Source: Chrysochromulina tobinii (lineage: Eukaryota > Haptophyta > Prymnesiales > Chrysochromulinaceae). From it: 64,000 nt of DNA. Under the pieces are notes generated by a model. It did not search any database. It worked only from the letters and a program-made list of their open reading frames with translations, and was not told the origin of the DNA. The translations under genes and the position numbers were made by a program. The DNA is taken from the NCBI GenBank assembly GCA_001275005.1, contig JWZX01003398.1:1-64000 (forward strand), read 5' to 3'. Of this stretch, positions 1 to 64,000 are shown one piece after another (within the stretch, counting starts at the first letter, position 1; each line of letters starts with the position of its first letter).

Positions 1-1486
1 TCGACCATGCACAGAGGTGGGTCGCATCAACGTGCTCATGTTGGGTCTTGCTAAAAAGCTGACCTTGCGAGTCTCACGTGGATCTAACACGTCGAGCAGC
101 TATACAAAGACGCAGCGCTCGTGCTAGACGCGTCTACACGTGTAGCAAGAGCCGCAGGAAAACGGCCTCATCGATCTGCACTTGCATTGCGTCGTCGATC
201 ATGCGATGGGTCGCATCAGCAACGTGCTCATGTTGGGTGCTTGGGTCTTGCTAGGAAGCTGACCTTGCGAGTCTCACGTGGATCTGTGACGCTGAGCAGC
301 TATACACAGACGCAGCACTTGTGCTAGACGCATCTACGCGAGTAGCAACAGCCGCCAAGAAGCGGCCTCATCGATCTGCACTTTGCATTCGTCGTCGACC
401 ATGCACAGATGTGGGTCGCATCAACGTGCTCACGTTGGGTCTTGCTAGGAAGCTGACCTTGCGAGCCTCGGGTGGATCTAACACGTCGAGCAGCTATACA
501 TAGACGCAGCGCTCGTGCTAGACGCATCTACGCGAGTAGCAACAGCCGCAAGAAGCGGCCTCATCGATCTACACTTTGCATTCGTCATGCACAGATGTGG
601 GTCGCAACAACGTGCTCATGTTGGGTCTTGCTAAGTAGCTGACCTTGCGAGCCTCGGGTGGATCTAACACGCCGAGCAGCTAAACATAGACGCAGCGCTC
701 GTGCTAGACGCATCTACGCGAGTAGCAACAGCCGCAAGAAGCGGCCTCATCGATCTACACTTTGCATTCGTCGTCGACCATGCAGATGGGTCGCATCAAC
801 GTGCTCACGTTGGGTCTTGTTAAGAAGCTGACCTTGCGAGTCTCACGTGGATCTGCGACGCCGAGCAGCTATACATAGACACAGCGCTCGTGCTAGACGC
901 ATCTACGCGAGTAGCAGCAGCCGCAAGAAGCGGCCTCATCGATCTACACTTTGCATTCGTCGTCGACCATGCACAGATGTGGGTCGCATCAACGTGCTCA
1001 TGTTGGGTCTTGTTAAGAAGCTGACCTTGCGAGTCTCACGTGGATCTGCGACGCCGAGCAGCTATACATAGACACAGCGCTCGCGCTAGACGCATCTACG
1101 CGAGTAGCAACAGCCGCAAGAAGCGGCCTCATCGATCTACACTTTGCATTCGTCGTCGACCATGCAGATGGATCGCATTAACGTGCTCATGTTGGGTCTT
1201 GTTAAGAAGCTGACCTTGAGAATCTCACGTGGATCTGCGACGCTGAGCAGCTATGCATAGACGCAGCGCTCGTGCTAGACGCATCTACGCGAGTAGCAAC
1301 AGCCGCAAGAAGCGGCCTCATCGATCTACACTTTGCATTCGTCGTCGACCATGCAGATGGGTCGCATCAACGTGCTTACGTTGGGTCTTGCTAGGAAGGT
1401 GACCTTGCGAGTCTCACGTGGATCTGTGACGCTGAGCAGCTATACATATACGCAGCGCTCGTGCTAGACGCATCTACGCGAGTAGC
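1..1486. repeat. ~190-bp tandem satellite, about eight copies
   Basis: The segment gaccttgcgagtctcacgtg or a close variant recurs at about 61, 261, 455, 641, 830, 1023, 1212 and 1401. The spacings are therefore 186-200 bp. Other landmarks of each unit recur in the same order: a block around cctcatcgatctacactttg, a block around cgtcgaccatgcagatgggt, and a block around gctcgtgctagacgcatcta. The array is cut by the left edge of the window and breaks off near 1486 inside a unit. Only short reading frames (60-74 codons) cross the units and they are not conserved as protein, so I read it as non-coding satellite or subtelomere-like DNA. Confidence 0.93.
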
Positions 1487-1766
1487 AGCCACCCCATACC
1501 ATATGCCCATCTTCGATGCCCTCGCGCTCATCCGCTCACCGCACTTGAGAGGACTACCGCTCAGGGGGACTTCCATGACCTATGGCCGCGCACGGTGGCG
1601 CGGAAGCTGACTACAATGGGGTTTCTGAGGCATTGGGGGGACGTCGTGTTCGTTAACACTATACATCCCAACCGAGCCCAACGAACTGTGAGGCTGAGCG
1701 TCGCCAACTTTAGAAAAGATGAAATGTTTTTATGAGTACATGCTTTCAATAATCTCAGCACCAGTC

Positions 1767-2916
1767 TTACTTTGATTTGCTGCTCGTGCTCTTCTTCGGA
1801 GCCGCAGCGGAGGGGGCACGGCCTCCTCTGGCGGAGGACGAGCCGTTACCCGCCTTACTGCCTCTGGGCGTTCCAACCGCCTTGGCCCTGGGCGTTACAA
1901 CTGCCTTGGCCCTGGGCGTTACAACTGCCTTGGCCCTGGGCGTCCCAAACGCCTTGGCCTGAGGGAGCACTTCCTTAGTGGTCGAGGCAGCCCTCTCCCG
2001 GCGGTTATTGGCACCCTGCCCCCGGATCCCAGCGATAGGTGATGCAGATGATCCACCTGCTGCCAATAACTTAGTCGAGGACCCACTTAGTCGGTTTCGG
2101 CTGTTGATTCGTCGCACGGCCAGTGCCACGATGCCACCGAGCAATTCGCGCACGAATTCGTCGGTGCGTTTGCGCTCTCTGCACCGCTCGATGACGACCG
2201 CCGCATAGGAGGGGCCGAATCGACGTTTCATGAAGTTTCGCCAGCACTTCTGGATAACTGTCGCCCGGTGGGCTTTCCCTATGCGCATGATGACACTCAT
2301 CTTCCGCCTGGTGATGGACTCCGAGAGCCTCGCGCGTAGCCTCTGCTGCAGCAAGCGCGCGGCGGCCTCCACGCGCGCGAAATTCTCGGCGTACTCGAGC
2401 GCCTTGATCTGCGCCCTCTCGTCGAGGAAGAGCTTGCTGCGCGTCGCATTTCGCTCTGATAGGTCGATGGTGTGCAGCTTCATGGCAGCCTGGCTGATGT
2501 TGGCGCGCGAGGCGGCCGCCCTCGGCAACATGCCGAGGGCGGGCAAGGGTCGGGGACCACCCGAGCCGGTGACGGCGCGCGCCTGTCCAGCAGCAGGCGA
2601 TGGCTTCTTGCCAGCACTGCGGCTACCGCTCAGAAAGGGAGTGCTGCTGCGTAAAGTCTGGATTGCGAAGGGGCTTCCGCCGCTGATCGCATTACTGCTG
2701 CTGCCGCTGCTGCCGCCTTGAGCACCGACACCGCTTGCGAAGCTTGTGACGCTGACATCATCGGTCCAGGCACTGGGCGCTGACGTAGTGGTGTGGCGAC
2801 GTGCACTGGCGACGTGCACTGGTGAACGGATAGCGGCGGACGATGACGGCGAGGCAGGCATGAGCGGAGGCACCTTCGGATGCCGCATCGGTGGAGTCTG
2901 CAATCCAAAGGGCGGC

Positions 2917-2955
<39 letters not shown>

Positions 2956-5199
2956 ATTATCGCTGGGCTCCTTACAAGTGGGAGAGGCGGCGGAGGCGGG
3001 GCTTGCAGCACGTGGGCGAGTCCGTGCTGCCGAGCAAGATCATGCAGCTCGCGCTTGTCATGCACCATGTACAGGTCAGGCGTCGTCAGGCCGTGGTCGA
3101 CGAGGTGCTGCGCCATACTTCGAAGGCTCAGGTTCCCTGGGTGGACTGATGCAAAAGGCAGCTGAGGTGCTTTCGTCGAGAGACTTCGAGCCGATGCAAT
3201 GCCGCGCTTAGCTGCGGCGATGCGATAGGCTGTGATCCTGCTCATCGCGCGAGGTCGACGCGCTGCCGCCTCAGCCTCAGCTGCGTCCTCGAGATCGAGA
3301 ATGAGGTCCTCGATCAGCTCCTCGACCGCCCTCATGGTCGCCGCTGCTGCTGCCGCCACTTGACGAGTTTGCCTCTGCGCCTCAAATTCCATCGCCTCAG
3401 CCAGGCGCTCGCCCTCTTTCGCAAGCTCCTCGTCCAGGCGATTGCGCGCGCGGCGGCGCGTCTCACCGTCGATGTAGGCGCGCCACGTGCGGAAGACGAC
3501 GAAGATGAGCGCCTGGGGCGTCCGCGACAAAAGGAGTTGCCAGCGTGCCATGGCCATCTCCCTTAAGGACTGCGCCGCCATTGCCATGTCGCTTTGAGCT
3601 TGTAGGACCCGTCCAGATTGAGTACGCTCCTGCTCCAGATTTGCTCCAGATTTGCTCCAGATTGTACGCTCCTGCTCCAGATTTGCTATGCGTACGGCTG
3701 ACTTTGGGATAGTCGCCCAGAGTCGCCGTTTGATGAAAGAGGGCTCTGTGGCTCCGCCACCGTCAGCCACAGTCGCGCTTTCAGGCGACTTTGGCGGATT
3801 GTTGTTCCGTCTGAAAGAGTCTTCCCCTGCTGAGCCTTGAGCCTTCGCTTGAGTCATCGGCGCGGCCATGGGCGCCTCGCCCTCAACACCCGCATGCTCC
3901 GTCGTCGTCGCGCTCACCGGTGCACCTTCGCTCTCGAGTTCGCTGCCCGCCGCCCCATCCTGCTGCTCCTTGGTGTTCCGTGCTGCTCGAAAGCTCCCTC
4001 GTACCCTGGCCGCCTTGGCTGCCTCGGGCGCCGCTGGAGACGGCGCAGGCTCCTCGGGCACGGCTTCGACTGGTCTGGCCGTCGCCGGTGCGAGCCCCGC
4101 CACCGGCTCGATGGCCACCGGCTCCCTGAGCTCCTCTCCATGCGCGTCGAAGAAGCGGAACGCACACGTCACCTGCCGCCCGAGCGGCCAGTAGAGCGCC
4201 TCCCGAGGCGGCGGCAACATCTGCAGATGGATCGCGGCAGTGATGGGGCCGTACTCCTCCTGCACCTCGACCAGCCGTCGGCGCGCCTGTGAAGCATCTC
4301 GCGGAGGCAATCACAGTTCGGTCAGTCGCTCTCAACGTGACCTCAATAGTGCAATCAAGAGGCACTCAAGCGGCATTATATAGATAGGGCATTCGAGTCC
4401 CATTCTGTATGCGCGCCTTGTCTTGCACACGCTCGCGCTTCTTGGCGAGCTCGATGAATTTGAGCGCCTTGGTGCGAGCCGCCTCAATGCGGGCCATCGC
4501 CTTCTTGGCTGTGGCCAAGCTCTGCGAGAGGCTCTGCTTCTTGGCCGTTGCGCCTGCGGTGACGCCTGGAACAGAGGCTGGGCCTGGGGTCAGAGCGGTC
4601 GGGACGATTATTACTGGGTTGCTCGGTTTCGACGTCGTCGTTGTCGATGGCTGCGCATTCGCGTTGGAAGCCGCATCGCTCGTCTCAGCGCTTGCAAGAA
4701 GAACCTCTGCCGCGCCTTTGCCATCCGTGGCGGCGGCGCCGCGACGGGCGCCGGCGGCGCTGCTCCCATCTCCTGACTCTCGAGACTCGCGAGTAGAGCG
4801 AGACTTGCGAGACTTGGCATCGGCGCCTGGCGCCTTAAACTTCGATATAGCATCTGTGACTGTGGCAGCGGCAGCGGCGGCCCGAGAGACTAGAGCGGCA
4901 GCTTCTGCGGCGGCTGCAGCCAATGCGGAAGCTCTTTTCTCGTCTTCAACAGTGGTGGCTAGCCTATGAACGGCAGTCTGGCGCTTGCGCGAGGCCCGAT
5001 CTACCAAGTCCGCCTGCCCCATCAGTTTTGCCCGTTCAACGAGAGCGTCAAGCAGGGCGAGCTCATACTTGCGAAGCTCAACCTTTGAGAGCTTGGACAT
5101 CTCCTTGTCGGTCAGCGGCATGGCCCTTGGGCCGACCGTCTGATCGAGCTTCGACAACGTCCTGTCGCGCAAGAGCTGAGGCGGTGTGTCCGCAGACAT
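1767..5199 (-). CDS. polyQ, IQ-like protein; probably two exons
   Basis: I do not recognise a named family. The first part (ATG at 5199) is a basic, alanine-rich helical protein. The second part (down to 1767) has an acidic and basic linker, a run of about 12 glutamines followed by prolines (near 2918-2955), serine-rich stretches, and an IQ-like basic helix (ATVIQKCWRNFMKRR) that could bind calmodulin. A C-terminal series of TPRAKAV-type repeats follows. The upstream frame stops at 4366. A GT (4428) and an AG (4287, in ttcacag) are in matching phase and would join the two frames through a 142-nt intron into about 1096 residues. If that splice is wrong these are two genes: 4366-5199, and a second starting at the ATG near 4220. 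A flagellar or cytoskeletal role is possible but unproven. Confidence 0.5.
2918..2955 (-). repeat. CAG microsatellite encoding polyglutamine
   Basis: An uninterrupted run of about 12-13 GCT/CAG triplets lies inside the coding region. It is read on the minus strand as glutamine, flanked by proline codons. It is likely length-polymorphic. Confidence 0.9.
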
Positions 5200-5248
5200 C
5201 CTTTCCAATTTGGAGGCCGTTTTCGTCGCATGCAATTAATAGGGGCGA

Positions 5249-6392
5249 ATGGCGGGACCACGACGGAGGATCTGCGTGCTGTTCAATACAACACGCTTTT
5301 GGAAAGCTCAACACGGCGTCCTCGATAACATGAAGTGCTCCGATCACCTGCGCTCAGTGCTGCTCGCGGAGCCCGCTCTCACCAAGTACGTGGACGCTCT
5401 TTGCGAGCACGCAGAGGCGCTCATCGCCGGCACCGACGATCGTGAAGCAATGCACGCGCAGCTCAGAAGTTGCGGTGTCAGAGTGATCGGCCACCGTCAC
5501 AGGGCTGCCGCGGTGATGGGCAAGCTCAAGACGGAGTTGCATACACGCAGCGCCGACGCTGTTGTGCCGTCAGCCTCTAGCGTTGCACCCGCGTCCGCCA
5601 TTGAGCATGTCCGGCCTCACAACTCTAGGTCTGATGATCAGCCGCTGTGAGAAGCACACGGGTCCTCTGCCATTTGTCGTGACACCTGGCCTGCGCAAGA
5701 AGCTCAACGACAACAGCGGCATGCACTTGCACATACATGAAGACTATCCAGGCCTCTGCAGGATCAGTGTAACGCCACCCATCTACCTGTGCGAGCATTT
5801 CGCTACCGACGCAGAGTGCGACGCTCTGGTGCGCTGCGCAGACCCTCTGCTGCTGCGCTCGATGACGGATTCAGGCGTCTCCCAGGTGCGCACGTCACGC
5901 TCTACACACCTGTGCAAGGAGACGCCGCCGTGCCCGTCGCTGCTCGCCAAGGTGCAAGCGCTCACACGCAAGCCCATCAGCCACATGGAGGTTCCGCAGG
6001 TGGCTAGGTACGAGTGCGGCCAGTTCTATCGCATGCACTACGACAGCACCGATGCTGAGTCCTCGGGACGCATGTCAGACGAGCCGGGCGGGCCGCGGGC
6101 GTGCACTGTGCTCATCTACTGCAACGATGTGGCCGTGGGCGGCGGCACGCGCTTCAACATGCTCGGGCTCCAGCTGCAGCCACGAAAGGGAACTGCACTT
6201 GTCTTCTTCCCAACGTTTACCGACGGCACCATCGACACCGACACGCTGCACGAGGCGCTGCCGGCTGATGAGACCAAATTCGTGTGCCAGATCTGGGTAC
6301 GGCAGCACGAGCTACCCCACTGGCCCGACGAGCGTAACTCGATGGGTCATCGGCTACTTGCGGCCTTGCAACCCCCACCCCCAGCTCCATGA
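5249..6392 (+). CDS. prolyl 4-hydroxylase with N-terminal SAM-like segment
   Basis: The downstream part is an Fe(II)/2-oxoglutarate dioxygenase of the prolyl-4-hydroxylase type. It has the metal motif in YRMHYDST (H-x-D), a distal histidine in DTLHEALP, and the 2-oxoglutarate-binding basic residue region KFVCQIWVR. The upstream frame (ATG 5249, or the in-frame ATG 5330) encodes a helical segment ending LRSCGVRVIGHRHRAAAVM, which resembles the last helices of a SAM domain. The two parts are in different frames. A GT at 5561 and an AG at 5651 (91 nt) would join them in phase, giving SADA followed by KHTGPLPF. If the join is false, the hydroxylase alone starts at the ATG near 5606. Such enzymes hydroxylate proline in cell-wall or scale proteins; the threonine/proline-rich repeats of the large genes at 40.7 and 60.1 kb could be substrates (inference). 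Confidence 0.75.
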
Positions 6393-6540
6393 AAACACCT
6401 GAGTACAAACGAGAGAAGAAGCGTCGCCCGTTCCGAGGAAGCCCCTCAGGGGACCATTGGCAAAAGTTAGCCTGCAACCCATCGGAAGTCTAATTAAGGC
6501 AATTAAGGCAAATTGGGATATTGATCACGACACGGCATAA

Positions 6541-7065
6541 ATGAAATCAGTCGTTCTCCTTGCCAATGCTTGTGCATGTGCAGGCCTTCTCTTCAATGCA
6601 CCTTCGCCTACAATTGTGGCGGTGCAGACCTCCTCTTCAACATTATTTCAACGCTCTTGGCGCCAGGCGCAAGCGGTTGAACTTGCCACAGCCACTTTGC
6701 TGGCGCGTGATACTGGCAATACTGGTGCCTTTCCTATTTCCGGACTCATCGACGATATCGACCCGGCCACAACAGCTATGGATGCCAAGGCGGCCGCAAT
6801 GCGAGCTCAGCTGGCTGAGGAGCAACGCATCATGGATGCTCGCGATGAGGTCGCTATTCGTCGGATGGCCGAAGTGCAGGCGGCGAGACAACGTGAGCTT
6901 GAGGCGCAGAAGGCCTCAGGAGTGCCGTTTTGTGCAGAAAATGACCCCACAAAGGTGCTCGGTGATTCGGGCCGAACCGGCGTCTTAACCGCCAAAGCAT
7001 GCCAGCGCATCAGAACAGGGCTGATTGAGACGGGGCCGCGCACGGGTGCTCTGCTGATCTTCTGA
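6541..7065 (+). CDS. small protein with signal-like N-terminus
   Basis: A complete frame of 174 residues starts at ATG 6541. Residues 1-20 are hydrophobic (LLANACACAGLLF), as in a signal peptide, and are followed by a serine/threonine-rich stretch, so secretion or plastid import is plausible. The middle is a charged alpha-helix (AQLAEEQRIMDARDEVAIRR). The C-terminal third has two cysteines (PFCAEND and TAKACQ). No known domain is recognised. It lies 148 bp downstream of the hydroxylase gene on the same strand. Confidence 0.6.
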   Translation: MKSVVLLANACACAGLLFNAPSPTIVAVQTSSSTLFQRSWRQAQAVELATATLLARDTGNTGAFPISGLIDDIDPATTAMDAKAAAMRAQLAEEQRIMDARDEVAIRRMAEVQAARQRELEAQKASGVPFCAENDPTKVLGDSGRTGVLTAKACQRIRTGLIETGPRTGALLIF

Positions 7066-7408
7066 GAGCGAGAGGATTCTGCGGATCTCGGGTCCTGTAT
7101 ACTCGATCGGAGGGAGTACTCGATCGAGTAGCCACCTTTTTACGCACTGAAACGAATCGAAGGTGAGTCCCTTCCAAGTTTTGAAAACGACACATCCGAC
7201 GTCGCGACCTGCCGTGTGTCAGCGGATAATGGTACACGAACTACACGACTCTACCGTACCGGTCGAACAGTCAACAGACGGAGGATTCCGGAAGCGCCGC
7301 ACTCACGAGTAGGCCGCCGTCGCTAACCTATAACGGACAGACAGAGACACGCCACTTCCTCGAGTCTTCCTCGGCCCCTGAATGTCGCACATCTCCCCAC
7401 TCGGGCGC
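7066..7408. other. convergent intergenic spacer
   Basis: This 343-bp gap lies between the ends of two convergent genes. It holds a small palindromic stretch around ctcgatcgag (about 7100-7132). I see no gene in it. Confidence 0.6.
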
Positions 7409-8554
7409 TCATCCTGGCGGCCACGAGAGCTGCCGGCCGCCGAGGATGTGCAGGTGGAGGTGGGAGACGCTTTGGCAAGCTCCTGGCCCACTGTTGGTCA
7501 CGAGCCGAAAGTCGTTGAGACCTTCTTTCTTCGCAATGGCCGCGGCAGTCACCATGAGGTGGCCGAGGATAGCCTCGTGCTCGGCGGTTGCGGCACCAAG
7601 GCCGATGAGCCCATCCCGCTGCTTCGGGATGAGCAGGATGTGAGTAGGAGCCACTGGGTTGATGTCCCGAAAGGCGTAGCACAAATCGTCCTCGTATACC
7701 TTATCGCTCGGGATTCGGCGCGCGAGGATCTCGTCAAAGATGGTGCGCGGGTGCTCGTCGCGCGTGCCAGCGCCACGGATCGAGTCCCAGCGCCCCTTGG
7801 CGTCCCACGGCGCGAGGCCTGCACGGATTTCGGCCGCCACACGCATGGCGGCCTCGTCTTTGGCTGTCATGTGCGCCCACCAGCTGAGCAGCCGCGGGCC
7901 GAGCGCGCCCGCGGCGGCGTCGCGCGGCTCGGCCGTAGACGCAGGTTGATTGATGAGGGTTTCCTCGAACTTGGGCAGCATGTGCGTGATGAAGACCATC
8001 GTCGGGAAGACGGTGGCATCCGCGAGCGAGAACTCGCGCCCAGCGAGGTACGGTCCCTCGGAGTGCGCGAGCGCCTCGAGAACGCCCAGCTGTGTCACGA
8101 GCTCGCGTAGCGCTGCTGGGCGGCTCGTAAAGCGCCCAAATGGCGGGGTTGGCTTGTACAGACAGCCCTGGATGGGGCCGAGGTAGGTATCGTGATGCCT
8201 CGTGATGACCTCTGCAGACGTGCGGGCGGCGAGGTCGGTGGGATAGCAGCTCGGCCCGTTGCCTTCAAAGGCGTGTTTGTCGAGAAGATGCCGGCAGATG
8301 GCATCCGACTCCCACACGGCGCAACCATCGCCGTCGGTCAGCAGCGGCATCTTGGCCTGCGGGTTGAGTGCCATGTAATCGGCAGAGCGCAGGCCACCGA
8401 GCTCCATGGGCGAGACGATTTTGACCTTGTCCTCGAGGCCTCGCTTGTACAAGACCATCCTGACGCGAGCTCCGTGGTTGGAGACGGGCACATCGTAGAG
8501 CGTGGACTGCGCTAGCAACCCGAAATACCCGACGGCTTGGAAGGCCAGCAGCAT
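7409..8554 (-). CDS. glutathione S-transferase fused to a HINT-type HIT domain
   Basis: A single frame of 381 residues begins at ATG 8554. Residues ~17-100 are a thioredoxin-fold GST N-terminal domain (YDVPVSNHGARVRMVLYKRG, then NPQAKMPLLTDGD and WESDAICRHL, the substrate-binding cis-Pro region and GSH-binding acidic/Ser motif). Residues ~110-230 are the helical GST C-terminal domain (SLADATVFPTMVFI). From about residue 265 the protein becomes a histidine-triad nucleotide hydrolase: TIFDEILARRIPSDKVYEDD, NPVAPTHILLIPK, and the catalytic SVSHLHLHILGG (H-x-H-x-H). Both halves appear intact. HINT enzymes hydrolyse nucleoside phosphoramidates. A GST fused upstream is uncommon and suggests coupling of a thiol-conjugation and a phosphoramidate or adenylate activity. 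An ACTTG-repeat lies 42-81 bp upstream. Confidence 0.92.
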   Translation of the reverse strand: MLLAFQAVGYFGLLAQSTLYDVPVSNHGARVRMVLYKRGLEDKVKIVSPMELGGLRSADYMALNPQAKMPLLTDGDGCAVWESDAICRHLLDKHAFEGNGPSCYPTDLAARTSAEVITRHHDTYLGPIQGCLYKPTPPFGRFTSRPAALRELVTQLGVLEALAHSEGPYLAGREFSLADATVFPTMVFITHMLPKFEETLINQPASTAEPRDAAAGALGPRLLSWWAHMTAKDEAAMRVAAEIRAGLAPWDAKGRWDSIRGAGTRDEHPRTIFDEILARRIPSDKVYEDDLCYAFRDINPVAPTHILLIPKQRDGLIGLGAATAEHEAILGHLMVTAAAIAKKEGLNDFRLVTNSGPGACQSVSHLHLHILGGRQLSWPPG

Positions 8555-8595
8555 ATGGCCGCCCGAAGTCGATCTCCGATGAAATCTCGAACTGT

Positions 8596-8635
8596 GAAGT
8601 CAAGAACAAGTCAAGACAAGTCAAGATGAGTCTAG
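8596..8635 (-). promoter_or_regulatory. ACTTG-repeat upstream of GST-HINT
   Basis: On the coding strand the segment reads as three spaced copies of cttgacttgt or cttgacttc, about 42-81 bp before the ATG at 8554. The same pentamer repeat in the same orientation precedes the HflX gene (30686-30716) and the CLPTM1 gene (37430-37450). This suggests a shared promoter or 5'UTR element. Confidence 0.4.
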
Positions 8636-9194
8636 ACGATCACGCTCCCCTAGCCTTTCGTTTGGGGTCAAGTGTGACCTGTGTGACCACTTCATGGCCG
8701 TCTCGTGACGGCCAACGCCGCGGCGTTCACACATTCATCATCGTCTCCGACGCTGCTCATGCATGCGCTGCTGGCGCTGCTGGCGTGCTTGCCACGTTGC
8801 CAGCGTGGGTCATGCAAGCAATGTAAAAGCGCCTCCCTCGAGCACATTTTCGAGAGCGGCCGTTCCCTTGGCCGTTCCGTTCCTGGTTTGGTTGTCTGTT
8901 GTTACATGTAATGTATAGACTTGACTTGACTAACTCATGGAGCATCCAACAAGGTGGATGGCAGCGGCTGACTCGCCGCTATACAAAATAGCCCCGCGGG
9001 GCTTTGACCATAGACCCACCATCATTGCCCACCATACCTCGAGACTCAAGTCAGCTTATGCCAACGCGTGCGTGTTTCGCGGTATCGGGTATACGTTTCT
9101 GCGCTTGCAGCCACGCCAAGTCGCACATTCGTCAAAGCGATGGCCTCACTGTACACGCGAGAGCATCGATTGTTTGGGGTTGAGTAAAAGCGGC
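8636..9194. other. intergenic region with a second ACTTG copy
   Basis: This 559-bp region separates the GST-HINT start from the 3' end of the lumenal-protein gene. A plus-strand agacttgacttgacta copy sits at about 8918-8933, just before an ATG at 8938. The frame that follows runs antisense across the lumenal gene and shows no recognisable domain, so I do not call it. Nothing else is seen. Confidence 0.5.
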
Positions 9195-9539
9195 TCATTT
9201 GTAGCTTTTCAAGCCCAGACGAGCCATGTCATCCGCCAACCGTTCGGCTTCCGTCTTTTTCGCGACCTGGCCAGTCTCGGCCGCCTTTCGCTTGGCCTCA
9301 GCTGCCTTGAACGCCTCTGTCTCAGGCATAGGCTTCGCGAACTTGATCGCCTTGGCGTTAGCAATGGATTGAGCTTCTGCAACCTTCGGCGCTTTACCTT
9401 CGCCGTAGAGCTCCGCAAACGCTGCACAAGGCACGAACGTCGCCGACGCAAAACCGAAAATAGCGGCCTCGCGGCGCGAAAACGAAGGCGGCGGAGGGAC
9501 GCTGAAGGCGAGCATGGCGACCACAAACGTAGGCACCAT
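9195..9539 (-). CDS. small thylakoid-lumen-targeted protein
   Basis: The ATG at 9539 gives 114 residues. The N-terminus reads as three signals in order: a hydrophobic signal peptide (VPTFVVAMLAFSV), a short Pro/Ser/Phe segment, and then a twin-arginine motif with hydrophobic core ending in an AFA-type cleavage site (SRREAAIFGFASATF, then PCAAFA). Cleavage would leave a mature protein of about 72 residues, basic and alanine/lysine-rich, starting ELYGEGKAP. This fits import across secondary-plastid membranes followed by Tat transport into the lumen. The mature part resembles a small extrinsic photosystem-type subunit in size and composition, but I cannot assign a named subunit. The frame stays open upstream to 9761, but that extension has no signal features. 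Confidence 0.7.
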   Translation of the reverse strand: MVPTFVVAMLAFSVPPPPSFSRREAAIFGFASATFVPCAAFAELYGEGKAPKVAEAQSIANAKAIKFAKPMPETEAFKAAEAKRKAAETGQVAKKTEAERLADDMARLGLKSYK

Positions 9540-9898
9540 TCGCCTCCGCGAGCTCTTCGGAGATGAGCGCTCGTTTTGGGAAAAGGCGCACGGAGTTTTT
9601 TTGCGTTTTACAGTACATGTACATGTACATGACATGTAGCGCGCGCATTTGAACCAAACCGCACATCTACAAGCGAGGTCGCGTGGAGTCGAGGGAGTCG
9701 ACCTTCGTCCAGCGTGTTGAGAGGGCCCAGTGGGGAAAACCTTGGGTATGCTCCCTGGCAAACGTTCACACGGGCTTTCGAAATGTGAAGAAGCGAGAGT
9801 GAAGACTCCGTACGAGAGCGACGCGTGTCTGACCCGGCCTTTTCGTGCAGCTGGGAGCGCGAGCGCGCGGAGAGCACCACAGCGACAGGGCGCTCACA
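9540..9898. other. divergent promoter region
   Basis: This 359-bp region lies between the lumenal-protein gene (-) and U2AF2 (+). A small self-complementary stretch, acatgtacatgtacatgaca, lies at about 9614-9633. No gene is seen. Confidence 0.5.
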
Positions 9899-11788
9899 AT
9901 GAGCCACAATGGCGAGGCTGCGTCGCCGACCGCTCCTCCCCCTCCTCCCGCTCCTCCCGCTCCGCCTCCGCGCGATGGCGGCCGCGACGAGGGTGAGATT
10001 CCGCTGCCGCGGCGTCATGACGACCGGGACGACGACAACCGCCGGCGTGACGACCGGCGCGACGACCGGCGCGACTACGACCGGCGCCGCGAATACGACC
10101 GACGCGAGGACTACCGGCGGCGGGACGACCACTACTCGCGTGACCGTCGCGATGATCGCGGACGCTACGACGACCGCGAAGACCGCGGACGCTACGATGA
10201 TCGCGATCGGCGCGACCGGCGCGACGACCGGTACGACCGCGACCGACGCGACGCCCGTGCGGACGCCGAGGCGCGCGTTTCGCGTGGTGGGCTGCTATGC
10301 GACGACGACGACGACCGCGGCGGCAATTTGACCCGCTCCAAAGACGACCGGCGGAGTGACCGCGATCGCGATGATGACCATGAGCGCGACCGCGACCGGC
10401 GGCGGAAGCGCAACATGTGGGACGACACGGGTGGCCGTGACCATACAGAGCTCGCGCAGGCGCAGGCGACACACCTGGCGATGACGCAGATGTGGGCGCA
10501 GGCGAATCCGTCGCTCATGATGGCTGGTCCTGTGCAGCCTTCCGGTCGCAAGCAGCGCGAGCTGTACGTGGGCAACCTCGCTGTGGGTATCGTCAACCAG
10601 GACATGCTGAAGGAGTTCTTCTCCTCAATCCTCACCCTGTGCCCGGGCTACTCTCCAACTATGGGTCCGCCGGTGGCGGTGGTGCAGCTGAGCGGTGAGG
10701 GCAAGTTCGCCTTCGTCGAGTTCCGCGACGAGCTCATCGCCGTCACCGCGCTGCAGCTCGACAAGGTGGAATTCGCGGGACGGCCGCTCAACATCGGTCG
10801 TCCAGCCGGCTATATGCCAGCCCCGGGCGTGCCGCTGCCGGCGCCGCTGCCGCTGCCGCCTGGGATCATGCCCGGGATGCCGAGCATGCCCCGCGCCGCG
10901 GCGCCTGACCCGGCCGCCGCCGCCGCCGTCGCCGCGCTCGTCGGAGGCAGCTTGCAAAACCCTCTGGGCGTCGGCATGGGTGGCGTGGTCACCCCCTCTG
11001 CCTCCCTGGCGGCAGCGAATGCGAGCCACCAGGCCAGCCGCAAGCAGCGCGAGCTGTACATTGGCAACCTGCCAACGAATGGAGGCATGCCTATGATCGC
11101 GGCCTCGCAGCTCAAGGAGCTCTTCCGCGCCCCGATGCTCACGATGCCTAATATGGACGAGAGCGCTGGACCCGTCGTCATCAACGTGGACCTGTCGACC
11201 GACGGCAAGTTCGCCTTCGTTGAGTTTCGTGACGAGACGATCTGCACGATCGCGCTCACTCTCTTCGACAAGATGGAGGTGTGTGGCCGTGCCCTCAACG
11301 TTGGCCGTCCGCGCGGCTACGTCGACCCCACCCAGCCGCTCGGAGGCATGTTCGGCGGCGGCCTGCTTGGCACCGCGGCGACTGCGGGGCTCCTGGCGCC
11401 GAGCCAGGCCCTCCCGATGGCGCCCAGCCTGGTGCCGTCGGGGCTCGCGGCGCTTAACACGACGCTCCCGCCGCCGCCGCCCGGGCCGCCCCCCACGCGC
11501 TGCGTCAAGCTCGAAGGCATGCTAACGGCCGAGATGCTCTCGGACGACCAAGAATACACCGAGATTTGCGACGACATCAAGACCGAGTGTGAGACGAACG
11601 GGCCGGTGACCGAGATGAAGGTCGTGCGCACCGGCCCGATGGCGGGAGTCGCCTTCGTTAAGTTCGAGATGCTCGTGGCTGCCGCCAAGGCGCGCGAATC
11701 GCTCGACAAGCGCCAGTTTGATGGCAACACGGTGAAAGCCTCTTTCGTGAGCGAGGAGGTCATGGCGGCTGTGGTCCATGAAGGCTGA
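9899..11788 (+). CDS. U2AF2: splicing factor U2AF large subunit
   Basis: This factor recognises the polypyrimidine tract during 3' splice-site selection. ATG 9899 (MSHNGEAASPT) gives 629 residues. An N-terminal Arg/Asp-rich region stands in for the usual RS domain. KRNMWDDT (Trp near residue 174) matches the ligand motif that binds the small U2AF subunit. RRM1 starts near residue 220 (RELYVGNLAVG, with RNP1 GKFAFVEF). A second RRM starts near 384 (RELYIGNLPTN, RNP1 again GKFAFVEF). The C-terminal UHM-type RRM starts near 535 (RCVKLEGMLTAEML, EICDDIKTEC, GVAFVKFE). The linkers are unusually long and Ala/Pro/Gly-rich. The second RRM resembles the first far more than the usual second RRM of this protein. 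Confidence 0.95.
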   Translation: MSHNGEAASPTAPPPPPAPPAPPPRDGGRDEGEIPLPRRHDDRDDDNRRRDDRRDDRRDYDRRREYDRREDYRRRDDHYSRDRRDDRGRYDDREDRGRYDDRDRRDRRDDRYDRDRRDARADAEARVSRGGLLCDDDDDRGGNLTRSKDDRRSDRDRDDDHERDRDRRRKRNMWDDTGGRDHTELAQAQATHLAMTQMWAQANPSLMMAGPVQPSGRKQRELYVGNLAVGIVNQDMLKEFFSSILTLCPGYSPTMGPPVAVVQLSGEGKFAFVEFRDELIAVTALQLDKVEFAGRPLNIGRPAGYMPAPGVPLPAPLPLPPGIMPGMPSMPRAAAPDPAAAAAVAALVGGSLQNPLGVGMGGVVTPSASLAAANASHQASRKQRELYIGNLPTNGGMPMIAASQLKELFRAPMLTMPNMDESAGPVVINVDLSTDGKFAFVEFRDETICTIALTLFDKMEVCGRALNVGRPRGYVDPTQPLGGMFGGGLLGTAATAGLLAPSQALPMAPSLVPSGLAALNTTLPPPPPGPPPTRCVKLEGMLTAEMLSDDQEYTEICDDIKTECETNGPVTEMKVVRTGPMAGVAFVKFEMLVAAAKARESLDKRQFDGNTVKASFVSEEVMAAVVHEG

Positions 11789-12433
11789 CAGGCCGAGGCG
11801 CGAGGCGAGGCTGACGGGGCCGGAAGGCTGACGCGGGCCGAGGCGATGACGGAGGCGAGGCGATCCGATGGTCGCGCGAGGACGCGAGCAAATTATGAGC
11901 GGCGGTAGGGGCGTCGCTGCGATGCGATGGCACGCTGATGCAGGGGAGAGATGCGAGGTGTGCCTCTCATGCAATGTTCCGATAATGTTCCGATGGACAA
12001 AACGGGATGGGCCCGCTGGCTGCGTGACGCTGTGTGTGCTGCCCGTGGTGCCGACGCTCGCGTCGCGTCGCGCTGTGCGCATGGATTATCGGTACGATTT
12101 CTGTCGCAAGCGTTAAACTCATAAAACGCGTCACCCTTCCTGTTCCGCATCGCGTGAGATCGCGATCCTCGCCGCGCACACAATTCGCCGTCAACGACAA
12201 CCTCACACATATCGGGCACGCGGCACGGCCCCCGTGAGCTCGAGATCATCACCGCACCTGAGTCTTCTCCGCGTAGAACCCGAGCAAGATCGCCGCCGCG
12301 GCGCTTCCGTGACCCTCTCGCTATACCGCGCTCACTCATGGCCATATCACACAGCACGCATGGCCGTCTCACACAACGCCCCATTACACACGGGATGGAC
12401 CCCTCAGCTGTCCGGCAGCCTCCCAAGAGCTCA
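11789..12433. other. convergent intergenic region
   Basis: This 645-bp gap separates the 3' ends of U2AF2 (+) and the giant repeat gene (-). The first 90 bp hold degenerate gaggcgaggcgag-type repeats. No gene or RNA is recognised. Confidence 0.55.
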
Positions 12434-15400
12434 CTAATCTTTCAGCGCCTTGCCCCCCGTCGCCGCCAGCACCACGTCCTCCTCGTCATCGTCGCCAAGC
12501 AGGTTGGCGAGGAAGCCGGTCACTTTGGCGCCCGGACCCATCGGTGTCACCCCCTTGTACTTGTCGCACGCGGTGCGCGCGACGCACACGGGCAGCTCGT
12601 CGGGCAGCAGGCCTGACGAGGGCGTCGCCGCGGACGCGTAGAAGGCGGCCCTGGCTTGTGGCTCGGTTAGGCGCACCACGTAGCCGTCCACCATGATGTC
12701 CGAGAAGAGCAGCTTGCCCTCGAGCGTCTTCAGCCACTGATCCAGTTCGAGGAAGGGTCGGCCAGCCGAAACGAGCTCGTAGAACTGCGAGAGCTTCTCG
12801 AGCTGTGCACCGAGGGCGGCCTGCACCTCGGGCAGCGGCAGCGTCGTCTCGGCAAACTCTTGCGCGTACGTGTCGTGGCGCGCGTTGGGCAGCACCAGAT
12901 TGGTGAGCATGTCGGAGAGGCAGCCGGGCAACGGCACCTCCTCTCCAAATTTGTCCGCATTCTTCTGGTCCTTTCCGAGGCGCATGCCGTACTGCGGGTT
13001 GGCGCGGAAGAAGGAGATGCGCACGAGCATCGTGAGGAACTCATGCAGCTCGAGCACCGTGTCGTTCGAGCCCGCGTTCGCCTTGGTGAACTGGCCCGAC
13101 ATGGTGTCGAAGCTATACATGTCGGTGATCAGGCCGGCCTCGATGACGAAATCGTGGAACTCCTCCATGTCCATCTCGGTGGCCGAGCCCTCGAGTGACG
13201 AAGCTGCGTATGCCCTGAAGATGGAGGTGAGCGACTCGAGGTTACCCGCAAGCACGTCGTGCACGTCCTTCTCCCAGAGCGGGAAACCCGGCAGCGCCGA
13301 GAGCTGCAGCATCTCCCACGTCATCAGCCACTCGCGGTGCACCTCAGGCGAGACACCCTTGGGCGGCGCCGCCGCAGGCGTGTAGCGCTCGGCCGTGATG
13401 TACGTGGCCGCCGTGATCACCTGATCCTCGTTGAGGTCGCCGAGAATGTTGGCGATCATCGCCGCCACCTTCTCGCCCACCTTGATCTGCTCGACGGCGC
13501 GGTACTTGTCGCAGCCGCAGCGCGCGATGCACTCGAGCAGCTCGTCAAAGTCGAGCGTCGTGTCGTCGACCGCGCCGCCCGTCTCCTTCTGCGAGTTGAC
13601 GAAGGCCGCCTTGCACTGCGGCACCGACAGCCGGCACTTGAACTCGGTGCCCACGCGGTCGTCGCCCACGATGTCGGAGCCCTGCGTGCACGTGAAGGTG
13701 CCAATGACGTTGAGCGCCTGCAGCGTGGACACCCATTGGTTGATGCCCACTTTCTGGTTGTCGTCGAGCGGGATGGTCGCGTACCACGCCTGCAGGCGCG
13801 GCCGCCCCTCGGCGAGGGCTGCCTGCACCTCGGGCATCTGCATCGTCTTGGCGCGGAACTCGGCCGCGTCGTCGCGGTGCGCCTTGGGCAGAATGGCCTC
13901 GCGCAGCGTCTTCTCGAGGCAGAAGGGCACGGGGTAAATGGTGTCCTGGTGCTCCATCGTGAGCTCGCCGTACTCGGGGTTGATGCGGCCGAAGCTGACG
14001 CGCGTGATCACGTTGAGGAACTCGTATAGCACGAGCTCCGAGTTGGCCGCGGGGCCGGCGAGGCCCTTGCCTGACTTGTCGGCCTTGGTGAAGCACTCCT
14101 TCATCTGGTTGAAGGTGTACACGGCCGGCTCCGCGCCCTTCATAATGGCCAGCTTCGTCTCGAGGCCGCAGTCGATGACGAAGTCGTGGAACTCCTCCAT
14201 GTCCATTGTCCTCGACGAGTCGCTCGTCGCCGTCTCGCCGAGCGACTTGCAATAGGAGCGGAAGATGGAGGCGAGCTCCTTGAAGTTGGCGTGCAGCAGG
14301 TCGTGCACCTCCGCCTCCCACAGCGGGAAGCCGTACAGGCCCATCAGGTCGAGCTGCTTGAACTCGGCAAGGAAAGCTGCGTGCTCCTCGGGCGTCTCGT
14401 CCTTGAGCGGCTGCGACTCAGACACGTCATAGCGCACCGCGCGGATGTACGTCGCCTGGCGCATGCAATCCTCCTCCGAGGCCTCGCCGAAGAAGTTCAT
14501 GCAGAAGGCTTTCACCTTCTGCGAGTTCTCCATCTGCTTGACAGCCGAGTATTTGGCCACGGCCATGCGCGCGATGCACTCGAGCCACTCGTCGAAGTCG
14601 AGCACCGAGGCCGAGCTGACGGCGTCGCCCTTGCCGACCGTGAGCTGCTCGGTGCTTTGCGAGTCCATGAAGGCGGCCTTGCACGTGGGGATCGAGAGGC
14701 GCATCTTGATGTTGCCCTTGGTCGACTCGTCGCCGGTGATCTCGGACATCTGCTCGATCTCCCACTCGCCCACGATGTCCTGCCGGTCGAGCACGCGCAG
14801 CCACTCGTCGAAGCCGAGCTTGTCCGAGACAAGGCCCTTGCCCTCGGAATCGTCGAGCACCTTCTTATCGTACCATTCCTTGAGCTTGGGCTTGTAGTTC
14901 TCGAGGACGGCAAGCAGCTTCGGGTCGTTCATCTCCTTGTTGCGGAAGGCGGCGGAGTTCTCGCGCTTGGCGCGTGGCAGGATGATCTCGTTGAGCACCG
15001 TCGAGAGTGCGAGGGCGACCGGCACGAGCTCGTCCTTGTTGCCGTGCAACCCAAAATTCGGGTTGGCGCGCCAGAAGGAGATGCGCACGAGCATGTTGAG
15101 GAACTCGTACAGCACGAGCTCCGCGTCCTTCTTGGCCTCCTCGCCGAGCGCTGTGCCCTTGACCTTCTTCGGAGCCGCAGCGTCGCGCGCCCACTGCGGC
15201 TTGTCGTTGCCACGCGACTGCGCGTCGCGCTTCTCGTCCTGACGCTGCGCGCGCACCTGCGCCGTGTTGGTCGCGTTCGCCTTGATGAACTGCGTCGACA
15301 TGACGTCGAACTTGTACTGCTTGGTCTCGAGGCCGACGTCGACGACGAAGTCGTGGAATTCGTCCATCGACATCTCCATCGCGTCCTCGGCGCTGTCCTC

Positions 15401-18400
15401 CGAGATGGAGCGCGTGTACGCGAGGAAGATGAGCTGCAGCTCCTTGAAGAGGGGGTGCATGATGTCGTGCACCTCCTTCTCCCAGATCGGCCACAGGTGC
15501 ACGTCCATGATCTCCATACGCGACCAGCAGTCGAGCCACTTGTCGAGGTCCGCCTGCGACTCGCCCTTGAGCGGCTTCGTCTCCTTGGCATCGTACCGCT
15601 TGGCGTGGATGTACGTCGCCTCAATGACGACCTCGTCGGGGGTCTTCTCGCCGAGCAGGTTCTGCAAGAAGCCCTGCACCGCGAGCGCGGGAGAGACCTC
15701 GCGCACGGCGCGGTACTTGTCGATGCCGAGGCGCGCACAGCACTCGAGGAACTCCTCAAAGTCGAGCACGGCGAGCGCATCGGTGCCCGAGCTCTGGGCG
15801 GCGCCGATCTGGTCCGACGGCTGGGAGTCCATGAAGGCCATCTTGACCTGCGGCATCGAGAGGCGCCACTTGTACTCGGTCTTGCACGCGGGGTCGCCGG
15901 TGATGTCCGACTCGCGGTAGCACTGCCAGATACCGACGAGATCCTTCTCGTCGCAGACGCGCATCCACTGCTCCATGCTGAGCTTGTCGGTGATGTCGGT
16001 CTGCTTCGAGTCATCCGAGGTGGCCTCGTTGTACCAGGTCTTGAGTTTGGGACGGTACTCGTCGAGCACCTTGAGGACTGAGAGCTCGGTCATCACCGTC
16101 TCGCGGAAGACGGCCGACGTGTCCTTGCGCGCGCGCGGCAGGATCTCATCCTCGATCATCGTCTGCAGGCAGCCGTTGTCGTGCATGCCCGAGCCGGGGT
16201 AGTTGCACAGGTGGACCACCGCCTTCTTGTTGCCGTAGTTGCCAAAGGTCGGGTTGGCGCGCTGGAAGGCGATGCGCACGAGGAGACCGATGAACTCGTA
16301 CAGCACGAGCTCCTGGTCCTTCTTGGCCTCCTGCCCGTCGTTGGTGCCCTTGACCTTTGCGACGACCTCGGTCGTGCGCCCGTCCTGCTTGGTGGCGGAG
16401 GTGCGGCGAGACTCCGCGTGCTGATCCCGCACCGCCCCGCTGTTGGTGGCGTTCGCCTTGATGAAGTTGTTGGTCATCAGGTCGAAGTTGACCTGCTTCG
16501 TCTCGAGGCCGCACTCATCGATGAAGTCGTGGAACTCGGCCATCTCCATCTCCATCGCGTCCTCAGCCGAGCCGGAGCCGAGCAGCGAGCGGCAGTAGGC
16601 GAGGAAGATGAGGGTGAGCTCGGCAAAGTGCTTCTGCAGAATGTCGTGCACGCCCTTTTCCCAGAGCGGGAAGTAGTACATGTCCGAGATCTCGAGCCGC
16701 TGCCACACCTCGAGCCACTTCTTGTGCTCCTTGAGCGACTGTCCGGGCAACGTCTGCGAGTAGCGCTTCCAGTTGTAGCGCTCCGCCTTGATGAGCGTCG
16801 CCGTGTTCATGCACTCCTCCGTGTTCTCCTCGCCGAGCAGGTTCTTGCAGAACGAGGTGATCATCACGGCGGCCGACATCTGGCGGATGGGCTTGTACTT
16901 GTCGAGCGCGCAGCGCGCGATGCACTCCTTGAACTCGTCAAACTCGAGCGTGGTCATCGCGTCCGTGTCCTTGGCCTGGCCTACGGTGAGCTGGTCGAGC
17001 GATTGCGAGTTGATGAAGGCGAACTTGGCCTGCGGCAGCGAGAGGGAGATCTTGAACTTGTTGCGGCAGCGCTCATCGCCGGTGATCTCGGAGTCCTGGA
17101 AGATCTCCCAGTTGCCCACGCCGTTGCCCGGCGTGTAGCCCTGCGCGCGCGCATCGGCGCCCCAGCCCTTCTTGAGCAGGTCTTGCCACTGCTGGTACTG
17201 GAGCTTGCGGCCCTCGCCACGGAGGAACATGGACTGCGTGTGCACGTCGAACCACTCCTTGAGGCGCTTCTCATAGCGGGAGAGCGCCGTGAGCATCGAC
17301 TTGTCGCCCGCGAGACGCTCCTTGAAGAGAGCCGAGTCGTCGCGCTTGGCGTTGGGCAGCACGACTTCGTGTAGCATCTGATGCAGGCAGTCGGGCAGCG
17401 GCACGAGCTTGTTCGCGAGCTTGTTGATGCCGTGGAAGGGGTTGGCACGCCAGAAGCCGATGCGGATGAGCACCTCGACGAACTCGTAGAGCACGAGCTC
17501 CTGATCCATTTCGTCCTCGCGGCCCTTGTTGGCCGACTTGGAACGTTTGTTGGTCTGCGCCATGGCCTTCGAGGCCGAGCCCACGCCCTCCATCTTGGCC
17601 GCGGAGGTGCCCGCCTCCTGCTTGCGCTGCTGCATGACGGCGTTCGAGTTGAGCGCGTTGGCCTTCTTGAACATGTTGCACATGACGTCGAACTTGAGGT
17701 CCTTGGTCTCGAGCCCAACGTCCTTGACGAGGTCCTTGAACTCGGTCATGGTCATCTCGACGGCGTCCTCGGCCGTGGTCGAGCCGCCAATCGACTTGGC
17801 GTAGTGCGCGAAGATGTTGGTCAGGTCCTGGAAGCACTCCTGCAGGCAGTCGAAGACGCCCTTCTCCCAGAGCGGGAAGTAGTGCAGGTCGGCGATCTCG
17901 ATGTTCTGCCAGCAGTCGCACCACTTGCGGTGCGCCGCGAGCGACTGGCCGGGCAGCGGCTTCGAGAGCTTCCAGTTGTAGCGCTCCGCGTGGATGTAGG
18001 TCGCATCACGGATGACAGCCTCGTCCGTCTTCTCACCAAGAATGTTCTGGAAGACGCCGCGCACGCCGTCGGCGAGCGACATGAGCTTGATCTCGCCGTA
18101 CTTGTCGCGCGCGCAGCGCGAGAGGCACTCGAGGAACTCGCCGTAGTCGAGGGTGGCCATCGCGTCGTTGTCACCCGCGTCGCCCGCAGCCATCTGCTCG
18201 AGCGACTGCGAGTTGAGGAACGCGTACTTGGCCTCGAGGATCGTGAGGCGGCAGGTATACTTCTCCTTGCACCGCTCGTCGCCCGTGATGTCCGACTCGC
18301 GTTGGACGGTGCAGTCGCCCACGAATGCGCCCTCGGGTAGGCCGGCGCCCTCGCCCACTTTGGTTTGGACTTTTGCCTTCTCCATGTGCTTCGAGCCCTT

Positions 18401-21400
18401 CTTCTTCGTGAACTGAAGGAAGCCGCGCGCGATGTCCATCCAGGTCTCCATCGAGAGCTTGTTGTCGATCTTGCCCTTGACGGCGGTGAGGAGGTTGACC
18501 TCCTGGTAGTAGAAGGTGAGCTTCGAGCGGTACTCCTCGAAGACAGCCTGCACCTCGGCGTCCTGCGCGATCTCGTCGCGGAAGAGCGACGACATGTCCT
18601 GCTTCGCGTTCGGGATCAGCACCTCCTCGAGCATCTTCTTGAGGCAGCCCGGCAGCTCGACGAGCTTGGCCTTGTTGTCGTACTGGCCGTGCTTCGGGTT
18701 GGCGCGCAGGAAGGCGATACGCACGAGGCAGCCGAGGAACTCGGTCAGGGTCAGTCGGTTGTCGGGCTTCTTGATCTTCATCGAGCCTGGCTCGGGGTAG
18801 TCCGAGGAGAAGCGATCGCAAGTGAGGTGCTTGGGCAGCTCCTGGAATTTGGTCTCGCCCTTCTTGCCGTCGTGCGCCGAGCGCGCGGCCTGGCGGGCGA
18901 TCTCCTCGAGCTCGCGTTGCACCTGGACGTTACGGCGGCCGGCCATGCGTTCCATGAAGACGGTGGCCGAGTCGGACGCGTTTGCCTTGGCGAACACGTT
19001 GGTCATCGTCGTGAAGTTGATCATGCGCGTCTCAAGCTTCGAGTCCTTGATGAAGTCGTGGAACTCCTCGAGCTCCATCTCGAGCGCGTCGGCGGCCGAG
19101 TCGATGCCCGAGATGCCCTTGGTGTAGTGCGAGAAGATGCGCATCAGCACAGAAAAGTGCCCCTGCAGCGTGTCGTGCACGCCCTTCTCCCAGAGCGGAA
19201 AGTGGTGGATGTCGACGAGCACCATGTTCTCCCAGCACTGGCACCAGAGCTTGTGCTGCGCGGGCGAGAAGCCGGGGAGCATCTTGGTCTGCTTCTGCCA
19301 GTCGTACCGGTCCGCCTTGATCACGGTGGCCTCCCACATGCACATCTCGGGCGACTTTTCGAAGAAGAGGTTTTGGATCCACGAGCGCACGGCGTCCGCC
19401 ATGGTCATCGCCTTGCGGTTGTGCGAGGGCAGGTACGTCGTGAGCATGTGCTCGTACATGTTGACCGCGCAGCGGCAGATGCATTCGAGGAGCTCACTGA
19501 AGTCGAGTGTGGCGATGTCCGACGAGTCGGCATCGACCTCGCCACCCTCGACCTGCTCAACCGACTGCGAGCGCAGGAAATTCCAGCGGCACTGCGGGAT
19601 CGAGAGCTTCGCCTTGAAGGTCATCTGGTTCTTCTTGGCGGTCCGCTCGTCGCCCGTGATCTGCGACTCCTGCGAGAGGTACCACTCGCCCACCATCTTG
19701 GGGCACGGCGGCTTGGCGCCGCGCGCCCCCTGCGTGTCCGCGTCGGGCCCGTCCATGAGCTCCACCCACCTCTTGTATGTAATCTTCGGGTTCGGGTTGA
19801 GCGTGGAGCGCTCCTTGCGCAGGATGGGGCGCAGCCACGCCTGCAGGCGGTCGCGGTACTCCGTGAGCACGCCCTGCGTGGCCGCATCTGCCTGAAGCAC
19901 TTTCTTGAACTCGCCCGAGGTGTCACGGCGCGCGTTGGGCAGGATGCACTCCTCGAGCAGGATCTGAGTCGACTCGGGCACCGGCGTGAGGTCCTTCTTG
20001 TTGTACTTGGAGCCCCACTGCGGGTTGGCGCGCCAGAAGGCGATGCGCACGAGCAGGTTGATGAACTCAAAGAGGTTGAGCTGCGCGTCGACCTCCTTGG
20101 CGACCCGAGCGCCCTTGGACGAGTCGGTGACCTTGCGGTCCTGCTGCGCCTTGAGCGCCTTGTCGCGCACCGTCATCTGGCCGCCGATGGTGCCAAACTT
20201 GGGCGCCTTGTTGCGCTCCGAGGAGCCCGACGTGGCGACCTTGGCCTGCGAGTTGGCCGTCGTGAAGTGGCGCGTGAGCTCGTCGATCTTAAACTCCTTC
20301 GTGCAGATGTCGCAGTCCTTGGCGACCGAGAGCATCTCCATCAGCCCGATGCGCGTCGCGTTGCCGATGTTCTCGGAGCCTGCGATCGAAGCGCCGCAGT
20401 AGTACAGGAAGATGGCCTGGAGCTCGGGGAAGGCGCTCTGCAGCACGTCGTGCAGCTGCGTCTCCCAGAGCGGGTAGCCGTACAGATCCTTGAAGGTCAT
20501 GTTCTTCCAGCAGACGAGCCAGTTCTTCTGCACGGCCGCCTTGACCTTCTCGTCGTACGCCGAGGCGCCCTCCATGTCGTCGCCCACCGAGAAGGTCGCC
20601 GCGTCGAGCACCTCGAGCTCCGTCGCCTCGTTGAGCACGTTCTTGAGCATGCCTTCGATTCGCTTTGCGAAGGTCATGTCCATGACCGTCATGTACTTCT
20701 TGTCGCCGCAGCGCGCGAGCGCCTCGAGCATGGCGGGCAGCTCGTAGTTGGGCATGTTCACGGCGAGATCCTGCGCGGTCTGCGAGTCCATGAAGGCGTG
20801 ACGCGCCTGCAGCTCGGTCAGCGACGACTTGTGTGTGACAAGGATACCACTCGCTTGGGTGGCGTCGAGGGTACGGATGCCGAGCGAGCCAGTCTCCTCG
20901 AGAGCGGCAATGTACTGCGTGAACACGTCCGTGTTCGTCTTCTCCGCCTTCTCGTGCAGCTTTTGGAGCCACGCCGCCGTCTTCTCCGAGTACGAGTCCA
21001 TCACAGCCTTGGCCTCAGCATCGCCCTTGAGAACCGCCGTGAACTCGGTCTTGTTGCCGGTCTTCATCTTGGGCAGGAACTCGGTCATCATGTTTGTCAC
21101 GCACTGCAGCAGCGGCACGGTCTCCTGGGTCATTTTGGGCGCGCCTGGCAGCTGCGGCGTGTATCGCGGGTTCTCGCGGTAGAAGGCCAAGTTGATGAGC
21201 AGCGTCAGGAATTGCTCGACGCCGAGCGACGTGCCATCCTCCGAATCAAGACCAATGCCCTTGGCGCCGCCCTTGAGGTTGAAGAGGCGAGTCATCTGGG
21301 TAATGTCGTACACCTTCAGCTCAAGGCGCGCATCCTTGATGAGCTGCTTGAAGCCAGCTGCGCGGTGCACGGGTGGCAGGGTGGTATGGGTGAGCGGTGT

Positions 21401-21896
21401 GGCGGCGGCGGTGGCATGACTCACAGTGCAAGGGGCGCTGCGGCGCCGTGTGTTCAGCAAAGGAAAAGGGAGATGGGGCGTAATGCATGGAGACGCAAGA
21501 CGAGGCAGTGATGGCACGGTAGTTGCTTGCCCCCTCAAGGGGCGCTCCCACGTGAGCTTGGGCCAAGTGGCTGAGCGCACCAAGCTTGCAGCGTGTCGCC
21601 ATCTCCATGGTCTTGCAATCCGAGAATTTGCAGCAGTGCGCGAACACCTCGATGAGCTGCTTGTACTTGCTGCTCAGGATCTCAATGATTTGCGCTGGAT
21701 CGGCGACCGGAAGGCCATCGAAGCTGACCTGCTGGAGCACCTCTTCCTTCGTCTTTGCCGGCGCAAACGTCTGCACCTCGTCGGTGGGCTCGGTGGTCGC
21801 AGCGACGATCGAAGTCGTGCCACTCTCTCCTTTCTTGGCTGAGGTAGGCTTCTTACCCGGCGAAGGCTTCGATGCCGAGGCGGGCTTGGGTGCCAT
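12434..21896 (-). CDS. giant protein of eight degenerate EF-hand-like repeats
   Basis: Two exons, 21896-21581 and 21357-12434, join in phase across a 223-nt GT-AG intron to give about 3079 residues (MAPKPASASKPSPGKK start). After a Lys/Pro/Ser-rich head, a unit of about 350-440 residues is repeated eight times. Each unit contains, in order, an EF-like helix pair (MEMEEFHDFVID...F.KAN), a block like LYEFLNMLVRISFWRANP, an NAKRD-type helix, SEITGDER, LSIPQ.K.AF.DSQS, LDFDEFLECIARCA.DKY, LLGE, ATYI.A.RY and FPLWEKGVHDVL. The FPLWEK-type block recurs seven times, at about 13.28, 14.31, 15.48, 16.66, 17.87, 19.19 and 20.46 kb. The last unit is truncated. Canonical D-x-D-x-D-G calcium loops are not seen. 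EF-related, axonemal or cytoskeletal scaffolds are possible relatives, but the function is unknown. Confidence 0.85.
21358..21580 (-). other. intron 1 of the giant repeat gene
   Basis: Donor gtgcgctcag and acceptor caccgcgcag restore the phase exactly, giving ATRCKL followed by AGFKQLIKDARLE. They complete the first helix pair of the repeat. No duplicated flank is seen here, unlike the introner-like introns elsewhere in the window. Confidence 0.85.
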
Positions 21897-22376
21897 GTTC
21901 GCGGCGACCCCAAGCAGAGGCTTCGCGTGCCAGCCTGCCAAAAGTGCCGGCCCAAAGAGAAATACTTCGTTTCGCTGCGTTGGCACCGTGAATTGGGAAA
22001 AACGGGAAACCCGGAAGGTGGTCGAAACGGCCCTTTCATGCTGTCAGTCCAGACAGAAGTTAAGTCGCGGTCCCCCCGCGCTCACTAGCCTACTGCAAGG
22101 GAGGGGGGGGATGATTGTGTAAACTGTGAAGGGCACGCTCTCGACACCGCGGACCGCGCGCGACCGCGGCACGGTCCATGTTTGTTGACTCGTGTGAACC
22201 CGTTTTCTTCTCACGAAAAGCTGATCGTCGCACATTGTCCTCTTTCTGTGCAAGTTCTTGGAAAATGGATTTCCAAAGTCTACCGTCGCGACTCTCGGGC
22301 AAAGCGCGCCCGGGCCTCGCCCATTTCCGCTTTTGCTCGATCGGGAAAGCTCGATCGAGGTCCTTTCTCTCCGCCC
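21897..22376. other. divergent promoter region
   Basis: This 480-bp region lies between the giant repeat gene (-) and the SET gene (+). It contains a short G run near 22095-22108. No gene is recognised. Confidence 0.5.
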
Positions 22377-24462
22377 ATGGCGGATAGGTCGGAGCCGACG
22401 AGCCGTACAGCTCCTAAGCAGCTAAAGAAAGCGCAAGATCAGAAGCAGGCGCTCGCATCGCTCTGGCTCGACTCATTGATGATGCCGGCGCAGCAACTCG
22501 CGCAGTGCCTGAGTGTGCACGCGCGGGTGCCGCTGCCAGGGGAGCGTACCGCCGTGCGTCCTGTCGTGCGAGTCCAGCTACGCGGAAGCAACGCCGCCCC
22601 TGCCGAGTTCACCGAGATCCTGCTTGCTGTCATGCACCTCCTCATCTACGACCACGATAAGTACGTACAGAAGGTGCAGTCGCTTCTGATGACCATCACT
22701 TCGATCAAGTCGGCCCAGACGCCCTGCGCTGCCCTGATCCTCCCAATGCTACGCATGCACGAGGACTTCCTTCGCAAGGTCGTCTCGGCTTGCTACTATT
22801 GGGTCGGCTCCAACCGGCAGCCACTCCTCGCGCTCAACATCCTCTCGAGCTTTGTGGTCCCAAGTACCTCTGTCGACCTGCCCGCGGCGCGCCAGACGTG
22901 CGCGCTCATCCGCGGGTGGCCGAAATTCTCGCTGCTCGTGCAGGCGTCGCTGCGGCTCGCTCAGGAGCCCGCTACGGCGCTCGTCCTCGGCCGCTTCTGG
23001 GACGCGGTGTTGGGCACTCCGCCACAGTCGGAGCCCGATAGCGCTGCGCTCGCGGATGCGTTGGGCGACCTTGCCAAATCGAGCGACCTCGAGGCGTCCC
23101 TGGATCTGCTGCTGCTCGGGCTGCAGACGCGAGCGCGCGAAGCTTCGATTATCTCGCGCTTTGGCGGCCTCGCCCCGCTCCTCAGGATCACAAGTGCTCT
23201 GCTCATGGCCGACAAGCTCCTTGCGGCCATCGCCGAGCGGGGCGCTCTCTGGTAGCGCGTGCCCTCGGAGTGCCCTCTGAGTGCCCTCGGAATGACCTCG
23301 GAGTGACCTCAATCTGACCTCGGAGTGACCTCGGAGTGACCTCAATCTGACCTCGGAGTGATCTCGGAGTGACCTCAATCTGACCTCGGAGTGATCTCGG
23401 AGTGACCTCAATCTGACCTCAATCTGACCTCCGGTGGCCATCGCACACTCTCAGGTACTTGGTGCACATGGTGGTGGCGATCATGGACGTGGCGGCCGAG
23501 GCAATGAGTGGTGGGTCGGCCAAGTGCACCTCGATGCACGACCTGTTAGCTGCTATGTCACTGGAGGTCATCGCCGTCTCCGTCACCTCAGCCGGCCTGC
23601 TGCCCCATTTCTTGAACCCGGGGGCCTCAGCAGCCGCGGGTGCGCCACCGGGCATGGAGCCTGCGTCTCTGGAGCGCCCTCTGCGCGTCCGGCTCGAGAA
23701 GCTGGTGGCTATCGCCATAGAGCGGCACGCGCAGCCATACCCGCTGCCGCCGCTCGCGCGCCTCCCTGACGCGGTGCGCCGCCTCTACAGCACCATGGAC
23801 CGATATGGAGGCACCCTGCTCATCGAGATGCTGCAGGCAAATGCGATGGATGAGGCCGGCGTTCGGGCGGTCAACCGCCATCTGCTCGTGCTTCCGGAAC
23901 TCGCGCCGGGAGCTGGCGATGGGCAGGTCCCAGAAAGGGGTGCGAGTCTCCGCTCGCTCTCGTTATCGCGGAGCGCCGTCCTGGGCGGCGCGCCTCGTGC
24001 GCGCGAGCTGCCGAGAGTGGAGGTGCTTCCCGCCGAGTTGACGCGCCATAGCACGTGCTATCCCGTGCTGCCGCCCAGCCAACGCTTCGAGCTGATCAAT
24101 GTCAACGTGGCCCAGAGGCATGCCTACGTACCCACGGTATCCATTGTTGGCAGCGGCAGAGGCGTCGGCGTCGGCGTCAGCGTCGGCGTCGGCGTCGGTG
24201 TCGGCAGCGGCGTCGGCAGCAGTGTGAGCGAGGGCGATGATGGCGAGCGCATCGGTCTAGTGGACGACGGCAATGACGTCGATCGGGACGGCACATTTCC
24301 TCCCGAGACCGAGCCAGATCGAGATCCAGATCGAGATCGAGATCGGGACGGCACACTTCCTCTCGAGCCCGAGCCGGATGGCCCTTGGCGGCCGGCTCCA
24401 TCGAAGGCCAACGGCAGCGGCAACACCGAGTCCATTAAGCTGGAAGGCGCTGACGACACCAT

Positions 24463-24504
<42 letters not shown>

Positions 24505-26631
24505 CCACCACCACAATCGTGGTGCCTCTGGTCAAGGGCGCGACGCGGCGTGGACAAGGGCCCTGCACGAGGCGATCATGAGCTTGCCACCGGCCGCGCC
24601 GGAGATCTTGCAACAGTTACCCTATCATCCGCCTCTCAGCAAGGTTGACCCGAGTGATGACAGCTCGGCTGATGACTTCTTGGGTGAGCGTGACGCTGTT
24701 TGGGTTGAGTGGATGAGGGCAGTGGGCACGGTTGGCGCCTCGACAGAGTTCAAGCCGCGTGGCTGGGTACTGCCTGCACGCTCGGCGTTGGATGCTGCCA
24801 ACAGGACAGCCGACCCAGCTCTTGACAAAACTGTCGACGCCGAGCCTGGGACTGCAAAGCCTACACCTCGCGCAAAGCGCGAGGACGGCGAGGGCAGTGA
24901 GACCAGTTCTCCACGCGGCGACATGGGTACGCTGATGGCCACGGATGACCTGCCGGGCATGCAAGTGCTCACCACGGCGCCCTCTTCCCCTTGTCCCACA
25001 GGCGCGGGTTCTCCTCTTGGCGACGATGCCGGCGGCGAGATGCTTGCGCACGACGGCGGGCTTGTGGGTACGAGAGTGAGCAAGGGCGAGGGCGATCGTC
25101 ACTTGGTGCTGCAGGAGCCAGTGGGAGAAGGCAGCGTCATCGTAGAGTACCACGGCGAGCTTGTCGTCGATTGCGACAGCATGGTACGCGCGCTCTCCAA
25201 ATACCACACCGTGTGGCCACCGCTGCTATACATCCTGCGGCTGGGCACCTCGTCGCTCGCCATGGATATCTCTCGTGTGGCGTCCCATGGCCGACTCGCC
25301 GAGCATTGTTCATGCAACCCTACGTGCGAGCTGCATGCTTGTCGTACTAGAGCGTCCGACGGCAGCTGGGTTCCGCGCCTCGTGCTGCTCGCGGGCCGTC
25401 CGCTTGCCTCCGGGCAGCTCGCTACCGTCGACTACACACGCTTCTCAATCTCGGGACGTGAGAGCCATGTGCATGCCGACTGGATTCTGCAGCTGCGCGC
25501 GACCACGCCGGCCGTACGCCGCTTTCCGCCGCCAACCGAAGCCTCCATCACCACGCTCGTCAACACGCATGCCGAGTTGAGCTCCTCGCTCGCGCGCCGG
25601 CACCACGCGATCGCCTCGGCGTGCAGCAGCGCGCAGGGCGGGCGGGGTGCAGCACCCCGTCAGCTGCCGCCGACGAGGCCGAGGGATCGCTCGAGGACGC
25701 GCCCAGCACGGCGCCCTCGGCATCCAGCACGACGCCCAGCACGGCGCCCAAGCTGCCTATCCAGGAGATGCCACCTGCCGAGCAGCAACGCGTGCTCGTG
25801 GGCATCCTCAAGCGGTTGCGCAAGGAGCCGTGCGACCTCCTCCACTGTCGCTTCCGCAAGAGCGAGCAGGCGAGCGAGAGGCGGCTGACCAAGGAGCTCG
25901 CCAAGGAGGCGGTGGGTCTCGAGGTGTCCAAGGCCGCCGTGGGCGCCGTGCTGGGCGGCGTGGGCGGGCGGGCAGCGAGCGGCGGACGTGGGCGTGGCCG
26001 CAGCGCACGGGGCAGGGGCGGCGGTCCATCCGCGGCGCAGCCGGCAGCATCGCTCGTCGGAGGGAGCTTTGACGAAGTGGACGAGATGACTCATGAGGCC
26101 GAGCGACCTGCATGCAATGAGGGAGGCGATCGCGAGCTGCATGCAATGAGGGAGGTGACTCATGAGGCCGAGCGACCCACCGGTCTCATCAGTACTCTCG
26201 GCTTCATGGAGCGACCCACCGGCCGCGGTCGAGGCTCTCGCGGCGGTGGCCGTGGGCCAATTGGTGGTCGTGGCACAGGTGGTGCCAAGAGGGAACGCGA
26301 CGCGGCGATGGGCGCTGGCAAGGACGGATACGACTGGAGGCAAGGATGGAAGCGCGTGGTCACGCTACCCGTGGGCAATTCGCCCCCCCCAGTGCCGACC
26401 GGTGTCCAGCCTGGCTGGCCTGCTGCCGAGCAGTCTGGATTTGCCCCAATGCAGACCGGCGACATGACGAGCGACGCGCGCGCACCGCAGCAGTTTCTGC
26501 CCATCGCCCCTTGGAACCGTCAAGCGGGCTACAGTGCAAGCGAGGATACCGGTACGGATCCGTCGGCCATGTATGTGGCCGATGACTCCATGGACAGCGA
26601 GCAGCAAGCCGGGGATCTCGCGGTTGACTGA
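22377..26631 (+). CDS. SET-domain protein (putative lysine methyltransferase)
   Basis: ATG 22377 (MADRSEPTSRTAPKQLKKAQ) opens exon 1 (to 23251). A 203-nt repeat-filled intron ends at 23454 and the phase is kept (GALW, then YLVHMVVAI). Roughly residues 830-965 form a SET domain: EGSVIVEYHGELVVD, LYILRLGTSSLAMDI, EHCSCNPTCELHAC (in place of the usual NHSC) and ATVDYTRF (the catalytic-tyrosine region). Upstream are low-complexity Val-Gly, Asp-Arg and poly-Gly tracts. Near 25647 the coding frame changes. A 17-nt gt...ag segment (25647-25663) would fix it, but so would an indel error. The downstream frame (LRKEPCDLLHCRFRKSEQAS, then Gly/Arg-rich repeats) runs to 26631. Overall it looks like a chromatin protein with an RGG-type tail. 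The degenerate NHSC motif leaves catalysis uncertain. Confidence 0.8.
23252..23454 (+). repeat. intron 1 of the SET gene, filled with short tandem repeats
   Basis: The intron runs from gtagcgcg to cactctcag. Its interior is built from copies of tgacctcggag and tgacctcaatc in irregular alternation. The exon after it also starts GTA, as does the intron, but the match is only three bases, so a duplication origin is not demonstrated here. Confidence 0.8.
26086..26154 (+). mobile_element. introner-like insertion, reverse orientation, in frame
   Basis: Twenty-three bases starting rtgactcatgaggccgagcg occur at 26086 and again at 26155. Between them lies a core holding two copies of ctgcatgcaatgagggag, the reverse complement of the intron end seen in CLPTM1. 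The offset is 69 bp (a multiple of three) with no stop, so it can be translated. The first copy begins AT where the second begins GT, so a former 5' splice site may have been lost. Confidence 0.65.
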
Positions 26632-27115
26632 ACGCAGTCGCCGCGACATTGCGGAAAAGGCCGGCGAGATGAGAGAACTGCCAGAAGGTTCCAACGGGGG
26701 GTGACGTGTGAGGAAAGGCGTGTGTCAGTGCGCGCGCGCCGGCTGCCGCGCTTGACGCAGAGCTGTTTCAGACATCAGAGAGCGGAGTGACAAGTTCAGA
26801 CATCAGAGAGCGTGACGAGTCGAGTTCAGACACGAGAGCGTATACACGCAGAGGAGAATGAGCGCAGACCGCGAGCACGCCGGACGATCAGCGGTCTGTC
26901 CGAAAGGTTGAGTCTTGAGTTAATCAATCGTGTGCCCCTGACCCAGCACATACAGGTTGCACGACAGCTGACGCGGACACCCAGTTCCGGAAGACGTCGC
27001 ACGCCGTCCTCGGACCGGCGTCTAAGCTCTAACGGTCCTCAGAAACAATTGGGTTTTCCCGACGGGCCGCGCGTGTGCCGACTGCCGTGTCGCTGTCGGG
27101 TGCCGGGTGGTGTGT
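26632..27115. other. convergent intergenic region
   Basis: This 484-bp gap lies between the SET gene (+) and the sulfatase (-). The segment ttcagacatcagagagcg is duplicated at about 26767 and 26796, with a third, partial copy. No gene is recognised. Confidence 0.5.
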
Positions 27116-28815
27116 TCACGCCTCCACCGTGGCTGCACTTGGCAGAGCGCTCGCCGTGGCGCGCCAGCCAGCCTTGAGCTGCTCAAAGTGCATCTTTACC
27201 TTCTGCTGCATCCCGTCGTGATAGGCCAAGTTGCGGTTCTCGAGCGGATCCGCCGTCAAATTGTAGAGCTCAAAGCCACAATCTTTCTGTTCCATGGTCC
27301 ATGTCGTCTCGTTCCTGATGCCATCGAAGTCGACCCACGCGGTGAAGCGCACCTCGACGAGGCGCATCGAGTAGCCCATGATCTTGGGCGGGCTCCCCTT
27401 CCGCGGATACTGTGAGTAGCTTGCATTCTTCCATGCGCGCGTCGGGTTTTTGATGAGGGGCATCATGGAAGTGCCTTCAGTGCAGAGCGCCGTCTTCCAC
27501 GGCTTTGCAACCGGGCACACAGGAACCGGCGGGAGACCGGCGGCTTCGATGAGCGTCGCCATGATGTCCACGTGCTCGACGAGGGCATGCGAGACGAGCC
27601 CGCCATCCGTCAGCCCGGGGATACGCAGAAGCACGGGCGCCAGGGTATCCTCCTGAAAATTGGTATGCTTTGCCCAGGCGCCATGGTGCCCCAGCTTCCA
27701 CCCATGATCGCCCCAGAAGATGACGATGGTCGAATTCCAGAGGCCTAGCACCTGATGATGGAAGCAATCAGTGGTCATCATTGGTCATCATTGGTCATCA
27801 GCACACAGCGCTCGATGGTCGAAATCCAGAGGCATAGCACCTTGAGCTCGTTGAGCAGTGCGCCCATGTTGCTATCCGTGAAGCTCAACGCCGCTTGGTA
27901 CGCCCGCACCAGCTCGAGGGCTTTCCAGTCGGGGAGAGTCTCATTGATGGCGCCGGTGAAGCCCAGGGCGGCGACGTCGCTGTAGCTTTGGAGCTCCTCA
28001 GATGCGTAAGCGACCGCAGGCATGTCCCAGGGCGCGTACGGGTTAGGCGCGAGCTGCGTATCCGCTGCGGGGTAAAGGTCGAAGAAGCTCGACGGCGCGA
28101 CAAAGGGCAGATGTGGCTTGCGAAGCCCCACCGCCAAGAAAAACGGCTGTGGGGTCTCGCCGTTAACGAGCGCAGAGCGTTGGGCAGCCGCGAGACGGCG
28201 CATCCACATGAGACCGTGCTCACGGACTTGCGAGTCCTGGCACAGGCCGACCACACTCTCGTTGACAGACCTCCAAGAGAGCCCTGACCCTTGCTCCGAA
28301 GCTTGCAGCTCCGAGATGTCGCCCTCGTGCCATGGCCAGAAATCGGCTTTCGGTTGACACTGGCCGGGTCCGTCGTCCTGGCCCAAGAACCAACCGTCCT
28401 TGCCCGTGGTCGTGCCGTTGAAGTCGGTCCACGAATTCGGGTCATCATAATAGGATGCGTGGCCATCGTGAAAGATCTTGCCCATGCCCACCGTGATGTA
28501 ACCGGCCGCCGTGAAAATACCGGGGATCGTGATGCAGTCGGCGCATCCCACCTCACGCGTGTTATCATACAGGTTGTAGACGTGCGTCGTATCCGGGCGG
28601 CGACCATAGAGGACGCTCGTGCGGCTGGGCGAGCACACAGCTTGCTGCACGTGCGAGTTTGTCAGAAGGATCGCGTCATCCATGAATTTGTCAAGGTTTG
28701 GCGTCATCATGTACTTGTACTTGAGCGTCTGTGGCTCTGGCCAGCGGTTGATCATCGGCCGCAGGTCGTCGTTGGGGATGAAGAGCACGTTCGGCCGCGT
28801 CGCGATCGACATCAT
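27116..28815 (-). CDS. formylglycine-dependent sulfatase, iduronate-2-sulfatase-like
   Basis: Exons 28815-27841 and 27751-27116 join in phase to 536 residues. The metal-binding aspartates are in FIPNDD (residues 16-17). The catalytic cysteine to be converted to formylglycine is Cys61 in CSPSRTSVLYGRRP, a perfect C-x-P-S-R signature. FFLAVGLRKPHLPFVAP and IVIFWGDHGWKLGHHGAWAKH are the other sulfatase blocks. The order matches alkaline-phosphatase-fold sulfatases of the iduronate-sulfatase group, which remove sulfate esters from polysaccharides. The first residues (MMSIATRPNVLF) lie only a few residues before the catalytic core, and no signal peptide is seen although these enzymes normally need one. 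A foldback element starts 7 bp upstream of the ATG and may have replaced or hidden the true first exon. Confidence 0.93.
27752..27840 (-). mobile_element. introner-like intron of the sulfatase
   Basis: The intron's first 28 nt (starting gtgctatgcctctggatttc) match 26 of the first 28 nt of the next exon (gtgctaggcctctggaattc). After the copy come three gatgacc-type decamers and the end ctgattgcttccatcatcag. Removing 89 nt joins LNELK to VLGLWNSTIVIFW, the expected sulfatase sequence. Confidence 0.9.
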
Positions 28816-28821
28816 GATCGT

Positions 28822-29147
28822 TACCGGTAAAAAAACACCGGGGGAGCCGGGACACTTCGGACACGGCACAAACACGGGACACACGGACAGCCGACCCTCA
28901 CAACCATCCCAACCCACCAACGCACCCGCGCGACCGCGAGACGACCGAAGTGGGTTCGAGTGAAGCACCACTCCGACCCACCCCCCTTTTATTACCGCTT
29001 CGGTCGTCGCGCTGACGAGTGACGTGCGGGGTGTGTGTTGTTGGTGGGTTTGGTTGGTTGTGAGATTCGTCTGTGTGCCTTTGTGCGTCCGCGTGTTCCG
29101 TGTGTCTCGTGTGTGTCCCGGCTCCCCCCGGTGTCTTTTTACCGGTA
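28822..29147. mobile_element. foldback (inverted-repeat) element at the sulfatase promoter
   Basis: The left arm starts taccggtaaaaaaacaccgg, then gagccgggacac and ctcacaacca...cccaaccc, and ends near gacgaccgaag. The right arm, read on the other strand, gives taccggtaaaaagacaccgg, gagccgggacac, ctcacaaccaaccaaaccca and gacgaccgaag in the same order. Arms of about 150 bp meet near 28985. There is no coding capacity. It resembles a MITE or a foldback element between two divergent genes. Confidence 0.8.
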
Positions 29148-29201
29148 CGGTGCCGGGCAATACTCCGTTGTGTTGAGCATCAGAATTGACGAGCATCAGA
29201 A

Positions 29202-29390
29202 ATGAAAGGCTCCTCTCCCGAGGACAACGTCAAGCAGGCATTCGTCGCTGTTTTCATCTGTCTGCTTTTATCAGTAGTAGCTGCGCTCATCACTGATATT
29301 CGTCTCCAGCACCGATACCGAGGGTCCTCATTTCGTCAGCTCTCCGACCGCGAGCGCTACCTCATCCTCTCCACGGCAGTTGCTTCTTGA
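29202..29390 (+). CDS. possible membrane-anchor leader of the esterase-like gene
   Basis: ATG 29202 opens 62 codons with a single transmembrane helix (VAVFICLLLSVVAALI) followed by basic residues, typical of a type II membrane anchor. It ends with TGA at 29388-29390 and is in the same frame as the esterase-like region that begins at 29394. The two may be one type II protein interrupted by a stop, a recent mutation or a sequence error. No intron that removes the stop and keeps the GYS motif was found. Confidence 0.5.
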   Translation: MKGSSPEDNVKQAFVAVFICLLLSVVAALITDIRLQHRYRGSSFRQLSDRERYLILSTAVAS

Positions 29391-29393
29391 TCG

Positions 29394-30506
29394 ATGGCAC
29401 TGCCACCGTCGCCGTCATGGGTGCCACCAATTTGCCTCGATGGGTCCCACCTCTTCTTCTTTGGTTACAGTGAAGTTGGTCGGCACGTCACATGGATTCG
29501 TGAGCAGCTTGATTGCCTGCCATCATGCTCGCAGCAGTGCACTTCGAGTGGCAGCAAGCTTGCTGCTGGATCACACATTGGAAGCTGCAAACGCTTCAAC
29601 CTGACCGTCTCCAGCGTCACGCCAATGTGCTTCCAGGCCGGTGCTAAAAGTCGATTTACGAGAGAGGCGAAGGGTATGCTCAACATGTCGTCCAGGGATC
29701 TTAAGCACGAGGCCATTCGCCTCAGCGTTACAGCTGCCTTCACCGAGTTACGAGATGGGCTCTGCCGCGAAAATCGTTACGGCGGCATGGGCGGAATCAA
29801 CGCGTCGTGCATGCATGCGAGCTCCAAATTCAACATGAACTACAGGTGGAAAACTTTCCAGAGCGACGGATACGATGCCGGAGACCAAGCCCGCGTCCTC
29901 GAGGCGGCCAGGCGCGGAGGCCCAGTCATCGTCATCCTAGAAGGCGGCGGTCCACACCACTTTGCCAAGTTTCCAGAGCATCACCGAGTCAGGACAGGAA
30001 AAACAAAGCAGACCCTTTTCACCGCTGTAGAAGACGACTGGAGAATGCCACAAACATGGGTTGACGACTACATGATAGGGACTAAGGCGCTGCTGAGGCG
30101 CCATGCCACTGCGTACCCTTCCAATGTTTGTGTCCTGTGGAAGACGATGCACATCGGTCCACGCTCCAACAACACAAGCACCCACCACCCGAGTGTCGTC
30201 AACGGACTCCATCACTGGCTCAACCGTTTGGCGATCGCTGCAGCGCAAGATGCCAGGGTAGGGATTCTCGACCTTTCAGACCTGACCATGACCATGACGG
30301 CTACACCCAAGCTCACAGGTGCCCATGCGGCCGTGTCAGCTGAGGGCGATCCATACCATGGCTTTCCCCAAGGGGTGTTGGTTCCGGAGCTCTTGCAACG
30401 AGCCTGCACAAGGTGCAGTCTTTCAGTTCATCGCCCATCTGGGTCTCCAATGGTCTTGCCCAAGGATGTGATTCCATCTCAATGTGGAACTGCACCTGGT
30501 ACATGA
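29394..30506 (+). CDS. SGNH / PC-esterase-like protein
   Basis: This frame of 370 codons (ATG 29394) has the layout of trichome-birefringence/NXPE-type PC-esterases, which acylate or deacylate polysaccharides in the Golgi. It has an N-terminal LFFFGYSEVGRH in the place of the G-D-S nucleophile block, VIVILEGGGPHHF as the middle glycine block, NVCVLWKTMHIGP as the next strand, and GDPYHGFP as the C-terminal D-x-x-H catalytic pair. Asp of GDS is replaced by Tyr, but the serine is kept. Cysteines are frequent, as in lumenal proteins. It is divergent from the sulfatase across the foldback element. Family assignment is moderate and rests on motif order only. Confidence 0.6.
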   Translation: MALPPSPSWVPPICLDGSHLFFFGYSEVGRHVTWIREQLDCLPSCSQQCTSSGSKLAAGSHIGSCKRFNLTVSSVTPMCFQAGAKSRFTREAKGMLNMSSRDLKHEAIRLSVTAAFTELRDGLCRENRYGGMGGINASCMHASSKFNMNYRWKTFQSDGYDAGDQARVLEAARRGGPVIVILEGGGPHHFAKFPEHHRVRTGKTKQTLFTAVEDDWRMPQTWVDDYMIGTKALLRRHATAYPSNVCVLWKTMHIGPRSNNTSTHHPSVVNGLHHWLNRLAIAAAQDARVGILDLSDLTMTMTATPKLTGAHAAVSAEGDPYHGFPQGVLVPELLQRACTRCSLSVHRPSGSPMVLPKDVIPSQCGTAPGT

Positions 30507-30685
30507 GTGTGCGAGCGTTAGTTCACATAAAATACGAACACGCGGTCACGACGTCGCTCCGGAAACACCCTCAAACCAATACCTTTCACTTGCATGGTTG
30601 CTCGGCTTGGTTGCTTCGGGACCTCTCGAGAGACAAGAACTTAATTAGCTGGGGGGCGCGAGTTTGAGCTGACCTTCGCCTCGTA

Positions 30686-30716
30686 GTTGACTTGACTTGA
30701 CTTGACTTGACTTGCA
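30686..30716 (+). promoter_or_regulatory. (TTGAC)n repeat upstream of HflX
   Basis: Five or more perfect ttgac pentamers lie about 51-81 bp before the HflX ATG. They have the same sequence and orientation as the repeats before GST-HINT and CLPTM1. Confidence 0.4.
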
Positions 30717-30766
30717 CGACTGTGAACTCGTCGCTTCGGAGCTCGAGAACACAGTCGAGAGAAAGA

Positions 30767-32501
30767 ATGATGGGTCACGCTCAGTTGCTGAGCCTGTGGC
30801 TGCTGCCCACCACGGCACTTCATTTTGCCGTGCCCGGCCGAAGCGGCTGCAGCGGCTGCAGCGGCTGTATCATCCGTCGTCGCTCGCCGCCAGCCGCCAT
30901 GGCCGCCTTTGGCGCAGAGACCATCAACGTGGAGCCCGGTGCGAAGTGCTATCTCGTCGGCGCAGTAGTCAAACGCGACCGATACAAGACGCTAGTCAAT
31001 TCGTGGGGTATCGATGACTCCCTTGATGAGCTGCAGCGGCTCTGCGAGACGGCGGGTCTCGAGGTGCTTGGCCGCGACTACCAAACGCTTCAGCACCCGT
31101 CACCTTCGACCTTCATTGGGCAAGGCAAGCTCGACGAGATCGCGGCTTTGGTGAAATCGATGCGCGTGAGCACAGTCATCTTCGACGAGGAGCTCACGCC
31201 GGCCCAGGGCCGTAACATCCAGAACGTGCTCATCGAGGCATGCGGCGAGCAGGTGCAGGTCCTCGATCGGACAATGCTCATCCTCGTCATCTTTTCGCAG
31301 CGCGCGCGCACGAGCGAGGCCAAGCTGCAAGTGGCTGCGGCGCAGATGAAGTACATGCTGCCGCGTCTCAAGTTCTTCCTCACGCAAGGTGCGGGTATGG
31401 ATGCCAAGGGTGGCAGCGGCGGCGGCATGTTCCTCAAGGGCTCCGGTGAGACCCAACTTGAGGAGGATCGCCGACTCTTTCGCAAGCAGCTCGGCAAGAT
31501 TGAGGACGATCTGGCGGCGGTGCAGGCGCAGCGCGACATGCTGCGCGCCAAGCGGCGCGAGGGCGATCGGCGCCCCGTCGTCGCCATCGTTGGGTACACG
31601 AACGCAGGCAAGTCCACGCTGCTCAACACCCTCTGTGGCTCCTCGGAGGTGTATGCGGACGATTTGCTGTTTGCGACGCTCGACCCGACGAGCAGACTAC
31701 ACGCGCTGCCCGGCGGCAAGGAGGTGCTGCTCACGGACACGGTCGGCTTCATCCAGAAGCTGCCCACCAAGCTCGTCGCCGCCTTCCGCGCCACGCTCGA
31801 TGAGCTTGTCGATGCCACCTTGCTCGTGCACGTGGTCGACGCCTCCTCAGAGATCGCCGTACAGCAGGTGCGCTCTGTCCAGGGCATCGTCAAAGAGCTC
31901 GAGGCGAGCGGCAAGCCACAGATCCTCGTGCTCAACAAGGCTGATGCCGTCGGTGCCGACCCGACGCTGGCGGCTCGTGCTGCGTCGACCGACTGGCTCC
32001 ACCTGGACGGCGACGTGACGCCGTGCGCGGTGCTCGCCATCCCGCTGAGTGCCTCTGATGACACTGCGGGTGCTCGCCATCCTGCTGAGTGCCTCTGATG
32101 ACACTGCAGGTGCTCGCCATCCTGCTGAGTGCCTCTGATGACACTGCAGGTGCTCGCCATCCCGCTGAGTGCCTCTGATGACACTGCAGGTGCTCGCCAT
32201 CTCGGCCCGCGATGGACGAAACCTCGATAAGCTCCGGAAGGAGATCGAGGCGGTTCTCGTGCGGATGTCCATCCAGGTCGAGTGCGTTCTCCCCTATGCC
32301 GAGGCCGCGCTCCTCGCCGAGGTCCATAAGACAGGCACCATCAGTACAGAGGAGTACGTGGATAAAGGCACGCGTCTCGTAGCCGCCGTGCCACTCTCAC
32401 TACGGAACCGCCTCGAGAAGGCATGCGTCACCGCCGCGACGCCCTTCAGCGCCGCGGACGTTACGGCCAAGGAACCGGTCAAGAGCCCTTCGGCACCTTG
32501 A
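30767..32501 (+). CDS. hflX: HflX-type ribosome-associated GTPase, probably plastid
   Basis: Exons 30767-32029 and 32190-32501 join in phase 0 to 524 residues. The N-terminus (two ATGs, then a hydrophobic stretch with repeated SGCSGC) is consistent with an organelle presequence. The HflX N-terminal domain follows (STFIGQGKLDEI, VIFDEELTPAQGRN), then the glycine-rich GETQLEEDRRLFRKQL. The G domain has G1 GYTNAGKST near residue 275, G3 DTVGFIQKLP and G4 NKAD. The segment DATLLVHVVDAS is also typical. After the intron, VLAISARDG supplies the G5-like SA motif. HflX splits stalled or stressed ribosomes. The bacterial-type sequence fits the plastid ancestor. The only intron is a tandem array of 40-bp units. 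Confidence 0.93.
32030..32189 (+). mobile_element. HflX intron made of four 40-bp GT-starting units
   Basis: Units occupy 32030-32069, 32070-32109, 32110-32149 and 32150-32189. Each starts gtgctcgccatc and three end ctgcag (the first ends ctgcgg). The next exon also starts gtgctcgccatc. Each unit is thus 12 bp of exon copy plus a 28-bp core containing cctctgatgacac, which resembles the cores of the other introner-like introns. Full removal gives CAVLAISARD. Confidence 0.88.
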
Positions 32502-33284
32502 CCGGATCAGGGCCAAACTTGCGAATTGATTCTGTCCGACTAGTAATTCAACCGTAATGTAGCCTACATCTCGCCATAGCACGCGGATAATAGCTGTGTC
32601 ATTTTAGACAGCTGCTCCGCTGTGAAGAAGCAAGAACAACAAAACAGAGGTTCGCGGCCACCGTGGGCAACATACATCAGGTGTCAGGTCTCGAGGTGCA
32701 AACCCTACCGGTATCACAGCAAATGGGTACCGGGTACCTTCACAGTAGCCAGGACAGAGCAAGGAGCACGTGCACGCTCTACTGGCACGCGCTCCGTCGC
32801 TCGCCGTGCTCAACGTGGCGTCGGTGCGATCGCTGCACGCGCACACCGCACCGCCCTCGCACACGGAATCCATGTTCCATCGAGTCCGCTCAGGTGCTTT
32901 CCTCCATGGTGCCCTGCTGGCATTCCGGGAGCACACAGCGTCTCCCTTTGTCTCTCATGACTGTGATTTTTCCGCGTGCCTTTCCGCAGTCGCGCGCCGC
33001 CGCCGACCAGTACGCCTCCCTCCTCTCTACCCCCACGCGCTTCACTGCCCAATCCTGAGGCCCCGAGCTGGGCTGCCTCTCTCTCGAGCGGAGGGCATGC
33101 GACTCTCCGTTCGCGATGAGCTTCAGAGCCACACACGGCACACGTGATCCCCCTCATACTTCCGGCATGCTGTGGGCTGTTGCATGCCTGCGTCGAGACC
33201 CTTCAAGCGCCCCTCGAGCTTTCAGCCGCTCGTGGTCCCATATCTCCATGCTGCCGATTTATACACACGTCTCTTGTTCGCAGG
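32502..33284. other. intergenic region, no clear gene
   Basis: This 783-bp stretch lies between HflX and the WD40 gene. Reading frames of about 110-130 codons cross it on both strands, but none shows a domain. The ttgttcgcag just before the WD40 ATG could be a 3' splice site, so an upstream non-recognised exon may be hidden here. Confidence 0.4.
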
Positions 33285-33830
33285 ATGAACGCGATGCTCA
33301 TCAACTATGTAGCGGAGAAGACAATCGCCCACAGCGACATCATCCGGTCGGTGGCGTTTTCCCCGGACGGGACCAAGATTGTGTCGGGATCGGACGACGA
33401 GACGATCAAAGTCTGGGATACGGGTGCGCCAAAGCCCTCAAACTCGCCCCTCCTTGGCCAAAACTGACGCCTGTTGGCTTGTTTGGCAGCCACGTTGGGG
33501 CTGCTCAGCGAGAAGACGAACGCCCACAGCCACTTCATCAACTCGGTCGCCTTCTCCCCGGACGGGACCAAGATTGTGTCTGGATCGTGGGACGCGACGA
33601 TCAAAGTCTGGGATGCAGATTCGTTCAACCTGCTCGAAACGCGTCCAGGCGAGGCCATGGCCTTCAGCAAAGAGGCCGAGGGTGTGGTGCGCGATGGCTC
33701 GACAATTCGCATGAAGGACGGGGGCGGCGCATTCTATGCGCCGAGCCCGATCTCGTGTGTGGCTGTGAGTTGGCCGAGGATTGCTGCCGGCGCGCAGTCA
33801 GGGGAGCTGTACCACCTCGAGGTGATGTGA
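33285..33830 (+). CDS. short two-blade WD40-repeat protein
   Basis: Exons 33285-33423 and 33490-33830 join across a 66-nt GT-AG intron to 159 residues. Two WD40 blades are visible: [20 protein letters not shown] (then IKVWDT) and [20 protein letters not shown] (then IKVWDA). They are nearly identical at DNA level, so one was recently copied from the other. The remaining C-terminus ([20 protein letters not shown]) looks like the remnant of a third blade. A WD propeller normally needs about seven blades, so this is a truncated gene, a gene missing 5' exons, or a partial duplicate. Confidence 0.7.
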
Positions 33831-34370
33831 GAGCATGGAGGCGGACACCCAGCAGCGTATGGGCTCTCCGTGCGCTGTGTCCATGCGCAATCGACTTACA
33901 TGTTGGGAACGACGATTGCGGAATGGCAGAGGGTGGGACGTCGTGGGAACGGATATGGTGATTGGCGATTGCATGTACACGGATGCGCCGTCCATGCGGC
34001 TGCAGCGTGCAGGGTGAGATGCGTCAACTGAAGACTGTGCATTTGCGTGAGTCTGAGTGAGTCTGTGAACAATGAGTCTGAGTGTCGGTGTCTAGTGTGC
34101 CAGTCAGCATGGTCCGCGGTGGGGTCATTGCCGCATTCGCAGCGGTTTTATTCGCGGCAAATGGAATCGCTTTCGGGTTCGTCTGGAAAACGGGCCCCAC
34201 AGTGGAGCCCGCCCCGGTGCCCTAATGGACCACACCTTTTTTGCGCTTGTCGCGTGGCCGGTTGTGGACGGCATACGTTTTCACACCACTCGCGAGCGGA
34301 AGCCGCAGCTCGCACAGGCCACTGTGGACAGCCGGAGCCGACACTCAGACAGTCCGACTCTACTCTCATT
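33831..34370. other. intergenic region
   Basis: A 540-bp stretch after the WD40 gene. A gtgagtctga-type repeat occurs near 34047-34085. No gene is recognised. Confidence 0.45.
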
Positions 34371-34620
34371 CTATTGCCGGTGTTCCCACTCGAGGATCGT
34401 GGAGTTGATCTGTTCGAACCAGTCGGAGATGACGCGAGACGATTCGTCGTAATCGTCGACGCAGTCGCCTGCATAGGAGAAGGTCACGGAATCCGAGCCC
34501 TCGGAATTGCCGAAGGACAGAGTCCAGCTATCCCCATCACGCGACAGATTGGTGAAGGTCCAGGGACCGAATTCGCCCTCGTCGAACGTATCAGGACAAA
34601 TTTCGTTGAGGCAGGGCGGC
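34371..34620 (-). CDS. possible acidic exon or small protein downstream of CLPTM1
   Basis: An open frame ending at 34371 encodes CPDTFDEGEFGPWTF, SRDGDSWTLSFGNSEG and VTFSYAGDCVDDYDESSRVI. This is an even, beta-rich, acidic sequence that looks coding rather than random. It overlaps the last 30 bp of CLPTM1 in another frame and has no obvious ATG. It could be an alternative 3' exon of CLPTM1 or the end of an unrelated gene. No family is recognised. Confidence 0.25.
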
Positions 34621-37349
34621 GGTCTTGTGGCCCTCGGAGAGCTTTGGTGGGGGCTTCTTGCCCTCAGCAGCGGCGCCTCCAAACAAGTCGAACGGTACAT
34701 CCCTCTCTTCCTCGTCTGTAGAATTCCCCATCGAATCTGAGTGACAAGCGGCCGCATGATCTTCTGGCGCGGCAACAGCCGGCGCTGCTGCTGGTCCTGC
34801 TGCTGGTCCTGCTGCTGGTCCTCCTGCTGGTCCTGCTGCTTGCCCTGCTGCTGGTCCTGCTGCTGGTCCTGCTGCTGGTCCTGTCGCCGGCACCTCCGCA
34901 GGCTCCTCCTCGCCAAGCGTTGTCCCGGGAAGCTCCCGCTCAAATGTGAGGGCCGTCGCCGCGTCGGCCCCGGGCTCGTGCTCGTAGGCGATGCCGTACT
35001 CATTGGCGCGGGTCTTATCGACCGGGTACAGGTATCGCTGGTACAAGAAGACCAAGAAGACGACGTCATCGCGAAGGCACGCGATCTTATGGTGGAGCGG
35101 CATCGAGACGAGCAGTGCAAACGCGTCGTCGATGAAGGTGTTGAAGGCCTTGTAGGCCATCACTCGCCATGGCATGTGTGCCACGCTCTTGAGCTTATAG
35201 TTGATGAAGAGCTGCGGCGTCATCGAGACGAACCCAAAGAGGTACACCGAGTCGGCCAACGATGAGATGACCCAGCTGTACCAGGTCGTGTGGGGGTAGT
35301 ACACGAGTGCATAGATGGCCCAGCCGCCCACTAGAGGCGCGAGCCCCACACCCAAAGTGCGCGTCGCAATCTCGTCAAAGCGCTCCGTCGCTCCCTCAAG
35401 CCTCACCCGCGCCGCCGCCGCTGCCCTGGTCTGCGCCGCCGCCGACCTCGTCTGCGCCGCCGCCGCCGCCGCCCCTGCCGCCCTCGTCTGCGCCACCGCC
35501 GGCGCCGCCTCATCCACCATGCTCGCCGCTGCCGTACCGGTCCCCGGCATCGCCGAGCGCGGCGCCGTGCCGGGCGGCGACGAATCGTCTTCATCGATAC
35601 GCGCCGCGGTGAGCGCCGTGTTGTGCGCCGTGTTGAGCAGCGCCGTGCCGGGCGGCGACGAATCGTCTTCATCGATACGCGCCGCGGTGAGCGCCGTGGT
35701 ACGCGCCGTGTTGAGCACCGTGTGAGGGAGGGTGGCGGCTGCTGCGCCACCCTCCGCGTCAGCCCCCGTCGCCCCCGTCGCTCGCGTCGGCTGCGTCGGC
35801 GGCCTCGTCGCTGCCTCGCGCGCTGCGGCCGACACCGCGGCGGCCTGCGCCGCGGCGTCCTGCGCCGCGGCGGCCTGCGCCGCGGCGTCCTGCGCCGCGG
35901 CGGCTACCCGTGCCCTAGACGCGCGTAAGATCTGGAGCACACGCACCACCTTCCACAGCTCGACAGCGGTCGAGAAGGTGTACGTAGCCAGCACAATCGA
36001 GTTGAGGTTGTCGGCGTCGAGTAGGTAGAGGTAGATGATGACAGTCTGGGCGGCGGACGAGATCACCGCGCGTGACGAGAGGCCGCTCATCGTCTCCTTT
36101 CCCTTCCAGAAGCCAATGTCACTCCGAAAGGCGAGCACGTCGAAGATCACGTGCAGGATGGAGATGATCTGTGAACCACCCCGCGCAAGGACGGCCAGTC
36201 AGATGCAGTGGCGCCATGGCAGACGCTCGGAAGGCACGGCGCAATCGCAGGTATTCGGAAGGCACTCGAGGGCGTGCGCGCGTCACTCTACCTGCATGCA
36301 ATGAGGGAGGTCATCAATGGCCATCGGAGGTCATCAGAGGTCATCAGCGAGGCGTGCGTATGGCACTCTACCTGCATCACCACGAATCGGTACAGGCGCT
36401 CCTCGGACAAAAGCTCGCGGATCTCGTCGAGCTCGGTGCCGAGACCGAGGCTCGCACCTGATGAGGGAGGCAATCAGAGGTCATCAGAGGTCATCAGAGG
36501 GTCATCAGCATCTCGCCCGAGGCCGAGGCTCGCACCGAGCGACTCAAAGAGTGAGCCAAGCTGCGCCATGATCCGGTGCCGACCGACCGAGATCGGCTTG
36601 AACTTGAGCTTGAGCCGCGGATGCGCCTTCTGCACGTCTGCCGACAATGGCAGCGCGTGCTTGCGCAGCAGCGAGAAGGTGTCCACGTAAAAATGGGGCG
36701 CGTACGTGCGCGCGTGCACGTCCCAGGACTGGCCTATCGGCGTGCCGTCGGGTGCCAAGAACGGCGACGCATACGCCCGTGCGTCCGTCACAAGCCGCAG
36801 CTCGCACATGCGGTACGAGTAGATGAAGTGCGGCACGCGGCCGTGGCGGTCAGCCGGCGCCAACTCGGCGGAGACCGTGCTGCTCGTGCTGGGGGCCTCC
36901 GTCACCGCCGGCTTCTCGTCGCTCGACGCGAACACGTCACCGAACACGTCACGCTCGAGCAGCATGCTGGCCTGCGAGCGCTCGCGCGCTTCGTACATCT
37001 GCACAATGTTGACCCTCGCCGCGGAGAGCACGTCGTCCGAGCCCGTGCGGGAGAGCTCAAACGTGAGCCACAGCTCGCGCATCTCACCTCGGCGCACGCT
37101 CGGTGGCACGGGAGTCGTTATTGCCGCCTCGAGCTCTTCGACCGAGCTCACGTTGGTCACGTTCCACACGGCGGCCCGAATGGCTCCTTCGCCCATGTGC
37201 GCTGTGATATCAACACGAGCTCCCCACGGCAATCTTGGGTGGTAGCAGCCATGCCGGAGCTTGCAGGCCGGAGGATAGAAGAGCACATAGAATTCCTTCG
37301 CGGACATTGCGATCCAGAGCACCATGACTGCTCCCACGTAGGTCCACAT
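34591..37349 (-). CDS. CLPTM1-family multipass membrane protein
   Basis: Exons 37349-36536, 36457-36372 and 36168-34591 join in phase to about 825 residues. The N-terminal TM is MWTYVGAVMVLWIAM. The lumenal part includes HGRVPHFIYSYRMCELRLVTD. The family-typical stretch LYRFVVMQ, then IISILHVIFDVLAFRSDIGF, spans intron 2. The C-terminal membrane region includes YPHTTWYSWVISSLADSVYL, GFVSMTPQLFINYKLKSVAH, MPWRVMAYKAFNTFIDDAFA and LYQRYLYPVDKTRANEYG, all characteristic of CLPTM1/CLPTM1L lipid scramblases of the ER. A loop between membrane segments carries a large Ala/Gln-rich and tandemly duplicated insert (35.4-35.9 kb), and the tail has PAAG repeats. The start is chosen as the first in-frame ATG; a GTG-open extension to 37385 exists. 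Both introns are introner-like. Confidence 0.92.
35560..35910 (-). repeat. tandem duplications and Ala/Gln repeats inside CLPTM1
   Basis: A ~69-bp unit encoding TALTAARIDEDDSSPPGTA is present twice (about 35.57-35.70 kb). It is followed by tgcgccgcggcg-type repeats encoding AAAQDAAAQ copies (about 35.85-35.91 kb). A separate 12-bp repeat encoding PAAG lies at about 34.78-34.89 kb. All remain in frame. Confidence 0.8.
36169..36371 (-). mobile_element. CLPTM1 intron 2: older intron extended by an introner-like insert
   Basis: The donor at 36371 starts gtagagtgccat. After tgatgacc-type decamers, the block ends cctccctcattgcatgcag at 36292 and is followed at once by gtagagtgacgc. The intron continues to the acceptor ggttcacag at 36169. 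The inserted 80 bp (36292-36371) thus duplicates the start of an already existing intron, leaving two candidate donors with one acceptor. Confidence 0.82.
36458..36535 (-). mobile_element. CLPTM1 intron 1: introner-like intron
   Basis: The intron starts gtgcgagcctcggcctcgg and the next exon starts gtgcgagcctcggtctcgg (18 of 19 identical). The core has tgatgacc decamers and ends ctgattgcctccctcatcag. Excision of 78 nt gives FESLGASLGLGTELDEI. Confidence 0.9.
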
Positions 37350-37429
37350 GATTTGTTCTGTGAGGACGGGCGCCGCACTTGGCACCGCGACGCCGCGCGC
37401 GAGAGCGAGCGCGCGCTTGACAATCCTCA

Positions 37430-37450
37430 GGTCAAGTCAAGGCAAGTCCA
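37430..37450 (-). promoter_or_regulatory. ACTTG-type repeat upstream of CLPTM1
   Basis: On the coding strand it reads ggacttgccttgacttgacc, about 80-100 bp before the ATG. It is the same pentamer motif and orientation as before GST-HINT and HflX. Confidence 0.35.
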
Positions 37451-37599
37451 CAGTCACAAAGTGCTCCTTTTCTGGGATACACGTCTGAGTGGGGGGGGGC
37501 GTTGCGTTGTACATGCTTGCGTGCGTGGGGTATTCTCAGTGCATGGAGCTGTGAACGCGCGGAAAGTTTGAATTTTGCGAAACGACTTCGGCAAAAGGA

Positions 37600-38238
37600 A
37601 TGCCGCCAGCGGCCGCAGACCATCCTCCGTCCAGTCCGGCACCGTCGAACCGAAGCAACAAGTCGGATGCTTCGCCTTCGTCGCGCGGCTCGGGCAAAAA
37701 GAAAGGGCATAGCGCAAGGAAGAAAAAGAGCGAGAAAGAGCGCAAGGAAGAAAAAGAGGCTATCTCCGCCGATGCCGGAGGAGCTCCTGCTCTGAAAGGT
37801 GATGACGGAATCAGCGAGGAGGCTGCCAAGCTCCTAGCAGAATCCATGTCGTCATTCCGCGTGACTCCACGCAATGAGGAAGCCTTCGCGGAGTCAAAAT
37901 CCAAAATCATGGGTCCGCCTCTGCCGGACACCATCAGGGCCCCGGCCATCGTGCTACAGCACTCAATGAAAGCGATTCGTACCGGTCCACCAGAGCTTAA
38001 CAAGTACGACTACCTCAGACCCGAGGAGATGGCGGCTGTCTGGGTCAATGGATCAGACGACATTCTCCGAACACCGCTCACTGACCGTAAGGGTGGGCAC
38101 GACATCACAATCGAGAACTGGGAGCAGCGTAGCAAGGCCGTCGCCAAGCTGATGATCGAGAACGAGAAGGCAGAGGAGGAGGCCAAGGAGCGCGTCGCGT
38201 CGTTCCGGGCGGCGCTCACGAAGCGGGTAGGCGGATAG
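37600..38238 (+). CDS. hypothetical basic/charged protein
   Basis: A single frame of 212 residues starts at ATG 37600. The first 60 residues are Pro/Ser- then Lys-rich and disordered (KKKGHSARKKKSEKERKEEK). The rest is better ordered, with PPLPDTIRAPAIVLQHSMKA and KYDYLRPEEMAAVWVNGSDD blocks and a terminal charged helix. No family is recognised. The ordered middle block looks conserved-type, and the gene is divergent from CLPTM1 with a 250-bp shared promoter region. A cytoskeletal or flagellar role is only a guess. Confidence 0.65.
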   Translation: MPPAAADHPPSSPAPSNRSNKSDASPSSRGSGKKKGHSARKKKSEKERKEEKEAISADAGGAPALKGDDGISEEAAKLLAESMSSFRVTPRNEEAFAESKSKIMGPPLPDTIRAPAIVLQHSMKAIRTGPPELNKYDYLRPEEMAAVWVNGSDDILRTPLTDRKGGHDITIENWEQRSKAVAKLMIENEKAEEEAKERVASFRAALTKRVGG

Positions 38239-38404
38239 GCGGAATGATTAACGAAATGATTAGAGAGAGCGCATATCCTGCCATGGGTTGCATGGCCCTT
38301 GTATCATGTAAGCTTACCCGGACACGGCTCGACACGGGCGCAAATCGCGCAACGCGCTCGTGCCTCCCCATCTATCACCTATCACCTATCAGCTGTAGTC
38401 TGTC

Positions 38405-38555
38405 TGCCCAGTGTGCCACATGTAATCTTTCGAGTACTTTTGGCCCAGAAGGATCAATTGGGTCATGTAAAGTCGAAAACACTTCTGAAAATATTATGGA
38501 ATTAATTGATGATTTTAGTATTCATAACCCTTTTGTCAAGAAGAAGTGAAATGGC
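38405..38555. other. AT-rich island in GC-rich DNA
   Basis: Between a GC-rich intergene and the methyltransferase 3' end, about 130-150 bp are visibly AT-rich (for example aaaatattatggaattaatt). In the plus frame ending at 38549 it reads as a plausible protein C-terminus (ENIMELIDDFSIHNPFVKKK, stop). Base composition and codon choice differ from every other gene here. It may be a fragment of organellar, viral or otherwise foreign DNA. No gene is assigned. Confidence 0.5.
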
Positions 38556-38734
38556 GCAAAAATTGTCGTCCGCGGCGTGACCGGTCCGCGTCCCCACACC
38601 GGGAGGCGCGGCACCGACCGCCGGCCCCGCCCGTCAGTATCTTCGGTTACGTGTTAGGCTTCGTCGCTGCGCGGGCTGTGCGCGCAGGTGGCACTGGCCC
38701 ACTGGCAGAACGCCGCAGGTGTGTCTGTGCTCGC

Positions 38735-40425
38735 TCAACGTAGAACAGTGCCAACGCGGCGGTTGGCACTCGACAGGTTGACGAGCGGCTTCCACTCTCG
38801 CGGCAACTGCTGCACGTTCGCTGTCGCAGCCCGCAAGATATTGTCGTCCTGCACGTCGCTCCAATTGCCCATGCCATCAACGGGCCTTCGCGCGACGAGA
38901 ACGCACGAGATGGACAGCCACTGCTTATCCGAGTGGTCGTCCTGCTTCGCACTGAAGTTCGAAATTAGAGCATGGCGGAGGTGCTCATGGTGTATGTCGC
39001 CTACGCCCAAGCCCAGCAGATAGGCGGATGCCATATGCGAATCCCCCACCTTTTTCACATCGGTGATCTCGAACCCGGCCTGTGTTAAGATTTCCTGCGC
39101 CCCCATGCACGTGTACCGGAAGTAGTCGCCCGCCTCGTACGAAAAGTGGAAGCGCTCGAGGAACGGGGCCGACCAGAAGACGAAACCACCCGGACGTACC
39201 TGATGAGGGAGGCAATCAGCATGCACTCAGGAACGGGGCCGGCCAGCAGACGAAACCACCCGGCCGTACCAGCTGGAAGAGGCCACGCGCGGCTGCGAAC
39301 GGGTCCTTCACATGCTCAAAGACCTGTCGACAAGTGGTTGTACATCGCACGCGGTGGGTCGGAAGGGCGGGTGCAGAGGTTGGACGCGGAGTAGGGTGAA
39401 GGACGGAGCCCAAGCAGCACAGCCACGCAGAGGGGATGAGCTCAGCGAAGGTGCTCAGTCTGCACACCTGATTGCACACGACCAAGTCGAAGGATGAAAG
39501 GAAGGGCCCCAAGTCTCGAAATCTCGCCCCAAATCTCGCCCCCAAGTCTCGAGGATGCTCCGAGATGGCCACCAGACTGCACGCAAGTCCGAACACGCAC
39601 GTGAGCAGGGCTGCACAGCTGCACGGCGGCCAGCCCCCCAACGCAGCATACGGCGGCCAACGCAGCGCCACCCCAGGCCGTCCGGCAGCAATGCTCGAGC
39701 GCTGCAAAGGCGGCATGTGCTTCACTCTCGTGAGTGGCGAGCGGAGCGCACTCCGATCCCAAGATGCGCTTTGCCTCGTTGACCCGAACGATGGACTTTT
39801 TAGCGTTCTTCGTCCCGTGGTACGAGAACGTCCAGATCTTGGCTGGGTCGCACGCGGGTACGAGCTTTGCGTGCTTCTCGTCCCAGCTCAAGCACCTCGC
39901 GCCACTCGGCACGATCCTGGCCATGTCCTCAAAGTAGCGGGTGAAGCCCCAACGCCCAATGATGCTCTCGTCGAGCTCCCACGACCCTCGGCGATGGCCC
40001 CATGGCGATATTGGCAGCAGGCCACCAACCCACATGAAGTTGTGCATGGCAATAAACGCAGCTTGCAGCTGCTCGGACCCGATGAACACGGGATGGTTTC
40101 TTATGGTCACGTTCTTTGGCGGCACCCAGGCTCGACCTCTATCATAGTACGGTGCATCAAAAGGAACCGCCTTGTGTGCATCAAGCCATGCCTCCACGTT
40201 CCGATACATTGTCGGCCGCAGATTCAGACAACGTTTCAGGATGGCAATTGCGCGGCGGCCTTGCAGGACTTCAAGCGACTCTGATGTGGATGGCAGCTTT
40301 TGGTCGAGACGACGATGCCCATCCTCAGGCGAGAATAGCATGACGTGCTGACCAAGCAGAAAGCCGACGCAGCCAGATACCACGGCCCACAGCACGTGGG
40401 CCGACACAGGTACCACGATCGCCAT
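38735..40425 (-). CDS. membrane-anchored SAM-dependent methyltransferase
   Basis: Four exons (40425-39752, 39576-39468, 39323-39270, 39199-38735) join in phase to 433 residues. An N-terminal hydrophobic anchor (VLWAVVSGCVGFLLG) suggests a type II Golgi or ER protein. The class I methyltransferase (type 11-like) core is read across the joins: LSSFDLVVCNQVFEHVKDPF is the acidic-loop/post-II block, RPGGFVFWSAPFLERFH the following strand, and YFRYTCMGAQEILTQAGFEI the C-terminal part. Joining gives the expected continuous fold, which supports the splice sites. The substrate is unknown; O-methylation of sugars or small molecules is typical of this subfamily. Intron 3 (70 nt) is introner-like. The first glycine loop (motif I) is not obvious. 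Confidence 0.85.
39200..39269 (-). mobile_element. introner-like intron of the methyltransferase
   Basis: The intron begins gtacggccgggtggtttcgt and the next exon gtacgtccgggtggtttcgt. The match continues for about 41 nt with three mismatches. The core is minimal and ends tgctgattgcctccctcatcag without decamers. Excision of 70 nt joins LFQL to VRPGGFVFWSAPFLERFH. Confidence 0.92.
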
Positions 40426-40608
40426 GTTCTCGGGTTACACCGCCCAGGCTGTGCCGTGAACCATCATGGTGTTCAGGCTGTTAATACTCGGACGCCTACT
40501 CCGAATCTATGGTAAGGCACGGGATTTGTCGTCAGTCGTCAGCGCCACTAATTTGTCTCTACTGCATGCAAATGTCTTTCCTTATCGGGACGGCAACCTG
40601 AAAACGAC

Positions 40609-40618
40609 CCAAATAAGG
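40609..40618 (+). promoter_or_regulatory. CArG-like box in a conserved promoter block
   Basis: CCAAATAAGG (a perfect CC-A/T6-GG box) sits in the 17-bp block aaacgacccaaataagg, 74 bp before the ATG of the large gene. The identical 17-bp block lies 76 bp before the ATG of the paralogue. MADS/SRF factors bind such boxes; binding here is inference. Confidence 0.45.
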
Positions 40619-40691
40619 CCCTCATTTTTCAGGCGGAGCGCCTCACTCGCTGCCAGCCTGATCGTGCCGATTCCTTCTGGGCTCGGAAGCA

Positions 40692-43600
40692 ATGGCCAAT
40701 GCAACGCTGTCCTCGACCGCCGTCACGACCACCGCGTCGTATCGACCGTATCGAGCGCGAGCGCGCCAGACTGCCCGTGGGCGAGCTAATGTGTCCGCTT
40801 TGGCCTGCGTCATGGCGTGCATGGTCTCCTCGGCAGCAGGATACTCCGTGACGCCCACGACGGACTCCGTGATCTTCGACACCACGATAGACCTCCGCAA
40901 AAAGGCCTCGCAGGATGAGTACGGACACGATGACAAGGACGTGCCATGCGCCATGTGGGCCAAACAAGGAGAGTGCAAACGCATTCCGGTCTACATGCAC
41001 TCAAATTGCCCTGTGTCGTGCGGCGTATCCGCTCCTGCTCCCAGCTCGAGCCTGAGCTCGACCAGACCGACGTCAGGTGAGTCGAAAGACGGGTGCAGCT
41101 CGTGGTGCGCGGAACACACAGGGGCATTGGAGGTCAAGTGCAGCTTTATCCCGTGCAGCAAGTGTGCAGAGTGCGAGTCGCACAATGACGCTTCATTCAA
41201 TGAGCCTCGGGTCGGTGCTTGGCCAACCTCGGGGCATAAGACAGTCTCTAAAACACCGGCAGCCACGGCCCATGCACCGAGTTCAACCAAGACGGTCTTG
41301 GCCAAACCAACGTCGAAGGACAAGACGGACCTCAAAGCACCTACCACGATAGCCCCCGCACCGACACCAGCACTGGCAACGGTGGTGAAAGCACCCACGC
41401 CGGAAACGGCAACGGTCGTGAAAGCACCCACGCTGGCACCGGCGAAGATGGTCACCAAGCCAACCGTGGGGAACGCGTCAGACTTGCACGCGCCGACCGC
41501 GGTCCAGACGCCGAGCTCCAAGCCAACCGTGGGGAACGCGTCAGACTTGCACGCACCGACCACGGTCCATGCGCCGACCTTGGCCAAGCCAACCGTGGGG
41601 AACGCGTCGGACTTGCACGCGCCGACCTCGGTCTATGCGCCGTCCTTGGCCAAGCCAACCGTGGGGAACGCGTCAGGCTTGCACGCACCTTCAACCACGG
41701 TCTATGCGCCGTCCTTGGCCAAGCCAACCGTGGGGAACGCGTCGGACTTGCACTCACCAACCGCCGTCCATGCGCCGAGCTCCACCAAGCCAGCCTCAGG
41801 CGACAAGGCAGAGCCTTCTGATCTCAACTTGCCGACCTCGGTCGATGCGCCGAGCACTATCACTCCGAAGACAGAGGGATGCACCGACGCGAAGGACATG
41901 CCTTGCGCCGCGTGGGCCCAAAAGGGAGAGTGCCAACGCATTCCAGTCTTCATGCTCTCCATGTGCGCATCGTCTTGCGGCTGCCTCACGCCCGCTGCCG
42001 CTAGGCAGCTACTCATGAATATGGATCTCCTACGGCGTGATCCCGAGACACCGACCACGGTCCAGACGCCGAGCTCCAAGCCAACCGTGGGGAACGCGTC
42101 AGACTTGCACGCTCCGACCACGGTCCATGCGCCGACCTTGGCCAAGCCAACCGTGGGGAACGCGTCAGGCTTGCACGCTCCGACCACGGTCCATGCGCCG
42201 ACCTTGGCCAAGCCAACCGTAGGGAACGAGTCAGGCTTGCACGCACCGACCGCGGTCTACGCGCCGACCTTGGCCATGCCGACCGCGGGACACAAGACAG
42301 ACCTCAACTCTCCGACCAACAAGCAGCGGACGACCGTCGTCATCATGTCCGATCGTTTCGAAGCTGTCGTGGTTGCAATCGGCTCTCTCTTCATGAACAG
42401 CCCAGAGAGCGACATTGACGTCTGGCTCATCGGCGATATGCAGCGAGAAGCAAAAGGCAACGTGTCTCTGCTCCAGCGGCTCAACGCTGCGCTCCAGCCG
42501 CAAGCGCCGGAGCAGACGATCAGCGTGATGGGCATCGACGAGGCAACAGCACTGCTCGAGGAGGATGGCGTGACTCCGGTTTGGAAGTGGCCACAGTTTG
42601 GCTCGCTGGGCGCTGACCAGGATCAGGACCATAAGCCAGAGACCGTGCTGCGTCCAGAGCCGTGGGACTATGACAACATGCACCACGACCCGTTCAACTT
42701 GATTCGCTTCTACTTGCCGTACCTCGGGCCGTTCAGAGAGCTCGATTCCCTCTTCTTATGTGACGATGACATCGTCGTTCAGAAGTCCATTTCCACGCTC
42801 GAGGTACCGATGGGCGATGGCCCCATCATCGCCGCGACATGCAACGGATGGCTGTGGGCCGAGGACTGCATGCGCAACGAGCCGTATTACAATGGAAAGG
42901 GCTGGCTCGACTACCCGGCCACGTATCTGGGCAAGGACAAGGCACACGGATATAGTGGGTGCACGAAGAAGGCATCGGAGAGCGGAAACCGCATTTGCCA
43001 GAAGGACGAGTTTGCGGAGACGGTAATGCGCTGGAGCAAGAAGTTCAACGGCAAAGAGCTCATCCCCGCCGACCAGCCGCGCTGGAACTTTGGTTTGTCG
43101 CGCGTCAACTTGACCGAGTGGAGAAAACAGAACATGACGCACGTCTTCGATAGCTACATGCGCGCCAACTATGAAGCCAAGCTTATCCCCGAGACGTCCC
43201 TCGCTTTTGGCCTCGGGATCCCGTTCTTCGCATTTGCGGACAAGATTAAGTGCTGGAACGACGTTGTGGGCGACCCGGCCTTCGTGGACGGCCTCGGGTA
43301 CATCTCGAAGGCCGACTTGAGCTTGAACAACCTGAACGCGTCGGAAGTGCTTGGACAGGCAAACGTGCTTCACTGGTCTGGCCGCAACAAGCCGTTTGAC
43401 CCACAGTCTGAGATGGAGCTTGAGCTCTACAAGCCGTTCGATGACGTACAGGAATACTATGTGGGCAGGTCGCAGAAGTTGTACGCCAAGGGAAGTGAGC
43501 TGAAGACGCAGCAGATTGTAGCGCCGGAGAGTGGCCTCCACGCCATCGTCAGGCAGACGCCCGATGCGTCGAAGCAGAGCACCCGCTCGCTCTTGTATGC

Positions 43601-46600
43601 AGACCCTTATTCGGGGGCCGAATGGTTCTTGGAGCTGCTCGATGAGACGCCTGACGTCTGTGCATCGGGCTCGACCGGCAATCCGACGGTTGCCTTCGCA
43701 GGAGAGAGCTTCATCCCGCCCCACTTTGAGGCCGTCCAGAACGCCATCCCAGTCTGCGCTCAGAAGCGCGCCTGCCTCTGGAGCTTCATTGCACAAAACG
43801 TGCCCCGGTACGTGGAACAGCGTCACAGCTGGTGCCCGCATACCAGAAGAGGTGGAGGGGAGGTTGGTACCTTGGATTTGTTTGACACTACACTGGATTT
43901 GTTCGAGATCCATGACATGCACGGTCAGATGCTTTGCTCTTGGGCCGATCGCTTGCAGACGATGTACCCCAATCGCACCAGCTACTCTGATCTGGGCGGG
44001 ATCCAGACGCTCTGGAACCTCTACGAGCACAATGTCTTCTCGATGGCGACGGATCTCGTCCCGTGCACCCAGGCGTGCGGGTTCAAACCCGTCCGCATGC
44101 TCAAGTTCTTGCGCGCTTGGGCCCAGCCGATGATGAACGGAAGCGAGCCCGCTTATTCGTGGCGCGACAACGGCGATGCGCCCAAAATATTTGTGGGCGA
44201 CTTTGCGGGCGAGCACTGTCACGGCGAGGCCCTGCCGGGAGGAGGCTGCGACGGCAGCGAGTCCTACTTGCCAACGATCAACTGGGACGCATACAAGATT
44301 GTCGAGCTCATCCGCTGGAACCTTCTCGATCGTTGCCTCGCACAGACCGAATTCGCCATCGGGATCAACGAAGACCCGACTTTCACCACTCAGTCTTCCA
44401 ACGTCGAGACGGGCGACGTCGACTTGGACGACTTGCTGCGCTGCATGAGATACTCGAGCGCACAGCGTGACGCGGACCTTCTGCGACTCAATGTCTTTTC
44501 TGGCGAGCGCCTCGCCGATTGGATGACGCTCCCCTATGAGATGTGTTCCATGCCGAGCCACATCCAGGGATGCGTCGACGCCGCGGCAGCCCACGTCAAC
44601 GAGCAAGCCTTCAGGATTGTCGAGAGACCCCACAGTGTGGCAACCGCGACTGAGCAGGCCCACATGACTTCAACCTCTGCTCTTGTCGAAGATTTGAAGC
44701 GCCGACGCTGGCGACGATCGAAGGGAAACCAGCTGGAAACTCGCCGGCGCGTGAGCGTGCAAGGTGACGGGGGCGAGACACAGCCCGACTCGGTACGTTC
44801 CATGCCGACGATCGACGCTGATTGGTTGTCAAAATACCAAGAAGATAGTCTCCACTCAGCCAGAGTTCCGGAGCGCATCTTCGCGCAAGAGCACGCGGAG
44901 CGAACTGACGGTGACCATTTCGTCACAGCACTGCAGAGATACATAAGAGCGCCGCCGCCGCCGCCTATCAAACGAGTTGCGTCTTCGAGGCAATGTTGCT
45001 TGGAGGGTCTATCCACTTTTCAGAAATGTCTTCTGAAGGGCATTCCTGTTTGCTGCAAACCTTGGGATCAAGCGTGCCTCAGGATGCAAGCCGGCGGCGG
45101 TATCGATCCAGTTACTGGCAAGTATGTCCCTGGCCCGAACTTTGACCCCAAATATGACCCTACGAAAGTCGGCCCTCCACCTGCAGGCTGGAGAGCCCCC
45201 CCGGCAGGCAAAACCTATTCTTATGACGACGACGACGAGAATGGTGGTGGAAGAAAGAAATGTAAGAAAGGTCAGCCCTGTAAGGCCGGAGAAGACGGCG
45301 ACACCTATTCTTACGGCGATGAAGCAGGTGGCGGCGGTGGAAAGAAAAAGTGCAGAGACAAGAAAGGAAAAATCATTCCCTGTCCCGCCGCCGGAGAAGG
45401 AGAAGAAGGCGACACCTATTCTTACGGCGATGAAGCAGGTGGTGGCGGAAAGAAAAAGTGCAGAGACAAGAAAGGAAAAATCATTCCCTGTCCCGCCGCC
45501 GGAGAAGGAGAAGAAGGCGACACCTATTCCTACGACGAGAACGGTGGCGGAAAGAAAAAGTGCAAAGACAAGAAAGGAAAAATCATTCCTTGTCCCGCCG
45601 CCGGCGCCGGAGAAGAAGGCGACACCTATACCTACGACGAGAATGGAAACCGGAAAAAGTGCATACCCAAACCAGGCAAGCCCTGTCCCGTTGGAGAAGG
45701 CGGAGCGGGCGAAGAAGGCGACGTGAATGGAGGACGGAAAAAGCCTGTCGCTGGCGGCGGTGAAGGCGAAGAAGGTGATGAAGACGAGAATGGTGCGAGG
45801 CGACGATCGCCTCCGCCATCAGGATCGCCAGGATCAGAGGGATCTCCGGATGATGGTTCACGCGCTCCCCGCGCTCCGAGCGGGGCTGGATACGGTTTCC
45901 ACGGATTCACTCGCCGTACCATTCGCCGCGGCACCGTGCTCGAGCTGGCCGCTGCCGATGTAGAACATGGTCGCACGTCGCGCTCCTCTCGATGGCTGGG
46001 TGTTGCTAACGCCGAACAGCTTTCCGCCGGTCTGATCCACGCTGGGTTCGCTACCTTTATCCAGCCGATCTACTGCTTCGCGTGGGAGGCGCATGCCGAC
46101 GGCAACGAGATTGCCAAGTACCTCGCAAAGCTTCCTGAGCAGTACATTGTTCCCGGCTCGAGCGCGTCGACGGCATTCAACGCACGTGTCTTCAAAGACG
46201 AGTTCGACGAAGAAGTCGACGCTCGGACCCACGCGCTCATCGCGTTTGGTCAGGTCGATGACGCCACGTGGGTGCACAAAGTGCGCGCTGCTACGAGCCG
46301 ACCTGTGGTGCTCCTGGGCCTCATGCGCGACGTCCTCGCTCATCGCGTCCAGCTCTTCTACAGCGACGATGCACGTCGCCACATGGCCGAAAGGTCGTCG
46401 TCGACGTTCGTGAAAGCGATGCTGCATTCGTGGATGCAGAGCGGCGAGTACCCACGCGATGCTCAGCTTGAGTACATGTACGGCTTGAATGCCACTCTTC
46501 GCGAGCTCCCCATCGACGACGTCTGGAAAGCTCGCAACGCATCCGCTGTTGCGTCCGGTGTAGATGTTGATAACATCGCCCCCGCTGCCTCAGTGTATGT

Positions 46601-49600
46601 GGGTCCCGTTGGAGACGCGCAGAATGTACGCCGGAGCTTGTGCGTGTTTGCGCACTCGACCTCGCTGCCGATTCCGTGGCTGCAGTATGAGACCGCCGTG
46701 GATAGCGCGAGCAGCACCGTTCCGTCAAAGCTCCTCGCGCACGTCGACGAGGACATCGCCGCCGCCATGCTTGCCATGGAGCCGAGAGAGTTTTACTACG
46801 TCGCTCGCGCTCTGGATACCTTTGAAGCCTTTGCGGAGGAGTATGGGTGCTTGGAGGAGCCAACAGAGGCGGCCCTGCTAACACCAAAATACGGTGCTGG
46901 ACCGCTCACATACAGGAGCAGCACTATTGTCAAAGATTCAATCGGCGGCGCGACCTCGGTCAACACGTTTTCGGGCGATGACATCTCAGACACGGTTGAG
47001 AACCCCACGCCCACGGCGATGGCGCTCCCAAGGAAACCATTCACCGGCAGCTCGCCTTCAGACTATCCACTCTACTACTTCCACCACGTGCCGAAGACTG
47101 GCGGGACTACGCTCAGCGACTATCTCATGCAGCTCCCTCGACAGTACAAGGTGCCCGGGTCGGAGCGCTCGGGCGCATTCAACGTATCCATCTTCAGGAG
47201 GGCAGAAGATGAGGTGGCCATGCGACGAAACTGTCTCATCGCATTCAGCCACATGCAGGTGCGCTCGTTTATGGACGTCATTCGTCGGTCCAAACTAGCA
47301 GACAGGAAGATCGAAGTCATCTTCATGATGCGTGATATCCTCCCTCATCGCGTGTCGTTCTTCCACGAGATGATCGGGCCAGAGGCGCACGGCCACGACC
47401 AAGCTGACCTCGATGCCGGAAAGACTGTCGCACGCCCGTATGTGGACTTCGCAACGTGGGCTGCGAAGGACATCGACCCTGAGATGGCGCAAGTGGCTTG
47501 GTTGACAAACCATTCACATGAGACGGAGGACTTTGCGCCAGTTGCCACAGCTGAGTGCATAAAGGACCAAAACTGCCGCGACCCGAAGATGGACAGCTTC
47601 CAGCTCAGACCCCTTTACAAATTGAACTTTGCCTGGGCGAATGTCCCCATCCAGGAGGTTCATGAGCAGCTTCATGCTGAGCATCCTCTCGAATCGTGCG
47701 CACCCTTTGCAGCTACCGACGGGCAAGAGAACGAGGTGCTCTTCCGTCACTGTCCAAATGCTACTGCAGACGTGGGTCTCGCTCTCATCGGGCATCTGAG
47801 CCTTATGCGCGAGACGCTCTGCCTGATCGACCACATGCTGGGCGTGCCCGTACCGTGGAACGGAGTCGCCCACCAGGGAATGAACTGGCGCTTCAAGAAG
47901 CTCCGGCCGATGGATGCCGAGAGCAGCTTCGACAGCTCCTCGGCCAACGAGCTTCTGTCACGCGAATCTCGTGAGCTCATCTTCAACTCGATGACCAAAT
48001 CCAAGCTCATGGAGCAGGCGGCCATCTACCATTGCGGCCCGCCGCCGCCGCCACCCGCCGCAGAGCCGCCTTCGACGATCCTACCACCATGGGATGCGGC
48101 CGCTGAATTACCACGCGAGAGACTCTACTTGGCCGACGAGATGTCGAAGCTAGCTGGAGGAACGGTGGAACCTCCCTGGCGGCACCGGACCTCATTTTCG
48201 AAGTGCGGGGAGGAGAGAATGGTCACCAGCGAAGAATCCGCAGCTGAGGTCGGTCTCCTCTCGACGTGCGATCCAGAGTCGTGCCTTGTCATGTCGTCTG
48301 GCTGCGGCTCACGTCCCGAGTGCCAGGGCTGCGGCTCGCTGTGCCATGGAAGCTCCTCATCGGACGCCAGTGCGTGGTCCTTGGATGGGTTGGCCACAGG
48401 GCTCTCAGTGTATGGCACGGACCCCATCGGCACCGTGAAGACCGAGAACCGCTCGCTTTGGCGCAATGTTAACCTCATTGTCAGGTGGTCGGACTTCGAG
48501 CCGAAACCAGACGAATTCGACTGGGCAGCATTCGACTCGCTGCTGCTCGACGTTACGAAGAGGAACAAACCGTTCGCAGTGGGGATCACCTTTCTCTCGG
48601 GTCCGAACTACTACCCTCAATGGCTCTTTGAGTCGCCGTTCGAGGTGACCAAGTACGCTGAGGTCTGCGGACACCGGGAATGGAACGTGAAAGACGCCGA
48701 TGCGTGTAATGAAACCGCGTTCGCGGTGCCCAATTTCCACGATGTCACCTACATGGCTCGCTACAAGCGCGCGCACAAGGCGCTCGCGTCGAAGCTCAGT
48801 GATATGCGCGTCATCAACAGCCAGCTCAGGCTTCTGTTTTTGCAAGCGTCCATTGGAAGCGGCATTCAGAACGCGCCAGTCTACTTCCACCCAAATCAAA
48901 CCGAAGCGGACTACGTCTGGACGGATCCTCAGGGTGTTTCGACGCCCGCGGATGCGAGCTGGGATCAGTGCGGCACCTGCGGTTTCGATGCGTTCGCTCC
49001 GCCTCGCAATGTGTCCTTGGATCAGTTCTGGTGCCCGAGCGGTGCTACAAGCACGGGTATCATCGTTTCTCGGCGGCCGGCCTTCGAGCAGTACGCCCAG
49101 AGCCTGACCGCATTCCTTTACAATGACGTCTACGCGACGCACATCGAGGACGCCGGGATGCGGCTGATGGTGACGAGCGACTATCCGACGACATGGGTGA
49201 ACTTCGCAAATGGAATGAATAGTGCCGGCCAGACTGAGAAGCGGATGCAAGATGTGCAGCTGTTTACCAATGAGTGGCTCGATGCGAATGCCCCCGGCTC
49301 TTGGCTGATGCGCAGCAAAGAGGGCGAGGGCGCCGGGGTGTCAGGTGAACGCACGCGCGCCGCCCACTCAATCCTTAACGTCTTCAGGGTGACGGAGGAT
49401 GGACCCGTGCGCGCCCGTGCCGACCTGGACAAGTTCTGGTGCTGGACGGGCGAGGAGGGGAGCCGCGGACAGCTGGGCGCGGAGCCGGTCGCGAAAAGCT
49501 GCCTGATGCAGAACTGGCACCTGTATGCTGTAGCCATGTGGGCGCTCACAACTCGCATCGACTACTGGAACATTCCGCTCACAGCTGCAAAGCAGCAGCT

Positions 49601-52022
49601 GACGGGAACTGACTTTGATGGCGTGTGGAGGTTTCTGAATCGCTACAGTGGTGTCCGCTGGGGCTGGCAGTCTCCGGGGGCTTGGATCGGCTTCCGGGAC
49701 GGCCTCGACACGCTCGACGCGGAGCGCTTCTCCGAGGCCAAGTTCGGCGCGCTACCCAGAAACTGGCGAACGATGTCCTTGCGCGCATCGCAGTCGCCTG
49801 AGAGCCAAGCGTTGCTTCTGAATCGGCAGCGTTCGATCTGCCACTCGTTGGCAGCGTATGGTTGTCGTCTAGAGATAGACGAGGCCACCGACCTTGGCAA
49901 GGTAGCACTAGCTTATGGCAACGGCACCAACGACGTCAACCCAGACGTTTGGCGGAGCGACTACGGCATGTTCATGCAACGCCTGGACAACAGCTCCGGA
50001 AGCGTGGGCTACTGGTGGCAGGGCCCGACAGACCAGCTGTACGGCCGCTTCTCGCGGGGCTTCGCGCGCCCGCAAGCGACTATTGAGCTCTTGCTGGACC
50101 AGGGACTGTGGGGTGGGCTCCCGCTGACCCCACTGTGGAATGGGGAGCCAAGGCTTGTTCACCTCACTGTGCGCCTCGTGTTCCTCGACAGCTCAGTCGG
50201 CAAGTTTTTCCTTGGGTACGACGCCTTGGACGGCCCCCGGGGATGGGTGGTCGACACCAAAGGCACGTCGCGCTGGCGGGAGGTCACCTTTGCTATCGAC
50301 AATGGACGCTTTGCCCGCGGTGACGGTAGCGGGCCCAATGGTGCCGACGTGTGGCTGCGCGACATGAGCCCATGTGACAGTTGGACCGACGCCGACTGCG
50401 CTCAGAAGCCGACGCTCTTTGACAGCCTCGAAGTGGTTGATGTGGCGAGGGACCAATCAGTTGTTGACCCCGCGCAGTTTATCGACGAAGATCATCACGT
50501 GCGGGTAGACCCTGAGCAACTTGTTGGTGAAGATCATGATTACTACGTGCTCCCCGCGAACCCCGCACCTCCCTTGCTCGCCGCCAGTGCACCGTGCCAC
50601 TGGGGACACGACACCCTGGACGTGCCGTGCGCCCTGTGGGCCCACCAGGGCGAGTGCAAACTTATCCCTGAGTTTATGCACGCTAAGTGTGCTGCGTCAT
50701 GTGGCTGCCCCGCGCCTGATTTTACTCGAACGAGTCTGACCTCGTCCACCATCGCCGCGGAAAAAGCAGTGGCAGACCGAGCGGCGGCGGAGAAGGCGGC
50801 GGCAGAGCGTGCGGTAGCGGAGCGAGCGGCGTGGGAGCGAGCGGCGGCGGAGCGAGCGGCGGCGGAGAAGGCGGAAGCGGAGCGAAGGGCGGCGGAGCGA
50901 GCGGCGGCCCAGAAGTCGGCGGAGGAGGATGCGGCGGCAGAGAAGGCCCAGCCAGCCTCGGGCGGCACACCGGTCCGCACAACTCCCCCGTACCTCAAAA
51001 CACCGACCAGAGTCGATGCGCCAGTCCAGCCACTCCACCTCAACACAGCACCGGCCACAACCGAGATCAAGACACCGGCCACGGTCGAGGAGCCCAAATT
51101 CGCTCCTGGCCCAAGTCCGACGGCACCAGCCTCGGGGACGGCAGTCCGCAGAACAGATGGCAGAACTCCGTGGTACCTCCATACACCGGCACCGTTTGAG
51201 ACGCCGATGACGACCCAGCCGACTGCGCCGGCCATCGCCGAGAACAAAGCACCAACCTTGGTCTATGCGCCGACCTTAGCCACGCCAACCGCGCCGGCCA
51301 CGGCAGTACGCCGAACACCGTGGTACCTCAATACACCGGCCACGGTTGTTACGCCGATCACGACCCAGCCGACCGCACCGGCCATCGCCGAGATCAAAGC
51401 ACCAACCTCGGTCTATGCGCCGACCTTAGCCACGCCAACCGCGCCGGCCACAGCAGTACGCAGAACACCGTGGTACCTCAATACACCGGCCACGGTTGTT
51501 ACGCCGATCACGACTCAGCTGACCGAGAAGGCGGCGGCCGTGAAGGCGGCGGCCGAGAAGGCGGCAGCCGAGAAGGTGGCGTCCGAGAAGGCGGCGGCCG
51601 AGATGGCGGCGGCCGAGAAGGCGGCGGCCGAGAAGGCGGCGGCTGAGAAGGCGGCGGCCGAGACAGAGCGCCTGGCAGCCGAAACAGCAGCAGCCGAGGC
51701 AGCGGAGGCGAAGGGGGCGGCGGCGCGCAAGCCGAGCTTGCTATGGAAGAAGCGATCAACTAGTGCACTTGTGCCAGAGCCCATCAACTTTGCAACTCCG
51801 CTCCCTCTCGATTTTGTACCCGTTCGCAAGCCCAAGTCGCCCGAGGGCAGCGAGGCATCGGGTGAGCATTCCAATACCTTTGCGACTCCGCTCCCTCTCG
51901 ATTTTGTACCCGTTCGCAAGCCCAAGTCGCCCGAGGGCAGCGAGGCGTCGGGTGAGCATTCCAATACCTTTGCAACTCCGCTCCCTCTCGATTTTGTTCC
52001 CGGGCGATTAAAAGCACCATGA
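40692..52022 (+). CDS. giant multidomain glycosyltransferase / sulfotransferase / glycosidase-like protein
   Basis: One uninterrupted frame of 3776 codons from ATG 40692. In order: a signal-anchor ([16 protein letters not shown], ~36-52); an ShK-like Cys module ([20 protein letters not shown], ~83-112); Thr/Pro repeats; a second ShK module (~396-432); a GT8-type glycosyltransferase (~545-930) with DxD motif FLCDDDIVV near 690; a sulfotransferase-like domain (~947-1330, [20 protein letters not shown]); a Cys motif ([20 protein letters not shown]); KKC/GDTYSY repeats; a degenerate sulfotransferase-like domain (~1782-2070); a clearer one with P-loop [16 protein letters not shown] (~2123-2440); a TIM-barrel glycosidase-like region (~2570-3030, [15 protein letters not shown]); a lectin-like beta region; a third ShK module (~3301-3343); Ala/Glu/Lys coils; Thr/Pro repeats; and three 30-residue C-terminal repeats. 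It probably acts in the secretory path or at the surface, building and sulfating glycans. Confidence 0.88.
41450..42290 (+). repeat. Thr/Pro/Ala-rich coding minisatellite
   Basis: A ~60-63-bp unit (landmark aagccaaccgtggggaacgc) recurs about five times at 41455-41740 and again three to four times at 42078-42230, interrupted by the second ShK module. It encodes [19 protein letters not shown]-like repeats, a mucin- or linker-like stretch with possible O-glycosylation or hydroxyproline sites. Its copies have been homogenised at DNA level. Confidence 0.9.
45220..45790 (+). repeat. Gly/Lys/Cys coding repeats
   Basis: Units encoding [19 protein letters not shown] followed by [10 protein letters not shown] are repeated about four times at 102-114-bp spacing, then degenerate. 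Paired cysteines in each unit suggest disulfide-linked modules. The paralogue reaches the first unit at the window edge. Confidence 0.85.
51780..52022 (+). repeat. 90-bp C-terminal coding repeat, 2.7 copies
   Basis: The landmark actccgctccctctcgattt occurs at about 51795, 51885 and 51975, a 90-bp period. It encodes [11 protein letters not shown] followed by a [17 protein letters not shown] linker. The last copy diverges (GRLKAP) just before the stop. Confidence 0.9.
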
Positions 52023-52485
52023 GCCTGAACCAGCCTGAATGAAGATGGCCTGATTCAGGTTGAAATAACCGTACGTGCCATTTGCATGTGTTGGTCGAGT
52101 TGATGTTTGCATGTACAAAGCGTGTTTAATCTACTACTTTTCAGCACACGGCTCGAGTCATCAGTCAACAATAACGGACACGGCTCACGGCGACACGGGT
52201 CGGGGAATCATGATTCAAGTACTAGCGACAAGACTGGCGTGTAACTGTGGTCCCGAGCGTATCTCGGCGTGCGAGCGACCTACGCCTTTATCGACAGTCC
52301 CTTTCCTAAAGAGGAGTAACCGGACCGGCGACCCTCGGCACGGTTAGCGCGTGGCCCTTGCTGTTCACGTTCACGTTCACACCAGGGGTGAAGTGCCGCC
52401 CGGTTTGCCGTGAAAGTCGAAAATCCCACAACCCGGAAGACTCACGAGGCCCAAAACGCTCGCGGTCGCGGCGACCGCAGTGACG
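52023..52485. other. intergenic region
   Basis: 463 bp with a gttcacgttcacgttcaca repeat near 52362-52380. No gene is recognised. Confidence 0.5.
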
Positions 52486-53802
52486 ATGTCGTCACTGCTT
52501 ACAGCTGTCCTTTCATTTACCGCTCCCGTGAGGAAACCTTATCCACTGGTTTGGGATGGCGTGTTGTCACCCGACACGCTCGGTGTGCTCATCACCGCTG
52601 GCGAGCAACGAGGGCACGTCTTCACGTCCGTTTTCGACCGCGGTGAATCAGTGGACAAGCCAGGGCGTACAGTCATCGAGGTGGCATTGTGCTCAATTCT
52701 CGAGCAGATGGGGGACGAGAGCCGCTACCTCGAATACTGGTGGCGAGGCGATTCCAAGGGCATGGAGGTGCACCGCGACGTGGACGAAGCCTTGTGCCGA
52801 AGCCACCGTGTGGGAGACATAGGCGTCCAGCGATGCCCGTCTCACGGTCATGTGCTCTATCTGGACATCGAATCGGGCGTGCGTGGGCCGACGTGCGTGT
52901 GGGAAGAGGAGCCCGACCATAGCGACAATGCTGCAATCCTCGCCGCAGGCGCACGCCGCGACCCTCGCTCCGGCCCGCCGCGTTCCTTGAGCACCCTTCA
53001 CGTGGTGCCTGCAGTGGCTGGCCGGCTCCTGCGCTTCGACGGTGCAAGCCTGCACTCGGTACTGGGCCCCAAGTGCGCGCTGCTCGAGACTTCCGGCACC
53101 GCGCACATCCCGCCGGGCGCGGGAGTGCGCCGCGCCGTCCTCCTCTTCAACACGTGGTGGTGCGACCCGCCCGGGTTGCCATCGCCACAGGACCCTGCCG
53201 CACCCAAGGCTGTGGCGGCGCTCGCCGCGCTGCCGATGCGCCCGTCGTGCGAGCCGGGGAGTGCGTGGCGTGCCGTCGTCCCCACGGTCGAAGAAGAGAA
53301 GGAGGAGGAGGCGAGTACCACGACGCTCATCAAGGCCGCGCTGCTGGGGGATCTGACGCGACGTGGGTGCGAAGCGGCGAGTCTCACCGCCCGTGTGGGC
53401 ACCAGAGCGATCGAGGCCGCCCTCGCCTCCGAGGCCGCCGTCCATTCGGTTCGGCTGCTGTCGACCCACGCCAAGCGAGGCGACGGAGAGGCCGGGCCGC
53501 TCGCTGCGGCGCTCGGAGGTGACGGCCTCGGCAACTTGGGCATGGACTTGGGCGACTTCGGAGGCGTCAGCGGCGATTCCAGCGGCGGGACGGTGGAGAT
53601 AGATGAGGAGGAGGAGCTTGCGATGCGGCTCGGGCACGCGGCCCACCTAGAGTCCGAGTTCTGGGGCGTCGATGACGCGGAGGACGACTTCGAGCTCGAC
53701 GACGACAACGAGGAGGGCGAGCAGGGCTCGCCGACCGACCTCTCGTGGGCCAACTTTGTAGCGGCGCGGAAGGAGTTGGAAACGGGGGGCGATGCAGCTT
53801 AG
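52486..53802 (+). CDS. 2-oxoglutarate/Fe(II) oxygenase-like protein
   Basis: A 438-residue frame from ATG 52486. A double-stranded beta-helix pattern is visible: MEVHRDVDEAL gives the H-x-D iron pair, GHVLYLDIESGVRGPTCVW the following strand, RLLRFDGASLHSVLGP the distal histidine, and GVRRAVLLFNTWW the 2-oxoglutarate-binding arginine region. The C-terminal third is acidic and disordered (EIDEEEELAMRL, DDFELDDDNEEGEQG). The spacing and order fit small-molecule or protein hydroxylases of the 2OG family, but the substrate cannot be named. It lies 463 bp after the large multidomain gene on the same strand. Confidence 0.7.
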   Translation: MSSLLTAVLSFTAPVRKPYPLVWDGVLSPDTLGVLITAGEQRGHVFTSVFDRGESVDKPGRTVIEVALCSILEQMGDESRYLEYWWRGDSKGMEVHRDVDEALCRSHRVGDIGVQRCPSHGHVLYLDIESGVRGPTCVWEEEPDHSDNAAILAAGARRDPRSGPPRSLSTLHVVPAVAGRLLRFDGASLHSVLGPKCALLETSGTAHIPPGAGVRRAVLLFNTWWCDPPGLPSPQDPAAPKAVAALAALPMRPSCEPGSAWRAVVPTVEEEKEEEASTTTLIKAALLGDLTRRGCEAASLTARVGTRAIEAALASEAAVHSVRLLSTHAKRGDGEAGPLAAALGGDGLGNLGMDLGDFGGVSGDSSGGTVEIDEEEELAMRLGHAAHLESEFWGVDDAEDDFELDDDNEEGEQGSPTDLSWANFVAARKELETGGDAA

Positions 53803-53974
53803 AGAGAGGGACGAGCGCACACGGTTTCTCTAACTGGATAAAGTGAAAAGAGCTTTCCGCAAATCAACGCGGCGCGATGACGATTGACGTCCGCGGCCGC
53901 GCGCGCGCACTGCTGGCTTCATAGATCATTTATCCAGACGGCTGCTCGCACGGGTCGGGTAGGGGTACGTTAGA

Positions 53975-54010
<36 letters not shown>
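53975..54010. repeat. (CTTG)9 microsatellite
   Basis: A perfect 36-bp run of cttg tetramers follows agacttgc. It lies about 130-165 bp upstream of the next gene's ATG and may be a variant of the ACTTG-type promoter repeats. Confidence 0.9.
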
Positions 54011-54139
54011 GGCTTGGGGGGCCGGAGTTGCGACGTGTTTGTGAATGAACGGAGTGTGGTGAGGAATTCATGGCCGCACGTTCAGCGATGTTGACGAGCA
54101 AGAAACGAGGCGTCGGCGAGGCCTTGCGGTCCGTGCGCG

Positions 54140-57109
54140 ATGGCTCGGCCAGAGGAGAAATCCGCGTACGGCAGCGAGTTCTCGGTATATGCGCACGGCC
54201 ACCTGGGCACCTCTCCGCCGATCTCGCCGCGCTCCTATGACCGGCTCGGAGCCGGCGACTTTGCCTGGCGCTGGGAGGACCGGACTGCTGCGTTGCGAGA
54301 GCATTCTGCGCCTTGGGTAGACGATATATGTGGTATGCTCGAAGACGTGACACGGAAGCAGGTGCGACTGGACGAGACGCGCCGCATCGCCGACGAGAAG
54401 GCGGCCGTGCTGCTGAGGATGTTTGATGACCTGCGCGAGATGGCGAATGACACTCCACGCGAAGACCTGGCGATACCCCCGAACATGCTGACGTACAGCC
54501 TGCACAAGGCAATCGCCGACTCGCCACGCGCGGTAGCCGCGCGCACCATCCGCGAGGCACCCGGGCCGCTCGCAGGCCATCTGGCGATTCACACGAGGCC
54601 CAAGTATGCCCGGCCGCCGCGTGTCATAAGCGTCACGCCGGCCGCTCCCGCCGCTGGCGCACCGCCGGCGACGATCGCTGCCACGCCCGCCCCGCACTCG
54701 CCGCGCTCACCGCGTGCCGGTCGCGCTGCTGCTGCCGCAGCCATACCCTCGACGCGCGCTAGCCGCATGGCAGCGCGCTCGTGGACCGGTCCTGCGTGGG
54801 CAGGCGCTGGCGGCTCGGCAGCAGCGCCGCTCCATCGGCCGCCGCCCCAAGCGCCGTCGGCGGCAGCGCCGCACCATCGGCCGCCGTCTCAAGCATCGTC
54901 GACGGCGGCGCCGCTCCACCGTCCGGCACCGCAGCAGGTGGACGCTCGCGGTGGCTGCGGCGGTGCTGGCGACAACGGTGGTGACGGCGGAAGTGCTGCG
55001 GCAGCGGGCACTGCCGTCACAGCTCTCGAGGGCAGTGGCGGCGGCGCCAGCTCAGAGCTTGGCTTCGCGCTGCCGGCGAGTCTCGAGCGCCTCATCGCGC
55101 AATTGCATGCGGCCGACGCGGCATTCCTCGAGCGGCTGGATGAGACGGCGGTGCTCGAGCATATGCTCGCGCGCGACGCAAAGCTCACTGAGCTGGTCAG
55201 GAAAGGGAACAACACCGATAGGCGGGAGGCGACGCTCGTCGCGACGGCACTCAAAGAGGCCATCGCCCGCGCACATGAGAACCTGTCCTCCGAGCGGCGC
55301 GCCGTGCTGGCGCTGCATGAGGCATCGAAGCGCTGTCAGCGCGCGAGGGATGAACACGTGGCGCGGCTGCAGGAGCGCGCCGGGCGCCATCAGTATGGAG
55401 AATGGCTCAGCGCGAGGCTGCGCACCAAACCCCACCTGAGGGCGGGTGCCTCCGCGGCTTTGGCGACCCCCTGCACCTCCTCGTCCTCCTCATCCTCCAG
55501 TTCCGTCCTCTCCGACCCAGCGCACGTGGCGGGCGAGGGGGCGCCGACGGTTGCGCTCGCCGACCTTGAGGCTCTCGCGGACGACCCTGCGCTACAGACG
55601 AGCCGCGCGTACCGTTGTTGGTACGAGGTCGCGCGCCGGCTGCAGCTGCCGCTCGACAGGCTGATAGCGCTCGCCCTCGAGCGTTGCGAGCAGCTGCGAT
55701 GGCGTGATGAGGCCGAGGCGCGCGTGCAAGAGGCGCGCACGAGGCGCGCCCAACTCGAGGCGCGCCGCTCGATGGCAGAGCAGAACCGTTCGGATGACGA
55801 GGCGACGCAGACGCAGCTCGGCGCAGACGAGGCCAGCCAAACGGAGCGCGTCGCGGCGGGCGCGCGGAAGCTCATGTTCACGGCGTCGGAGAGCGAGAAT
55901 CTCCTCTTACTCGAGCAGCCAGTGACGAACTCGACGAAACCGGATAGCGAGAATCTCCTCTTACTCGAGCGACCAGTGACGAACTCGACGAAACCGGAGA
56001 GCGAGAATCTCCTCTTACACACGCAGCGCGACCAGCTCGAGCGCCGTCTCGGGCTGGTGGAGCGCCAGTCGACGCGCGTGCGCAACGACCTCCTCATGCT
56101 GTGCCAACGCGCCAACGACGCGATGGCTGGGCTGCGCCATCTCGCGGAGCTCGCGAGTCAGTGGAAGCACGAGAGCACGGGTATGGCGGGTGCGGCGGGC
56201 GTGGTGGGTGCACCTGCAGACGAGGCTCCAGCGGCGTCGGCGTCGGCGCGCCGGGCACGCATCGCGCACATGCAGGCTTCGGCTCCACCTGCAGCATCTG
56301 GGGCTATAGCCGCAGCACGACGGAGGCCATCGGCGGAGACCGTCGACGCCGCCGCCGCTGCGGAGGAGCTCGTGGGCCTCCCAGTGGACCCCGAGCTCGT
56401 TCACACCAGCGTCCAGCTGGCCGCCAACGCCATGGAGGCGATGCTCTGCGAGTTTGAGGCGGCGAGCGCTGCCAATCCGCTCGCCGTCGGGCCGACGGGT
56501 CGCCATGCTCTGGCAATGCCGGCAACGCTGCGTGTCGGTGAGCTGCGTGGGACGAGCAACGGCAGCGGCCCGCGGCCCGCACCACCCCTCGGCACACCGT
56601 CGCCGCGGCGGGTGCAGACAATGGGCAACGTTGTCGCGGCGCGGCGGGGCTCGTCGACGCCCGCGGCGGCGCCTCCCATGCGACGGCGACCCACGATTGG
56701 CATTGGCCTCCGCAACGAGAGCCCAGGCCAGACAGGGAAAGGCATCGCGAGCGCGGAGGAGGCGCCGTCGATGCTCCTGACCGTTGGCACTTGGACGGCG
56801 TACAATGCGGCGCCGGCAGACGGGGACGAGGAAGAGGATGATGGCTCGCTGCGCTCCAACTTCAAGCTCAATGAAGAGCACCGCGTCGAGGAGAAGCGCG
56901 AGGCAGAGCGACGCGCCTTGCTGCCGAAGCGGCCGCCGCCTCGGCCACAACCGTCCTACATCACCAAGCAGACGGCCGCCTCGCTTGCCGCAGTGGCAGA
57001 GAGGGCAGCCGAGGCCGGCTCGCTCGAGTACCAAGAGCTCAAGGCCGCGATTCGCGCGGGGCCGCAGCATCGAGCACCGCCACGCCGCCCCCCGCACACG
57101 GCGAGGTGA
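54140..57109 (+). CDS. large low-complexity/coiled-coil protein, unknown
   Basis: A single frame of 989 codons from ATG 54140. Residues ~40-130 are a charged helical region (WVDDICGMLEDVTRKQVRLD). A Pro/Ala-rich disordered stretch follows, then helical segments with coiled-coil character (RDAKLTELVRKGNNTDRREA; EEAEARVQEARTRRAQLEAR-like). Three near-identical copies of an 18-residue unit SENLLLLEQPVTNSTKPD lie at ~585-635, then another heptad region, a Ser/Gly/Pro-rich linker and a basic C-terminus. No enzymatic motif is seen. Scaffold, centrosomal or flagellar roles are possible but unsupported. Confidence 0.7.
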   Translation: MARPEEKSAYGSEFSVYAHGHLGTSPPISPRSYDRLGAGDFAWRWEDRTAALREHSAPWVDDICGMLEDVTRKQVRLDETRRIADEKAAVLLRMFDDLREMANDTPREDLAIPPNMLTYSLHKAIADSPRAVAARTIREAPGPLAGHLAIHTRPKYARPPRVISVTPAAPAAGAPPATIAATPAPHSPRSPRAGRAAAAAAIPSTRASRMAARSWTGPAWAGAGGSAAAPLHRPPPQAPSAAAPHHRPPSQASSTAAPLHRPAPQQVDARGGCGGAGDNGGDGGSAAAAGTAVTALEGSGGGASSELGFALPASLERLIAQLHAADAAFLERLDETAVLEHMLARDAKLTELVRKGNNTDRREATLVATALKEAIARAHENLSSERRAVLALHEASKRCQRARDEHVARLQERAGRHQYGEWLSARLRTKPHLRAGASAALATPCTSSSSSSSSSVLSDPAHVAGEGAPTVALADLEALADDPALQTSRAYRCWYEVARRLQLPLDRLIALALERCEQLRWRDEAEARVQEARTRRAQLEARRSMAEQNRSDDEATQTQLGADEASQTERVAAGARKLMFTASESENLLLLEQPVTNSTKPDSENLLLLERPVTNSTKPESENLLLHTQRDQLERRLGLVERQSTRVRNDLLMLCQRANDAMAGLRHLAELASQWKHESTGMAGAAGVVGAPADEAPAASASARRARIAHMQASAPPAASGAIAAARRRPSAETVDAAAAAEELVGLPVDPELVHTSVQLAANAMEAMLCEFEAASAANPLAVGPTGRHALAMPATLRVGELRGTSNGSGPRPAPPLGTPSPRRVQTMGNVVAARRGSSTPAAAPPMRRRPTIGIGLRNESPGQTGKGIASAEEAPSMLLTVGTWTAYNAAPADGDEEEDDGSLRSNFKLNEEHRVEEKREAERRALLPKRPPPRPQPSYITKQTAASLAAVAERAAEAGSLEYQELKAAIRAGPQHRAPPRRPPHTAR
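55892..56020 (+). repeat. 54-bp in-frame tandem repeat
   Basis: The landmark agcgagaatctcctcttac occurs at 55892, 55946 and 56000, an exact 54-bp period (18 codons). The third copy is truncated. Two changes distinguish copies 1 and 2, so the duplication is recent. Confidence 0.92.
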
Positions 57110-57566
57110 GCGTCGAGCAGAGCCAAGATGGCGACTCGAAGGGGTTGCGCCGACCGGAGTGACTGTCGTGTCCGTCCACTCGTTTGCCAAAGAGATACTT
57201 ACAGCTAAACGACACCGGAGACGTAGGAGAACGTAGCAGCGCATTAGTCAATAGAGACGAAGTCTCACTCGACTGTCACTCAAATAATATTATTAACGGA
57301 ATGCGCATCTCTCCCGGCCCGGCCGCCCCTCACCGCGCACCGGGGACCGGGCATATCTCGTATTACACAATACACATGGACCCCTCACCCGGTACACGAC
57401 ATATATCAAGCCCCAATCAAAGCGAATGCGCATGATGGGTCTAAACCGCGGGCGGTGAAACCGTACTGCTACATGCCATTGGAAGGGACCCTCGTACAGA
57501 ATGCCGCCGTAGGTGATCAGCGGTTGGCATGGCATATTCTCGCAACTCTCCACCCTCCCACGCTTT
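57110..57566. other. convergent intergenic region
   Basis: 457 bp between two convergent genes. It includes an AT-rich palindrome-like aataatattattaa (57284-57298). Nothing coding is recognised. Confidence 0.5.
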
Positions 57567-59762
57567 CTACTCGATCGGGGTGAAGTCGACGTAGTCGGCA
57601 TCACCCTCATTCGGATCGGCTCGCGACTTGCGACGGGCGCGTTCCAGTAGCACGCCGGCGCCAAGGAGGACCGCGAGGGCACCGAACGCAACGCGCACGC
57701 TTGGGTAGGAGGCGAAGGCCACGCTACCGCCCGAGCTTCCCTCCACGTGCGCCGCCGCCAATCTCGGCGCGTATGCGAGCAGTTGCATAGCCCATCCTTG
57801 CGTAGCAGGAGGTGCCTCATACCAGCGCGCAGGGCACGCGGATGCCACACCAGCGTCTTTGAAATCGGTGACGTTGCGAGGAAACCAGCCGCGCTCATGG
57901 GCCTCCAAAAACGACCAGTGCTCGCTGAACTCTGTTCGGAAGTTCCAGAAAAAGGACCTGCGGCGAGAGACGCAAGCGAGCATGACGATGAGGCGCAACG
58001 CAGGCACGTAGCAGGGCGTGCGCTACAACCAAAGAGGATGTAGCATCACGCACCCGTGGGCCTTGTTCCATGAGTTGATGAGTCGCTTGGCAAGTCCACC
58101 CACAAAGGCATCCTCGTCATCCCACTTTTTGTAGGCGGGGCATTTGCCGAACTCGGGCCCCGATTGCCCCTGACCGCGCGGCCCTTGGTACGGCAACGAT
58201 GGGTCCGGAGCTTTGTGCTTCGCATCTCCTGTGTAACCGTCAGGGCACGTGACCATCTCACACGCACTCTTCGGATAGCCCGGCTGGTTGTCGTTGAAGC
58301 CGTTGAGCCACATGCAGCAGCTGTCGGTCGCTAGAGACCACTCGCCGGTGATCATGGGCATGTCGAGGAACGTCTCCATGTCGTGCAAGATCCCATCCAG
58401 CCCGCACGCCTTGTTGTGGTAGAAGGAGGCCTCCTGATCATACTCCCACGCCATGTACGTGTGCGTGTCCATCGCTTTGTTGGGGCATCCACGCATAAAG
58501 TCCCACCAAAGAGCGGGATACCCTCGGAATGAGTCTTGCATCACGTACTTCCAGCTCGGCACGCGTGCACGCACCTGTGACAAAGCACCGTGTTCGCGCT
58601 CGAGGATGGCATGAGGTGAGAGCAGCGATGAGAGAGGATGGCATCGGGTGAGAGCAGTGATGAGAGAGTCGATGGTCTCTCAGGCCGCGCACCTTCTGGT
58701 AGCCGTCCCAATAGAACTGCTTGAGCGGCTCGATTGGAGTAAAGTACCAGGGTTCGTTGAGAGGCTCCAGGCCCCAGATGACGGGCTCCTGCTGGTAGCG
58801 GTCAATGATCACGTCGAGGACGGACAGCGAGTGGTTGATGTGTTCATAGTTGTACTCCCCGCCGTCTGCAGAGGGCGAAGGTAAGGGGAGAGATGAGTCG
58901 CAAGAAACGGCCGCCAAAGGAAGCCGCACATGGCGCGCAGCTCACATGTCCACTTCGCCAAGTCCCAAGTGCCGATCCAGTCAGCACTGCGCACGCCCCA
59001 GTGGTTAAAGACAGGCAGCCCTGTGGCGGGGTCGAGGTCCCACTTGAGGTTCCACGTACGCCCCGAGTTGTCGAACCCATTCTGCGAGCCCGGGGCGGTG
59101 TGTACGTCGATCAGCATCTTGAGGTTATATTTCCGGCAGAGCTCGATGAGGCGGTTGAGCTCTTCGAGCGCGCCATCCCAGCAGCCAATGAACGGCTCCC
59201 GCGGAACGAAGATCCCTACGAGGTGAGCAGAAAGAAGCGTTCAGAGTCGGCGCAAAGTGAGGGCGTGGCATGGAGATCGAAGCGTTTGGCACTCACAGTC
59301 CGGGACCGGGACGCGGATGACGTTGGCTCCCGCTGCTGCGATGGCCTTGACGTCCTCATCACGAACCCATGCTGCCCAATGCAAGCGAAGCTGCCTATTT
59401 GCCTCATCGTCACCGAGGACCGTGCAGAAGGAGTAAGCATCCATCGCAGTGTGCGCCGCAGTCTCTTCCACGCTCTTATATTTCTCGTCTGTGCCAAGGA
59501 ACTGATAGAACAGTGACGGCGTCACCCACGGCTCAATCACAAGCCAGCCACCTATCGCCGGACCGGATACCTTCCAATTCTCCTCCGGGTCCGTGATCTT
59601 GACACCTTCGGGACAAGAGTATGGATTGTTGGCGTTGAGCTGGAGACTTGGAATTGAGAATGTCGGCAGTTGAGCCCCATCTTGTGATCGTACAGCAGGC
59701 GGAGACCCACGCGCGAATGCGCTGCCCAGAAGCAGCATGCGAGACGTGGTGGTGATGACCAT
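57567..59762 (-). CDS. GH5 exo-beta-1,3-glucanase, C-terminally membrane-anchored
   Basis: Five exons (59762-59297, 59215-58946, 58865-58693, 58574-58054, 57957-57567) join in phase to 606 residues. The N-terminus has a signal peptide (MLLLGSAFARGSP). The fold is read across junctions: NVIRVPVPDW then IFVPREPFIGCWDGAL, and LIDVHTAPGSQNGFDNSGRT. The acid/base Glu is in LEPLNEPW (~residue 283) and the nucleophile Glu in MITGEWSLATDSC (~381). The C-terminal GSFFWNFRTEFSEHWSF is also typical of exo-1,3-beta-glucanases. A TM helix (VAFGALAVLLGAGVLL) and a short cytosolic tail follow. It probably trims beta-1,3-glucan at the cell surface or in the secretory path. Intron lengths are 81, 80, 118 and 96 nt. 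Confidence 0.95.
58575..58692 (-). repeat. GH5 intron 3 with an internal 32-bp tandem duplication
   Basis: Two ~32-bp copies (tctctcatcactgctctcac and tctctcatcgctgctctcac) lie inside. The intron starts gtgcgcgg and the next exon starts gtgcgtgc, a weak flank match that may be a decayed version of the introner pattern. Confidence 0.75.
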
Positions 59763-59991
59763 CAGGCGGCGGGCGGCAAGTCGTCGTGCTCCCACGCGTG
59801 TCCGCCGAGAGGCCGCGCGAAATCTCAATGTGCCGAGATCGTGCATCCCCATTGGTGCCGCACACATCCGAGAGGCCAGGCACGGCCGGCGCAATCAAAC
59901 GGTTGTCAACGGCGGCGGCGACGCATTCCCCAACACACATTTGCGTTCACCAGGATTTCCTTTTCGGGAGTCGCACATCTAAAGAAACGAC

Positions 59992-60001
59992 CCAAATAAG
60001 G
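59992..60001 (+). promoter_or_regulatory. CArG-like box, second copy
   Basis: CCAAATAAGG lies in a 17-bp block identical to that before the first large gene, 76 bp before the ATG at 60077. The surrounding 90 bp are also recognisably homologous (tcaggaagcgct; ctgctgg...gtcgtgccga). Confidence 0.45.
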
Positions 60002-60076
60002 GCACGGTTTTCAGGAAGCGCTGCTCGCTCTCGCTGCTGGGCCTCGTCGTGCCGAGCCTGTCCTTCTGGATAAGAA

Positions 60077-63000
60077 ATGCCCGACGCAGTGAGCGCTGAG
60101 ACATCAACCAGCTTATACGATCGACGACGAGCGCGCCTCTCGAAGAGTGTCAGCAGCCAAGCTCGGCGTGCGTATGTCTTCGCTTTCGCTTGTATGATCT
60201 CCTCGGCAGCTGGATACACCGCAACTCGAGCTTCAAACGTCGTGGCAGAGACGAACGTCGTGGCAGAGACGAACACGAGTGTTGCTCTTGGCACAACAGG
60301 CAAGCCGCTCAGCACGCCGACCACGGTCGATAAGCTGACCTCGACCCAGCAAATCTTTGACCACGCGACAGACCTCCGCAGAAAGTCCTCGGAGGAAGAG
60401 TACGAGCAAGACGCTGTGGACGTGCCGTGCGTCCTGTGGGCCAAACAGGGCGAGTGCAGACGTATTCCGGTGTATATGCGCTCCAAGTGCCCTGTGGCGT
60501 GCGGCGTGTCCGCTCCCACTCCCAGCTCGAGCCTGACCTCGACCACGCCGGCCTTGACTGAAGAGAAAGATGGGTGCAAGTCGTGGTGCGCGGATCACAC
60601 CGGGCCATTGGAAGTCAAGTGCAGCTTTGCCCCGTGCAGCCAGTGTGGAGAGTGCCTTGTCCAAGCCGAGATGCTTGCTCGGCAAGCAAGCCGGCTAGGG
60701 AACACGTCAGAGGTCCACGCACCGACCACAGTCAATGCGCCGATCACGACCCAGCCGACCGCGCCGGCTATCGCCGAGATCAAAGCACCGATCGCGGTCG
60801 ATGCGCCGAACTTGGTCCTGCCGACCGCGCCGGCCATTACCTATATCAAGGCACCGACCACGGTCAATGCACCGAGCTTGGTCCTGCCGACCTCGGGGAG
60901 GACAGTCCTCAAAACACCGGCCACGTCTAATGCGCCGAGCTCTACCAGACCGATTGCAGGGAACACGTCTGAGCTCCACGCACCGCCGACCACGGCCTAT
61001 GCGCCGACCTGGAGCGTGCCGACCTCGGGGCAGAAGACCTACAAGACACCAACGACGGTCTATGCCCCGAGCTTGACCCAGCCGACCGCGCCGGCCATTA
61101 CCAAGATCAAGACACCGACCACGGTCCATGCGCCGAGCTCGACCACGCCGACCTTCAATTCACCGACCGGCAAGGAGCGGACGACCGTCGTCATCATGTC
61201 CGATCGTTTCGAAGCTGTCGTGGTCGCCATCGGCTCTCTCTTCTTGAACAGCCCAGAGAGCGACATCGACGTCTGGCTCATCGGCGATATGCAGCGAGAA
61301 GCGAGAGGCAACGTGTCTCTGCTCCAGCGGCTCAACGCTGCGCTCCAACCGCAAGCGCCGAGGCAGACGATCAGTGTGATGGGCATCGACGAGGCGACAT
61401 CGCTGCTCGAGGTTGATGGCGTCTCTCCAGTCTGGAAGTGGCCACAGTTCGGCTCGCTGGGCGCTGACCAGGACCAGGACCATCAGCCGCGGACCGTGCT
61501 CCATCCGGAGCCGTGGGACTATGACAACATGCACCACGACCCGTTCAACCTGCTGCGCTTCTACCTGCCGTACCTCGGACCGTTCAGAGAGCTCGATTCC
61601 CTCTTCTTATGTGACGACGACATCGTCGTTCAGAAGTCTATTTCCATGCTCGAGGTACCCATGGGTGATGGCCCCATCATCGCTGCGACGTGCAACGGAT
61701 GGCTGTGGGCCGAGGACTGCATGCGCAACGAGCCGTACTACAATGGAAAGGGCTGGTTGGACTACCCGGCCACGTATCTGGGTAAGGACAAGGCACATGG
61801 ATACAGTGGGTGCACGCGAACAGCAGCGGAGAGCGGGAACCTTATCTGCCAGAAGGACGAGTTTGCGGAGACGGTGCTGCGCTGGAGCAAGGATATCCAG
61901 GGCAAAGGGCTCGTCGCTGCCGACCAGCCGCGCTGGAACTTTGGCTTATCGCGCGTCAACCTGACCGAGTGGCGGGCGCAGAACATGACTCACGTCTTCG
62001 ATAACTACATGCGCGCCAACTACGAAGCCAAGCTGATCCCCGAGACGTCCCTCGCGTTCGGCCTCGGGATCCCATACTTCGCGTTCGCGGACAAGATCAT
62101 GTGCTGGAACGACGTTGTGGGCGACCCGGCCTTCGTGGACGGCCTCGGGTACATCTCGAAGGCCGACTTGAAAGCTAACCACCTGAACGCGTCGAAGTTG
62201 CTTGGAGAGGCGACCGTGCTCCACTGGTCCGGGCGCAACAAGCCGTTCGACCCCAAGTCCGAGATGGACCTCGAGCTCTACAGGCCGTTCGATGCCGTGC
62301 AGGACTATTATGTGCACAAGCCGCCTTCGCAGAGGACTCAGCAGGTTGTGGTGCCGGAGAGTGGCCTCCACGCAATCGTGAGGCAGACACCCGATGCGTC
62401 GCAGCAGAGCACCCGCGCGCTCTTGTATGCAGACCCTTATTCCGGGGCGGAGTGGTTCTTGCAGCTGCTCGATCAGACGCCTGATGTTTGTGCGTCAGGC
62501 TCGGCTGGCAATCCGACGGTTGCCTTCGCAGGAGAGAGCTTCATCCCGCCCCACTTCGAGGCCGTCGAGGACGCCATCCCAGTCTGCGCTCAGAAGCGCG
62601 CCTGCCTCTGGAGCTTCATCGCAGAAAACGTGCCTCGGTATGTGGAACAGCGCCGCAGCCTGTGCCAGAGCACTCACAAAGAGGGTATTGAAAGAAAGGG
62701 TACTTTGGCGGAGTTTGCTCTGCTTGAGGTCCACGACATGCACGGCGACATGCTTTGCTCTTGGGCCGATCGCTTGCTGACCATGTACCCCAATCGCACC
62801 AACTACTCCGACCTGGGCGGGATCCAGGCGCTCTGGAATCTGTACGAGCAGAACGTCTTCTCCATGGCAACGGATCTCGTCCCGTGCACCCAGGCGTGCG
62901 GGTACAAACCCGTCCGCATGCTCAAGTTCATGCGCGCGTGGGCCCAGCCGATGATGAACGGAAGCGAGCCGGCTTATTCGTGGCGCGAGAACGGCGATGC

Positions 63001-64000
63001 GCCCAAGTACTTTGTGGGCGACTTTGCGGGCGAGCACTGCGATGGCGAGGCCCTGCCGGGAGGAGGCTGCGACGGCAGCGAGTCTTACTTGCCAAAGATG
63101 AACTGGGACGCATACAAGATTGTCGAGCTCACCCGCTGGAATACTCTCGATCGTTGCCTCGCACAGACTGAATTCGCCATCGGGATCACCGAAGACCCGG
63201 CTGTTTCCGTTCAGCTCGACGGTGAGTCGAATCTCTCAGAAGGCAACGTCGACTTCGACGACCTGATGCGCTGCATCAGATACTCCGGCGCGCAGCGTGA
63301 TGCGGACCGCCTGCGACTCAATGTCTTTTCCGGCGAACGCCTCGCCGATTGGATGACGCTCCCCTATGAGATCTGTTCCATGCCGAGCCACATTCAGGGA
63401 TGCGTCGATGCCGCAGTAGCCCACGTCAGCGCGCAGTCTTTCAAGTTTCTCGGGAGACCTCACAGCGTTGGAACCGACATGATTGAGAATGTCAACATGG
63501 ACTCCACATCAACTCTTGTGGAGGATTTGAAGCGCCGACGCTGGAGACGAGCACAAGGGAACCAACTGGCACCCCCCCGGCTCCCATCCCAGCTTGCCCC
63601 GAAGCCGCACGGGGAGACGCTTGACGCGGATTGGTTGTCAAACTTCCAGGAGGACAGTTTCGTCACAGCACTCCAGACTAACGTAAAATACGTAAGAGCG
63701 CCGCCGCCGCCGCCGTTCAGAAGAGTCGCGTCTTCGAGGCAATGTTGCTTGGAAGGTCTACCAACTTTTCAGAAATGTCTTCTGAAGGGCATTCCTGCTT
63801 GCTGCAAACCATGGGATAAAGCGTGCCTCAAGATGCAATCTGGTGGCGGTCTCGATCCAGCTACTGGCAAGTATGTCCCTGGCCCGAACTTTGATCCTAA
63901 ATATGACCCGACGAAGGTTGGTCCTGCTCCTGCAGGCTGGAAAGCCCCCCCGGCAGGAAAAACCTATTCTTATGACGAAGACGACGAAAATGGTGGTGGC
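60077..64000 (+). CDS. paralogue of the giant multidomain glycosyltransferase gene (3' end outside window)
   Basis: The frame from ATG 60077 is open to the window edge (1308 codons, exactly in frame). Order: signal-anchor (YVFAFACMISSAAGY), an ShK-like module (DVPCVLWAKQGECRRIPVYM, ~115-145), Thr/Pro-rich linker, GT8-type glycosyltransferase (from ~367, Dx[10 protein letters not shown] near 512), the first sulfotransferase-like domain ([20 protein letters not shown]), the CC motif ([20 protein letters not shown]), and the start of the KKC/GDTYSY region. It lacks the second ShK module that precedes GT8 in the 40.7-kb gene, and its Thr/Pro linker has different repeat sequence. Protein identity over GT8 is very high. 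Both copies and their promoters descend from a recent segmental duplication. Confidence 0.9.
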   Translation, partial: MPDAVSAETSTSLYDRRRARLSKSVSSQARRAYVFAFACMISSAAGYTATRASNVVAETNVVAETNTSVALGTTGKPLSTPTTVDKLTSTQQIFDHATDLRRKSSEEEYEQDAVDVPCVLWAKQGECRRIPVYMRSKCPVACGVSAPTPSSSLTSTTPALTEEKDGCKSWCADHTGPLEVKCSFAPCSQCGECLVQAEMLARQASRLGNTSEVHAPTTVNAPITTQPTAPAIAEIKAPIAVDAPNLVLPTAPAITYIKAPTTVNAPSLVLPTSGRTVLKTPATSNAPSSTRPIAGNTSELHAPPTTAYAPTWSVPTSGQKTYKTPTTVYAPSLTQPTAPAITKIKTPTTVHAPSSTTPTFNSPTGKERTTVVIMSDRFEAVVVAIGSLFLNSPESDIDVWLIGDMQREARGNVSLLQRLNAALQPQAPRQTISVMGIDEATSLLEVDGVSPVWKWPQFGSLGADQDQDHQPRTVLHPEPWDYDNMHHDPFNLLRFYLPYLGPFRELDSLFLCDDDIVVQKSISMLEVPMGDGPIIAATCNGWLWAEDCMRNEPYYNGKGWLDYPATYLGKDKAHGYSGCTRTAAESGNLICQKDEFAETVLRWSKDIQGKGLVAADQPRWNFGLSRVNLTEWRAQNMTHVFDNYMRANYEAKLIPETSLAFGLGIPYFAFADKIMCWNDVVGDPAFVDGLGYISKADLKANHLNASKLLGEATVLHWSGRNKPFDPKSEMDLELYRPFDAVQDYYVHKPPSQRTQQVVVPESGLHAIVRQTPDASQQSTRALLYADPYSGAEWFLQLLDQTPDVCASGSAGNPTVAFAGESFIPPHFEAVEDAIPVCAQKRACLWSFIAENVPRYVEQRRSLCQSTHKEGIERKGTLAEFALLEVHDMHGDMLCSWADRLLTMYPNRTNYSDLGGIQALWNLYEQNVFSMATDLVPCTQACGYKPVRMLKFMRAWAQPMMNGSEPAYSWRENGDAPKYFVGDFAGEHCDGEALPGGGCDGSESYLPKMNWDAYKIVELTRWNTLDRCLAQTEFAIGITEDPAVSVQLDGESNLSEGNVDFDDLMRCIRYSGAQRDADRLRLNVFSGERLADWMTLPYEICSMPSHIQGCVDAAVAHVSAQSFKFLGRPHSVGTDMIENVNMDSTSTLVEDLKRRRWRRAQGNQLAPPRLPSQLAPKPHGETLDADWLSNFQEDSFVTALQTNVKYVRAPPPPPFRRVASSRQCCLEGLPTFQKCLLKGIPACCKPWDKACLKMQSGGGLDPATGKYVPGPNFDPKYDPTKVGPAPAGWKAPPAGKTYSYDEDDENGGG

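What the first reader, a model, noticed from the sequence alone, without database searches (positions are those of the whole stretch)
26086..39269. Introner-like family: introns whose start duplicates the following exon
In four introns of three unrelated genes the intron begins with an 18-44-nt copy of the next exon (or, in one case, of the pre-existing intron), starting GT. It then runs through a short core and ends AG. Cores share tgatgacc decamers and the end tgattgcctccctcatcag or cctccctcattgcatgcag. Two further members are a tandem array in HflX and a reverse, in-frame copy in the SET gene. A pure tandem duplication would make the whole intron match the exon. Here only the first part matches and the rest is a shared core, which fits insertion of a small element with long target-site duplication. 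Introners are known in other algae; this core family and its 12-44-bp duplications I cannot match to a described one.
Basis: partly seen in the sequence, partly recalled or inferred. Interest (0 to 1): 0.95.

Follow-up and report, generated by a model that had tools for sequence, protein, structure and literature searches.

The report
Introns that copy themselves into genes
In an unnamed alga-like microbe, thousands of short introns look as if they arose when a small piece of an existing intron was inserted into a gene while 10-50 bases of the target were duplicated, so that the duplicate supplies the missing splice signal; at least one such intron is present in one natural variant of a gene and absent from another.

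Summary
Confirmed. In a 53-Mb genome the 19-nt core (up to 2 mismatches) has 3,713 hits; the reversed pattern 0. Of 119 testable sites, 61 start with a copy of the next exon (null 0.42%), 10-48 nt, median 28. A second, unrelated core (1,706 hits) has the same anatomy: 13 of 56 testable sites, mostly 16-50 nt. Removing the introns restores frames (9 of 9 confident sites among 61) and gives Lon and iduronate-sulfatase proteins aligned without a gap at the junctions. Homologues show insertion polymorphism: a CLPTM1-like intron is absent in P0241, present in P0242; HflX has 1, 4 or 5 array units, and 0 in two homologues that might be spliced transcripts. Copying is partly local: two core variants, chosen after a local pair was seen, occur three times each in the genome, all within 1.2 kb on one strand; other cores are dispersed or unique. 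This is introner-like intron gain that differs from described introners by long, variable duplications and by copying pieces of introns. The molecular route and the organism are not settled.

The parts
27752..27840 (-). introner-derived intron (89 nt) in iduronate-2-sulfatase-like gene
   Evidence: removal gives a continuous sulfatase aligned without a gap at the junction to 5fql; core has one exact sibling in the genome, on C2250; P0002 reads unspliced into it
27813..27840 (-). copy 1 of duplicated exon segment (intron side, carries the GT donor)
   Evidence: differs from the exon (reads VLCLWISTI) while P0002 reads VLGLWNSTI
27724..27751 (-). copy 2 of duplicated segment (start of downstream exon)
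36458..36535 (-). introner-derived intron A (78 nt) in CLPTM1-like gene
   Evidence: filled in P0242, empty in P0241
36517..36535 (-). duplicated segment, copy 1 of intron A (19 nt)
36439..36457 (-). duplicated segment, copy 2 of intron A (exon)
36292..36371 (-). introner unit placed exactly at the 5' splice site of a pre-existing intron (36169-36371); part of its core has no second hit in the genome
   Evidence: a related unit is also read in P0241
39200..39269 (-). introner-derived intron (70 nt, 41-nt duplication 39229-39269 / 39159-39199) in methyltransferase-like gene
   Evidence: 70 nt would shift the frame if retained
32030..32189 (+). tandem array of four 40-bp units (12-nt exon copy + 28-nt core) in HflX
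   Evidence: five units at C1349, one unit in P0123, none in P0121/P0122
26087..26177 (-). antisense copy in SET-domain gene: 22-nt duplication (26087-26108, 26156-26177) around a 47-nt reverse core; the 69-nt insertion keeps the frame
24927..25001 (+). segment with second-family 3' core (CATGCAAGTGCTCACCACGGCGCC...CCCACAG) behind family-1-like decamers in the SET-domain gene; 75 nt, open in frame, so intron status is not shown
   Evidence: second core family counted

Best explanation
These are new spliceosomal introns made by inserting a short 3' piece of an existing intron into an exon, with duplication of 10-50 bp of target. SHOWN: intron = [copy of the next exon's start, usually beginning GT] + [10-11-nt repeats] + [3' end such as CTGATTGCCTCCCTCATCAG]; empty and filled variants of one gene, and 1-, 4- and 5-unit variants of another, exist; two unrelated cores have the same anatomy; some introns share core variants found nowhere else but in the same gene or contig. 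INFERRED: the 20-nt end supplies branch point (CTGAT), pyrimidine tract and AG, while the target copy supplies the 5' splice site, so precise splicing restores the message. INFERRED: the target is opened by two nicks a variable 10-50 nt apart on opposite strands; both overhangs are filled in (giving the duplication) and the gap is bridged by sequence copied from an intron, sometimes a neighbour, sometimes distant. The variable lengths do not suggest a fixed-stagger transposase. Selection then keeps copies that lie in the sense direction and splice. Slippage between the two exon copies makes tandem arrays, and the intron-side copy decays. Whether the bridge is copied from DNA (template switching or break repair) or from intron RNA by a reverse transcriptase is open; I lean to break repair with templated insertion.
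For: Copy number and control. Exon copy at 61 of 119 testable sites, null 0.42%, 10-48 nt, median 28, 48 of 61 starting GT, on 22 contigs (some of the 61 are tandem neighbours at one locus). The 23 copies aligned without a mismatch span 10-43 nt. Second core, 1,706 hits: 13 of 56 testable sites with a copy against 3 of 516 null; lengths 16-58 (the 58 probably a plain tandem repeat), not different from family 1, p = 0.29. Splicing: of 61 sites 9 were confident on both sides; 9 of 9 in phase after excision, 6 of 6 where length is not a multiple of 3, against 0 of 6 if retained; Lon and sulfatase without a gap at the junctions. Polymorphism: CLPTM1-like and HflX variants. Local copying; best-matching core on the same contig for 21.9% of 199 sites against 5.05% permuted mean, largest of 200 permutations 9.2%. 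31 sense, 0 antisense, 43 unclear of 74. Two C214 introns share 52 nt back from the AG, including 5 nt of one site's exon copy; three Lon introns share (C)CGATTAC, which is present in one of their exons.
Against: No RNA evidence of splicing. Polymorphism is read from predicted proteins, not from DNA; P0121/P0122 could come from spliced transcripts (P0241 and P0123 read into introns, so they are not fully spliced). Locality is partial: the variants were chosen because a local pair had been seen; of 52 core pairs scoring 38 or more, 41 lie on different contigs; of three cores picked at random one had no sibling and two were dispersed over dozens of contigs; the sulfatase core's only exact sibling lies on another contig. 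Two copies that splicing need not have selected (antisense in SET; inside an old CLPTM1-like intron) still sit at G|GT, which random nick positions do not predict. The rho of -0.63 between duplication and core length may come from a minimum intron length. 26 reverse-transcriptase domain hits exist in the genome, so an RNA route is possible. No transposase search was run.
Confidence: 0.6

Rival explanations
1. Target-primed reverse transcription: excised or nascent intron RNA, ending in CAG, is reverse transcribed into a nick by a LINE-type enzyme; variable second-strand nicks give variable duplications and early stops give 5'-truncated copies.
For: Shared 3' end and variable 5' extent between similar introns; variable duplications; 31 of 31 classified sites in sense, 43 of 74 unclear; reverse-transcriptase domains present.
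Against: No element with matching ends was linked to any of the 26 domains (their sequence was not fetched). Local same-gene origin is not what I would expect of reverse transcription in trans (recalled knowledge). 3' ends differ among families and loci. One near-full-length unit shared by L015 and L042 lies at the end of an existing intron without a matching exon copy.
Confidence: 0.27
2. Non-autonomous DNA transposon (MITE-type introner) moved by a transposase.
For: Known mechanism for many introners; dispersed copies; 5-nt inverted ends CTGAT...ATCAG are visible in the 20-nt end.
Against: Duplications of 3-9 bp are given for earlier introner families (passage); here 10-48 nt and variable. 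Two unrelated cores share the pattern; similar introns share pieces of exon-derived segment.
Confidence: 0.08
3. Plain tandem genomic duplication of exon DNA (AGGT model) with later convergence of the rest on splice signals.
For: HflX and other loci carry tandem arrays; known mechanism (passages of PMC3443670).
Against: The inserted part is shared by thousands of loci (reversed control 0) and is absent from the empty variant.
Confidence: 0.03
4. Artefact: tandem repeats in a fragmented assembly, not introns.
For: Core repeats are low in complexity and arrays are common; the assembly has 2,253 contigs.
Against: Other contigs in the protein collection hold the same or related insertions, in clusters of 8 to 81 member sequences (P0002 56, P0123 14, P0241 81, P0242 8, readings); frame tests and Lon/sulfatase.
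Confidence: 0.02

Closest known systems
Introners / introner elements (Gozashti et al. 2022, PMC9860276, passages read; Huff et al. 2016, recalled and cited, not held)
   Same: Many similar introns in unrelated genes; 5' splice site taken from a target duplication and 3' splice site carried by the insert, as that paper shows for Symbiodinium microadriaticum; introners also in Chrysochromulina sp.
   Different: The passages give 3-9 bp for previously characterised families and 4 bp for the Chrysochromulina sp. family, which carries its 5' splice site. Here 10-50 nt and variable, no terminal inverted repeat seen beyond 5 nt, two cores with one pattern, and part of the copies from neighbouring introns of the same gene.
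[quoted passage not shown]
   Different: Repeats there are 4-12 bp and no self-propagating core is described in the passages seen; here repeats are longer and inserts form large families.
Small tandem duplications by fill-in at 3' overhangs (PMC8355091, passages read; mouse cells)
   Same: Duplications span most of an overhang; 43-bp overhangs from paired nicks were used, within the length range here
   Different: No intron-derived insert and no link to splicing in the passages seen.
Introner-like elements in fungi and introner elements in Micromonas (as reviewed in PMC3443670, passages read)
   Same: Found co-linear with transcription; families of similar introns
   Different: Passages seen describe no long target duplication and no same-gene copying.
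Amoebophrya introner elements (PMC7789003, passages read)
   Same: Strain-specific repeated introns with direct repeats at exon-intron borders
   Different: Direct repeats 3-5 nt, inverted repeats 8-20 nt, non-canonical introns.

Membership tests
Introner (broad: repeat families that create introns in many genes) | highly similar introns in unrelated genes in large numbers | tested here: met
   3,713 and 1,706 core hits, reversed controls 0; seen in HflX, sulfatase, CLPTM1-like, Lon and TM2-like genes. How many of the hits are introns was not determined
Introner (broad: repeat families that create introns in many genes) | insertion creates a new intron at a previously intronless site | tested here: met
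   P0241 lacks and P0242 has CLPTM1-like intron A; read from predicted proteins, not DNA; one site
Introner (broad: repeat families that create introns in many genes) | spliced out of the mRNA | tested here: inconclusive
   indirect only: frame continuity 9 of 9 confident sites of 61, homologues; no RNA-seq available
DNA-transposon introner (MITE type) | short target-site duplication of fixed length (3-9 bp) | tested here: not met
   10-48 nt, variable, also among copies aligned without a mismatch
DNA-transposon introner (MITE type) | terminal inverted repeats and an autonomous partner | tested here: inconclusive
   only CTGAT/ATCAG by eye at the 20-nt end; no transposase search was run
LINE/SINE-type retroelement | variable-length target-site duplication | tested here: met
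LINE/SINE-type retroelement | partner reverse transcriptase recognising the copied RNA | not tested
   26 RVT_1 hits in the genome but their sequence was not fetched or compared
Intron gain by double-strand break repair | direct repeats of variable length flanking an insert of any origin | tested here: met
   two unrelated cores with overlapping length distributions
Intron gain by double-strand break repair | repeats in the described range (4-12 bp in Daphnia) | tested here: not met
   median 28 nt
Tandem genomic duplication intron | whole intron matches the neighbouring exon | tested here: not met
   only the first part matches; the rest is the shared core

The most novel reading that the evidence does not exclude
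A self-propagating intron lineage with no dedicated transposon: spliceosomal introns spread because any nick pair or staggered break in a gene can be patched with a piece of another, often neighbouring, intron that happens to be a portable 3' splice site, while the filled-in overhang supplies the 5' splice site. Introns would thus breed within genes by ordinary repair plus selection, and any intron with a strong branch point-pyrimidine-AG end could found a family, which would explain why two unrelated cores behave alike.
Probability: 0.4. Interest if true: 0.92.

Novelty: new variant of a known kind. Interest (0 to 1): 0.8.

Why it matters
How introns are gained is a long-standing question. 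Many described introners look like small transposons with short duplications. Here the insert is a piece of an intron, the duplication is several times longer and variable, and some copies can be tied to a neighbouring intron of the same gene, with empty, filled and multiplied variants among close relatives. That gives recent gain events and makes the break-repair and RNA models separately testable in one genome.

Tried and rejected
Plain tandem duplication of the exon: rejected for the core because the insert is shared genome-wide and absent from the empty variant; kept for array growth. Fixed-stagger transposase: disfavoured by variable lengths; a local alignment may cut short a decayed copy, so short perfect copies are weak evidence on their own. 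Lariat-tail reverse transcription (every copy ends exactly at one CAG): weakened when one search showed other 3' ends (33 of 54 motif-bearing candidates end ATCAG, 21 do not) and a second core. A first direct-repeat control was poor: 46 of 155 control positions also scored, because arrays of elements lie near by; it was replaced by mismatched pairs with nested sites removed. One search crashed after a preliminary count (56 of 134); its setting was revised. In one search, 18 of 61 sites scored higher for antisense than sense coding; I did not trust that, since flanks are often other introns, and reclassified with joined flanks (31 sense, 0 antisense, 43 unclear). The codon model was trained on eight window stretches chosen as long open frames, most of them not verified as genes. 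General scan for exon copies: 150 candidates, 96 without the family-1 motif; many of those are simple tandem arrays or reverse readings of family-1 sites, so that number is not used. Viral contigs held no exact core (the tool notes that records near the window's genome may be left out). Organism: closest named HflX relatives are Guillardia theta 59%, Diacronema lutheri 54%, Emiliania huxleyi 45%; no lineage assigned. Gene names TM2-like, CLPTM1-like, SET-domain and methyltransferase-like are by eye or recalled, apart from PF05602, precomputed for the CLPTM1-like homologues; Lon and sulfatase rest, HflX. The branch-point and pyrimidine-tract reading of the 20-nt end is recalled consensus, not a tool result.
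Full report
WHAT WAS CHECKED. The window is bases 1-64000 of contig C2239 in an unnamed assembly of 53.15 Mb in 2,253 contigs. The reported introns are there. On the coding strand each reads: copy of the next exon's (once: of the old intron's) first 12-41 nt, then decamer-like repeats, then a 3' end such as CTGATTGCCTCCCTCATCAG, then the exon. Two more members are as described: a 4 x 40-bp array in HflX, and a reverse, in-frame insertion of 69 nt in a SET-domain gene, reading ...MTHEAERP-insert-VTHEAERP....

COPY NUMBER. The 19-nt core with up to 2 mismatches occurs 1,898 + 1,815 times; the reversed pattern 0. In 294,878 bases of fetched DNA, chosen partly for hits, 203 sites match the 20-nt end with up to 4 mismatches; the reversed pattern gives 0, and ten shuffled versions give 0 or 1 each. 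In ten 2-kb pieces taken without regard to hits there are 4 sites, all in one piece; the 64-kb window holds 3.

THE EXON COPY. Of 203 sites, 84 were set aside (66 with another core within 25 nt downstream, 13 with one just upstream, 5 at edges). Of the remaining 119, 61 have an upstream copy of the downstream exon starting within 3 nt of the splice point (score >= 10); 12 more have a copy that is not anchored there. The null, the same upstream piece against exons of other contigs (2,380 pairs), gives 0.42% anchored and 2.5% unanchored. Anchored copies are 10-48 nt, quartiles 21/28/33, median identity 96%; 48 of 61 begin GT; introns are 51-162 nt, median 77; lengths modulo 3 (0/1/2) are 21/18/22. 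Some of the 61 are tandem neighbours at one locus. Copy length and core length are anticorrelated (rho -0.63), as a minimum intron length would produce. The 23 copies aligned without a mismatch span 10-43 nt, which suggests that the spread is not decay alone. Some sites without a scored copy show decayed remnants by eye.

A SECOND FAMILY. A general scan showed the same anatomy around an unrelated core, GCATGCAAGTGCTCACCACGGCGCC...CCCCACAG. The 17-nt heart (up to 1 mismatch) occurs 1,706 times, reversed control 0. Of 56 testable sites 13 have an anchored copy (score >= 12; null 3 of 516): lengths 16-58, of which the 58 is probably a plain tandem repeat; no difference from family 1 (p = 0.29). 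Eight of the 13 begin GT. One such core lies in the window at about 24959-25001, in a 75-nt stretch that is open in frame, so its intron status is not shown.

SPLICING. No RNA was available. With a codon model trained on window open frames, 9 of 61 sites were confident on both sides; all 9 are in phase after excision, including 6 of 6 whose length is not a multiple of three, and none of those 6 would be in phase if retained. With joined flanks, 31 of 74 sites classify as sense, 0 as antisense, 43 as unclear. Exons joined across introns of a Lon gene (L035) give 159 residues that align over their whole length to Lon chain 6n2i, with a single one-residue gap some eight residues past the nearest junction. 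The sulfatase aligns across its junction without a gap to iduronate-2-sulfatase 5fql.

EMPTY AND FILLED VARIANTS. In the protein collection, homologues 93-100% identical over the aligned part come from contigs of source ENA; four of the six used read into introns, so they were called without splicing. CLPTM1-like: P0242 (8 members) reads ...GASLGLGRDANDPLMTSDDL and stops, as the window does unspliced (one residue differs). P0241 (81 members) reads straight through the site and only later runs into the second intron...FVVMQVECHAHASLMTSIDL. So P0241 is the empty site and is not a fully spliced transcript. HflX: the end of P0123 reads exactly as predicted for one 40-bp unit; the window has four; the near-identical locus C1349 (97% over 2.9 kb) has five. 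P0121 and P0122 have none, either empty DNA or spliced transcript. A tenth hit of the HflX core, with 2 mismatches, lies on C1364. P0123 also carries an insert, absent from the window, between two copies of VRSVQG; its reading resembles the second core (inferred from protein). Sulfatase: P0002 has the intron, and the protein reading of its exon copy still matches the exon, while the window's has diverged.

WHERE COPIES COME FROM. Two core variants, picked because a local pair had been seen or by eye, occur three times each in the whole genome (up to 2 mismatches), all on one contig and strand within 1.2 and 0.45 kb; the second trio lies in the Lon gene. Over 199 sites, the best-matching core lies on the same contig (at least 250 bp away, different exon) for 21.9%, against 5.05% in 200 permutations (largest 9.2%). 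The 16 same-contig best matches scoring 38 or more, which form ten pairs, are all on one strand (baseline 84% of same-contig pairs). But of all 52 pairs at that score only 11 are on one contig. Similar introns share nucleotides that match one partner's exon (GGCTC in C214; CCGATTAC in Lon): either an exon-derived segment was copied along, or there was microhomology at the 5' junction. Locality is not the rule: of three cores drawn at random, one had no sibling at up to 3 mismatches, one had 49 hits and one 52, over many contigs. The sulfatase core's only exact sibling lies in an unrelated gene on C2250 with its own exon copy, beside 54 hits with 2-3 mismatches on many contigs; the core piece at 36298-36327 has no other hit.

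MECHANISM. Shown: insertion at one site by comparison of variants, duplication, copy-number variation of an array, sense bias among classified sites, partial locality. Inferred: two offset nicks or a staggered break, fill-in of 10-50 nt, and a bridge copied from an intron. Tandem duplications from fill-in at 43-bp overhangs are documented in mouse cells (PMC8355091, passages). The alternative bridge, intron RNA copied by a reverse transcriptase, is not excluded: 26 RVT_1 matches exist, 22 over the cut-off. Unexplained by either: the antisense SET copy and the copy inside an old intron both start at G|GT.

COMPARISON AND NOVELTY. For earlier introner families 3-9 bp duplications are given, and one type takes the 5' splice site from the duplication (PMC9860276, passages). 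Daphnia break-repair introns have 4-12 bp repeats (PMC4202315, passages). Direct repeats of 4-30 bp, mean 11.4, near intron borders in general are reported in PMC11782384 (abstract only). Amoebophrya introners have 3-5 nt direct repeats (PMC7789003, passages). In the listings (18 of 18 papers shown; 30 of 10,633; 30 of 47; 15 of 508; 24 of 24; 10 of 14) I saw no title or abstract start that describes introners with long variable duplications or same-gene copying. Two key papers, Huff 2016 and Gozashti 2025, are not held, so an earlier description cannot be excluded. I file it as an introner in the broad sense, failing the transposon-introner test on duplication length: a new variant of a known kind.

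CHANGES ON RE-CHECKING.

Noticed in passing
window about 32750-34070; many contigs: WD40-like stretch (name by eye): a search with window 30700-39400 gave 209 matches (40 of 802 candidates scored); of those listed, all but the window itself and C1349:6710-9664 fall in this stretch, many about 195 bp apart.
   Followed up: no
C1349:6710-9664: Second, 97% identical HflX locus (duplicate or haplotype) with five instead of four array units; similarity ends in the WD40-like repeats.
   Followed up: partly
L034, minus-strand coordinate about 4402 (C214): A family-1 copy of 81 nt with a non-GT duplication seems open in frame and reads LTYLIACLIRLIASLIS, a membrane-like segment: possible coding retention of an introner (read by eye).
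   Followed up: no
L015:2060-2130 and L042:6340-6406: A near full-length intron unit GTACGCCAyGTCGCC... is shared between two contigs; in L042 it lies at the end of an existing intron without a matching exon copy.
   Followed up: partly
window 18-1487: Tandem array of about 7.7 units of 189 bp at the window's start.
   Followed up: no
window 23259-23431: Array of 11-bp and 33-bp units (GTGACCTCGGA) between two long open frames, resembling the decamer repeats of the introns.
   Followed up: no
genome, e.g. C2236:14348-14833: 26 RVT_1 reverse-transcriptase domain matches, several in long open frames.
   Followed up: no
window 36169-36371: The CLPTM1-like gene's old intron carries the new unit exactly at its 5' splice site, leaving a zero-length exon between two potential introns (inference).
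   Followed up: partly
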